Assembly: GCA_022385755.1 (NCBI GenBank)
Contig: MU278356.1
Span: forward strand, 480,589-544,588
Direction of reading: 5' to 3'
From: Trametopsis cervina
Lineage: Eukaryota > Basidiomycota > Agaricomycetes > Polyporales > Irpicaceae
DNA length: 64,000 nucleotides
Shown here: piece by piece, positions 1 to 64,000 of the stretch
How positions within the stretch are numbered: position 1 is the first letter of the stretch
Layout of the letters: every line of letters starts with the position of its first letter
Position numbers and translations under genes: made by a program
Notes under the pieces: model-generated
What the model was told of the DNA's origin: nothing
What the model saw: only the letters and a program-made list of their open reading frames with translations
The model's database searches: none

Positions 1-510
1 CACTTTAGATTGACCATGTGATGGGGTAAGTAGAGAGAACAGAGGTTTATTACGCAGTGTAAGTATAGGTTTGTTACTGAGTTACCAGATGTTGTTATCA
101 GGTAACAAAACATTATTGAATTAGTGATAAGGAGTTGTTGTCAAGTAAGTAGGAGTTGCTACTATATAAGTAAGGATTGTTATCAGGTAATTAAAGATTG
201 TTACTGAATAAGTAAAAGATGTTACCAACTAGTCAATAGCAAATCAATCTATGCTAAAGAGTAAGCAATACTTGTTACACTGTAACAGAGTAACTGAAAG
301 TTATTATCAGGTCTGTAGAGGTTGTTACCAGGTAAGTATGGGTAGTTACCAAGTAAGTGGATATTGTTACACAGTAATCAAGGATAGTTACTAAGTAAGT
401 AAAAATGGTTATGAAGTAAGTAAGAGTGAATATCAAGTAAGTAGTAGTTGTTAATAAGTAAGTATATAGAGTAAGTAACATCTGTTACTGGATAAGTAAT
501 GACTACTTAC
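1..510. repeat. 21-bp minisatellite built on GTTACY(A/C)AGTAAGTA
   Basis: Units such as TTGTTACCAGGTAAGTA recur about every 21 bases with much drift. Translated, they give a 7-residue period (TYLVTIF-like), which is a by-product and not a protein. The same array lies inside elements A, B and C, and related GTAAC/GTTAC motifs occur in the fold-back element at 20.4 and 21.8 kb. It is not a telomere: no TTAGGG-type unit is present. Confidence 0.85.
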
Positions 511-652
511 CAAAATAGGCGCCCGTATTTGACCCCTCCAGAACGTACCCATGGTATAGTACACCCTGTTAGTATCAACACTAACAGTATGGCTTCAAAA
601 TTGAAGTCACTAGAGCTAAAATAAACTTGCCCAAATGCGGAAATATGGCTCT

Positions 653-660
653 CAATTTTG
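653..660. other. 8-bp target-site duplication of the KDZ element, left copy
   Basis: The octamer CAATTTTG directly precedes the KDZ terminal repeat. Its reverse complement CAAAATTG (9,378-9,385) directly precedes the second copy of the same terminal repeat. When the segment between elements A and B is turned back, the two octamers become direct repeats around one intact element, as a target duplication should be. Zisupton/KDZ-type elements are, to my knowledge, associated with 8-bp duplications. Confidence 0.8.
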
Positions 661-1340
661 CACCTGGACCGCCCACATCACTAAACTAATAAGGATGTCC
701 ATCTGGGCCGATGGACAAGCTAACACGCATGTAAGCCGCACGTCCCACATCCTGCCGGTTAAATGCTGGGCTTAGTGAGTTTGTACCAATAGAGGTAGGT
801 GCTCAAGCGCTGTCTGTGGCCGGCACAGAGGTTGTTTGTCAGAGTCACGTGTCGCTGTATATGGTAGTGCCCATCAATGAACTATGTTATGTGCGCCCTC
901 TCTGATGTAGTGTGACATGGTGCGCGCGCGCGCCCGCCATCTGCCTGCCCCCGCCTCTTGTTCGCGCGCTTTCCCCCATCAATAATGAGTGGTGCCATGT
1001 TCTAGCCCCACTCCCCTGGCGCTCTGCCCCTTCTCCCATCAGCACACGTATCTCCCCCATCAATACTGAGTGGTGCCATGTTCTGGCCCGTCCCCTTGAT
1101 GTTCTCCGCCTTTCCCGCCGTCTTCTCGCCCCTCCCATCAATACTGAGTGCTGTCCCGTCCCCTTGATGTCTTCCGCCTTCTTCGCCGTCCCCTCGTCAC
1201 CTCCCATCAATACTGAGTGCACGCCCGCTCCCTTGACGCCCTCCGCCTTCTACGCCCGTCCCTTGATGTCCCGTCGCCTCCCATCAATACTGAGTGGTGT
1301 CCCGTCCCCTTGATGCCCCCCGCCTTCTTCGCTGTCCCTT
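661..1340 (+). repeat. Left terminal repeat of the KDZ transposon
   Basis: About 680 bp, starting CACCTGGACCGCCC, almost identical to 9,386-10,064. I saw only a few differences, for example one base in the ATCTGGGCCG/ATCCGGCCG segment. The sharp start at both copies and the matching octamers next to them mark this as the element terminus. The two copies are now direct repeats; the inferred original orientation was inverted. The inner half is GC-rich and carries iterated CCCATCAATACTGAGTG motifs. Confidence 0.85.
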
Positions 1341-1850
1341 CGTCATCGATAGCCGCTCCTCTGATGCAGTCTGTCTTCTCCACCACGCTCACTGTCCCCT
1401 TATCACCTCCCCTCAATGCTGAGTAATATCTTGTGCTCGACGCCCTCTATCAATCATTCCCGCCATCCCCTCCTTGCCATCTAACACTAATGGGTGGGGC
1501 CTCGCTGCTCTGACACTGTCTATCCCTGCCGCCTTCCCTCGTTGCCTCCCATCAAGAGTCAGCGGCGACGCCCTCCGCCCCATATCGGTTCCCATCAAGA
1601 GTGAGTGGGGCTATGGTCTGGACCCCTCCGCTGACGTGCTCTCAGCTTCCTCTTATCGCTTCCCATCATGCTGCGGTCTGGACTGCTCTCTTTTTCGCTT
1701 CCGCCAAACTCTGCTCGCTTCGCCTTAGTGCCCTGCGCCCACACAGATTCCTACACGTTAGCGGGGCCACGGTCTGGACCACTGCCTTAAAGCCGCGTGC
1801 CCTCACCTTCTCTCTGCCTTCTCCCATCAAAAGCAAGATGGCACCATAGC
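970..1850. repeat. Subterminal GC-rich repeats, CCCATCAATACTGAGTG and CCCATCAAGAGTGAGTGG types
   Basis: The motif CCCATCAATACTGAGTG recurs at irregular spacing (near 979, 1,054, 1,134, 1,203 and 1,280), usually followed by GTGYCCCGTCCCCTTGATG. Further inward the unit changes to CCCATCAAGAGTGAGTGG. A second, partly diverged set lies at 9,694-10,400. Arrays of short motifs just inside transposon ends are often transposase-binding sites; that role is inferred. The open frames across this region on both strands follow the repeat and look non-coding. Confidence 0.7.
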
Positions 1851-1982
1851 TGCCTGCCTTCCCGATGCCGTCCTTGCGCGTCCTGTACGCTAACGTACTT
1901 GTAACATGTCGTCATTGTGTAGCTTACAGTAGATGAGAAAATAGGATTGCTTCAATATAATCTAAGTACAAGCGCGACAACA

Positions 1983-3761
1983 TCAAACCGCCAGGCCCGC
2001 CGAGCTCTTTTTATTCTTGCGAGGGCCGCGCGGTTTACCTTTGTCAGAGCGTTCCTTGCGCGGTTTCTTGGAAACGAGCTCCGTGGTGCCGACGGAGAAA
2101 ATCGCGGTGTCGAAGCCTCGCTTGTCCCCTGCGGAGGCGGCAGACTCGGTGGCGGCACCAGAGGCAGAGGGAACAACAATCGCGCTGTTGATGACGAGAG
2201 GGCTACTTGGCTGAGGCAATGCTGAGGTTGATAAGGATGCAGCAGGGGGAGTTAAGGCGATAGGTGTCATAGAAGAGACGGGCGCGGCATCTGCAGCAGA
2301 GACAGCATCCGGGGATGCAGCGAGAGTAGGAGCGGCGGTGGCAGAGGCCGCATCCGGGGATGCAGCGAGGGTAGGAGTGGCGGTGGCAGAGGCCGCAGAG
2401 GGATCTGTGGAGGCGGTCGCCTTGTCTGAAACCTGATCGGCGCGGGATGCTGCAGCCTCCGCGCGTTGTCGCTGCCATGTCTCGAGATCGGCCGGCGACA
2501 GACGACGAAACCGTGTAGCTCCAGACTCCCATGCGTGGAAGAGCGTATCGAGCTCAACACGAGAGCCGACATTGCCGGGTGACGTGAATGTCTTGAGCGG
2601 CCAGTTCTCGAGGATGATGCCGAACTTGTTAGTGATGTGAACGTCGAAGTCGCGATAGTACATGCGGGCGACCTTGTCAGGGCGCGCAATGAGTTCTGCA
2701 AAGGAATCAATGAGATTCAATGTATAATATGTCATCAAGCAACTACTCACGGAGTTTCTCAAAGATCAACTGAGCGGTCTTTTGCTTCAACATCAGAAGC
2801 TTGTTCTGATAGTTGGTCACAGTTCCTGGTGCAGTGTAGATTAGCATGTTGAAGGCGGTATCCTTGAAAGCCCGTCGTACCTTCCATACCACTCAATAAG
2901 AAACACTCCATCTGCGCCGCGTACTGCGCGGTCGACACCTTGAATTGCATCTGGAAATGCTCGTCGAGCCGATCGCTTGTGCTCCATGCAAACGGTAGCA
3001 TGAATGAAGATGACTGGGATCGCGCGCCGACAATCAGGATCTCAACACCAGTCCTATGGTGGAGGTTTTCAAGCTGGGCAAACCGTCAGTTGACTAACAT
3101 TTTTGATGGGCATGACACTCACCTGCGTGTTGATACTCGCCATGGTACCGCGAACGTCGTGGTACGCGTTGATGGCAACGTTGTGCGTCGCTGTATTCTT
3201 CATCTCACGGACCTCCTCGAGCTTCTCTAACGCGCCCGCTGTGACCTCCATCTGCTCCGCTTTCGACATCTCGTTCCATTCCACACGTAGCGCCTTCACG
3301 AGGGCGGGTGCTTTGACACGCGGACTGCCCACAGGAAGAGCTGAGATGTGATCACAGTAAGTGGTCTCGTTGCCCGTTATTGAAAGTAGTTACTGACCGT
3401 CGTTATGGGCCTTCACTTTCATCGATACAAACGCGTTCCAACTACTCCCGCGACGCGCCTTCTTCTGTTTACCTGAGCGTTGAAGGAGATACTCGTACCA
3501 GTAATGTACGGTGTGCTTCCCCATGTCTTTATGCAGCCTCTCGGCTATCTTCCAAACATCGTGCAAGGCATCCGTGACCTTACTGTTGAGTTCTTCTTTC
3601 CTATGCTTCATGATGTCCGCAGCTGCTTTCTTCTCTGCAGGGGTTGTCGCCTGTGCGGTCTTCTTCTTTCGCGTACGGGTCCGCCATGGCAGGTGCGACA
3701 TGGTGCTGCGCATTTTGCGCGCCTGGCTGAGGTAGCGGTCGTCGGAAGCGGAGAATGGCAT
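1983..3761 (-). CDS. KDZ-associated accessory protein X with HMG-box-like N-terminal region
   Basis: Multi-exon gene with ATG at 3,761. The first exon has a basic N-terminus (residues about 25-55 rich in K/R), then a stretch SSWNAFVSMKVKAHND that continues after an intron with a PALVKALRVEWNEMSKAEQM segment. This spacing (NAF...W..M...E) resembles an HMG box. A middle exon (about 2,759-3,060) reads VEILIVGARSQ...FMLPFAWST. A later exon near 2,590-2,690 carries MYYRDFDVHITNKFGI...ENWP followed by a GSRVELDTLFHAWESG segment. The tail is low complexity (SAASATA repeats) and ends in a basic KKPRKERSDKGKPRGPRKNKK nuclear-localisation-like run. I recognise it only as a recurrent Agaricomycete hypothetical family. 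It lies inside the KDZ element, so a role in transposition or element chromatin is inferred. Confidence 0.6.
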
Positions 3762-3924
3762 GCTGTTGGAAAAGACGAAGGTTAGGCTACTTACCTACGT
3801 GTACTGAGTCTTATATGCTGACATGGATTTTCTCAGAGTCAACAAGGTCACATGCATTGCCACAGAACCGCGGACACAAACAGGATGGAAGCGAAAAACA
3901 TCATACCTACGCATGAGCCATCAT

Positions 3925-5292
3925 TCAAAATCTGTTGAATTTGCGGATCCTTGAAGAATGCCCGACAGGTGGATCGATCTCCTCCCAAACCCACCGCGCT
4001 TCCTGATCTGAGAGCTCGTGCGCGATTGCGACGACAAACTGTTCAACGTCGGAGGAGGCCCGAACTGCGGTGTGAATTGATCCAATGAGCAAGTCGTCGA
4101 AACCCCACGCATCGGCGAAGCGGTTGAAACGGCGGCCAAGTGAGGGGACGCGTGTGGTGGGCTTCGGAGGGGGCTCGTACAGTGCCGCGCGGATGTTTCC
4201 GTGGGAGTCGCGCTGATTCCAGAAGACTCGACGATTGTTGACAGCATGAACTTCAAGAGCTGTCAGAGCAAGTATTTTCATCAATTGAGATGTGCTTACC
4301 ACGATGACGAGCACTGCTGGACAAGCCACCAGCATTGGTGTCTTGAGTATGCGTCCGTGTGCGTCTCCTTGTCATGGGCCCGACAGCTTGCACGTTATTG
4401 TCCTCGGGAATGGTCACCACGCGGGGGGGTTCTTGATGCGCTGTCTCCGCCGGACTTCCGGCGTGAGCTTGAGATGCGTTGGTGTACGTTTGAGGGGCTG
4501 GAACATGAGAGGACGATACTGTAGCCGACAGAACCTGTGATATTGACAATTAAGTGTGATCAGTGCTGTGTCAGTGTATGTTCATACCGAAGAAGGACGC
4601 ACGGGAGATGGTGACGCCGCAGGGGATTGGGTGATTTGAATCCTGGAGACACTCTCTGTAAATGCCTCATAGTCGGCGGCGTACTGAGTATGCAACGCCA
4701 GATCTCTACCCTCCAACAGGGCGGCTTTGATTGCTTGAGCCAAGGACTCAGTGCGCCTGTATTCTGTCTTCGCGGGACCCTCGAGAAAAGGCTTGACATC
4801 ATTCCTAATAGACGCTGTTAGTAGTACAGAGAACTGCAAATGCACCGACATACCACTTTGAACTGATGAAACGGACTCCACCGGTGCCTTTCACAACAGT
4901 GTAGTACGATCACGATCGAGTCATGTGGTAGTTGCAGCTATCGAATGTTGCGATCTCGTCGATGCGACGAAGTTGCTCCTCGCGGTCTAGATGAGTGATG
5001 GCGCAGATGAACCTGCGCAGAGGGCTGAATGCCCTAACGTCGTAGTCATTTGCACAGAATAGCGACAAGGGGAACACGCTGTCAGTGACTTGAGCTTGCA
5101 AACTGCGCCAGCTGTGGATGAAACGTGAGCCAAGTGAGCAATCACTGCGGCTGGATCGTGAAGAGCTATTGCGCACTTGCTGTAGCTGTGAAGGCCGTCT
5201 AGTCCGCCACCACCAATCACGAGAACTTGTAGGCTATCGAGAGGCGTAGCCTGGCCCATGTATCGTTGCCTGGTCTGACGTGTATTCGACAT
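3925..5292 (-). CDS. KDZ-associated accessory protein Y, unknown function
   Basis: Multi-exon minus-strand gene, ATG near 5,292 (MSNTRQTRQRYMGQATPLDS), oriented divergently from the transposase 5' exons 215 bp away. Later segments read FPLSLFCANDYDVRAFSPLRR, then a Q/S/P-rich middle (PAASPSPVRPSS, about 4,585-4,640), and a C-terminal part with VHAVNNRRVFWNQRDSHG, PSLGRRFNRFADAWGFDDLL and HELSDQEARWVWEEIDPPVG. The end is at 3,925. I see no catalytic motif and do not recognise the family. One join near 4,900 may contain a frame problem (a TGA follows HMTRS), so I cannot tell whether the copy is intact. Position inside the KDZ element suggests an element-encoded accessory role. Confidence 0.5.
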
Positions 5293-5507
5293 GTTGAGAA
5301 CTGAGCGAGGCTGTGGACAGGTGAAGCGATAAGTGGTGCAAGCGTAACTTGGCTCATTAGCGTTCTTCAATCGCCAATGCGTGCATGCAGCTGAGCGCCC
5401 CGCCAACCTTGCATCCTCTCGTTTAGCTCCTGTCCCTACTCTCTACTCGCACACGCACGCATTCATCTGAAGCCGTAAGCACAGTCCAACAAGTCCTTAT
5501 AACGAGT

Positions 5508-6053
5508 ATGCGTAGAGTCCAAACGACAAAAGGGGGCAGTTCAAGGCTCGTGAACAAGACGAGACTTGTTCAATCAGCCCGAGTGCAAGATGTCCACCCA
5601 ACGGCGCGCGGGCTCCGTCGAGGCGTTGCGCAGCAACTCGGACATAGGAAAATTGAAGAAGATCGGATGCAGACGCAAGAGCGCATTGCGCATGCCATAG
5701 CAGGTAAGGGGGGAACACGGCTGGACTCACCATGTTTCCATATATTTTAACGAATACCTCCTTCAGCCCTCACCGCAGAATAACGCCAAGTTCTTATGGA
5801 TAATGAACTTGTCGAGCCAGAGGAGCCGCAAGTGGTGACATTGGACATAAACATGGAAGGCAACGAGGACGAAGCTTGGGTCGATGTGAAAGCGGATGCT
5901 GAGGAGCTAGGAGTGCAGGAGACCTTCATCGATGCTATGCAGCATATGAGTCGGTGAGTACACATACCATTACATGGAATACTCACTCAGACCTCATGAT
6001 ATGTGTGTAGCTGGAACGGCCGTTGGCGACGAGTAGGGCAAGCCAAGACTTGG
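5508..6053 (+). pseudogene. 5' exons of the split KDZ transposase gene
   Basis: Plus-strand exons upstream of element A. A basic first segment (VAQQLGHRKIEEDRMQTQER, about 5,628-5,690) precedes an intron beginning GTAAGG. An acidic exon follows (MDNELVEPEEPQVV, then DEAWVDVKADAEELGVQETF, 5,794-5,955), then a GTGAGT intron ending TGTGTAG. The last exon (6,012-6,053) reads WNGRWRRVGQAKTW and stops at ACTTGG. The catalytic part at 13,344 resumes, on the other strand, with the same ACTTGG followed by RTKVTRQQEAW. Joined, they give AKTW-RTKVTRQQEAW without a frame change, as expected for the region before the CxC cluster in KDZ proteins. The reading frame across the first intron is unclear, so a second lesion is possible. 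Confidence 0.55.
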
Positions 6054-6344
6054 GTGAGCAGGCCAGCAAGTGGCAGGTTACGATTCCTGAGGTCTTTATA
6101 TGTTCTAAAATATATGCAATACATCAAGCAACTGGTTTTATTTAGAAAGCAGCAACTTTTCTGCTTTTTTCATGGACTCAAATGATCTGATAGTGAAAAA
6201 ACACACTTCATATAATGTTGTTACCCACTATCAAAGTAATTTGAAAGGTCACACAACTATAACTCATAAAGGACTTTGAAGACTGTTTAAAATTTATGAT
6301 AATTTTTTGAACTTGATTTAAGACTTTACTTTCAATTTATATGG

Positions 6345-6740
6345 TGTGGGAAAAGACTTCCCAATGTGGAAAATGTGTACTTATGTAATCTGATGTCACT
6401 ACTACAAACAGTTTTACTGTAGTTATATTATTAAGCTCAAAAAGTACAAAATATGGCCAAAACATCGGATTTTAAGAGTGTCATAACATTAGAGGTGCAA
6501 ATGAAGATGTATAAATGGCTCTATAGGCTGTCCAGAATTTAAAGTGATTTTTCTAGATTTTTCTGGATTTTATTTAAGGATCTACAGTTAAATTATAGAT
6601 CGTGGGAAACCCACTTCCAAATGTGGAAAACGTCCGCTTAGCTAATCTGATGTCATTACTGTAAACAGTTTTGCTGTAGCTGCATTATTGAGCTCAGAAA
6701 GTGCAAAATACTGCCAAAACATCGAAATTGAAGCCATATT
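6345..6740 (+). repeat. Internal tandem module of the A-family
   Basis: Two consecutive copies start with GTGGGAAA near 6,347 and 6,602 and share CTTCCMAATGTGGAAAA, TAATCTGATGTCA, AACAGTTTT(A/G)CTGTAG and ATTATTRAGCTCA. A third, more diverged copy lies at 8,134-8,260. The same module recurs in D (9,000 and 9,250) and C (16,320 and 17,330). The family therefore grew by internal duplication. Confidence 0.7.
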
Positions 6741-6869
6741 TCCGCATTTGGGCAAGTTTATTTTAGCTCTAGAGACTTCCATTTTTAAGCCATACTGTTA
6801 GTGTTGATACTAACAGGGTGTAGTATACCATGGGTACCTTCTGGAGAGGTCAAATATGGGCGCCTATTT

Positions 6870-7130
6870 TGGTCAGTAAGCATTGCTTATCCAGTAACAA
6901 ATGTTACTTACCCCATTCACTTATTTGTAACCAATTGTATTCACTTAGTAACCAATGTTACTTACCCAGTAACAATGTCTACTTACTTGGTAACAATATT
7001 TACTTACTCAGTGAAAATCTTTATCTACTTGATAACAATATTTACTTACTTGGTAACACACTTTACTTACCCACTAACAACTTCTACTTAATCAATAACA
7101 ACTCCTTATTATCAATTCACAGTTCAGTAG
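6870..7130. repeat. 21-bp minisatellite inside element A
   Basis: Units such as TTTACTTACTTGGTAACAATA recur with a 21-bp period, the same array as at 1-510 and 14,980-15,240. The hexamer ACTTGG, which also flanks the insertions of A and B, occurs inside some units. Confidence 0.85.
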
Positions 7131-7283
7131 CAATGTCTGTTGACTCAGGAATAAATATTTGTTATCAGGTAACAAAATGATATTAGTCTTTAGCAACTTG
7201 TATTTACTTACTTCATGATATTTCTATTGAACTTTGACAATGCTTCATGGTATACTGTATTAAAGCAAATAGTAATGATATAT

Positions 7284-7355
7284 GCCTTGGTAGCTTAGTG
7301 GTAGTGTTGTTCATTTTACTACTGAAAGCCTTGGGTTCAATCTCTGCCGGTGGCA
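7284..7355 (+). other. tRNA-like Pol III promoter module 1
   Basis: 72 bases beginning GCCTTGGTAGCTTAGTGG, which contains a good A box (TAGCTTAGTGG), and ending with a B box (GGGTTCAATCTC) followed by GCCGGTGGCA. The length equals a tRNA. About five of seven acceptor pairs form, but the T stem is poor, so this is a degenerate tRNA-derived sequence and not a functional tRNA. No T-run follows directly. The mirror copy is at 14,753-14,824. Confidence 0.65.
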
Positions 7356-7569
7356 AATTTGCTTCCATTGAGTGTCAGCAATATTATGTCTTTAACTTTC
7401 GAGTAAATGGGCGTCTAAAATTACTCCTCTGTTCGTTGGTTAATCATGCTTCCTTGCAGTGTCCTGATTGGCTTAGAGCTGATGTTGCCCATGGTGCACT
7501 TTTGCTGAACCACATAGTGTCTAAACTAATCTGTGGATACTGGATTAGATCTGTAACATTTCTCAACAT

Positions 7570-7641
7570 GCCCTGATGGTGTAGTGGTATAAGTGTTGGC
7601 TTTGCAATTATCTGCTGCTGGTTCAATTCCTCTGCAGGCCC
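7570..7641 (+). other. tRNA-like Pol III promoter module 2 with T-run
   Basis: 72 bases starting GCCCTGATGGTGTAGTGG, with an A box (TGGTGTAGTGG), an anticodon-like loop CTTTGCAAT, a B box (GGTTCAATTCC) and an end CTGCAGGCCC followed by TTTTT, a Pol III terminator. Acceptor pairing is weak. Two such modules 286 bp apart in the same orientation suggest a tRNA-derived SINE captured by, or ancestral to, the element. The mirror copy is at 14,467-14,538. Confidence 0.65.
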
Positions 7642-8764
7642 TTTTTCCCTTGGGCCGGATTGTGTTTTAGATAAGCTCTCTTTCTCACATTTCTAGTTTA
7701 ACTTGTGCGCTAATCGTTTCTGTCTAAATATGAGGTAATTCTGCTTACTTTCTGCTTACTGAGGCTGCTCTGATTGGCCAGCATTGTTGGTGGCAAGGCT
7801 TTATTTGGCCCTTTTTGGCTGTTTTCGCTAAAATCAGCTGTAGAGCCACCAATAAAATCTGGAAAAATCTGGAAAAATCTTCAGAAAATCAGGAAGAATT
7901 GGAAACCCCCGCTCACACAGTCACATGACTTTCCCACGATCATGTGATCTCAAAAACTGTCTTCTTTTGCTGGAAAATGTACAGAATGACTTATACAAAG
8001 CTGAATAAAATGTATTAAAATCTGCTAAAATCAAAATATATTATGTAATGCACATCAGCATGTACCTGAGATGTCATTTGGCCCTCATATATTATGTATT
8101 AAGCAAAGGCCATACATATACAGGTATAGACAGACTGTGAGAGTTTACCTTCCCAAAATGGAAGGTGTGCGCTTATCTAATCTGATCCTCCCACCATGCA
8201 CAGCATTGCTGTAGCTGCATTATTAAGTTCAGAAAACACAAAATACTCGAAAAGCATAGGCAATATAAGTTTCCAAAGTCTATAGAACAGCACTGAGGCA
8301 TGAAATATGCTTCAAATGAGAGGGGCTCTTTAATATAAATGTTTTATAAGCCAAACCGGGTCCCATCAAAGTTGGGCGCTTATTTCCCAAAAAGGACATA
8401 TGTGTTTCTCACTTTCTGCTCTCAATTCTGCATAGTTTCCTTAATAAAGGTGACCACAGTGTAGCCTAATGTCATGGCTACATGTGGATATACACATTAC
8501 TGGGAAACTTTGGGATGGGGAGGCTGTAAAAATCGAGGAAGTTTTGTAGTCTCAAATAAGCGCCCAACTACAGAAAATGGTAATGAGTCAATAACTGCTA
8601 CTAATGCCATCAAAAGCATACAATATGATAACAAAAGACACATATAAAAGTGTATTCAAACAAAATTCCCACGCATTGGGGACAAAAAGCGTCACATCTC
8701 GCAGAACCCCAATATGCCAGACGTTACTGGAACGATTCTTTTCTTCGTACCTCAGGAATCGTAA

Positions 8765-9385
8765 CTAATGAACTACTTGGGTTTATGAAGCAGTAACTTT
8801 TCTGCTTCTTTGACTGGTACAAAGGGCCAAAAAATGAGAAAACACTTCAATCAAATAATACTGTAGACTACATAACAGCTGATGATTATATATGCGCTAA
8901 AATGACATATAAAGGGCTCTGAAGACTGTTTAAAATTTTATCATGATTTTTCAGATTTTCCTGAATTTTATTTGAGACTTTACAATCAATTTAAGGACTG
9001 TGGGAACAAGCTTTCTTAATGTGGAAACATTTGCTTATGTAGTCTGATGTCACAAATACAAACAGTCTTGCTATAACTATATTATTAAGCTCAGACAGCA
9101 GAAAACAATACCAAAACATCACATTTTGACAGGTCTGACAACTCTAGAAGTGCAAATGAAGACATGTGAATGACTCCATAATCTGTACAAAATTCAATGT
9201 AAATTTTCCGAATTTTTCTGGATTTTATTTGGGGCTCTACAGTCAATTTATTAACCGTGGGAAAATAGGTTACAAAAGGGGAAAACGTCCGCTTAGCTAA
9301 TGTGATGTCATGGCTACAAACAGTTTTGCTCTAGCTGCATTATCAAGCTCAGAAAGTGCAAAATACTGCCAAAACATCAAAATTG
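8765..9385 (+). mobile_element. Displaced part of element E/D
   Basis: Aligns with the left part of element A from about 6,115 to 6,750 (for example AACTTTTCTGCTT and the GTGGGAAA module), with clear divergence. It lacks the terminal TACGATTCC motif. It ends at CAAAATTG (9,378-9,385), the inverted copy of the octamer at 653-660. Turned around, it continues element E beyond the KDZ insertion. Near its left end, ACTTGG (8,775-8,780) matches the hexamer flanking A and B. Confidence 0.75.
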
Positions 9386-10064
9386 CACCTGGACCGCCCA
9401 CATCACTAAACTAATAAGGATGTCCATCCGGCCGATGGACAAGCTAACACGCATGTAAGCCGCACGTCCCACATCCTGCCGGTTAAATGCTGGGCTTAGT
9501 GAGTTTGTACCGATAGAGGTAGGTGCTCAAGCGCTGTCTGTGGCCGGCACAGAGGTTGTTTGTCAGAGTCACGTGTCGCTGTATATGGTAGTGCCCATCA
9601 ATGAACCATGTTATGTGCGCCCTCTCTGATGTAGTGTGACATGGTGCGCGCGCGCGCCCGCCATCTGCCTGCCCCCGCCTCTTGTTCGCGCGCTTTCCCC
9701 CATCAATAATGAGTGGTGCCATGTTCTAGCCCCACTCTCCTGGCGCTCTGCCCCTTCTCCCATCAGCACACGTATCTCCCCCATCAATACTGAGTGGTGC
9801 CATGTTCTGGCCCGTCCCCTTGATGTTCTCCGCCTTTCCCGCCGTCTTCTCGCCCCTCCCATCAATACTGAGTGCTGTCCCGTCCCCTTGATGTCTTCCG
9901 CCTTCTTCGCCGTCCCCTCGTCACCTCCCATCAATACTGAGTGCACGCCCGCTCCCTTGACGCCCTCCGCCTTCTACGCCCGTCCCTTGATGTCCCGTCG
10001 CCTCCCATCAATACTGAGTGGTGTCCCGTCCCCTTGATGCCCCCCGCCTTCTTCGCTGTCCCCT
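9386..10064 (+). repeat. Right terminal repeat of the KDZ transposon, now in direct orientation
   Basis: Almost identical to 661-1,340, again starting CACCTGGACCGCCC right after the octamer. Identity stops near 10,064 (GCTGTCCC), after which both copies continue with related but different GC-rich repeats. In the inferred pre-inversion layout it was the opposite end of the element, in inverted orientation. Confidence 0.85.
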
Positions 10065-10507
10065 TGTCGCCTCCTATCGATACTGGGTGCGCGCCCGCCC
10101 TCGACAACACTGCTTGCCATTCCCCCATCCCCTGCTTACCCTCTGACGGTAATTGGCGGTGGCTCGCGGCTTTGACGCTGCTCATCTTTGCCGCCGCCTC
10201 CCATCCCGAGTAGCGCACCCTCTGCCCCCATCAAGAGTGAGCGGCAATGCCCTCTGCCCTTACTCGCTTCCCATCAAGAATGAGTGGGGTCCCAGTCTGG
10301 ACCGCACTCTCTCCCTGCCTTACCGCTTCCATCAAGAATCAGTGGTCTGGACCGCCACCTTTCGTTGTCCCCTTCTCATTTCCCATCAAGAATGAGTAGG
10401 GGATACTCCATTGTTCCCTCCTCTCGCCGTCGAGCCCTACATCCTTGCTCAACACATTCAAAAAGTGTATTCTATGTAGTGTATGTACAATAAAAATAAA
10501 ACATTAC

Positions 10508-13344
10508 TTAGACATCCAATGCGGAGATGAAATCAACCAGATGCCCAAGGGTGTCCTGCTCCTCATCACCCTCCAGAACATCTACGTCGTCATCACGGTT
10601 GGCTTCGTCAAGGTCAGGAACGGGGCCAGCTGCCTCATCAAGAACGACCGGTATCAAGCCGACGCGAACGTCCGTACCTTTGATGCCGGTGAACCCTTGA
10701 AGTCGGTACACTTCATACACACGGCCAAGAAGATGATCATTCATCCTGCCACGCCGCTCGGCGAATTCCTTCACGGGCCCGAGGAGTGGGTCATTCGCAG
10801 CTTGAAGGCGAGCGCACGTTTGATTGAAAAGGACGCGCTCGTCGCGAATGGCTGTATGGAGACGTCGGACTTCCACATTAAGGCGGTCGATCTCTTCACG
10901 AGTGTGGCGTATCCGGTGGCGCATCTTCATCACCGCGCGCACTGCGGACTTGGTCCATTGGAGGTCGCAAACATCATTACGTGTGTTTTGCAGAAGGGCA
11001 AACTGCTCCAGAAACTGGTACCCGCCAATCTCGGACCAGTTGAGGGGGGGATGTGGGGGATCAAGAGCAGCAGCAGCGGTGTTGTAGGAGGCGATCGCCT
11101 GCTGGATCGCCTTGGAGCGCGTTTGGAGGGACTTGGAGATGTGCGTCCGCATCTTATACCCTGTAGCGCATGTAAGTACAGGCTGTATTTGATAGAAAAA
11201 CTTCTCACCTGTCTGAGCGACATTCATTCTCTGGAGCTCGAATAGACGTTGAGTAACAAGCTTTTGGAGCTTGTTGAGGGTGCGGTGATATTGCCGCTCC
11301 TTGATGTACTTGATCGCGGCCAGGTATTCCGGGGTCAAGGGCGTCCAACGAACCGCGATCCCCATCTGCAACTCGAGCGCGCAAACATCGGCATACACGC
11401 GATCATAACGTTCGTTTGCATGACGATGCTCGGTTTCGACCCGGCGGGTTGTGGACTGATCCCGGTTGTATGCAGGGCCTCCTGTGGGAAGGTATGAAAG
11501 GAACCGTGTGTTTGCTTGCGCTCGCTTCGATTCAAGCTCCCGCAAGTCTTGCAGCCGTTCAACGTATGCGATAGCATGGACGTCGTGTGGATCCTCCTGT
11601 CCTAAGTGTGAGAAAAACGCAGCTTCGTCGGCTTCCCATTGATCGAGATCGACCTCCGTAATTCCGAGGGACTGTAAGGCCTCGTTGAATGCAGCGGCGT
11701 CGTGGTGGATGATCTCAAGGGCCTGCTTGTAATTGTTGAGGATGAAGGTACCGCTGTTGAGATGCTTGTTTTCGTCAATTTGGCGAAGGAAAGCTTCAAT
11801 GAAGAGGCGGCGGCGGTACGGCGAAGCATAGCGAGTGACGGAAGCAAGCGCATTTGTAAGGCTGAATAACCGTTCCATTGTTTCAAGATCCTCGAGGCCG
11901 GCCCCAGGGATGATGTTGGGGTGATATTCAAGCTGGCAGGCGTAACAGTGTGAATACCCGTGGAATGCACAGACACAAAAGCGTCCGCCTGAGGCCGCAA
12001 ATGCTGGCCCCAACGAGCTGCGTTCGGTCGTCGTGTCGAAGCTACAACCTACATCGTATCCAAGGAGGACTTGCTTGGAGGTCTCGAGCACCTTGGCTAC
12101 GATTGCGAGCGGGTATTTGGCCCTGATGTGAGGCGATGAGTTACGAAGGCACAACGAAGCAGATTTGAACTTACAGCTCGCCGCTACACACCATGTCGAT
12201 GACCCATAAGAAAAAGCCGTGCCGACAGGCTGCGGCAAAGATCCCGGCCTCGTCGAAGATCGCCCACATCTTCTTGCGTTCCTCCTTCGCTGCACTCTTC
12301 CAGTTCTTGACACACAGTGCAAGCTTGCGGCGACGGGCCTCCCGCGCATCATTATTTGGGGCACCTTGTGTCTCGGAGGGTTGCAGGCCGTCGGTCGGGT
12401 CGCCTTCCGTGTTTGTACCGGCAGCGTCGTTGTCACTCTCGTCATCTGAGTCTAGTCTGTTGTGTTTGACGGTTGGCCCCTTGGAGATCTTTCCGTGGAC
12501 TTCATTGGCGAATCGATTCACGAAGCTGGAAGGAATGAAGTAGTCGCTGTCTTCGAGGGAACGGGTGTCTGCGGCTGTACGGTGAGTGGCAGTGGCCATG
12601 CGTTTGAGGCTGTTGTTCCCATCCATTGCGATTAGTCGTCCAAAACGCAGAGGGGGTTCGTCCTCGAGCTGAATGGCAGAGTGTACATGAGTATATGCGG
12701 TTAAGAAAGCAAGGCAGTACTTACCTCGTAGCAACACGCCCTGCACGCGTTTTTAACCCTCCAATCCGGTGCTCCCCACCCCAGGACCTCGTAGACTTGC
12801 TTGTGAACATTACGAGTGATCCGTAGGTACACCTCGAATGTGTCCGCAAATACTTCACGAATGTGACGACGGTATGGTTTCTAGACACTGTGAGTTACGG
12901 CGCACAACCTGATAATCTATCAGTACTTACATTATAATAATCACAAACAACCTTCGCGAATGCTTCTATACTGTAAGATGGCTTGCGTTGGCGAAGGCGG
13001 TAGAGCAATTCGAGAGTGCTGACAGAGACAGCGATGATAGGTCGAGTGGGGGATTTGACAATAAAACCATGGCGCATAAGGTCCACGGCAGGGGAGGTAC
13101 TGTCTGCTCGGCGTTGACAAGTGAAGTTATCAGTAAGGGTAAAGATGTTGTACGTATCTACCGTATAAGCGTATGTTTCGAGCGGCACCTCGGCTTGCTC
13201 AGGCCGTGGCTGGGCCTCGCTCACTTGCTCGGGGACAATAGCGTCGTCACATGCGCGATATTTCCAGCGGACAAACTCCTCAGTCATCAAGTCGATGACT
13301 TTCCCCCACGCCTCTTGTTGACGAGTCACTTTCGTCCTCCAAGT
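10508..13344 (-). pseudogene. KDZ-family transposase, CxC cluster plus RNase H-like catalytic domain (5' end displaced)
   Basis: Multi-exon minus-strand gene with an open frame from the B junction to its end at 10,508. It opens with RTKVTRQQEAWGKV and continues to FVRWKYRACDD. An exon at about 12,742-12,882 (KPYRRHIREVF onward) ends in the cysteine cluster VKNACRACCYE. The catalytic domain follows with IAMDGNNSLKR (first Asp), LLGYDVGCSFDTT (second Asp) and GLEDLETMERLFSLTN (candidate Glu), the layout of Kyakuja-Dileera-Zisupton transposases. The C-terminus is a long helical part and an acidic tail ending GHLVDFISALDV. I see no stop or frameshift in this part. It is classed as a pseudogene only because its first exons are 7 kb away on the other strand (5,508-6,053). 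Confidence 0.85.
13339..13344. other. CCAAGT hexamer at the left border of element B
   Basis: CCAAGT lies directly before TACGATTCC of B. The same hexamer follows B at 16,055-16,060. Its complement ACTTGG precedes A at 6,048-6,053. The hexamer also occurs at 8,775-8,780 (as ACTTGG, ten bases beyond the A terminus) and at 16,128-16,133. This pattern fits a 6-bp target duplication or a strong target preference. Confidence 0.6.
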
Positions 13345-14466
13345 TACGATTCCTGAGGTACGAAGAAAAGAATCGTTCCAGTAACGTCTGGCATATTGGG
13401 GTTCTGCGAGATGTGACGCTTTTTGTCCCCAATGCGTGGGAATTTTGTTTGAATACACTTTTATATGTGTCTTTTGTTATCATATTGTATGCTTTTGATG
13501 GCATTAGTAGCAGTTATTGACTCATTACCATTTTCTGTAGTTGGGCGCTTATTTGAGACTACAAAACTTCCTCGATTTTTACAGCCTCCCCATCCCAAAG
13601 TTTCCCAGTAATGTGTATATCCACATGTAGCCATGACATTAGGCTACACTGTGGTCACCTTTATTAAGGAAACTATGCAGAATTGAGAGCAGAAAGTGAG
13701 AAACACATATGTCCTTTTTGGGAAATAAGCGCCCAACTTTGATGGGACCCGGTTTGGCTTATAAAACATTTATATTAAAGAGCCCCTCTCATTTGAAGCA
13801 TATTTCATGCCTCAGTGCTGTTCTATAGACTTTGGAAACTTATATTGCCTATGCTTTTCGAGTATTTTGTGTTTTCTGAACTTAATAATGCAGCTACAGC
13901 AATGCTGTGCATGGTGGGAGGATCAGATTAGATAAGCGCACACCTTCCATTTTGGGAAGGTAAACTCTCACAGTCTGTCTATACCTGTATATGTATGGCC
14001 TTTGCTTAATACATAATATATGAGGGCCAAATGACATCTCAGGTACATGCTGATGTGCATTACATAATATATTTTGATTTTAGCAGATTTTAATACATTT
14101 TATTCAGCTTTGTATAAGTCATTCTGTACATTTTCCAGCAAAAGAAGACAGTTTTTGAGATCACATGATCGTGGGAAAGTCATGTGACTGTGTGAGCGGG
14201 GGTTTCCAATTCTTCCTGATTTTCTGAAGATTTTTCCAGATTTTTCCAGATTTTATTGGTGGCTCTACAGCTGATTTTAGCGAAAACAGCCAAAAAGGGC
14301 CAAATAAAGCCTTGCCACCAACAATGCTGGCCAATCAGAGCAGCCTCAGTAAGCAGAAAGTAAGCAGAATTACCTCATATTTAGACAGAAACGATTAGCG
14401 CACAAGTTAAACTAGAAATGTGAGAAAGAGAGCTTATCTAAAACACAATCCGGCCCAAGGGAAAAA

Positions 14467-14538
14467 GGGCCTGCAGAGGAATTGAACCAGCAGCAGATAA
14501 TTGCAAAGCCAACACTTATACCACTACACCATCAGGGC
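14467..14538 (-). other. tRNA-like module 2 in element B
   Basis: Inverted copy of 7,570-7,641, with the same A box, B box and T-run. Confidence 0.65.
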
Positions 14539-14752
14539 ATGTTGAGAAATGTTACAGATCTAATCCAGTATCCACAGATTAGTTTAGACACTATGTGGTT
14601 CAGCAAAAGTGCACCATGGGCAACATCAGCTCTAAGCCAATCAGGACACTGCAAGGAAGCATGATTAACCAACGAACAGAGGAGTAATTTTAGACGCCCA
14701 TTTACTCGAAAGTTAAAGACATAATATTGCTGACACTCAATGGAAGCAAATT

Positions 14753-14824
14753 TGCCACCGGCAGAGATTGAACCCAAGGCTTTCAGTAGTAAAATGAACA
14801 ACACTACCACTAAGCTACCAAGGC
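14753..14824 (-). other. tRNA-like module 1 in element B
   Basis: Inverted copy of 7,284-7,355, with the same A and B boxes. Confidence 0.65.
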
Positions 14825-14979
14825 ATATATCATTACTATTTGCTTTAATACAGTATACCATGAAGCATTGTCAAAGTTCAATAGAAATATCATGAAGTAA
14901 GTAAATACAAGTTGCTAAAGACTAATATCATTTTGTTACCTGATAACAAATATTTATTCCTGAGTCAACAGACATTGCT

Positions 14980-15240
14980 ACTGAACTGTGAATTGATAAT
15001 AAGGAGTTGTTATTGATTAAGTAGAAGTTGTTAGTGGGTAAGTAAAGTGTGTTACCAAGTAAGTAAATATTGTTATCAAGTAGATAAAGATTTTCACTGA
15101 GTAAGTAAATATTGTTACCAAGTAAGTAGACATTGTTACTGGGTAAGTAACATTGGTTACTAAGTGAATACAATTGGTTACAAATAAGTGAATGGGGTAA
15201 GTAACATTTGTTACTGGATAAGCAATGCTTACTGACCAAA
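14980..15240. repeat. 21-bp minisatellite inside element B
   Basis: Inverted copy of the array at 6,870-7,130 (units like TTGTTACCAAGTAAGTAAATA). Confidence 0.85.
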
Positions 15241-16060
15241 ATAGGCGCCCATATTTGACCTCTCCAGAAGGTACCCATGGTATACTACACCCTGTTAGTA
15301 TCAACACTAACAGTATGGCTTAAAAATGGAAGTCTCTAGAGCTAAAATAAACTTGCCCAAATGCGGAAATATGGCTTCAATTTCGATGTTTTGGCAGTAT
15401 TTTGCACTTTCTGAGCTCAATAATGCAGCTACAGCAAAACTGTTTACAGTAATGACATCAGATTAGCTAAGCGGACGTTTTCCACATTTGGAAGTGGGTT
15501 TCCCACGATCTATAATTTAACTGTAGATCCTTAAATAAAATCCAGAAAAATCTAGAAAAATCACTTTAAATTCTGGACAGCCTATAGAGCCATTTATACA
15601 TCTTCATTTGCACCTCTAATGTTATGACACTCTTAAAATCCGATGTTTTGGCCATATTTTGTACTTTTTGAGCTTAATAATATAACTACAGTAAAACTGT
15701 TTGTAGTAGTGACATCAGATTACATAAGTACACATTTTCCACATTGGGAAGTCTTTTCCCACACCATATAAATTGAAAGTAAAGTCTTAAATCAAGTTCA
15801 AAAAATTATCATAAATTTTAAACAGTCTTCAAAGTCCTTTATGAGTTATAGTTGTGTGACCTTTCAAATTACTTTGATAGTGGGTAACAACATTATATGA
15901 AGTGTGTTTTTTCACTATCAGATCATTTGAGTCCATGAAAAAAGCAGAAAAGTTGCTGCTTTCTAAATAAAACCAGTTGCTTGATGTATTGCATATATTT
16001 TAGAACATATAAAGACCTCAGGAATCGTAACCTGCCACTTGCTGGCCTGCTCACCCAAGT

Positions 16061-16127
16061 ATGTTGTATATATTTAAGACATGTAAAGGCCTCAGGAATC
16101 GTAACCTGCCGCTTGCCGGCCTGCTCA
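16061..16127 (-). mobile_element. Terminal fragment of element E/D
   Basis: Holds CCTCAGGAATCGTAA (16,090-16,104) and the extension CCTGCCGCTTGCCGGCCTGC. It is a diverged version of the end of B just before it (16,016-16,054). Placed after the inverted 8,765-9,385 segment, with B removed at CCAAGT, it completes the right end of E/D. It is followed by CCAAGT and then the interior of element C. Confidence 0.65.
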
Positions 16128-16133
16128 CCAAGT

Positions 16134-17946
16134 TTGCTGTAGCTATATTATTAAGCTCAGAAAGTGGAAAGCAATACCAAAACATCAGATTTTAGAGGGC
16201 ATCACAACTCTAGAGGTGCAAATGAAGATACATAAATGGCTCTATAGGCTGTGCAAAATCTAATGTGATTTTTACAGATTTTTCTGAATTTTATTAAAGG
16301 CTCTACAGTCAAATTATGGACCGCGGGAAACTCAACTCCCAAAGGGGAAAACGTCCGCTTATGTAATCTGATGTCACTAGTACAAACAGTTTTGCTGTAG
16401 CTGCATTATTGAGCTCAGAAACTGCAAAATACTGCCAAAACATCAAAATTGAGAGCCATATTTCCGCATTTGGGCAAGTTTATTTTAGCTCTAGAGACTT
16501 CAATTTGGAAGCTATACTGTTAGTGTTGATACTAACAGGGTTTACTATATCATGGGTACCTCCTAGAGTGGTCGGATATGGGTGCTCAATCTGGTAAGTA
16601 ATCATTACTTACTCAGTAACAAATGTTAATTACTTAGTAACAATGTCTACTTACTTGGTAATAAGTATTATTTACTTGATAACAATTATTAGTTACCCAG
16701 TAATAATAATACTTACTCAGTAACGACTCTTACTTACTCTATAACAACTTCTATTTACTGACTGGGGCAGTATTTGAAATGCATAAGCAGCCATTATGCA
16801 TATTGGAGCAGTTACAGGGCGTCTACTGTTATCTGTCAAAAAACTGTCAAAGCTGCTTACATTCAGCCTGCTGATTGGCTTAGGGCTCATGTAGCACATG
16901 GTGCGCATTTTTGGCGCCTAATTTGGCGCACAGTCACGTGTCCGCTCAGAGCGGCCTGTAGCACTGACCGGCCTTTGTTTGGCTCTTGTTTGGCTTCTTT
17001 TTGGGGTGTTTTCGCTAAAATCAGCTGTAGAGGCTTCAATAAAATCCGGACAAATCTGGAAAAATCACCAGAAATTGTGAAAGACTAAGCAACCACCTCA
17101 CACATTGACACGTGACATTCCCACGGTCATGTGATCCTGCAAAATGTGTTCTTTTACTGAAAAATGTCCAGAATGTCTCATTGAGAGCTTAATAAAATGT
17201 ACCAAAATGCGGTAAAATCAGAATACATTATGTAATACATTTAGGCATATGTCTGAGATGTTGAATGGCTGTTCTAGCTTGAGTATTGAGTGAAAGGCAT
17301 ACATGTAAAGGTGTAGACAGACCGTGGGAGTGTACCTTCCCAAAATGGAAGGTGTTTGCTTATCTAATCTGACCCTCCCACCATCCACGGCATTGCTGTA
17401 GCTGCATTATTAAGCTCAGAAAACACAAAATACTTGAAAAACATCGATAATGCAAGTTTTCAAAGCCAATAAAACAACACTGAGGCATGGAATATACTTC
17501 AAATGAGGGGGGCTCTTAGCTAGAAGTGTTTTATGAGCCAAACCGGAGCCCATCAAAGTGGGCGCTTATTTCCCAAAAAGGGCATATGTGTTTCTCATCT
17601 TCTGCTCTCAATTCTGCATGGTTTCCTTAATAAAGATGACCACAGTGTAGCCCAATGTCATAACTACATGCTGATATACAATTTGCTGAGAAACTCTGAC
17701 ATGGGGAGGCTGTAAAAATCGAGGAAGTTTTGTAATCTCAAATAAGCGCTCAACTACACAAATTGCTAATGAGTCAATAACTACTACTAATGCCATCAAA
17801 ACCATACAAAATGTTAACATAATAAGCTTATAAAAGTGTATTCCAATCAAAATTCCCACGCATAGGGACAAAAATGTCACTGTCGCAAGATGTCAAGGTG
17901 CCAAGTGTTATTGGAACGATTCTACTTCGTACCTCAGGAATCGTAA
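16134..17946 (+). mobile_element. AT-rich element C, older family member interrupted on its left
   Basis: Diverged relative of A in the plus orientation. It has the repeated module (16,320 and 17,330), the GTTAGTGTTGATACTAACAG segment near 16,520, a short minisatellite (16,600-16,755) and the right terminus CCTCAGGAATCGTAA (17,932-17,946). Its left part was separated by insertion of E/D at 16,128. The right terminus abuts the Copia polyprotein exactly where reverse transcriptase should continue, so C inserted into the retrotransposon. Confidence 0.75.
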
Positions 17947-20080
17947 ATGTGTAGTACAAATTTGAATCCTACTGGCCACTTTCCTGGAGGCAAGCACTCC
18001 ACTTCTTCATATACACCTTTCGCCTGAAGTGCCTCCAACTCCTCATATATGGCAGCAAGCCATTGGGACCAGTATGCGCTGCGTTGTGCCTCGGCTACAG
18101 TGAGCGGATCAGTAGCGTCTGTGTCGTTGATGGGAGCAGTAGGGTTGGCGCTGTTGAGGTTCCGTTCAGCATCTTCGATAGCAGCAAGTGCGTGTGCTGG
18201 GTCGTCGACGGTTACTATAGCCTCTGCGTTGAGTGCGAGGGCAGACAGCAGTGCAGTATACACACGCAGCCCCCCCTTGTCCGAGTACTCCACGTTGTCT
18301 GTCTTGTACCGTGCAGGTATGCAGGGCACCCGCAGACGTAGAACACGACGGGCAACAAGCTTGGGGGGAGTGATACTGTAGAGCACGTGATGAAGGCACG
18401 GCAGAGTAGAAACAGCACGATAGAGGCACGCAAAACACGAAGGCAATATGTACACGTCAGGTGTGGTAAGGGGCTCAGGAGGCAACAAAGGCTCCTCCCG
18501 GCCAAGGGAATCGGATGGCAGCACTACCTCGGGAATGCCAGCAGGCAGCGACTGCTCATCAGGCAGAGAAGGGGATGACAGTGGTGGTAGTTCGTCGACA
18601 GGCAATACATCGGCAGACTGCTCAGCACGGTCAGAAAACCGGCTGTCCTCATCCATTAGGATGTCGTCCCATAAGGCAGTATTGGCAGGCGCAGGCGCAG
18701 AGGTAGGGATAGGAAGATTGTGGAAGACAACGTCACGTCGAACATGAATGGCGTACGCATGAGGGAACCAAATGAGGTAGCCCTTGGCATCACGTGCATA
18801 GCCGAGGAAGCGGCCCAATTTACCACGCGGTTCTAATTTTGGAAGGTCACTGGAGGTGGTTTTGCGAGCATGCCGAAAGGGCGTAGGTGTGAGACATCAG
18901 CCTTGCGGCCGAATAAGAGTTCGAAAGGCGTGACATCAGGAGGCAGGGCCGAATGTGGGACACGGTTCTTTGTGTGAGCAGCAGCCTGGACAGCAAGCGG
19001 CCAGAAATAGTGGAAGGTGTTGCCATCAAGAAGCATTGCACGAGCCATGGCAGCGAGGGTGCAGTTGGTGCGCTCGGCGACGCCGTTTTGAGGGGATGCG
19101 TCTGGTATGATCTTCTCGTACTGGATGCCTTGTTGGGTACAGTATTCAGCAAAGCGGCCCTTGACATACTCGGGAGCATTGTCGACACGCAGGACAGAGA
19201 TTTTGTGGGATGTATAGCGTTCCATAGCGGCCTGGAACTCTAGGAAGCGGTCGAAGGCCTCGGATTTGTGCTTAAGGAAGAAGACAGAGATGTAGCGAGA
19301 GAAACAGTCAATGAAGAGAATGAAGTATTTTAGGCTGCTATAGGAGTTTGGAAGAGGGCCGCAGATATCAGAATGAACACGAAAGAGAAGACGGTCGGCC
19401 CGGAGATCAGACGTTTTGGGAAAGGGCAGGCGCACAATATTTGCTCGCGCGCACACAGAACAGCCGCGGTGGACAGAGTGGTCCTGTTGAGTGCCCACGA
19501 CTGCACAAGACAGCCCTTTTACGCCTATATGGCCAAGGAGGCGATGCCAAAATCCACACTGTCAGGTGGAGGAGGTATCACATCCTTGCTAGGTGCAGAG
19601 GTGGCGTAGACCACAGGAGAACTGAGACGGTCCAGTAACCGATGAGGAGCAGTGGGAGGAGACACCGGAAAGGTCACAACAGTGGGCGGAGGGACCTGAG
19701 GCTGCATGTGGAGGAGGTATATGTTGTTGGGCAGCAGCTCCCCACTAACGAGCAGGTTCTCACAGTGGATCAGTGTGATCTGCCCATTCTTGGTGTGACT
19801 GGATACACCATGGTGCGCAAGACAGCCCTGTGAGACGAGGTTGATTCGGGCGGAGGATACATGGAGGACGTTGGATAAGCTGATGGTGGCCGGTACACCA
19901 TGGCAAATGGCCATAAGGAGGATTTTTCCGGTGCCAACAGCACTGGTAGCATGCTGCGAGTCAAAACCATGTACCTGGAGGGGTGGGGTAGGTTGGTAAT
20001 CGTAGAACAAGCAGCGGTCAAAGAAGATGTGCCGCATAGCCCCAGAGTTGTGGTAGCACAGCGAAGAAGGGGGTGTCGTC
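17947..20080 (-). pseudogene. Copia retrotransposon pol fragment: protease, GAG-pre-integrase, integrase, start of RT
   Basis: Read from high to low coordinates. The protease motif region reads CYHNSGAMRHIFFD where DSGA(T) is expected. It is followed by a Copia-type GFDSQHATSAVGTG segment and the pre-integrase spacer. The integrase has CSVCARANI, HSDICGPLP (first Asp), LRVDNAPEY (second Asp) and SPQNGVAERTN (Glu), then FELLFGRKADVSHLRPFG. A frameshift near 18,850 precedes RGKLGRFLGYA. The frame ends at the RT entry (GKWPVGFKFVLH) where element C begins. There is at least one further frame break near 19,500. The copy is dead: catalytic Asp replaced, frames broken, RT and RNase H absent. Confidence 0.85.
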
Positions 20081-22166
20081 TCATCAGGCTACTGGGACAA
20101 GGTGCTAATAGCCCTCATGTCGTCTATATGTGGAGGCTGCTAATTGCACCCCTCCCTTGATAGCCTGGGTCACCTACGGCTGCTTAGGATCAACCAGACG
20201 GGCGCTTTGGGCTTTCTAATAGGTTGCCCTGGGCTGATCTGGGAGACCTATATAATAGCTTGGTAGACCACAGAATAATACTGCATCATAGGGTATCTGG
20301 GGTCCTTGATGTCTATTTGAAGCCTTGTTTATAATTTTGTTATACTATCATTAATGACTACTAAGCTTTGTATATATTATACACTTAGCTTATTATCTAA
20401 CACAGATAATGAGATAAAAGATTTGTAATTGAGTAAGAAAGTAAATGTTACTTAGTAACAAATAACAGTAATAGGTTTTTCTTACTCAATACAAATAGAT
20501 TTGTTACTTGTTAATAATATGTTTATAATATAGTCATAGAGCTTTATTTCTCTTTGAGGGAATTGATATAAAGAACTGATTACATAAGCCTTCAGTAGTA
20601 GAATGATAAATTACCATAATGGGAAATTACTGAATATTAAGATTTATCAATAAAGAAAAGGGGTATGAAGGTAGTTTGATGCCTTGAGAATATAGTATAG
20701 AGCTATATATGAGTGTTTGTAAAAGAATGGGGATGATATCTATGTTGGTTGTGCTAAAATAGACATGTTCTCCTCTTCCTCTTTTCAATTTCAAAAGTGT
20801 CTTACCATAGCGTTAGCTGTATAGATATCACTGTTCTGGGGTCTTGAAAACCTGTTATAGTATGTATATGGTATGTGTAATCAGTTTCAGAAGCATCCCA
20901 TCAGTATTGATGCTTTTAGAGGCTTACAAACATGTGACAGTGCAAAAACACCCATTATCATCTCTAGACAGCTGAGTATTCTGATTCAGGTCAAGCTGAT
21001 GTCTGGAGTGCGTTCCTCACCCCAAAATACCCCCACTCAGGACCCAAGATTATTTATAATATCTGTTCTTAAAGTGAAATGGGGGAGGTTGTAGTTAGAG
21101 TGTATGTCAAGCACTGAACAAGTGGTCCAATCTGAACTGATACACTGTAACTAATGTTAGCACAAGTGCTCATGATATTAAGATGCTGGAAATGGTTTTG
21201 GGCCTTGAGTGGGGGTATTTTGGGGTGAGGAACGCACTCCAGACATCAGCTTGACCTGAATCAGAATACTCAGCTGTCTAGAGATGATAATGGGTGTTTT
21301 TGCACTGTCACATGTTTGTAAGCCTCTAAAAGCATCAATACTGATGGGATGCTTCTGAAACTGATTACACATACCATATACATACTATAACAGGTTTTCA
21401 AGACCCCAGAACAGTGATATCTATACAGCTAACGCTATGGTAAGACACTTTTGAAATTGAAAAGAGGAAGAGGAGAACATGTCTATTTTAGCACAACCAA
21501 CATAGATATCATCTCCATTCTTTTACAAACACTCATATATAGCTCTATACTATATTCTCAAGGCATCAAACCACCTTCATACCCCTTTTCTTTATTGATA
21601 AATCTTAATATTCAGTAATTTCCCATTATAGTAATTTATCATTCTACCACTGAAGGCTTATGTAATCAGTCCTTTATATCAATTACCTCAAAGAGAAATA
21701 AAGCTCTATGACTATATTATAAACATATTATTAACAAGTAACAAATCTATTTGTATTGAGTAAGAAAAACCTATTACTGTTATTTGTTACTAAGTAACAT
21801 TTACTTTCTTACTCAATAACAAATCTTTTATCTCATTATCTGTGTTAGATAATAAGCTAAGTGTATAATATATACAAAGCTTAGTAGTCATTAATGATAG
21901 TATAACAAAATTATAAACAAGGCTTCAAATAGACATCAAGGACCCCAGATACCCTATGATGCAGTATTATTCTGTGGTCTACCAAGCTATTATATAGGTC
22001 TCCCAGATCAGCCCAGGGCAACCTATTAGAAAGCCCAAAGCGCCCGTCTGGTTGATCCTAAGCAGCCGTAGGTGACCCAGGCTATCAAGGGAGGGGTGCA
22101 ATTAGCAGCCTCCACATATAGACGACATGAGGGCTATTAGCACCTTGTCCCAGTAGCCTGATGAGA
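20079..22166. mobile_element. Fold-back (long inverted repeat) element
   Basis: Left arm 20,079 to about 21,047 and right arm about 21,198 to 22,166 are near-perfect inverted copies of some 970 bp around a spacer of about 150 bp. Ends read TCTCATCAGGCTACTGGGAC and its complement. The interior is AT-rich with GTTACT/AGTAAC motifs. The two longest mirrored frames are palindromic artefacts. It sits between the gag and protease parts of the Copia copy. I found no clear target duplication; the right flank is not contiguous Copia sequence. A third, diverged end lies at 23,590-23,786. Confidence 0.85.
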
Positions 22167-22465
22167 TAGGAATGGTGCCACTTCGAGCGTAATTACTAAG
22201 TGCCGAGCCTGAGTCATAGACCGATGGACCGGGAGTCCGAAAGGTCGGAGAAGAGAAGAGTCCGAGGTTCCGGAAGGATCCGGAAACCGTACGGAGTGGC
22301 AGGGCCGGTGATGTCGCTATCAGTCCGGGCTGAGCGAGGAGCGCGAGTGTGCGTGCATGTGCATATCATGTGATCGTGTAGGTCATGAGACCGTGTCGAC
22401 GAGTCACGTGATCGCGAGGACGTGTAGGACGCGCCAAAATAAAAGAAAGAAACTCGAATAAATTG
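22167..22465. other. Unassigned 300-bp segment between fold-back element and gag
   Basis: More GC-rich than its left neighbour, with CACGTGATCG and CCGGAAGGATCCGG patches. Read on the minus strand it begins TGTGACGCCC and could be a remnant LTR or other insertion that replaced the end of gag. I found no convincing end repeats or target duplication and see no gene. Confidence 0.4.
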
Positions 22466-23014
22466 GGCGTCACACGTATAACCATGACAGTACATGTCGC
22501 GGATGTGGTTCACCCACTCCGCAACATCTTGGTCTGCACGGCACCAGTGGGTGCGGATGCGTGTAGAGAGCGCCTGGGCACGCAAACTGTTCGCGGGGTG
22601 GTAGAAGTTGCGGAGCGTTTCCCATGCATCCTTCGCATGGGTTGTGTGGCGGATAAGGCCTATTTTGTGGCTGGGTACAGCTTCGTGTAACAAGCGGCGA
22701 ACCACAAGGTCGCCATGAAGCCAGGGACCACAGTCGGCCAGAGCCTTGTCACGCTCAGCCTGATTGCCAAGCACGCGCACCTCGCGAGTCGCTCCAGTTT
22801 CGATGTCGATGCCCTTGCTGATGAGGTCCTCGACAAGAGCAGGAATGATCGGCGCGATGGACTCTGCACCCTCGATGTACTTGAGCAGCTCATGCTCTTT
22901 GAGGATAAGTCGGGCGGTGGCCGCCCAGGCCGCATAGTCGTTCCTGGTAGCGTCGTCGCGAAGCTTGTTCAGCTTAACCTTTGCGCGGTCTCTGTCGGTG
23001 GAGGTAGTGGACAT
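22466..23014 (-). pseudogene. Copia gag (UBN2-type) N-terminal part
   Basis: ATG at 23,014 (MSTTSTDRDRAKVKLNKL). The frame shows the usual Copia gag features: YAAWAATARLILKEHELLKYI near the start, then DCGPWLHGDLVVRRLL, HTTHAKDAWETLRNFY and LSTRIRTHWCRADQDVAEWVNH. Similarity ends around DMYCHG near 22,470. The remaining 80 or so residues of the open frame do not look like gag and no zinc knuckle is present. The C-terminal half was lost before or with the arrival of the 22,167-22,465 segment. It belongs with the pol fragment at 17,947-20,080. Confidence 0.8.
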
Positions 23015-23099
23015 GTCGAAAAATTTTTTAAAAATTTTTGTAGGGTAGGAATAGGCGTGTAGCTGGTAAGTAAAATATGATTATTGGTGGGTAAGCAAT

Positions 23100-23111
23100 G
23101 GGCTCATAACC
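23100..23111 (-). other. Primer-binding site of the Copia element
   Basis: Plus-strand GGGCTCATAACC, so GGTTATGAGCCC in the element, directly after the LTR end. It is complementary to the anticodon arm of initiator tRNA-Met (CTCATAACC). Priming from an internal tRNA-iMet fragment is known for Drosophila copia. Confidence 0.7.
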
Positions 23112-23361
23112 TGTTGAGGTTATGGGTAGCTAGTACCATGTTAGGATAAGATATAGTGTATACACAAGTATCGCGTACCTAGTACCGTGTTAGGATAAGA
23201 TAAAGGAACACGGTACTGGTTGCACAAACATATCCTGGTTGCTGACTAATGAGTGCGAGCCCTAATTGGGCATGTCTAGTATAAGTGTCCATAGACGGTT
23301 TATCCGCCTGCCGCCTCTCGTCCCTTTCCTTTCTTTCCGAGACGCGGGTCACTCGTCAACA
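23112..23361 (-). repeat. 5' LTR of the Copia element, 250 bp
   Basis: Starts TGTTG (23,112) and ends CAACA (23,357-23,361), a 5-bp terminal inverted repeat of TG...CA type, with the primer-binding site immediately on the gag side. Inside is a short duplication (TAGTACC(A/G)TGTTAGGATAAGATA at about 23,132 and 23,180). The partner LTR is not in the window because the 3' half of the element is missing. Confidence 0.75.
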
Positions 23362-23589
23362 TTTTGGCTGCGAGAAATTTTTGGATTTCTCTGCAGAGTT
23401 GGAGCTGTTGGAAATATCCAAGTGGTGCAGCAGGCATGGTATGTTTCTGAGTGAACGAGCCAGAAAGCTCCAGCGATTGGTCAAGCGACATGTTCAGTGC
23501 TCAAATAATCAAGATTTATAGATCTGGATGCCACTGCAAGTTGGTGTGTTGGAGCTCAAAAATTGGTGAAAAAACCTCAAATACCCCAC

Positions 23590-23786
23590 TGCCAAAATGC
23601 TCTATTCTATAGGTCTTTCAAATCAGCCCAGGGTAATCTGTCAGAAAGCTCAAAACATCTGCTCAGTTGACTCAAAGCTGTTGTACATGGCCCAAATTAT
23701 CAAAGGAGGGGTGTAATTAGCAGCCACCACATATAGATGATATGAGTGCTATTAACACCTTGTTCCAGTAGCCTGATGAGTGCTAT
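23590..23786 (+). mobile_element. Solo end of a fold-back element relative
   Basis: From about 23,610 (GGTCTTTCAAATCAGCCCAGGG) to CAGTAGCCTGATGAG (about 23,772-23,786) this matches the last 190 bp of the right arm at 21,985-22,166, with roughly one difference in seven. Only one arm end is present. It lies about 110 bp beyond the 3' end of the zinc transporter gene and marks the right border of the transposon block. Confidence 0.7.
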
Positions 23787-23898
23787 GCATATAATCACAA
23801 CAGTTTTGATGAGATCAGTGTGCTTTTTAACTTTAGATTCATTTCTGTATATCATATATCTGCTATATCAGATCTCTACTGTAATGATCAACAACTCA

Positions 23899-27027
<3,129 letters not shown>

Positions 27028-27257
27028 TGCGCCAGCGTTGGTTGCACAGCGACACAGCGGACATGCAACCAACGAGAGCAACGGTAGCGCTGGTGGTATC
27101 AAAGCGGCCCGTACCTCCGTCGAGAACCGTGTCACAACATACAGTATATCTATTTCAGTCACAATTGCCGATATATTTACAGTCGACCGAAAGTAATTGA
27201 AGTGCTACTGCAGTAGCACAATCCTAAGTCTCACCCTCGACAGGGTCGAACCATTCT

Positions 27258-30200
27258 TCATCCCAGCATACCAGGTTGAAACTGTGCATACAGAGTCTGC
27301 CAGGAAGCATTGACGTCTGCTGGCACTTGCGAGTCCATTGACGGGTGGTAAGGGTTACCATGGCTGACGGTCGGGAAATGCTCGCCAGGACCGAAGGGCG
27401 TAGGATTCATCAATATCGTCGGGGAATGACTGGCTGGTTGACCCTGTGAGTAGTCCGTCTCCGCGTTCCATTGTTGATTAGCTGTCACAGGCGGATAGTA
27501 CGTGCCATATCCATTCCCCGAAAATTGGGCATAGACCTGCCATTGATTCGATTCGGCAGCATTATGAGCATGCATTGCGCGATCACGCACAATTTGTGGC
27601 GAATCGACTGTGAAGCGTTGAACAGGAGAATCGCTGGGACTTGGCGTGCCATTCGAGGCCTGAGAATCATGGGGCGAAGAAGGAAGTGAAGGCGACTTCC
27701 TTGCCACCAGACGAGTCTTGCCACCTAACGCTGCTAGTTCCTCATCCTCTTCCTTGACAATTCCCGGCGAGGTTCGCAGGGGAGGGATCGGACCAGGTCC
27801 CGGCTGATTTGACATAGCGATGAATGCTTTATTCTTGAGTTTGTGCAGAACAGGCTGAAGTTGATGACCAATAAACACAAAGGCCAAGCACACACCATAA
27901 AACACCCACCAAAACCTTCGCCGCCCGATCTGTCTCCCTTACGGCTTGAAATAGACCGTAAGCTGAATCAAGGGTCATCAACGCAGAATGAGCGAATGGC
28001 ATTCCTGGACATTTTGCCGCGATAGACCCCAGAACGATCTGGAAAGAGGATGAGATAAAGTAATTCGCAACAAAAAGGACAGAACATACCGCACAAGAAA
28101 ATACATGAGTGAACAAGAACCAATGTCTTTCAGTCAACCTCGGAAGCTGGGAATGGAGACTCTTGACCAGACCAACAAATGTACTGGCGCTGTTATATGC
28201 AGATAGTACGGAATGCGCATACTTGCTGGCAAGGGCGTCCTCAGGATTATCCTCGATGGCACGAGCAAAGAATCCTCGATGGAGATAAAAAATAGCTGTC
28301 CCAAATTGAATACGCCGCAGAGGGCAGCTCAAATTCACCACTCACTTATCTCTCTGATAGCAAACACGATGTGGCGCTGCATAGTGAGCTCTATCGAAGG
28401 CACCGACTGCTCCATCACTCTGGCCCCACCAAATCCTGGTACCTGCAAGGATGGAGGGACATAATACTCTTTCACTTTCTTGTCGAGTTGTTGTATAGTC
28501 TTGTAATTCGGTGTTCGTGCCCCAAAGGCTTGCTCATGGACTGTGCTGAGACATCTCGAGGCGAAGCGGTGTTTCCATGCGCAGTCTACATTGTGTTCAT
28601 ATATTATCCTTAAAAAGACAAACAAGAGGCTTACATGACATTTCCATTTCGTTGGGCTTGTCGGTCTGAGCAACAGGTTCCGGTTCAGGCATCTTGCAAT
28701 CAATAAAAGTACTGGAGAAGGATGGTGGCCTCCCGAACGTCAAGCTCTTGAGCTGAGGTGTCAGACCAACCCATTGCAATCAGCTGTCCACACTACCTGC
28801 CAAGAATCATACACATAGATTTCCCATAGTAAGGACCGCCGTTTGAATGTTTCTTCCTCACTTAGGTTCCAGTTGCCACTGTCACGATCTGTGACGTCAA
28901 TATGTTTTCTTTTTAATATTGAAGTATTAATGCAGTAGTTGAACCACTGACGGAGACCAAGCTACAGATGCATGGAATCATTAGTAAGATTGAGTGGGAT
29001 GCAAGATGAAAACACATACACTTTGTGCTAACTTGACAACCAGACCCATCAGAGCCCAACGCGGGCCATCCCTGAAGGATAGAAACATAAAATGGCACAT
29101 GAGAACCTATTAGAATAAACCGAGCCATGCTCAGCAAACCTCCGTGGTCGTCGGGAAAGGCAAAGCGGCAGCGTACCAGGGCTTGGATCGCCGGAATTGA
29201 CTGGTGTTCCAGTATAGAGTCCAATGAGAGCGCTGCTCGTGCCAGCTGATAGTATTGCGTGGAGGCGATTGAAAGATACGGTTGCTCCAGGTCCATCAAT
29301 GTCCCTAACGCGAACACCATGTACAGTACAGCTAAACGGTGCGAATGCGTAGGATCTTGATCTATGGCTAACGGCTGATCGTAGATACGCGAGAAAATGT
29401 TATTATATAGCTCAGCCTCGGGGATGGGTGTGTACCTGCCGTCAGAGGAAGATATAAGAGGGTGGCGATACCAACAGTGAGTTATGTTTACTCACATCCA
29501 CCCACAGTGCCGAAAGTAAATTTCGATCAGATGCCGCGCCTTCCCAGGGTCTGGAAGCTGGTTTAAAAGAACATGCCTGACCTGCAACCTGGTGTCGTTC
29601 GCGCTGGTGAACGGAAAGCCGTGCGCCAGCCATGGTATATCGGATGGGAGCGCTATCTCGTCATTCTCCTCCTCCTCACCGGCACCCTCCTCGTTCTATA
29701 TTAAGTTCGGTTAAGACGACGACAAGAGGGGTTTGCACACTTAGATTTCCTACCTGTAGCAGATACTACGTACTGCCGGTGAGCAACTTGAACACTCTGA
29801 TAGATATGGTGAACCTTACCCAAGCACTGGCAGCAGTCCCGTAGAACGTCGTATGTCCACGTTCAGTGATAGAACTTTTTGAGCGTATTGGAATGTCTCT
29901 CACACAGCGAGTGGCAGTCTTTACTCACAGCGAACCGACGGCATTGATCACTTCGGCGGCTTCTGAATCCTGGTCCGTCGATGTCTCAGGGGCTTCTCTT
30001 TCCAGAGGCCGCTTCAGGAGCAGTAAATCAGGCGCCAGCAACGGATGTGCATCGCTTGAGCGAGCGGAATGAGCATCAGCCAGGGCATCTTCCAGTTCGC
30101 GCACACGAGAGGCAAGCACTGATATCTTGTCGTGGAGGACTTCGGTATTCGCCAAGACAAACCTGTATCACCTCTGGTGAGCAGTTGGAAGTGCACGGCC

Positions 30201-30553
30201 GACAAACCATCAAACCTGTTCCCTTTGCCGGTCGTAAGAGAGCCTATGGCCCACAATTAGTAAGTCAAGACAGACATTCGTTCTTGAAACTGACCATCAG
30301 GGCAAATAGCTGCACATCCTTTTCTGACACAACTCGCACACGGGAAGACCCTCGAGCATCTGCAATAGACCAGGGATGAGACTGCTATTGGTTGAGAATA
30401 CGACGATCGCGGACCTTAGCTTGAGGCTGAGCGCAGCGAGCGATTAGCATGTAATGAGCAGGGATCAAGCGGAGCTGGGACTAACCGTCGGCACTCAGCA
30501 CACGACAGAGGCGCCCCCCGCCTCTTATTCTTGTCATGAGCAACAGACGACAT
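27258..30553 (-). CDS. Zn(II)2Cys6 transcription factor 1
   Basis: Fungal nuclear regulator, target unknown. ATG at 30,553 (MSSVAHDKNKRRGAPLSC). The zinc cluster is assembled from three exons: CAECRR, a 12-nt microexon (30,415-30,426) giving LKL, and RCSRVFPCASCVRKGCAAIC, with spacing C-x2-C-x6-C-x5-C-x2-C-x8-C. A dimerisation coiled coil follows (LHDKISVLASRVRELEDAL). The middle carries the fungal-specific factor domain (for example YYQLARAALSLDSILEHQSI near 29,200 and FFARAIEDNPEDALASKYAH near 28,250). The tail is S/P/Q-rich and ends LYAQFQPGMLG. Clear paralog of the factor at 40,714-44,278, with matching order of segments. Exon borders in the middle were not all traced. Confidence 0.8.
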
Positions 30554-31008
30554 GGCATTCGCTACAGGAATATAGGGGTTGAACGAGGTAGTAAATATGG
30601 CGAGCAGGCTATGGGCAGTCAAAGCGAGCAGTGCACGCGCGCTTTGCCATCCTAGGAGACACCCTGACGACTCAGACAGGAACCTCTGATTGGACTCCCA
30701 CACATATTCTTATTCTTATTTACGACTCTGACGACCAAAACCCCACTGAAATGACGAAGGTTGCACCGTTAGCTGTTGGCCATCAATGCAGACACCTGTG
30801 TGTAAGCCAGTTAGATGCAGCGCATGTTATTCCTTTCATCCTGCTACACGAGTAGCGTTAATTTGACTGTACATTACAAAACGTAGAAACTTCGTGGACA
30901 TGAACAATGGTCATTATCGGTGTAGAGCTAGATAGTGATGCGTTAAAGGGTATATGTATTGGCGTAAAAGGGCATAGATGTGGAAGGTAAAGACTGGACC
31001 AATAGTAA
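30554..31008. other. Intergenic, 455 bp
   Basis: Lies upstream of Zn2Cys6 factor 1 and downstream of the coiled-coil gene. No gene or repeat recognised. Confidence 0.5.
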
Positions 31009-32472
31009 TCATATAGAGGTGTCCAGTTGCTGTTCATGCTGTACTACATCCTTTGTCCGGTCTCGGGACGCCGATGCACTCAGGCGCGAGGGACTATCCT
31101 CAAATGAGTGCACAGCGATGCTCGCCGGCGGAAGTTCGGATGCAGGACTTAATGGTTCAGTGGCAGAGTCGATAGATGACGAGTCCGAACCATTCAGCAT
31201 CGGTTCCAGGGGATGAGAGTGAGGCTCGCGGCGTTGCGTGGATGACGTAGAGGATATACTGGAGCGGGAGGAGAAAAATCCCCCAATCTTCTTCGTGAGA
31301 GGCGGTACCGCGACAGCTAAGGGGGCCATGGAGGCGTTCGGACCTGCAGGGGCAGAAGTTGGAATGCTAGTCGCCTGGCCTGTAGTATTCCACAATTTGA
31401 AACCCCAACCGGAGTTTTTTCGCGACGATACAGCATCTGCATCTTGAGCTACGGAAGGAATGTGGTTACGGCTGACTGGGTGCATGCCGATGCTGTTGTC
31501 GGCGATGAATGTCCTCAGCGCATTGACACATGTTTCTGATGCCTCCTGCGCTTCTCTCGCCTCCGTGAGCTCGTGTCGACTCTCTTCTAGTTGTTCTCGT
31601 ATCGCCTGGAGCTCTTTTCTCAACTCTTCGACCTCCGAAGCGTCTGCAGTTGGCGGGAGGTCGGATGCTCCTGACCGCCCAAAGAATCCAGACAATCGCC
31701 TGGCAGAACGGTCAGCCGGCGAAGGGACTGCATTGACCAGTTGCAAGGGTTCGAGTCTCCCTGACATTGGAGGACTACTCAAGTCGCTCCTATACGATAG
31801 ACCGGGCTCCGATACCGAGGAAATGCGACGATGAGCACCCATCCGTGGATTGTTCGGCGAGGTAACGAGAGGAGCAAATGAACTGCGTCTTGCCGAGGGG
31901 GGCCCTTGAGCAGTAGATGGACCAGCTCTTGATAAATCAATGGTCATAGATGACTTTCGATTCTCCGTCTGAAGTCTCATGAGAGCCCGCCTGCGCACGA
32001 AGTCAGTTTGTCTAGCAATGGGACTACTGGGTACCCGTCAGAGCTCTCACCTACTATCCTCTAACTTCCCACGTAGCATGGTAACAGCGTCTGCATCTTC
32101 CTTGCCCTTCTCACTAACCGAGACAAGCTCCGCTTCGAGTTGTAAGCACCTCTCGGAGACTGTGTGTAGCGCATCCTTCAGGTCGTGTTCACGCGCCTGG
32201 CTCTCGGCTAGTGACTGTGAGAGGTTCTCGCGTTCCTTGGTGACTTCCCCCAGGGCCAGACGAAGCTGCGTGACGATCGATGTAAGCACTTGTGGGTCGA
32301 GGGATTGCGGTCGCTCGGTGATGCGAGTGTGAGCGACAACTGGTGAGTTGGGAAGAGAATCGATCTCCAGCTGACGCTCGAGCTCGAGGCTCAAGTCAAT
32401 AGAGGACGGCCGTTGGTGTGGGTTGTCGCCCATGTATCGGTCTACGGTGTCGTTCGTTTCGTGGATGGACAT
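31009..32472 (-). CDS. Coiled-coil, serine-rich protein of unknown function
   Basis: ATG at 32,472 (MSIHETNDTVDRYMGDN), two exons; the intron near 31,990-32,050 is flanked by GATAGTAG|GTGAGA and GCGCAG|GCGGGCT, joining LEDSR to RALMRLQTEN. The first exon forms a long helix from LTSIVTQLRLALGEVTKERE onward. After an S/P-rich linker a second coiled coil appears (EVEELRKELQAIREQLEESR), followed by a recognisable conserved patch ALRTFIADNSIG and a WGFKLWNT motif. The C-terminus is disordered. About 470 residues. No catalytic domain. A cytoskeletal or vesicle-associated scaffold is possible but unsupported. Confidence 0.75.
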
Positions 32473-33020
32473 ATCGTAAGGGTAGGTATTGTTGGTGAAA
32501 GGAAGGTTGAGGATAGTACTTATACGACCAGTCGAACCGGTGCAAGCTCCAGTTGTGGGCGGCTTCGGACCTGTGCAAAACCAGAGTTTTGAAGAGTCCT
32601 TAGCTGTAGGTCTCTACCTTGTGCAGATGTGGCTACTGCTCAGATGGAAGTAGGGGAGAAGACGACTGAAAGGTGGTTGGTGATAGAATATAACAGGCCG
32701 CATGCGACCAATGCTATCACATGCGCGCCTAATGCTCGCTTCCACGTGTAAACGCACCCTCGAGTCTATCACCTTCACTACCTGCATCTGCGACGCTGTG
32801 TTACAATCAAATGAGGCAGCTTTACAAGTGGCACTTTAACCAACATGTCTACTCAACTAAGTATCGTACACTTTACTCGCTACTAACCATCTACATACTG
32901 CTTAATGATATACACATTCCGGGACATCCTTCCTTATATATTGTCGGGCAGGGACTTTTCAGCGATAGCAGGATATGCTGGGATTTATCAACGCACAGCA
33001 ACGCAATGTGATACCTGTTG
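32473..33020. other. Intergenic, 548 bp
   Basis: Upstream region of the coiled-coil gene and 3' side of the CUE/Smr gene, both on the minus strand. Includes a stretch of short open frames without similarity I recognise. No RNA gene seen. Confidence 0.5.
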
Positions 33021-35906
33021 TCAAGCGTGCGTCAAGGGATCAACGCAGATGACACCGTCGCGTTCGCTCCAAGGGTACCCCCACAGGTGTAACCATTCCC
33101 GAGCACCCGTCGCAAGGCGAGCACGGGATGCTGCACGCGCCGTGTCCTGTGCAGCAGATTGCCCGTCTTCGTCTACGATTAGATATGCTAGGCAGCAATA
33201 CCGGTCAGCCACTCAGAGAGCGCAGCTATAATGCAAGTCAGGCCACCCACCTAAACCAATGAAGTGATCACGTTCCAACTGCCGAAAAAATGCGTTTTAG
33301 AAACGACGATGCCCCGAGACTCTCGAAAAACTTACAGCGAGCAAGAATTCCTCCATAACCTCGGTAGCCTCTGCCACCTGTAGTCCATGCAAATCGATCA
33401 TGACCTCCGTGCGTTCCTCAGGACTAAGCTTCTTGCCGTCTGCAGCTATCTGACTAGCTACAGTATGTGCTGTAACACCTAGACACACACCCAGACCGGC
33501 GGCACATATTTTACCGGCAGAAAACGCGCGATCCGCAGAATCATCGGACCAGACCGAGTTTTTCAAGGTTTGCTCTACAAGCTTCGCACGTTCTCTGACA
33601 AGCCTGCCTGCGGCCTGGACGAGCTCTGCGCTCATCTTCGCATTAAGGTCATGACCCTCCCTGGTAAAACGTTTCGCAGCGGCTCCGTCCCCATTTTTCC
33701 ATGCCAAGGCAGCGCGGTTCAAGGATTCATTTCTGGTCGCTCCAAGCTGCTGCGCCCGATTACGATATGCAGCATAGAGGCTATTCACTGTATCACCAGT
33801 AGATAATTTGGGCAGCAACGTCGGTGGACGGAGCTTCAGCCTCGAAGACGGCCTAGGGGCTACAACAGCCGTATTGTTGTTAAGTTCAGCGGTGGTTCCC
33901 ATCAATTCCTTGCGTGTGGCTATTGTAGTAGGATCTTTAGATGCTGAGGGCGTGGTAGCCTGGTGGGATGTTGTTGATCCTAGTGGAAGGGATCCTGCCT
34001 TTTTGACCACAGATGCAAACCGCCCACGCCCGTGATCCAGTGAAGATAGGTCATGTGACGAGTGATGACCTCCGCGACGGGTCTTAGGCGTGCTATTGAC
34101 GGTGTGGTTGAGAGCAGGAAAATCTTCAGGGGGTGGACTTTGGTTATGGTTATCCCGACCGGTAAGATTCATCCGCGAGATACCCCCGTGAAGATTGGAG
34201 GGGTCCACATCTTTGGGTAAGTGGTGCAAAAATTCACAGTTCTCGCCTTTCGCACAAGTCCCACGCAACCAGAAACGACATAGAGCGCGCTCCAAATCAT
34301 GACTGTAACATAGGGTTTGTAATCAGTACAAGAGACGCTAAGCAGGTGATATACCGACCTGAAACGACAATCCGCTCGTAGACATTCTCCAGCGAGGAAG
34401 TATCTGCAAACCCTATTCCCCCCAGGAACGGGACGACTGAATCTGTGCCCTCTGAAACCAGGCCCGACGTAGCCTCTGCCACCACGAAGGTAGCCTGCTT
34501 GTCCATCTCGACCAATAACAGAAACTCTACCATTGCCAGGGTGAAGTTTCGCGTTTGAGACGCTGTTTGAAGTGAGGGACGCTACCTGTCGATCCACCAG
34601 CCAGGACATCGCCCTGTCGAAGTCGTACCCATTAGCCTCGAGCGCATCCTCAAGTTCAGAAGGTGCCAAGGTAGACCCGAAAACCATGCTGAGTACATCC
34701 AACGGTGTCATTCCATCAGTTAAGAGGGCATTCGTGTCAGGGTCCATATCATCAGGATGCAACGACAGCGAAGAGAATAATTGAGAATATTGTTCCTCGT
34801 GAGGCCCATAGAAGCTGTATCGCGCATCATCCGCTGAGGTGGAGACAGAAGAGTTGGAAAGTGGAGAGTTAGACCAAGGAATCCCATCGTCTGTCGGATG
34901 GAAAGAACGCGGGAGTACCTTCTGACCGAAGGGGTCAAAAGGGTCCTCTTCATCATCTTCATCCTCGTCTGGTCGCAAAGACAGTCGCAGGGAGCTTGGG
35001 GTACCAGAACGGGGTAATAACGCGCTGTCTAGAGTTAATGGTGCAGCTATTGCCAGTTTGGAGGTTGGGCGCTGCGGATTGTGAGACCAGAGGTCAGGAG
35101 AGGGCGTCTGGTCTCGTAAAGATGCCAGCGAGCCAGGATTAGATGAAGCTGACGACAGAGGTCGAGGGATGGGTTTGAATTCGTGTGCTTTAGCGTTTAA
35201 GATACGTGGTGAAGATAAAGGAGAAGCCGGAAGACTGGAAGCAAACTGAGCAGACGGTATTATAGGCGAGTGCCCCGGGGATTCTGTACGGGCCGTAATG
35301 TAAGATGAAGACTGCTGGCCGGAGGCAAGGGGGGATACTAGCGGGGTATGCGGCCTGCGAAAGACCATGGCGAGGGGCGAGCTCGGTGCAGATGTGGGGG
35401 TGTCTGGACGAGGTACAAGGCGTGTGGAGTGCTGTGAAGCACGTGAAGAAGGCCTGGATATTGGCCTACGAGTCGGTGTGAGGAACAAGAAGGGTACATT
35501 ATCTATGTCATCTCGATGGCGGTGCATGAGGTCCAACACGTGTTGAGAGAGCTATAAGATGATGAGTGGAGAGGATAAGCGTTCCCGAAGGGGATGTGCA
35601 CACCTCTTCCTCATCTATAGAAGGACCAAAACTGTCCTTGAGTAGATTTTTGAGGTCTTCTTCTCGCTCTGCGTCGAGCAAAGAGGCCACCCTGGCAACC
35701 AAAGCCGAGCTAATTCCCGTCGAGCCACCTTCGTTGTCATCCTCGTAGTTGTCCAAAGGCCTGTACTGGCGAGCGATGGCAGTAAGCTGCGCGCGAGTGT
35801 GGGGGAACCTTGGTGGGACCGAGAACTCCTGGGGTGTTGAGAGGGCAGGAGAATCGGAGCGTAGGACGTGATCAAAGGGTACAGAGATGGTTGGTGGTGC
35901 AAGCAT
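33021..35906 (-). CDS. CUE / CCCH zinc-finger / DUF1771 / Smr-domain protein
   Basis: Probable RNA-surveillance or nuclease protein (family inference: Smr domains cut or bind RNA/DNA; CUE binds ubiquitin; N4BP2 and its relatives combine CUE with Smr). ATG at 35,906 (MLAPPTISVPFDHVL). Domain order: CUE (PLDVLSMVFGSTLAPSELED, about 34,700), two CCCH fingers (CRYFLAGECLRADCRF.H, split by an intron, and CRFWLRGTCAKGENCEFLHH), DUF1771 (LYAAYRNRAQQLGATRNESL), then Smr starting VMIDLHGLQVAEATEVMEEF. The last introns were checked: GCT|GTAAGT...CGGCAG|TTGGAACG, then TTTAG|GTGGGT...GCCTAG|CATATC, giving ERDHFIGLAYLIVDEDG and the C-terminal GYPWSERDGVICVDPLTHA with stop at 33,021. Long S/P-rich linkers separate CUE from the N-terminus. 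Confidence 0.85.
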
Positions 35907-36507
35907 GTTGAACACTGACCGACATGTACGAGGACTTGTCAAGAGTAGCTGAGAGCGTAAGATACTTGGATTGCAATGGACACAGACCCTGAAGTGGTCC
36001 GGGGAGGAGGTGATCTCGCGCTGACCTTCTCGTTGGTGTAGGTGAAAGAAACGGCCTGCGCTGGGTCAGCTTGGCCATGCACGGTTGAACATCACACTGA
36101 GGCGCCTATCCCGCGGCGTCTCAAACTGCCTCCGACCCATGATCACCCACGTGACCTGTCTTCATTGGTACAGAATATACCTACCGCTACCGCAGATGAC
36201 ATTCCGTTCATGTTCACCACGCTCAGTCAACAGCGAGAAGGCGATAGCAGTGTCACGTATGACGAAGTTCGTTTACTACCGGGGTCAACTCGCTTCGTCA
36301 AAATCTATGTATGCATTGCCACCATGACCGTATACTCACGTGCTCCTGGCAACATCAAGTTTTTAAAGTCACGCACCTGCAGATTTCGGTCTACTATATA
36401 CGACTGTGGTGGGAATTTTTACAGGGCCAAAGTTACATAAATAACCAGCATGGCTGAGTAGCAGACGATGCTTTCGTGTTACATACAGCCCAGCAATCTG
36501 GTGCACA
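35907..36507. promoter_or_regulatory. Divergent intergenic region, 601 bp
   Basis: Separates the CUE/Smr gene (-) from the hydrolase gene (+), so it must hold both promoters. No TATA box or repeat stands out. Small frames here are not supported. Confidence 0.5.
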
Positions 36508-37691
36508 ATGCTCCATCTCGCCATGCAGAATACGTTACGGTCTCTTATGCTCTTGACGCTATCCGCGAGCTCCATTGCGTCCATAAACATCTTCGAAGCG
36601 TGCTCTTGCTCTGCGGGTAGAATTCCTGTACCCGTCGCCGTCAGGATTCCAGTAAATCCTGGTAGCGAGACGCTGAACACCACAAACCTCAGAGAGCTGC
36701 ACGCGACTTTTGGGATTTTTGGTACTTTTTGTCAGCCCGCTACCCGTTCCAATTCTCCTAGCAGAGGTGCGTTTCCATGACTGATCTATCTCGAGCGCCG
36801 CGTGGCGCTAACACAAAGGCCACAGATCATGTTCAGCTGTTGCTGCACGGATCTACGTACACAAGCCAATACTGGACTTGGCCAATTAATGGCTTCCAGA
36901 ACTATTCCTACGCGGCGCACGCCTGTGCCCAAGGTCAATCCACGTTCGCATACGATGCTCTGGGCGTGGGCCTAAGTGAAAGGCCTCTGGACTCCACAGA
37001 CGTACAGATCCCTACATCAGCTGCCATTGCTGCCTCTCTCGCTCGCAAACTCAAAACAGGCGAAGTCACTGAATTACTCGGCATGGGACCTCAGCAATTC
37101 AGCAGACTCGTTGCCGTAGGTCATTCGCAAGGTTCGGTCGTGTTCAACTTTGCTGCGATAGAGTTGGGACGCACCGCTCCATTCGACGCGTTGATACTCA
37201 CTGGGCACATCCACGACGAAGGATTCCTCGCAAGCATTAAGCTTCCCCGCCCTGCAGCACGGGATGTTGACCCTGCCCGCTGGGCGAACTTGGAGCCCGG
37301 ATACATCTCGAATCCTAACCGCTCACAGTTCTATTCCCCGGACAATTCGACATTCTCTGCCGATATGCTCCAGGTCGATCAACTCACGAAGGACGTTAGC
37401 ACGGTCTGGTATGTAGATCAGACCCCTGCCGTTTATGTCCCGGCGAGAGAATACAAGGGCCCGGTTGTTGAACTCGTTGGCGACAGCGATCAAATCCATT
37501 GTCTCAACGTCGGCGATGGGAGTGCACCGTGCAATGTGACAGCACTGCAGACCTCTGAATCAGAGTTTTGGCCACACTCTAGAAACTTCGCCATGATCGT
37601 TCGCGAGGGTCAAGGGCACGATGTTAATCTGGATTTTGGGGCTGCAGAGACGTTCAAGATAATTACTGCTCTTGTCAAAAACCTCACATAA
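36508..37691 (+). CDS. Secreted alpha/beta hydrolase
   Basis: ATG at 36,508 (MLHLAMQNTLRSLMLL) with a typical signal peptide ending about ASIASI. Two exons: the first reads FGIFGTFCQPATRSNSPSR; the intron (GTGCGT...GGCCACAG) joins it to DHVQLLLHGSTYTSQYW. The fold shows LLLHG (oxyanion region), YDALGVGLSERP, the nucleophile elbow VAVGHSQGSV (Ser in GHSQG), an acidic candidate near VVELVGDSDQI, and a catalytic His in GQGHDVNLDF. About 370 residues. Several NxS/T sites are consistent with secretion. Substrate unknown; related fungal proteins act on esters. The second exon alone would give an in-frame ATG at 36,777, but that lies inside the intron. Confidence 0.8.
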
Positions 37692-37846
37692 TAATTCCCA
37701 CATGATTTAAGCTCATCGACGTGGTGCGGGGGTACTAGTACATATGCTACATGACTTTCGATGGTTGGGTCAAGACGATACAGCTCATACAGTAGCAAAA
37801 ACAAGTTTGTAACATGATTCGAAGACGACGAATGGGTTTGCTATGC

Positions 37847-39459
37847 TCAAATATCCCATTGCACGAGTACAATCTCCTCTCGCCAGCATCCCTTGACCGG
37901 CGAGCCATTGTCCAAACAGCAATTCTGCTCACACGAGAAGACCATGCAAGTGCCCCACTCCATCCCAGTACGCTCAACACCCGTCCCACCCTTCAACGCC
38001 CTCTCGACTTCTTTCCTCCGTTCCTCGTCGGTCTGCTTCGCCCTCTGTTCCTTCACGCCAGCACGGCTGAGTACATTGATGAGGTTGGGCATGAGTTGAC
38101 ACTCAAATACCCGTTTTCCATCACAATAAGGACATGTGGGGATCGATGAAGCGTTGTAAGTCCTCTTAGCGGCGGGGACAACCATTGAATCAGGCCTTGT
38201 GATCGGTAAATTCGGTTGCGGTGGAACAGGGAAAAGCCTGTCGAAGATCTTGTCACTGGCGAACGGTAGAGGGGTGCCACCAAGCTCATATCTGTGATAA
38301 AGTCTGTGAGTTGTCGTAGCTGGCCCCTATCTGTTATATGGAGAAAGACGCGCCTGAGGCACTGTTCACCCTCATACCCTACTCGCTTAGAGAATCGTTC
38401 GAAGACCTGGTCAACATCAATAGAGTTTTCATAAGATTCCATCGTCCAGCCCCCGCTTTGAACATTCCCTTGGATGCCATCCTCATTGACCTGAGCACCT
38501 TGCGGAATTTTGAGCTTCGGTGGTGGGGGAAGATATTCTCCCACTGTGGACAGATACAGACAGTCGTATGCCGGGAAAGATGGCCACTCCGACGATTCAA
38601 GTGTTGACGACGCGAACGCAGTAACGAGGGACGTCTCTTCTTCATCTGTGTCACTGTCGTACGCTTCCTCGTCATCATCCGACTGCTGTCGGTCATTTTC
38701 AGGTGAGGTGTGGTCAGGCGAACCAAATATCTGGGAGCCCAGCCCGAACGGGCTCGGTGCGTTGCTGGGTACGTTCATCTGAATCCTGCTTAGAAATAGA
38801 TAATGTGGTCTATAGGGCAGGACTTACGGAGAACGGGTTCAGGTTGGGGAGTGCGATGCGCTCTGACTTTTGTCCAGCCACTCTGGTTTGGGCCAGTTCC
38901 TTCTCGCGTTGTTTCGCTTTCTTGTTCTCCAATTTTGCAGCGTACTTTTCGTTGAAGCGCAACCCCCTCCACGCGCGCACACTTTCTCACATCACAATGA
39001 AACGATAATCACACTGACAAAGGAAATGATATGTACCTTCCTTCTAGCCTCTGACATACTCCCCTCGAACATCCCCAGACGTACAGCACACGATCCGATG
39101 GACTGTCTTCCGCGGGGCACCATACCTGGAGTAGCAACTCCATCGGAGTGGAACAGTTTTTGCACACTCCCGAGTCAACAGGAGGCTCTGGACTTGTTAA
39201 GAATGCCTACATCGATAAATGCGGTAACGAGTGAAGTGGGCAAATCCAAAAGATATATTTCAATGAGAATAAGCGTACGTAGACGACAGAGTGGATGGTA
39301 TCGTACTGGATGACCGCCGATCCGAGACACGGCGGCGTCGAGACGGTCAGAAGCGGATTCCAACGGACCGTCTGGTATACCCAACTGCACCGACGTCTCG
39401 ACGTCGGCAACTTCATCCTCATCCGAGTCTGACCAATCGTCAACGTTTTGTGGACTCAT
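37847..39459 (-). CDS. TSR4: PDCD2-family protein, Tsr4-like ribosome assembly chaperone
   Basis: Family role: PDCD2/Tsr4 escorts ribosomal protein uS5 (Rps2) co-translationally to nascent 40S subunits. ATG at 39,459 (MSPQNVDDWSDSDEDEV); an upstream splice acceptor (TTCATAG) suggests a 5' UTR intron. The N-terminal PDCD2 half reads VQLGIPDGPLE, DAAVSRIGGHPV, then CKNCSTPMELLLQVWCPAED and VLYVWGCSRGVCQ (zinc ligands), then RAWRGLRFNEKYAAKLE. An acidic spacer (QQSDDDEEAYDSDTDEEET) precedes the C-terminal domain: CPYCDGKRVFECQLMPNLIN, EWGTCMVFSCEQNCC and REEIVLVQWDI at the end (37,847). All cysteine pairs of the family are visible. Convergent with the hydrolase, 155 bp apart. Confidence 0.9.
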
Positions 39460-40713
39460 CCCGTTCGCCTGGTGATTGTGCCTATGAACAAGGAGGTCAG
39501 ATAAATTGGACGCGGACAAGATAGGAGGATGGGTTCAGAAATGCATGAATGGTATAATTAAAGATTGTCTTCAAAGATGGCGCGGAGGAGGAAACCTCGA
39601 CCGTGCACTTTCAGACTCGTCATCTAAGAGTTCATCTTGACAGATGCCGGCAGTGAACGTGATGCTTACCTGCTGTGCTGGATGTTGTGTGGGCTGAAGG
39701 TGCAGAAGGATGGAAGGCAATTTTACTGCATCAACCAGAGTGTTTGGACGGAACAAATACTGCCTAGGTATCCGGAAAAGGCAAGTCACTACTGTATTAT
39801 ATGTCCATTATCGCGGTAACATCGACACGACATCTTCGTGCTCTTCTGTCGCCGGTCCTGAGGTGATTTCATGTTGCCATCAAGCTAGGGCATGAACTAT
39901 GCAGGGTGGTAGAAACGGCTTGTGACACATAATCGGTGACAACGAACATCTTGTCTCGTGTAATACAAATGGACAGCCGGCAACTGGATGCTGTACGCCA
40001 AGCCAGCTAATATTGCCAGAAAGGAGGAGTGGGATGCCTCAGAAAAGGTCCCGATCTGACACACTCACAGTAAGCAGAAGCCACCAACAATACAGTAGTT
40101 AATCAGCCTCTCCCCATCGCGTGGCAGCCGCAGAGAGATGGCCAGACTCGTCCAACTAATTATACCACCTACTAGTGTTCTGTGGAGGTTCATGCGTGGA
40201 CTAGGCCGACTGCGCTACTTGATATCAGCCGGATGTGCAGCACTCGTACAGGGAGAGATTTGTGGTCACACGGAGGGTGTTTCATGTGTGATATATGGCC
40301 ATGCACCGAGCGCAAGCCTACGTAAGTAACTTGGGTCGTTGGCAACCGCTGCTCGCGGGAGATGTCTTAGTCTTCCAGATGGTGCGATGTTATAATACAA
40401 TCTGAGCCGTGGGTGGATGAGCTTGTAGTGCGCCGCCAGCTGTGCCACCGCCTGCATCATGATCAACGTAATAGCCTCCCTGACATGCTCATCAGCGACG
40501 GTGTCGTGGACGTCGAGCTGGGACGGTGAGGATGCGCGGGAGACGAGCGCATCACCGTAGGCACTGCGCACATCAGAGGTCAGGGCGTTTGCCGGATCGA
40601 ATGGATCGCATCTGCCGCTTGTCAGAAGGAGAAGGTGAATATATGTGAGTATTCGTATACTTTTGGTGCGCTTCCGGCCCTCGCTTTCCCCTCCGTCCTG
40701 TCCTCGTCCTACC
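39460..40713. other. Intergenic, 1.25 kb, with one doubtful minus-strand frame
   Basis: Lies between the divergent TSR4 and Zn2Cys6 factor 2 genes. On the minus strand, 40,625-40,266 encodes DPFDPANALTSDVRSAYGDA...REAITLIMMQAVAQLAAHYK, which looks protein-like and starts after an AG acceptor (CGGCAG), but I see neither a first exon with ATG nor a known family. It may be a small unannotated gene or chance. The rest shows nothing. Confidence 0.35.
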
Positions 40714-43700
40714 ATGTCTTCACCAGAGGCACCTCTCGATGGTCCAGAGACCGGCACCCCAAAGCTTCCTGGAGAACAGAAGAAGCGAAAGCGCGGAGCT
40801 ACCCGTCTCTCGTGTGCAGAATGCCGCAGGTGTTGTCTGGCCGTCCGCACAGTTTTGCGCATTACCACTCACGGTCTGATTGCCCACCCAGATTGAAACT
40901 TCGTTGTGACCGTGCAATTCCTTGCGGCTCATGTGTAAAGAGGGGATGTGCTACGATATGTCCTGATGGTGCGTCCTATCATTTTGGGTCAACGGCTTTT
41001 CAGCTCATCCGCCCCTCTGCCTACTAGGCTCCTTACAAACGGGCAAGGGCAACCGGTACTTCGCTCTCTTTGATACGTCTGTACACGTCCAATCTCTCAT
41101 CCCTTACTAGTGCTACGCGATTCGTACTGGCAAGTACCCAGGACCTTCATGAAAAGATACACGAACTCTCAAATCGTGTTCGGGAGCTTGAAGATGGACT
41201 ACGTGCATCTCATTCTCAGCATTCTCAGAATACACATCCTCTTCTCTCAGAGGATCTGCTACGAATCAAAGCCCCCATACAAAGAGAAGGACTAGGAGCC
41301 ACCTCGAGCGGACCAGGCGGCGAGCAAGAGAGCGATGTTGTCGATTCATTTGGGTCGCTCGCCATCAGCGACACTGGCCGCACAAACTACTTCGGGCAAG
41401 CCACCAGCTCGTTCGTAAGTCGATTAGCCCATACACCAATGTTTGATCGTCTCACGGATGCTTCTTCTCACAGTATTTCCTTCAGGTTCGCGCGCATTCG
41501 ATCAGTGGCTTCGTAACCATCACTTACATTTCCCTCTCCCTAGAACGAAGAGCAGCAACAACAGGAAGAACAGCAGGACCCCAATAGGGAAGACCGTATG
41601 GAAGACCTCCGAAAGGTCTTACCGCCTGAGATTTTGTCCCTGGCTGGACTGTTTCCGTTAGCGCCTAATATTCCCCCAAATGCTGAAGTGGAAGCAGAGC
41701 GTTTGGAACGGATTCGCGGCTTATTTTGGTATCTCCCTCCTGCAGAGGAAGCTGAAGACTTGAAACATATATATTTTCAACACGCAGGTACGACAACATG
41801 TCTTCTTCGTTTCATGCAAACTCACCGTCACGGGCTTCCTGACTGACATGAATCTTAGCTTGGATGTTGGTACCCGAACTATCATCCATCCGAAAACTTA
41901 CTGACGAGTGACATTGTAATCTATCGCAGGTATAACATCATTTCTCTGGAGCAATTCAACGAGGGTATCTACTATCAATTTTACAATCCCAATGTCGCAC
42001 CGCAGATCAACGATCTCAACCTCTCTCATCAGCTTGCCCTAATGTTTATAGTGCTGGCTATCGGCAGCCTGATGGACGTTAAACGTCAGGCATACAACAT
42101 CGAGGCAGAGAAGTACCATATGCTGGCACGCGCAGCACTATTTCAAAGTCCTATCTTTGAACAGCCCACGATCGCGGCGGTGCAAGTATTGGTGAGCATA
42201 GGAGCTACTAAGCGCAGTTCTCGTCCGCAAGTTTGCTTACTCAATCATTTGACGTAGTACCTAATGGCGTTTTATCTATTCCTGTCGGAGCGACACGGTA
42301 GTGGCGTAGGTTCGCGTTGGGCGTTCATGGGTCTCGCTGTGAAGTTGGGAATTAGCGTGAGTGTCGTTATTATGTCATGCTTATCGTGATGTTTCTTACC
42401 TGGCTGACTTACGTAGATGGGTCTCCGTAAGTGCGGATGTGCATTTGCGATGACGTGGAAGATTGAATCATTTGAACAGACCGAGACGCCGGGAGGTGGA
42501 ACGTTGAACCAAAGGAAATCGAGCGACGACGGCAAGCATTTTGGGAGTTGTATGTATACGACTTCTGGCAGGTATGATTGATGGCATTTTTCTGGGTAAA
42601 CAGGATTACCGACACACCCTTGCGTAGTCTTTCACTTTTGGCAGGCCAGCATCATTCACTTTATCCCATATTGACTGCAAAAAGCCTCACATCGAAGATC
42701 CTGGAAATGATCTTACCTGTAAGCATCAGTTCCTATCACATCTGTCCCTAGGAACTCTCCCCTCATTGCTCTATTGTCAAAGTTCACTGGTGGAAGCACC
42801 GATACGTATCAGAATGCATGCATCTTGTATATGATCAAGCGTTTGGCGCCAAAATGCCAACATACAACCTCGTATTGCAGCTTGACCGCAAGTTGCGCGG
42901 ATTCCACGTGCCACCTATATTGCAGATAGCTGGGTTTGGGCACTCAGACACACGAGGCGGGGCTGTTTATGACTCGGTACCGCTCATCTTGCAGCGTCAT
43001 CTGGTGTTGGCAATCAGAGAATCGAGTAAGTTTTGCTTAGTGGACGTTCGTTTGAGTCTGTGTGTCTCACATGCACCCATTCCCCGATATTTCGTAGATC
43101 TGCTATGTAGGTCGAATCTCACGGATCTCGGGACCAAGCTTACTGACCTTGAATGACGATACCAGACATGCACAGGGGTTTCTTCGCCAGGGCAATCAGC
43201 GACCACCCGAAGGATCCGCTCGGAAGCCCATACGGTAGTTCATTTATTGCCGCCTATCGCAGCGCTGGTTCTCTAGTTGCTCTTGTGCGAAATATACATT
43301 CTCAGCTGAAGGAGCTTACCGAACGAATGTGGTTCCTTTGGACCCATCTGTTCTCGTGTTCTGTCAGTGTAGCCTCCTTTGATAGCACATGTCACATGCT
43401 CACCATGCACACGCCTCGACGTACAGATCATTCTGGGTTCGATTGTGACGAAATGTCCCTCGATGAGCCTAGCACCATCCGCTCTGCAGCAATTGGATGC
43501 TGCGTGCGATTTGTTCTCGAAGACGGCTCATATATTTCATGCTGAGAAAATGCTGGTGCGTCCGACTCCGATCCGATTCGGACATTTGCTAACTCCTTCC
43601 CTCAAGGCAATCATGCTCAATTTACGCGAAAAGGCCCGTGCTTCCCTCAGCCAGTTTAGGCACTTACCGCCGTCGCGCCAGGGCACTCAGTCAGAGCCAA

Positions 43701-44278
43701 CCACGCCAGCGGACGACAACGACGAGCTGTCCGTACTTGGAGGCCGTACGAGACTCGTCGCCCCGAAGGAAAAATCTGTTTCCCCAGTGATTGGCGAACT
43801 CTCGCCAACATCTATGAACCCTATCGTGCCCTTCCCAATGAAATCAGACATCGATGAACAGGCCCACCCCATGGTCCTCGAATATCTCCGCACCTTTGCG
43901 ACCCATTCTCATCCCGGCCCCTCCATCCAACCTCATATCCAAACCCAGCTTCCAGCGCAACAACAATCGCCGGTATCTCCGTATGAACACCATACTTTCT
44001 CCGATATGAACCCCATGTCTGTTGGTTCAGCAAGCTTTGCGACGCCTAACGGAACTCACTTCCCAGGCCAGTCGATGCATGGGGGCTCGCATATGGAGAT
44101 GACGCAACCGCCTCTCCCGCAATACTTCCCCGTCTTTGACTATAGCGTAGGACCTGAAAACACCTTCTCTCAAGTGCCACTGTCGCCTGAGACAGAGTTC
44201 TTAGGGAGGTCATATTCTCCAGAAGCAAACATGCAAGCTGCCTGGCAGGATTTGCTGTCCCAGTTTGGGCGCTCATAG
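40714..44278 (+). CDS. Zn(II)2Cys6 transcription factor 2
   Basis: ATG at 40,714 (MSSPEAPLDGPETG). The zinc cluster spans one intron: LSCAECRR joined at CGCAG|GTGTTG...CACCCAG|ATTG to LKLRCDRAIPCGSCVKRGCA and TICPDG (C-x2-C-x6-C-x5-C-x2-C-x8-C). A coiled coil follows (LHEKIHELSNRVRELEDGL), then LPPEILSLAGLFPLAPNIPP. The fungal-specific domain has QAYNIEAEKYHMLARAALFQ near 42,090, and the end of the protein is S/P/Q-rich (AWQDLLSQFGRS, stop 44,278). It is the inverted paralog of 27,258-30,553: same order of segments, partly shared intron sites, sequence well diverged. About ten exons, not all borders traced. Confidence 0.8.
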
Positions 44279-44609
44279 TTAAGTTAGCACAGATTGTCTC
44301 ATCGGTTTTTCTTGCGGTTGGATGCTTAGTAGATGTTCCGTACTGTAATCTAGTTATTTCGCTTCAGCAGAATTCGAGTGTGATCAGAGTCACTTATCGT
44401 TCAATCGTGTTATTGAGCTTTCCGACGAGTTGGAAATACTTAGCGTGTGATGTTTGGCCGTGCGAGGTGAGCGTCTCTCCCCACACAGCCTGCTACCGTG
44501 ATCCCCAACACCGGCCACACCAACCACACCGAACACCGTCGTTTCTGGGTAACCCAATACTCCTGTCACCCCTTGCAATAAGCATCTTACGTGTAGCAAA
44601 CTGGATACC
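44279..44609. other. Intergenic, 331 bp
   Basis: Between factor 2 and RHO3 (both +). Probably 3' UTR of the first and promoter of the second. No element recognised. Confidence 0.5.
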
Positions 44610-45766
44610 ATGCCAGGATGCAGGAGCTCTGGCGGCACACCCGGCTTTGGTCGAGGACGACCTGTGCGGACAATTGTTGATGTTTCTCCGCGTTCTCTTC
44701 TAATGGGGCTCCGCACACGTTCCGCTAGGTCCAACGGAAAGTCGTGGTGTGTGGTGATGGTGCCTGCGGTAAGCATAGGATGTCCCCTACCTTGTACGTG
44801 ATTAACAGCATTGCTATCCAGGCAAAACGTCATTACTCAACGTGTTTACCCGTGGATTCTTCACGCAAGTCTAGTATGTTCTCATTGATGTTGAATTTCG
44901 ATCGTTTGTAAGAACCGACGTGCTTTCTGCGACAGTGAACCTACCGTCTTTGAGAACTATGTGCATGACCTGTATGTGGACGACCAGCTAGTGGAATTGA
45001 GTCTTTGGGATACTGCTGGTACGCTGATACATATACTTATGGGAAGGCGCCTCTCTGATGACCATAGCATATTCCAGGACAAGAAGAATTTGACAGACTA
45101 AGATCCTTAAGTTATGCGGAGACCCATGTCATTATGATGTGCTTTTCGGTGCGTTTCCGCGCGCCACACGATGAACGCCATGTAACAATATTTGTTATAG
45201 GTTGATAACCCAACATCATTGGAGAATGTCGAGTCCAAAGTATGTGCGGTCTACGGGGGAAAGCCAGGCCCTGTGAAAGCTGATCAGTTGTTCAGTGGCT
45301 AGAGGAGATTTTAGAGTACTGTCCTGGCGTCAAAGTTTGTGACCAGATAATAGGCTTCTGAGCTTTGATTGACGTTATCTTTTCTTACAGCTCATTTTGG
45401 TCGGTGCGTAGTGCGGAATACCTGATATCTTACAGGAAATTAAATTTACGCGGATACATCAGCTCTTAAATGTGACCTCAGAGAAGATCGAACGGTACAG
45501 GACCGTCTTGCGCGCTATGGCATGCATACGGTTCAATACGAAGAAGGCCTCGCTGTCGCACGGCGAATACGAGCCTCACGCTATCTTGGTATGTTCTGTG
45601 GCAGAGTGACTATCATTGGTTAGCTAACGCATGAACAGAATGTAGTTCGAAACACAATCGTGGTGTGAACGAGGTATTCTACGAGGCAGCACGTGTCTCC
45701 TTGAGTACCAGGGCGAAGGGCTCTGGTGCTTATAGCGGGGATCGCATTGGATGCACCCTTTGCTGA
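44610..45766 (+). CDS. RHO3: Rho3-type small GTPase
   Basis: Molecular switch for polarised secretion and actin organisation (Rho3 family). About nine small exons, all borders GT-AG. ATG at 44,610 ([18 protein letters not shown]), then after an intron [20 protein letters not shown] (P-loop), [20 protein letters not shown] (effector region with Thr), [20 protein letters not shown] (switch II), [37 protein letters not shown] (TKxD-equivalent), [17 protein letters not shown] (SAK-equivalent), and [12 protein letters not shown]. The C-terminus is GCTLC, a CaaX-type prenylation box (C-T-L-C), stop TGA at 45,764-45,766. Each codon phase fits across the introns I traced. No single exon is long, so simple ORF searches miss it. 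A Bem3-like RhoGAP lies 15 kb downstream. Confidence 0.9.
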
Positions 45767-46077
45767 CGTTCGCTTCTTCAATTATATGACATTTACTTGC
45801 GAACATTCTTGTGCATTCATTACGATACCTGTACCAATTATGCCATTGTAACAATTCCTGCATCATACCTATTACCTCCACACTGCGTTCGAGCTGTTGA
45901 AGCTGTTCTAATTCTCCATATCTTAGTTAAGATAGGTTCATCCCTCAATGCACAATATGTCCGTCCACTGCTCAAACATTCAAATGTAACCGTAGAATTA
46001 TGGGATCTTGAGAGGGTGTATAAGACATTACACGGGCGGTATATAGTGAGTCGAAGACTGTAATTCATATGCAGCGT
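45767..46077. terminator. Convergent 3' region of RHO3 and clathrin heavy chain
   Basis: About 310 bp shared by two genes whose 3' ends face each other. Transcript ends must overlap or lie close together. No gene in it. Confidence 0.45.
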
Positions 46078-49000
46078 TTAGAAGCTTCCGAAACCGGTAA
46101 AACTCTAAGAGAATATATCAGGACGGGCAGTGCACCTTAGAGCAATGAAAGACGACTTACGGGAGGAACACCCATAGGCGGCATGCCTGTGCCGTTCATC
46201 AGAGGTGGGCCCTGTTGAGGGAAGCTGTGGTGCCGCGATGTTAGGAAAGACGTAATCAAGACAAGAGAGTAACTCACCCGTTGCCTTGTGTGATCATGAG
46301 TCTGTTACCGAAGCCAGGATTTATGATGGGTACTTCTGCTTCTTGCTGTTCTTTTTGAGTCTCCTTCTGTGAGCGCTCCTTGACCTCCTTCTCCAACATA
46401 GCAAGCTATACCGCTCATCAATACAGGCGAACGAGTAGCATTATGTGGGCCTACCCTATCAATCAAAGAGCGCTTCTTTTGAATCTTGTATGGCATGTAG
46501 AAGTCATTTAGTCCGTGCTGCCATGAGAGTTCCTCGACAATATCCTCGCGCAGCAAGTCGAAGCAAATGTAAAGCATCGCTGCGAAACATTCCCTGTTGC
46601 CGATGTCGACGAAGTACGTAAGGAGCTCTTCTGATACCTCGGTGGTAGCAGACGTAGCCGCTGTGATCATAGCATCCTTATAGAGCTTGTCCTGTTTGGA
46701 CAAGGCAATAGACTCTTCCCAGCGATTGTTTTTCTGCGGTGATCAAATCAATACCATACAATGAGGTCACGAGGCCATACAGGCCATACCTTGTACAGAT
46801 GGGCTGCAAGTCGTCTAAACTCAAGTAGTTCGTGCTTCTCCAAGCGCTGAGCGAGGCTGATATTGTTGAAGTTGTCGAAACTATCGATTGAGTCCCGAAG
46901 AGTCTTATAGTCTTCCTCCTCGATCAATAAGTCGTTGTACGCATCGTTGACAGCCTCGATATTGAGCTGTTAAGGGCGTAAGTATTCGCATTGACGAGAA
47001 TAGGAAACTGCTTACGCGCTGCACAGCGATCAAGTACGAGCGAATGAGAGGGATATGGTCGATCTGCCTGAACATCTTGACAACTCGGGTATGATCGATT
47101 CGAGGGATGAGAGCAGTAAGCAGGTCTGTGAGAAGAGTCGGCTGCTCTTGGAGGTAGAATGTGAGTGCCTTGTAGTAACTAATTTGATGTCCATGTTAGC
47201 ACTAGGAATTCAGGGGGAAGATACATCTTACATCTCAATGTTGGCAACGCGAACGATGACGTCCTTGAATTGATTATGCTCCCAAGCGTCTGAGGACCGT
47301 TCTATCATCGCCAACGCGGCATTGTCCTGCATTATAGAAGTAAGAAAGGGAGCAGACACGATGGGCGCATACGTACAAATTCATCATATTTGATATATAA
47401 GAATACGAGTTCTGGCCACAAGTGAGCTCGTTCAGCTGCCTTAATGACCTTGGGGATGTTGATACGAGATACGAAGAGCTTCAGATGCTCCATAACTAAA
47501 GAAAAGCTTAGTTCGAAAATAACGAAAGGAGTAGAAATTCGACGCACGTTTCTCCGGCCTGTACTTGCTGTACAAAACGGACAGCTCGGTGAAGATGCCC
47601 ATCTGCATGGATTCGTCACTTTCATACGACTTGAGGAGTAGGGTTAACGTACATGGGCGCGCTCCAGACTCAATCCCGCCTCAAGGAGAGACAATATCTC
47701 ATCGAAATGTCCTTTGCGCTCGTAACTCTGGACGATCGTGGGAAGTTCTTCGGCATGGACAATAATGTTGAGACCACAGATTTGAGCCTGTAGAAGGCGT
47801 CACAAATATTGACTGATTCCTTGGTGAATGAACATACCAGTCGGAACTCGCTCTTCTCTAAGCAAGCAGCATGGACTTGCTTCCACACCCTAGAGGCAAT
47901 TTGAGAAAACGGTACAAAGCTACACAAGGTTCGACGTACTGGGTGTTACCAGCCTTCCTGGCGCTCTCGACGGCACCCTGATTCTCACCCAAGTAAATGA
48001 GAGTAGTAGCGAGACGAGCCCAGTTTGAGATACTGGTGAACAAAAGCTTTGCGGCCTGATACAATTCATCCTCGAAGCACTTCTCGCCGACCTCGAGGAT
48101 GTCAGCGACGTTAGTGAGAGCTAAGAAATCTTCCATGTCATGGAGACGATCGGTCTTCGCATATGCATACGCCAGTTCTGTATCAACCTTGGGTTCGCGG
48201 ATATGCTTCCTTGCCATTTGAAGATAACGAACAAGGTCGTCATGTTTGCCAGCACGGTTCGCAATCTCAATGACTTCGGCGAAGTTGCTCGGATCTTGAG
48301 CCTTGATGTACGAATCTACAGCATTGAATCAGCAACGACGCCGTGCAGGAAGAGAAGACATTTCCTACCAATTGAATCCTTGATACGCAGTCCGTCGAGT
48401 TGAGCCTTAGCAAGACGGCTCCATACTTCAGGCTGGTTGACCTTCGTGGCATATTCAACGCCACGGTCCAGAGAGACAATGTGCTCAACGAGAACATTTA
48501 TAGCAAATGCGTGCTTTTCGTACTTCTTGAAGATTAGGAAGGCCTCTTCGTATAGGCCATGCTCTGTTGCAATCTTGGCAATTTCATCGGCATCGTAGAA
48601 TTGAAGTTTGTCGATATAGCCGACAACTTTGCCCTTGTCAGCACGAATGGCAGTGAGCATGAGAAGGTTCTGAAGATTCTTGTTCTCGCTGAAAGCCGAA
48701 GGTTCCAAGATAATTTTCTCGAGCAGCTCAATAAGCTCTATGGGCAAGTCGGCCGATAGGAAAGCCTTGACAGTAATGGACACATCGTCGGGATCGGTAC
48801 ATTCTGGGAGGGCGGTAGCGACAATCTAGTGCTCAAGTTAGACTCAATATCCTCATGGGCTGTACGTGACTACGAACCTGGTCAATGAGTTGGCGACGGT
48901 GAATGTTTTCACCAACAAGAACTTGAGCCCAGAGCTCAGGTTGACGACGCTTGACAAGGTAACGTGCTTGCTGCTTGAACATCGAGTTCTCATTAGTGAT

Positions 49001-52000
49001 ATTGATCAACTCATCGTCACAGAAGCCCTTGGCGTACGCGATGTACGCTAGGTAAGGGTCTCGTGCCTCGCAGAACTTTCCAACAACTAGAGGCTCATAA
49101 AGCTGGTCCAGGCGAATACGTCAGGGTCATATTAGGATATAGCATCAAAAACTAAATGCTTACATTGTTCTCCTTGAGGAACTGCTCGGGGTTATTGTTG
49201 CTGTCGATGTAGATCTTGGCAAGAGCATTGAAGACCGCGGGATCCTGGCTGCCTGCTTGGACACGGGCTTCCAACCACGGCAAAATGAGCTTCAGACGAT
49301 TCCTTGTCTCAACTTCATGCACGAGCTCGTCGATGGCGAAATTTCCAGGAACAGAAGCCAACAACGACTTGATACTTGTTTCATCACAGTCGACGTCCAG
49401 CAAGCCACCAATGACTTGAGGTGTGCGAACGGAGTTGACTCGCTGCACGTAGACCTCGATGAAGTTGAGGAGATTGTTCTGGTACAGGTACAGAACTAGG
49501 TCGTGGACGAAGTCGAAACGATCACAGACAATGATGAGAGGGAGTTGGTCGGATAGTTTAGCTTCCTTCAAGAAGTTCTTGACCTTGTCGGGGTTGTAGA
49601 AGTTACTCTCTCTGCAGATCCGCTCGACCTCTCGTATTTGCCCTGTGCGAGTGGCTGCTTGGATATATTTGAAATGGACTTCAGGGTCCTGGCTGAGGTT
49701 GACAACCGATCCCAAATAATAGTAAAGACCTGATAGCAAGTCAGAATTTAGGTGCGCTCTTTAATTCACAGGATAAACTCGCCCTCGAAGCTCTTAAACG
49801 ACTCAAACATTTCGATAAGCTTCACGGGTCCGAGAATGTCAGAATACTTGGTAGCGATCTGGACGGCGACTTGCAGGTTCTGACGGATGTTGATACGTAG
49901 CATTTCTTGAAGACACGCCATGGATTGGTCAGTGGTAAGTTTGCTAAAGTAATTGACAAGCCACTGTAGGGAAGTGCGTTGGCGTGAATATGACGAAGCT
50001 ACCAGGCTCAATATGACGTACATCAGCAGGGAAAGCGTTGGCATGGACGATGACACGCTTGATATCGGCGATATCCTCGTAGTGTTCAAGAGCCTATGAC
50101 CCAAGTTCAGAATCCTGGAAAGCTGCTCGACAGTTGTGAAATTACCCTTTGAAGCAAACCGGCCTTCTCACACAGGTTTGCAATGCGCGGGCGATCATAG
50201 TGCGTGAACATCTCATTACCGAGAATAGCATCAGCGACCTGTGGTGCGTGAACCAAGTTCATTTCCAAGAGGCGCGTCTGGAGATGCCCTTGCTCCGGTT
50301 TATTCTCTTTGAGCGCATCAAGCAGGAAAGACGTAGCGGGCTGGATCATGTTCTGTGACATGAAGATGTCGACAACCTACGATGGAAATTCCTTCAGATA
50401 GCGACTCTAGCATGGTGCAGTGAATACACACCCGCTCAACGTCGACCAGCGGTCCCTCCTCGTTGTTCACCAACTGAGCAGCGAATTCTGCTCCCTTCTC
50501 CGGGTTTGTACGCATGATATGCTGCAGGAGGCCTATAAAATCGGGAGTATAGCCGACTTTCTTCGAGTACAGTACAATCTTGTCCGTTTGACCCGTCTCA
50601 GCGAAGCAAGCGATGACCTTATTGGGGACGTTTGCACGAAGATATACGCTGAGTGCGAGAGTCAGATCATGAAGACGGACAATATCTCCAAGTTCCTCGC
50701 TGCAGGTAAGCTACAGAGACCTCAGCTAAGTGATGTGAGTAGAAATTAAATAGATCACCGCTCACCTTGTTCTCTTTCAGCCATTTTTCCAAAAGCTGTT
50801 TACGTCCCTGCTGAAGGACAGGACGCGCCAATTCAACAGATTCAAGGTGGTTCAGTTCACCCTTCTCCAAAAGGATGCCGAAGTATTGCAGAATGGGCGA
50901 GAGACCACCAGGAGGAGCCGGAGCTTGCTTAAAAGATTCGATCACTTGAGCCGTCCGTAGGATCCCCTATGATAGCCACAGCCTTTAATTGAGGAAGCCC
51001 TTAGCATGCATGTGAACGTACCCTCGGCGAGTTTGCAGCTATCTTTGCCGCCTCGGCGAAGTTGCCAGCCTGAAACAAAGCTTGATATTGCTTGATGTAT
51101 AGATCGTCTGCTCCGGGTAAGTTCGCACGGCTTGCCAGCTTGAACGCCAGTTCAGTGTTGTTCAAGGTTGTCAGAATATAAGGAATGACGGTCGATTCGT
51201 CGACGTTGACACTGAGCACTTGACCCTTCTTGTTGACACCGATGATACCGTGTGTGGCTTCATACTCGGCCGTCACAAAGATTGTCTCCCCAGAAATACG
51301 GTTCATATAGATACAAGCGCCAGACTCGAGGTCATAGAGGTGGATGAATCCATATTTGGTGACCAAATAGACGATACCGTGCTTTTTGGATACTTGCATG
51401 GCAACAGGAAAGTCATTTGTAGCCTCGGGCGGGAAGTAAACGTCTACCGCCTTCTTCGTGAACTGAGGATCAGGGGCCTGGTGGTCGATCTCGACGACGT
51501 GAAGCTGCAAGGCAATTAATATAGGAACATCAACTGAACAGCAATACGCACCTTAGCACCGGTCGCTGTTCTCACAGAAAATGCAAACAACTTTGTCGTA
51601 TGTTGGTGACCATCAAGCTTGACTTCAGCGAAGCTGGCTGCGTGCCCTTCAATTGGTTGACTGACGCCGCGGTCCCTTGAGTACAATTGCATCGCGCCCT
51701 TGACCTTGAAAGCCGACGGATTGGTCGTGTTACCTGAGATTCCAACAAGAACCAGCCATTTCTCGTCTGCACTTGCGCGATAGTTGATGATCTGAGCCCC
51801 CACAAGTGTTGGATGCCTGTCGAAAACCTTGGTAGGAGGGGAGGTTGTATCGGAGATAGACCAATGGTAGACAGAGGTATCCGTCACAAGACCGATGGTG
51901 GTTTCGGATAACCACTTCCAAAACACAACGTCCGAATCGTTCACGTGGGACTTCACCTTCTGCTTCGTCTCAATATTGAATATTTGAAGTGTCCGCCCCG

Positions 52001-52382
52001 CTGCGAACACCTTGAGGGATCAAGCTTTTATAGTTACATATATGACGAACCTTTCAGTGCAAGAATCTTCTGGTGTGGATGCATAATTGCGGAGTCCGCC
52101 GTTATGGGTCTACGGAGGACATTATTGGCATCGGCGAGGTCGATGATTACCACCTGGTTCTGTTCGTTGACCTTCTCCCGTACGCAAATGAAGTGGTCGG
52201 ATTCCAATGTTAATGACTACAAGGTAGCGTCCTCCATAGTTAGCTTGATGTCTCAATCCACAACACGCCAGTGACGCGTAACGAAACCGCAGTACCTGAA
52301 ACGAGATAGAGGCCGGTTGAACACCCAAACTTGACAGCTGGAGGTGCTCGCAGAAAGCGATAGGTTTTGAGATGTCCGCCAT
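46078..52382 (-). CDS. CHC1: Clathrin heavy chain
   Basis: Coat protein for endocytic and trans-Golgi vesicles; about 1,680 residues expected and consistent with the span, with some 17 introns. ATG at 52,382 ([20 protein letters not shown]). The N-terminal beta-propeller follows ([58 protein letters not shown]). Then the linker and the long alpha-solenoid of clathrin repeats ([25 protein letters not shown]-type repeats, SYSNLKF-like hub segments such as GNREC.AAMLY at 46,590). The last exons give [13 protein letters not shown] and, after a checked intron (CCC|GTAAGT...CTTAG|AGTTTT), SFTGFGSF with the stop at 46,078. No disruption seen. The conserved terminal tail after the trimerisation region is short, as in fungi. 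Confidence 0.92.
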
Positions 52383-52644
52383 GAAGAAACTACCAGACGA
52401 AGAAAGGTGGCCGAAAGGGACACGTCGGAGGACGTGGGGATGAAGGTCGTTACAGTTGAAGGGACAAGTGTCGGATTGATGGATGTTTGCAGTGCGCGCC
52501 TGGGTAGCGGGCAACGTCCACACACAAGGCGCCCAAGGCTGCTGAGTACAATGACACCGCAGTCATCGCTGTCATACCACAGACGAGTTACAGGACGAAT
52601 CTATTCTACGACAATTGAGGGTACAATATATGTTCACGAGGACA

Positions 52645-53765
52645 CTACTCTGCCAAAGCTAGAGCCTGCTCCAAATCGTCTACTTCCTCAAGTACGGTTG
52701 CAGGAATTGCGGTGCCGTAGTACAACCGCTGTGCGATGATTGCTAGCGCATTCGAGGTCAGACCATATATACAAGTTGATTCTTCTACATTGAACTTACC
52801 GAAGTCGATAGCTAACTGGAAGACAGCACAAACCTTGAACTGTAAGGGATTATCCTGGACGAAAAAGTAGATGGCCCTGTTTGGAGGTATTTCGTGAGAC
52901 AGTCAAAAAGAAGTAGATAGATACAGACACATACTTAAAGGCATCGCCTCCTACCCATCCTATAAGCGTGGACATACGGAAGCCGTACAAAGACTTCTGT
53001 TTGTAGTTACTTGAGAACAAGTGAGTACATGAGTGGAACATGCACACCGGACAATGCAGTCACCTGATTAGTTGAGGAATTGGTAGCGTACTTTCTAACC
53101 CCAGGGCAACGAACCCAAGAATAGAGACAAAGATGGGTGACCGCCCAAAAATGAGGAACAAGATTGCTTGACATAAACTGGAAATGATGGATTTGTGAGA
53201 GCCGTTCAGACGCATACTTAGAGAGAACACACATGAAGCCTGCCAAAAACTCGATGTGTTGTGTATATGTCGGCCACTGCCAGAATGACAGTGGACGAGA
53301 AGATGTTCCGAGACTTTCAGGGCTGGCGCGGGGCCGGTAAAGCAGGCATATGTATAATAATGCCAGCTATAATGACCCTAGCATCAGTAAATCTAGTAAA
53401 TTGAAGTAAACGGCTACGAACCTGTGCTACAATCATGAATAATGACTGAAATAACAGCGCGAACTCGAATGGTTTGCCTAGCCAGAAGAAGCATCGTGTG
53501 ATATTCGCCAATAGCCTGGAGAGCTCAACCGTCGTTCAGATACGAAAGCCGCTGATCATAAAATTCACTTGCAATATAGCACAGACGTCGCGCGAGAATC
53601 CTGCGGAGTCCCTGAGGAGCGTGAAACAGTCAACGACATACATAATCACCGTTGAAATGACACTCACTTCCTTTTAATTATTGAGTATGCTTGATCAGCA
53701 TACACTAACGGAGGGCCCACAGCCATACCAATTGAGGCCACCGTAGAAAGCCATGCCGGAATCAT
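52645..53765 (-). CDS. PQ-loop repeat membrane protein (SLC66A2/Any1-like)
   Basis: Seven-helix PQ-loop family protein. Yeast Any1 and human PQLC1/SLC66A2 act on phospholipid asymmetry and endosome traffic; that role here is inferred. Assembled from several short exons, so no long ORF reveals it. ATG at 53,765 (MIPAWLSTVASIGMAVGPPL); the first PQ-like motif is VGPPLVYADQAYSIIKRK. Next come NITRCFFWLGKPFEFALLFQ, SLFMIVAQ and a mid-region reading IEFLAGFMCVLS. The second PQ motif (LPIPQLISNYKQKSLYGFRM) continues STLIGWVGGDAFK, then after an intron IYFFVQDNPLQFKVCAVFQL and AIDF. The last exon reads AIIAQRLYYGTAIPATVLEE and ends LALAE with stop at 52,645. Promoter side faces 425 bp of empty sequence. 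Confidence 0.8.
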
Positions 53766-54190
53766 GCCCGGAGATTATGGTGGTTGTGCGTTGAGTTCCG
53801 TGACCACTGACGAATGGCCGCGCGCTGAAATGCGGATTACATCATCCGCTGATTGTTGTGTCACCGTAGACCGGGACAGTATGCTCATACGATGTGAATA
53901 CAGTCAACAGTAAGGATAGTCATGCCATCCGCAGGCGGGAAAGCTGCATACACCAGGTTGAGTTCGTCGAGGTAGTAAAGAGGTAATTGGTAATCTCATT
54001 GCGCGTCTGATGCCAGGCCATCGACTGAGAGTCAGCTTACTATAAGGCCGGAGTCAACAAGAGACATATGCGTGTGCTCTATGATTAATATCCTCTAGCA
54101 TGCCGGGTCTGCGTATAAAGTCGATCGAACTTTCAGTGAGGTGTGTCAAAGTCTACGTATATATAATCCGGAAACCAGGCACATCCACTA
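53766..54190. other. Intergenic, 425 bp
   Basis: Upstream of the PQ-loop gene and downstream of the serine dehydratase gene. Nothing recognised. Confidence 0.5.
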
Positions 54191-57100
54191 TTAGCATGCA
54201 GGAACGGTCAACGGAATCTTCACGGTACGCTGCAAACATCCGTTAAAAATCGCAAGTCAATGCAGTATAGAAGAACTTACAGCCAAGCCCTACGATCATG
54301 CATACGTCAACGTTCTCAGTCTCACTTGAAATAGTATTGTTGATGCGTACCGAAAGACTTGTCTCTTTGTACTTAACACTCATATCTGCAGCTGTCAAAC
54401 GCATTGCTTCGATGGCCTCGTCCAACGTAACGCTGTAAACATTCTGACTAGCCATAGAAAGTTGTGCTGCAGTGACGGCCTTGACCGCTTCACCCATTCA
54501 TTACGCTTGTCAGCTGTAATGTATCCCGACGAAGGTATAATCACACCATACCTCCAAGACTATTGCGCTCCTGTCATCGAGATTTCAGTCTTTAATATTC
54601 CTATACAATAGATGAACTTACTATGCAAGGAACTTGGACCAGGCCGTCAATTGGGTCACAAGTAAGACCCAGGTTATGTTCTGTCGTGGCACTTCGAATG
54701 ATATTATGTTAGCCCATAGATGTACTACGCACCGATACCTATCTCAGCGGCCTAAATTATGAAAGCCATTAATAGGAATACTTAAATGGTGTTACTCGAG
54801 CTGACTTGTAGTACGGTCTCCGGGTCCGCTGTGTCAGGAAGGAATCAGATCGAGCATGTAACATGCGGTTTATCTGTTTTCACCTCCCATACATGCTGCG
54901 AAACCAGCACTGGCCATGGAACATGCAACTGCGGAGACAAATGAGTCAGTCTCATACGGTGATATGAGCAATCTGACCAACCTCCTACTTCTGCTTGACA
55001 TCCCCCTTCCGCTGCAGAAATGGTGCTACCACGCTTAAATAGCATTCCTACGGCCTATATGTATATGTGAAGGAATGAGTAAAACAGCTTCACATGGGTA
55101 AAGCCGAGTTGCAACTTACAGCAGCAGTGAGTAGAAACGTCTCGATGGACTTATCAGGGTCATCGCTGACAAACTGCTCGATAGTTTACAATTGGCGTCA
55201 ATTACCCAGCTCAGATGACTGAACGCTCTTGCCTCGACGATGTACTTGAGGACAGCGGGAATGATGCCAGCGGCGCCATTCTGTTGTGTATAATTAGCAA
55301 GATCCCAATGGCGCTATAGATACCCACCGTAGGGGATGTAACAATTCTTCCTCCGCTGGCGTTAACCTCGTTGACAGCAATCGCATAACACGATAGGAAG
55401 TCCACTGCTGGGATGTTTGTCTTGCGCTGAATATGCATGATTAGTTAGTTAATCTTACAACACAAAGTTCACTTGACGAACTGGTGGCATGGGCAGTATA
55501 GGATGTTCAAGTGATCCGACAACCTTCGTTGCGCGTGCAGCACTTTTACGCGAGCCAATAGTTTTCCTTGTCTCAGAGCCTCTGGGAGATCTACCAAAAC
55601 CTGCCTCGAAAATGGACTGTTCCCCTTCAGGGGCCTCGATGGCTCCACCAGAGAATGATGGCGAAGCGATGGAGGGAGCTCGCTCATGAGCTATGCCTGG
55701 ATAGAAACTAGGGACAAAGTCTTAATCATTCTATCTTCATAGACAGATAACGATCAAACTCGCCCTCGCATTAGTCGGCGATAAAGCATCGGCGCGCGAC
55801 GCCTGAGACCCAATCTACCAGGTAGCTTCTCCTCTGAAGATGAGACTCCAGTTCTGATACAGTCATCCATAACCGACCAAATCCGCATTATCTGTAGTCG
55901 TATATATACGTCAACCATCCGTCGAGCCGATACTCGAATCTGGCTCACTTTGTGACTGATTTCCTCGTGTGAGTACCCGAAGTGCAGTTCGTTGTCATAC
56001 ACGATCTGGGCAATGGTCATCTTGAAGAGAAATGATTAGTGTTAGTGTTACATTCTCGGCTTTTCATAACCCACGTTGTGCTTCTTCGTTAATGCTAGTA
56101 AGCTGTCCCCAGACTATAGAGCCCGCCAATTAGTCAAATGTACACAGTAGCGAGTGCCACATACAGTGAACGGGTAAGGGGGAGAGCGAGGATCTCCCTC
56201 GCTGGTCTCCGTCTTCGGTGTAGACGAAGTATCTGTGGGATCCGACAAACTATGTGTTTGGTGCAGACGTGCTCCGTGTACGCTGCTCTTGTCAACGCCC
56301 TTGTAGAACAAGTTCTCATCGACTATTGCGCAGAAATCACAATCCGCCTCTGAGATCTAAGTGATGAACCACTGACCTTTCGTCTTTTCGTTGACCACAA
56401 AGCCACCTCCGACACTATCCACCAAAGTGAGTTCATGATATAGTGGAAGTCTCGTTCCACACCTGAAGTATTCGTTGGTTGCCAGTAATTCCCCGTCTCC
56501 GCCAAAGACAGAGAACCGTATGCCGTTTGGGTGCGTCTTCAATACCTGATCCCAGCGCCACAGCATATCTCGATCCATGTCATAATGAATATAATGGTTA
56601 CCGTTCAACATAAGTGACTTTGTCTCAAGAATATCTGCATATCGAGAGGGAATGGTGCCGGTATCAATTGTCTCGGGGTCAGATCCTATTACCAAATGAG
56701 TATATATCTATCGCGACACGAATTCCTTCATCACCTTCTAGACCGAGAAGTATAGCTTGCGGAGTGTGATGACTGACAGATACATTGAGTACGGAACAGC
56801 GGTGTTGCATCCAGCTGCTTACCCTTTCCCTACATGAAAAAAATCAGAATTGTTTCCATTGCGTCATAGCTGGCAGTACATACCTGTGGCAGCCAAGGAG
56901 CCATAGCTGTAGGTTGGATACATGAGTACATCTAGGTGTAAGCTTAAAGTCTCACCACTCACAGTGTAATCTTTACCATGTTTACCTATCATGATGCAGT
57001 ATAAGATATCTGTAACGGGTCTTGCAGAGCGACTTGCCTTGTCCAACAACCCAAGCTCTATAAGATCGTTAATGAAGATCTTCCCCGCTCTCATAGGCCC

Positions 57101-57548
57101 AACGGTGTGCGATGAGCTGGGCCCCACTGCAACCGTAATCAATATGCAAGACGCGGGACGTATGTCTCAGCGACGCGAGATATGTGTGGGTTTGGGGCAT
57201 ACCTCCGATGCTAAATAGGTCGAAAGCCGAAATGACAGCATGCTCTGCTTGATTTGAAGCCTTTTCAAGAGAACTATAGCTATCCGCAGAAACAACATTT
57301 TCTTCTTGAGTTTCAGATTTGCCCAACTCGTAGTCAGGCCCTTCCTTAACATCCTCTCTCCGCTTCACCGCCGAATCGAGAGGTCTTCGAACAATCGGAG
57401 TCGTTGTTATGCCACGTTTAGATGCGATAGGTACTTTATGTTGGCGTTCAGACCCAGGTTGAATGTGGAATCGTACAGTGGCAAGGACGGACTGGCTGCT
57501 TGTACGCCAGATATGCGGGCGTGAAGCTGTGCGCGTTGCATGGAACAT
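54191..57548 (-). CDS. L-serine dehydratase, iron-sulfur type (alpha and beta domains fused), mitochondrial presequence likely
   Basis: Converts L-serine to pyruvate and ammonia (EC 4.3.1.17). ATG at 57,548. The N-terminus ([18 protein letters not shown]) is rich in R/S/T without acids, as in a mitochondrial presequence. The beta domain shows FDLFSIG and the hallmark [15 protein letters not shown] across an intron, then [13 protein letters not shown] and LYGSLAATG. Later come [10 protein letters not shown] and, in the alpha domain, [20 protein letters not shown] with [14 protein letters not shown] and [13 protein letters not shown]. The last exons read [34 protein letters not shown] and [11 protein letters not shown], stop 54,191. 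More than 15 small exons; not all were traced, so an internal lesion cannot be excluded. Cysteine ligands of the 4Fe-4S cluster were not all located. Most fungi use a PLP enzyme for this step, so the bacterial-type enzyme is of interest. Confidence 0.8.
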
Positions 57549-57940
57549 TTGTCTCCTAGGGCGGCGTATTAGCTTCCGTATTAGCTTCTATGAGTGATTA
57601 ACAGGTGTTAGATTTAGAACGATAGGTTAATCTATACGGAATGAACGAAGTAGGAGCGAGAACAAAGAGGCGAGAGAGCGGATTGTGACGAAAGATGGAA
57701 ATGTATAAGATAGACACCCCAGCTTGGCTGCCAGAAGGAACTCCGCGCGGTCACGTGGACGTCATGAGATTTGAGAATACGACGTTTTGATTGGTTGCGA
57801 CCGGTCACTGTCAATGATCCGTCTCGCAAACCATTGCTCGAGTCTCGCCGGCGTTATCTCATCCACAAAGTAAGTACGCAATAATATTACATGGCGTTGT
57901 ACCGTCACAACTCGCAACTGTTCCTCATCCTGTCAACGCC
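57549..57940. promoter_or_regulatory. Bidirectional promoter region, 392 bp
   Basis: Separates the serine dehydratase (-) and SET-domain (+) genes. It contains GGTCACGTGGACGTCATGAG near 57,750, with an E-box CACGTG next to a CRE-like GACGTCA. Whether either motif is used is unknown. Confidence 0.5.
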
Positions 57941-59151
57941 ATGCCCGACCAGTCCTGCGAGAACGAATCCCTTCTCAAGGTCGTGAAGACTCCTTTCGCG
58001 GGCAGGTCATATCGTACAAATCGCACGTTGTTGGCGGGGACAGCGGTCCTAGACGTCGCTTCCCCATACGCGGAGACCGTCTATAAGCATTTTCGTACCG
58101 AAGTTTGTGCCGAATGTTGGAGATATGATGGCGGCAGGCGGACATTCCTGACCTCGAGAGAACTAGGAAAATCCGCAGGGCTATCTTTCTGTGATGACCG
58201 ATGCAAACAACAGTGGATAGAAAGGGAAGGAGACGACACAGTGACTCTCCTCGCTGAGCTCGAATGCGCAAGGAGACAGAGGCCAATACACCAGCAGAAA
58301 GACAGTGACAAGGGACGTACTCAAGATGCTCCCTCACAAGAAGAAATACAGAAAATCGTCAACCAGGCATGGGAAACCGTTTGCCAGGACAGCAAGAGGA
58401 CTAAGCAGCTGCGTCAATGGAGGGCTGTTCAGCTGGACGACTTTGAAGCAGATTTGGCGCGATATGTTTTGCTCGCTCTATGTCGCTATGCTCGCGAAGC
58501 CCTTCTTCAAGTGCAAGCTTCCGATGCCCCGACCGAGTTTGGGATTGCGAGATGGAAAGACTTCGCTGACCTACAATCAGGCGAGCTTCAACAGGTTTCC
58601 AAATTTCCCGACATCCTCGACAACCACATGCGGATATACCAGGTCCTGTGTGTCCGATTCGGGGCTGTAGAAACATCAGAGCCTCTCTCTGCTTTTCGAC
58701 ATGTGCTCTCCAAGGCTGTGACAGCTAAAAATGTGCGCACTGCTTTAAGTGTCGACCCGGGGAACTCATTCGGAATCTGGGAGCTCCCTTTGACCGATGA
58801 AAGCGAAGGTCTAGGATTCGGAGTCTACCCAATGCCATCATTCTTCAATCACAGTACGTCTCCTTTCTCTTTACGACGGGATGCTTGGACCATATCCATA
58901 GCTGCTAAGGCCATAAACTGATATGATTTTTTCGTCTAGATTGCTCACCGAATTTGATTAAGAAACGAGACGGAAGACGGCTGCTGTTCATAACGACAAG
59001 GAGTGTCGATGCCGGAGAGGAGTTATGCATCAGCTACGGTCATGTGGACGGCATGGAACTCAAGCTGCGCAGGAAGGAGCTCCAAGATGGCTGGTTCTTT
59101 CATTGTCAGTGCAACCGCTGTATGGCCGAAGAGGCTGCATCTGCGGTGTGA
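57941..59151 (+). CDS. SET-domain protein with N-terminal cysteine cluster (SMYD/Set6-like)
   Basis: Putative lysine methyltransferase. ATG at 57,941 (MPDQSCENESLLKVVKTP). Split SET domain: an N-terminal SET strand near GRSYRTNRTLLAGTAVLD, then a zinc cluster (VCAECWRYDGG, then LSFCDDRCKQQW) in the position of a MYND finger, a helical insertion (residues about 110-250), and the SET core FGVYPMPSFFNHNCSPNLIK split by one intron (CACA|GTACGT...GTCTAG|ATTGC). After it come VDAGEELCISYGHVDG and the post-SET CQCNRCMAEE. The conserved NH..PN and GEEL.I.Y residues that bind cofactor and substrate are present. About 375 residues, two exons, intact. Histone or non-histone target unknown. Confidence 0.85.
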
Positions 59152-59448
59152 GCTTCCCGCTGCGGGATTGGTGCTCAACTATTGGGAGACACCCTCGTCC
59201 AATGACTGGTACACACTTTAAAGACAGACATATCACATCACGGGTCGTGTCTGGGTCAGTGGTATGGATTGCATGTACGGTGATAACCCTCGTACTATTC
59301 CCCACATTCATACCTCCTCGTGCTAGTCATCGAGAAATTCGTGCGGGAGTGTGCAGATTAATACGCGTTGTCATTTGAAACAAGGAAATATGCACAGAAG
59401 TAAGATGCTACTATGAAACCACCCTCCGTACGCCCCAAAAACTATAGC

Positions 59449-60279
59449 CTACTGATCCTTCTTGCTCTCCGCCCTCTCCTCTTTCGCAATTGGTTCTTCT
59501 GCCACAAGTGTTGACGCCAGTCTCGCGTTCTCCTTCGCTTCCGCGCGCCTGGCGTATTCTTCTCCGGCCTGCATTAAAACATCCCGAGTTTCAGAAGGGG
59601 AGAGGTATGAAGTGAGTACAGTGAGTCCAATACTCCACATTTGTATAGCACAAGGGCAACAACGGACCTGAAGTGTGAGGACAGCACCCAACAGCACAAT
59701 TATGATCGTGTTTCCAGCCGAGAGGATACGGAGGGCTTCTATTTGGTCTTCACGAGTGTCAACGCCCACCACAGGATCTGCAACCGTCCTTGACGACGGA
59801 ACGCCGACTGTAATATATACAGCTAGAGCAAAGACGTATGCGGCTGTGGGAGGAGTTTTGGGTCAGCGTGCTGATATTGAAACTACACGAAGTGAGAACA
59901 CACCGATAGACGACCCGTCGAAAAAGATGGCACTCTCATCCCACGCATGAAGCTTACCTACCAAGCCTACTAGTCCCATGCCCATTACAGCATGCATGAG
60001 AGCCTACACACAGTAAGCAGACGTCGCTTGTTCTTAGACTACAAGACATACCTTGATGGCGGGCGGCGACTTAAAGAACGTGGTATAGAACTCAAGGCCA
60101 TCAAGTATCACCTCATCCGTCAACGGCGTGAACAGTACTCTGTAGTCCACGTTGAGGCATATGAACAAAACTCCTGCATGATAACACGGGTTCAGCACAG
60201 TCTGATAACACCGGTGAAACCAAGGCGTACCAAGAAAGAAAGAGGTAGAGGCCAAAACTGCTGCTTGTCTATAGCCCAT
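59449..60279 (-). CDS. SHR3: Shr3-family ER chaperone for amino-acid permeases
   Basis: ER membrane packaging chaperone that lets amino-acid permeases fold and leave the ER (yeast Shr3, fission yeast Psh3). ATG at 60,279 (MGYRQAAVLASTSFFLG). The first intron (CTTG|GTACGC...ATGCAG|GAGTT) joins it to VLFICLNVDYRVLFTPLTDE. Then VILDGLEFYTTFFKSPPAIK, HAVMGMGLVGLVGKLHAWDE, AAYVFALAVYITVGVPSS and NTIIIVLLGAVLTLQ, four membrane segments. The cytosolic tail is charged (EEYARRAEAKENARL, ending AESKKDQ with a dilysine-like run), stop at 59,449. Four or five exons. Tandem with the RhoGAP gene. Confidence 0.88.
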
Positions 60280-60848
60280 AGTCTTACAGTTCTGCACAGT
60301 TGAGGGGAAGAGCAATGATACCGGGAGGAGAAGATAGCCTTGACAGCTCACATTCTGACCGTTGGGAGACCCATCACTGGCGCTAATGCATTAGCTCTCC
60401 TTGCGCATCGCGTGGAATATGCTGGGCTGGCACGAGCTTTACGATACACACAGTCAGTGCACAAAAGATCAGATACCGTTCTGAACCTGAGGTATAAATG
60501 CATGCATGTGTTGTCTCGACCTTGTCTCTTACCACCAGCGAAGGAGGCTGCTGTATCGCACATAGGAACCAAGTCTCTAACGTCAGATATCGCAGTGATT
60601 TAACACCAAGTGTGCATCGAGAGGTATCATGCAAGTTCACAAGCGCTGCTATAGGACAATATGGGTATAGACTCCGCAGGAGTTGCGAATAACATTCGTC
60701 CGGGCATAATAGGGAGCAAGTGCAGCACCGGAGGCATGCACTAAGATCGTAAAGTGTCGTAGGCAAGAAACTGGCATCCCCAAGGAAGGACGTGAAAGTA
60801 AATCAGGCCGGCGTACGACAAGCGCAGGGTCCCATGCATAAGTAAGCC
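60280..60848. other. Intergenic, 569 bp
   Basis: Between the RhoGAP stop and SHR3 start, both on the minus strand. Open frames on both strands lack recognisable motifs. No tRNA or repeat seen. Confidence 0.5.
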
Positions 60849-63800
60849 TTATTTCGGTGTGTGCAGCGGGGACGGCGGCACATGACCAGCGGACGGTGAG
60901 ACCTTCTGTGGAGTACGTGGGCTGTGCGGGGAAGTGTGTTGCGGTCTGGGTGAATGTGGCAGGCCTACCATACGACTCTGCCTGCGGCTAGCCTTGTCTG
61001 ACATGGAAGTGGATATGTTGAGTCCCCGGCTCGCAGCAACGTGCGAAGCTCGACTACGTGTGGATGCATCATCGGATGGGTGGAGGTGATTGTTGTAGTT
61101 GTAAGATCCGTGCGTTACCGAGGATTCTTGTAGAGACTCGTTCTCCGTATTGTCAGCACCTTCCGTACCACTTTCGTCATGAACTGAGAACTCCTCGCCG
61201 TCATCAGAGTGCTCGTCATCAGGAGCTGTATAGGTCTAATCAATAGTCATCCCCCGAAGAATGCATGAACACGAACCGGTCAAGGTACGCCCTGACAGAC
61301 CAAGAAGCTCATCGGCTGCTGCGTCGGAATAGCGCTTGCTATTGCGCCTGTTCATGGGTCCCACCTCGGGATCAGCTGCGTCATGTTCGGCAGCTTGCCC
61401 ATCGTCCATTTCGCCGTCAACATTGAAGACACGTTTGAACTCCCCCAGCATTAAACTGAAGACGCCAGCTGGGATACCAAGGGTGGGGCTGAATACGATA
61501 CCAACATTACGCATTGTCATCTTGTTCACGTTCGCATTTTGCACAACCAGGATCAGGTGGGCCGTCAATGCGCGTAAAAGACTGTAGTTGGCGATCGGTA
61601 ACGCTGCGATAAGCTGTTGCAATTCCATTATTCGCTCTTGCGGATCGACAAAGTCTGTGACACGCTTAATTAGCACTTCTGTCAGTAATTGCAATATGTG
61701 GCAACCCACCAATTACTGATAGGAAACGTAAGTGCAGATCGCGAGTGAGAATACTTGCGGGCAGCTCTCGGAGGAACGATTTCAAGAGCCCGGATATAGC
61801 ATGGGGATCCCAGTGTTCATCACTTCCCAGGAGATCCACGTCACCCTCTATACAGTATGGGTAAGCAAATGTAGCCACTGTGCTAGCAAGGTCTTACCAT
61901 TATTGAATCGGTCCTTCAACCCCTTGATAACAGCGGTACTGCCGCTCAGGCGGTAGATACCTTCTTCCTGATCCGCTCTTTTAGCCTCCAAATACTGTAT
62001 GCAACGGAAGACGATAGCAGGTAGACTGGCTATCTCTGCAACCTGTAAAGATTCCTCTAGGCTGACACCGAATACAGCCCGCGGGACATGAACTGGCGCG
62101 TTAGGCTTGTTCTCGGCTACAAAGAACTTCCAGATTAGCATAAGAATATATTATTACATTGTGTTGACGCACCATGTCGCCCTCCGAATCCCCAAAACAT
62201 GCGTGACTTGACCTTCTCGCGCCGGTCACTTGAAGATGGTGTTGGCTGCTCTGGAGGGGTGTCCTTGCCAAACTTGAATCCAGCTGGCAAAGGTGTACCA
62301 CCTATCGGTCCGGATATCTTGACTCTACCGCTCTGGTCGGCGCGGGGAGTACTCGGGCCACTGTCCTTCTCGGGGGAAGATGTCCGTTCTGGTATTGACG
62401 GTGTCTTCAGTGGGTTCATGGATCTCCGGTTGTCTTTACGTCTTTGTTCCGGCGAGGCTGGCTTGCTCTTCATGACGGCCCGTTGATCTACCAAATCCGG
62501 GTAGTGCCCCAGCTCAGAATTTGCGCGCTGGCTTACAGGGGCGAAGAAGTCTGGCTCTGCATCGCCAACAAGAGGGGATGATACAGGGAGTGAGCTAGAT
62601 ATGGGAGGGTCTGTGGTTGCGATGGATTCAAGATAAGGCGGTGTCGACCTCACTGGGCTCGATGAATGCTCTTCCGGTCTAGAAGGAGGTTGAAACAACT
62701 TTGCAGTGGAACCATCCTCTTGGAGTTGGGATAACGGAATGGCGTTGGCTTTAGTGATGTCCTCCTTCCCTAGGCGACGCGTAGGTGTAGACGTCACATC
62801 TGAACTCGAGCTCGTACTCGGCCGGCTTTTCTCGTCCGGAAGTAAGCCTACGGCATGTACAACATCTTCATCGTTGTAGCGGCCGGTGACATAACGGACG
62901 AGTAATTCAACCCAGCTATCCCTCTCGGTATCACTCTCCGCACACAGCACATGCCTTGCATTGGAGCCGCCAGGACCTTTCTTACCCTCAATAATCAGAA
63001 ACGCGTGCCGATATTCATTGTCTTCATCGCCGTCTTTCTTATCTGACGGACGCTGTTGACGACCTATTTGGGCACCGGAAATTGTTATGGAGCCTAGATG
63101 GGTTCCGCCGCGCTGTGTAACGTATGTAAGATGATGAGACCGGAGTTTATGAGCACAAATGAATGGCACGATTGTAGCGAGAACTTACACTTTCATAGTA
63201 CTCCAGCGACGGGCCTTGCAGGACGAAATACCGTGTTTTCCACCCACCGAAGTTTTTGCCTCTCTTCGTCAGATATCCCTCCTTGTATCCCGCGCGTGCC
63301 ACAGGTTTTTGGGCCTCATTGGCTATACCCGAAGTAAAGAAGGCGATGATCTCATCCTTGTTCTTCACAGGCAGTGCGATTAACGATCGCAGGTAGAGTT
63401 CAAGAGCAGTCTGCATGACAAAAAAAACAGATATAAGTGATCAGCACTTAGTGAAACCTTCAGCACATTGTATGAATATGGGAAGAAGTGGGAACGCGCG
63501 CGGAGTGCTCCACAACCCGCTTCATAGCGCCTCGATAGAAAACGTCGATCCGCGAGAGATAACAGCCGAGCAATCTACCACAAGAGCCACAATGCTTGCG
63601 GAACCGCACTGCCGCCAGCAAATAGAGCGCACGGCATAAGGGTGTAAAGGCGGAATGAAGATGCAAAGCATAGACGAAGACGTACTTTTCGCTGATCGAC
63701 CTTTGCAGGAGCATGATCTTTCCACAACTTCCCCTCAGGCAAACTCACAAGTTTCTTGCCTAGACTCTTTCCAAGACCCGCCCGAACCCGAGAATCCAGT

Positions 63801-63991
63801 GTGAGCACATCGCTGTATAGCTTCTCTACGTTCCATCTCTCCTTGCCACTTCCCGGGCTGACATTGATGATAAACGACAAAACGTCCTTGCCGCGATCGT
63901 TCGGCCTAATAGTTGATTGCGTCACCTGGATTGTCGTATGCGGCAAATCGGTTGGGAGGAGAGGCAGTGAGCGAAAGGTGGGAGGGATCAT
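60849..63991 (-). CDS. PX-PH-RhoGAP protein, Bem3-like (5' end may lie outside the window)
   Basis: GTPase-activating protein for Cdc42/Rho at polarised membranes, by family. First ATG seen at 63,991; the frame stays open to the window edge and Bem3 proteins have a longer N-terminus, so the gene may be partial. PX domain (TTIQVTQSTIRPNDRGKDVL to EGKLWKDHAP), then PH domain (YKEGYLTKRGKNFGGWKTRY, FVLQGPSLEYYES, ARHVLCAESDTERDSWVELL). After an S/P-rich linker comes the RhoGAP domain: VFGVSLEESLQVAEIASLPA, EEGIYRLSGSTAVIKGL with the catalytic arginine finger (R in YRLSG), AISGLLKSFLRELPASIL, and NVNKMTMRNVGIVFSPTLGI. The tail is disordered and ends SPLHTPK with stop at 60,849. Roughly ten exons. 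Confidence 0.88.
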
Positions 63992-64000
63992 GGCGGTAGA

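Follow-up and report, generated by a model that had tools for sequence, protein, structure and literature searches.

A KDZ transposon of Trametopsis cervina that appears to have been split by a flip between two identical inverted Helitron2-like elements

We analysed a stretch of 64,000 nucleotides (C9:480589-544588, hereafter the window) from the polypore Trametopsis cervina (Irpicaceae; assembly of 29.4 Mb in 59 contigs), in which a KDZ transposon lies in two parts on opposite strands. The present order appears to derive from a collinear KDZ element in which 8,767-13,341 was flipped; each breakpoint falls at one of two identical inverted copies of a smaller element, A and B. We regard it as nearly certain that the present order is not ancestral, because a single alignment crosses each of the three joins between the dispersed pieces when the segment is turned and none of them as the sequence now stands, and because a relative elsewhere in the genome carries the turned order. 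We further think it probable that the segment was inverted in the fungus itself, by recombination between A and B. The first-pass annotation of this DNA had described a KDZ transposon cut in two and scrambled; that observation is confirmed, and is stronger than first described, and the interpretation attached to it is supported in part. The features on which the argument draws are the following.

298-660, minus strand: fragment of copy C, an older Helitron2-like repeat, on the left side of the KDZ insertion (aligns with A from position 1,036 downward)
653-660, plus strand: left copy of the 8-bp target duplication, CAATTTTG (same as the right copy once the segment is turned)
661-1,338, plus strand: KDZ terminal repeat, left copy (pairwise alignment; now direct with 9,386-10,062)
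661-6,047, plus strand: KDZ element up to A, with the terminal repeat of the left end, the accessory gene (minus strand) and the 5' exons of the transposase
1,983-5,292, minus strand: putative conserved accessory gene, approximate extent (exons unsettled; query pieces joined by eye)
5,508-6,048, plus strand: KDZ transposase 5' exons (5,508-5,703, 5,767-5,953 and 6,011-6,048; collinear match in the C28 relative)
6,048-8,764, plus strand: Helitron2-like element A, lying within a KDZ exon and running from ACTTGG to CGTAA; identical to B as far as 8,766
8,767-9,377, minus strand: piece of copy C, turned around (alignment to the A family)
9,378-9,385, minus strand: right copy of the 8-bp target duplication, at present reversed (CAAAATTG)
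9,386-10,062, minus strand: KDZ terminal repeat, right copy (pairwise alignment)
9,386-13,343, minus strand: remainder of the KDZ element in flipped orientation, with the right terminal repeat and the catalytic exons
13,343-10,508, minus strand: KDZ catalytic exons (13,343-12,931, 12,880-12,725, 12,668-12,175, 12,122-11,209 and 11,160-10,508; Pfam and exon model)
13,344-16,060, minus strand: element B, which sits in copy C and is an inverted copy of A without differences; the identical stretch begins at 13,342
16,061-16,136, minus strand: end fragment of copy C, to the right of B (alignment to the A family)

KDZ ends and the divided transposase gene

The two KDZ terminal repeats lie on the same strand and are 99.3% identical over 678 columns (4 mismatches, 1 gap), in keeping with the earlier description of them as direct. 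The octamers that had been reported in opposite orientation are indeed so placed, with CAATTTTG at 653-660 and its reverse complement CAAAATTG at 9,378-9,385, each directly before a terminal repeat. Turning 8,767-13,341 around was said to restore inverted ends, a direct duplication and a collinear gene; we found that it restores all of these at once, together with the older repeat copy C, which is made whole across two insertion sites. The KDZ element thus has terminal inverted repeats in the turned order and direct ones in the present order. In the turned order it spans 12,062 bases, or 9,343 when the 2,719-base repeat is left out, and the junctions fall at 6,047/6,048 and 13,343/13,344, with one A base shared. 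An 8-bp duplication is a feature of Zisupton and of KDZ1.

The transposase assignment is supported by matches to Pfam KDZ (PF18758) above the cut-off in two exons (E 1.4e-37 and 1.6e-27). Upstream of the catalytic domain there may be a cysteine cluster, with matches to CxC3 (E 6.9e-5) and CxC1 (E 0.0067) that both stay below the curated cut-off. Joined across the junction, the exons are modelled as one protein of 1,016 positions with a single in-frame TAA (5,781-5,783). The earlier claim that the exons converge from two sides holds for the rightward 5' exons from 5,508 and the leftward catalytic exons from 13,343, but not for the motif ACTTGG as a mark of exon ends (see below). Because of the insertion of A, the flip and the in-frame TAA (unless an intron is mis-modelled there), the transposase gene is broken. 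A public T. cervina protein model (P0001) starts within the catalytic part, after the junction, and lacks the 5' exons; it comes from the same assembly and so lends no independent support. We also considered A as a spliced intron of the transposase (GTGAGC follows ACTTGG) and rejected this, judging from genomic sequence: splicing at the sole CAG near the other end would keep a stop codon in frame, and introns elsewhere in the exon model measure 48-62 nt.

The left part of the element also carries the putative accessory gene, whose region has minus-strand tblastx matches to the C28 relative. The single homolog found, P0121 of Irpex rosettiformis, is 39% identical over 92% of the query, and the contigs of P0121 and of the KDZ transposase P0002 are both 42,617 in length. 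Neither the gene nor, in a Pfam search, its homolog matched any family above the cut-off; P0121 has an HMG_box_2 match just under it (E 3.2e-4).

Elements A and B and the older copy C

A (6,048-8,766) and B (13,342-16,060) are inverted relative to each other and identical at 2,719 of 2,719 nt, which bears out their description as identical inverted copies over that whole length. B had also been taken to be nested in the KDZ element; it sits instead in the outer repeat copy C, 0.6 kb past the KDZ end. The first-pass annotation had further let both sets of exons end at ACTTGG. Since 29 of the 33 listed left-end matches of the A family start with ACTTGG (in the other four the match begins only further inside), the motif at 6,048 is the end of A and has no more than a resemblance to the KDZ target. 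For the same reason ACTTGG was ruled out as a target duplication of A. At the right end, 36 of the 37 listed matches end in TAA, with one place counted twice.

Several features suggest what kind of element A is. It has an asymmetric inverted repeat, with one arm at the CGTAA end and its partner about 29 nt inside the ACTTGG end, a layout described for fungal Helitron2-type elements in PMC5148889. Reading from the CGTAA end, the partner is followed by a hairpin with a 4-bp stem that is fully paired in 20 of 30 family contexts; the remaining 10 have a broken pair or a G-T pair. The paired stems include changes on both sides (GCCA/TGGC, GCCG/CGGC, GCTG/CAGC), and when one arm was slid as a control, 0, 0, 0, 0 and 1 of the 30 contexts were fully paired. 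At three empty sites (the KDZ exon, copy C and a palindromic element at C36), insertion of the family left no target duplication, with one base shared. Insertion between TTTT and T or C is a preference reported for Helitron2, variable among Helitron2-type elements. Because this preference is absent at the three empty sites, we call the family Helitron2-like and not Helitron2. On these grounds A and B resemble rolling-circle elements of a Helitron2-like, non-autonomous kind.

A genome search in which 40 of 92 candidates were scored gave at least 144 matches to the A family, and among the 40 scored the closest other copies reach 90% identity at full length and, for one partial copy, 93%. Family members are clustered, often with one cluster per contig (C3, C9, C12, C34, C38 and others), and the clusters might mark centromeres; some exact end motifs lie outside them. 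Helitron_like_N has nine matches in the genome. One of these lies in an open frame on C52 (C52:19561-27811; L049, L050) whose end falls just short of a terminus that shares 85% identity with A over 68 nt. This element is a candidate for the autonomous partner of A; its other end was not found in C52:17001-22000. Two stretches of A that look tRNA-like by eye (7,288-7,360 and 7,573-7,640, also present in B) were not called by ARAGORN, which found no tRNA in the window. An Rfam scan of the window likewise placed no tRNA in A, its sole hit being an snR75 snoRNA elsewhere (39,533-39,640, minus strand, 64.9 bits). The window also holds a 2,088-bp palindromic element (20,079-22,166) that is 96% identical to its own reverse complement and has 52 matches in the genome, adjoined by a copia-type gag match below the cut-off (22,214-23,080, minus strand).

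Copy C had been missed in the first pass, and its pieces are contiguous in the turned order only. When the KDZ element and B are left out of that order, an alignment of 1,059 columns to A (77% identity) crosses both insertion sites. Leaving out A, B or KDZ in turn at the respective join, we found that the turned order is crossed by one alignment of 1,082 columns to the C28 relative (65%) and by alignments of 696 (75%) and 834 columns (79%) to the A family.

Relatives with a collinear order

An unrearranged copy of about 9.3 kb bounded by CACCTGGACC, which the first-pass annotation had proposed to look for, is present in the same genome. This relative (C28:4288-13529) is 9,242 bp long, has the turned order and a collinear transposase, and is bounded by 799-bp inverted repeats that are 100% identical, with the 8-bp duplication ACAAATCG on both sides. 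The 18-base KDZ terminus lies at C28:4288 (plus strand) and C28:13529 (minus strand). Whereas the pattern CACCTGGACC with further fixed bases occurs at 16 places, the full 18-base form is found only on C9 and C28, twice on each. The C28 transposase matches residues 2-1,016 of the exon model in order and on one strand, and one DNA alignment with C28 (2,759 columns, 66%) passes straight through the site that A occupies in the window.

A search with the C28 product (P0005) recovered C28, C9, C41 and a distant match on C37. A second relative, on C41, keeps its 5' and catalytic exons on a single strand and in order; near the junction it aligns more weakly, one piece having E 0.15. Among proteins, 41 of the 120 homologs listed (273 found) align in a single HSP through residues 122-162 around the junction, so that the joined exons do match other KDZ proteins across it, and the Irpex rosettiformis homolog is ungapped across those residues. 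The remaining listed homologs do not cross residues 122-162, partly since some models, such as P0001, begin further in. Genome-wide searches of T. cervina, which give lower bounds, turned up no second KDZ element arranged in the present order.

History of the locus and comparison with known systems

At the level of sequence, these alignments establish the insertions, how they are nested, and that a flip whose two breakpoints lie at A and B turned the earlier order into the present one. From them we infer the following order of events. A KDZ element of about 9.34 kb would first have inserted into copy C, making the duplication CAATTTTG. A young Helitron2-like element would then have inserted twice, as A in the KDZ transposase exon and as B in C, 0.6 kb past the KDZ end and in opposite orientation to A. 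Crossing-over between the identical inverted copies, for which their identity over 2,719 nt is a prerequisite, would have turned the 4.6-kb segment between them, splitting the transposase gene and setting the KDZ ends direct, so that the KDZ transposase could presumably no longer excise the element as one unit. All four mismatches fall in the KDZ ends and none in A/B (chance probability 0.0016), which fits A and B being younger than the KDZ ends or homogenised; the mismatches may, however, predate the KDZ insertion, and the identity of A and B could also come from assembly reuse of a consensus.

The last point touches on an explanation that the earlier interpretation omits, namely that the fungus keeps the turned order and that the assembler misplaced the 4.6-kb segment between perfect 2.7-kb inverted repeats. 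We take this to be a real possibility, if the less probable one. Perfect inverted repeats stand at both breakpoints, and a paper on fungal Helitrons reports that identical copies hinder short-read assembly (PMC5148889). Stretches of N, from 10 to at least 1,329 long, occur in the loci that we examined, and one of 1,160 adjoins the window on its left. C45:1749-15827 (L041, L042) holds three identical 4,548-bp blocks, one inverted and two flanking a 10-N gap, which are probably an assembly artefact and cast doubt on repeats in this assembly generally. Against this, the 64-kb window itself contains no N, so that A and B are joined to their flanks without a marked gap; not every run of N need be an assembly gap, and we found no sequencing method for T. 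cervina in the literature. If the assembly is at fault here, nested marks of this sort could be used to detect wrongly turned segments in draft fungal genomes.

A one-step replicative inversion, in which A or B inserts a new copy close by in the same molecule and thereby turns the segment between, strikes us as improbable. It would account together for the exchanged flanks and for the zero differences between A and B, no other copy being as close among the matches scored, and replicative bacterial transposons can invert DNA between copies. Yet we know of no such inverting reaction for Helitrons, and our literature search on Helitron inversions returned general papers and nothing that joins Helitrons, intramolecular transposition and inversion, which is not proof of absence. 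Its end product is the same as that of insertion followed by crossing-over, so sequence cannot decide between the two. Were it true, Helitrons would be able to invert DNA directly, with no need of homologous recombination. Finally, that the present order is original (a natural KDZ variant with direct ends and a gene split over two strands) has nothing in its favour beyond that order itself and is very improbable given the C28 relative with inverted ends and a collinear gene, the contiguity of copy C only when turned and the collinear homologs.

Should recombination between A and B in the fungus be the right reading, as we favour, young rolling-circle elements in a repeat nest can break up and strand larger transposons. 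The element shares with other KDZ (Kyakuja-Dileera-Zisupton) transposons, such as Cryptococcus KDZ1-KDZ3 (PMC12810828), a catalytic domain, terminal repeats that are inverted once the segment is turned, an 8-bp duplication and a size of about 9-11 kb. Its terminal repeats are longer (678 bp, and 799 bp in the C28 relative) than the 139-241 bp given in PMC12810828 for KDZ1-KDZ3. A and B share with FoHeli, a Helitron2-type element of fungi (PMC5148889), the asymmetric inverted repeats (about 15 bp at one end and about 30 bp inside the other), a small end hairpin, the lack of a target duplication and many non-autonomous copies. They differ from it in their end sequences and in the absence of the TTTT-to-T/C insertion rule, and the C52 candidate is matched at one end only. 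From KDZ1-KDZ3 the KDZ element here also differs in being apparently split by an inversion and in having a conserved accessory gene, whose homolog gave no Pfam match above the cut-off.

Identical inverted repeats with exchanged flanks were observed at both breakpoints. Inversions by recombination between inverted transposable-element copies leave just these marks, and inversions between inverted repeats are an already known kind of rearrangement. Unlike such inversions in general, the flipped segment here cuts through another transposon, so that the original order can be checked independently, by the ends of the KDZ element, its target duplication, its gene and the interrupted host repeat; the apparent inversion is thus legible from mutually independent marks.
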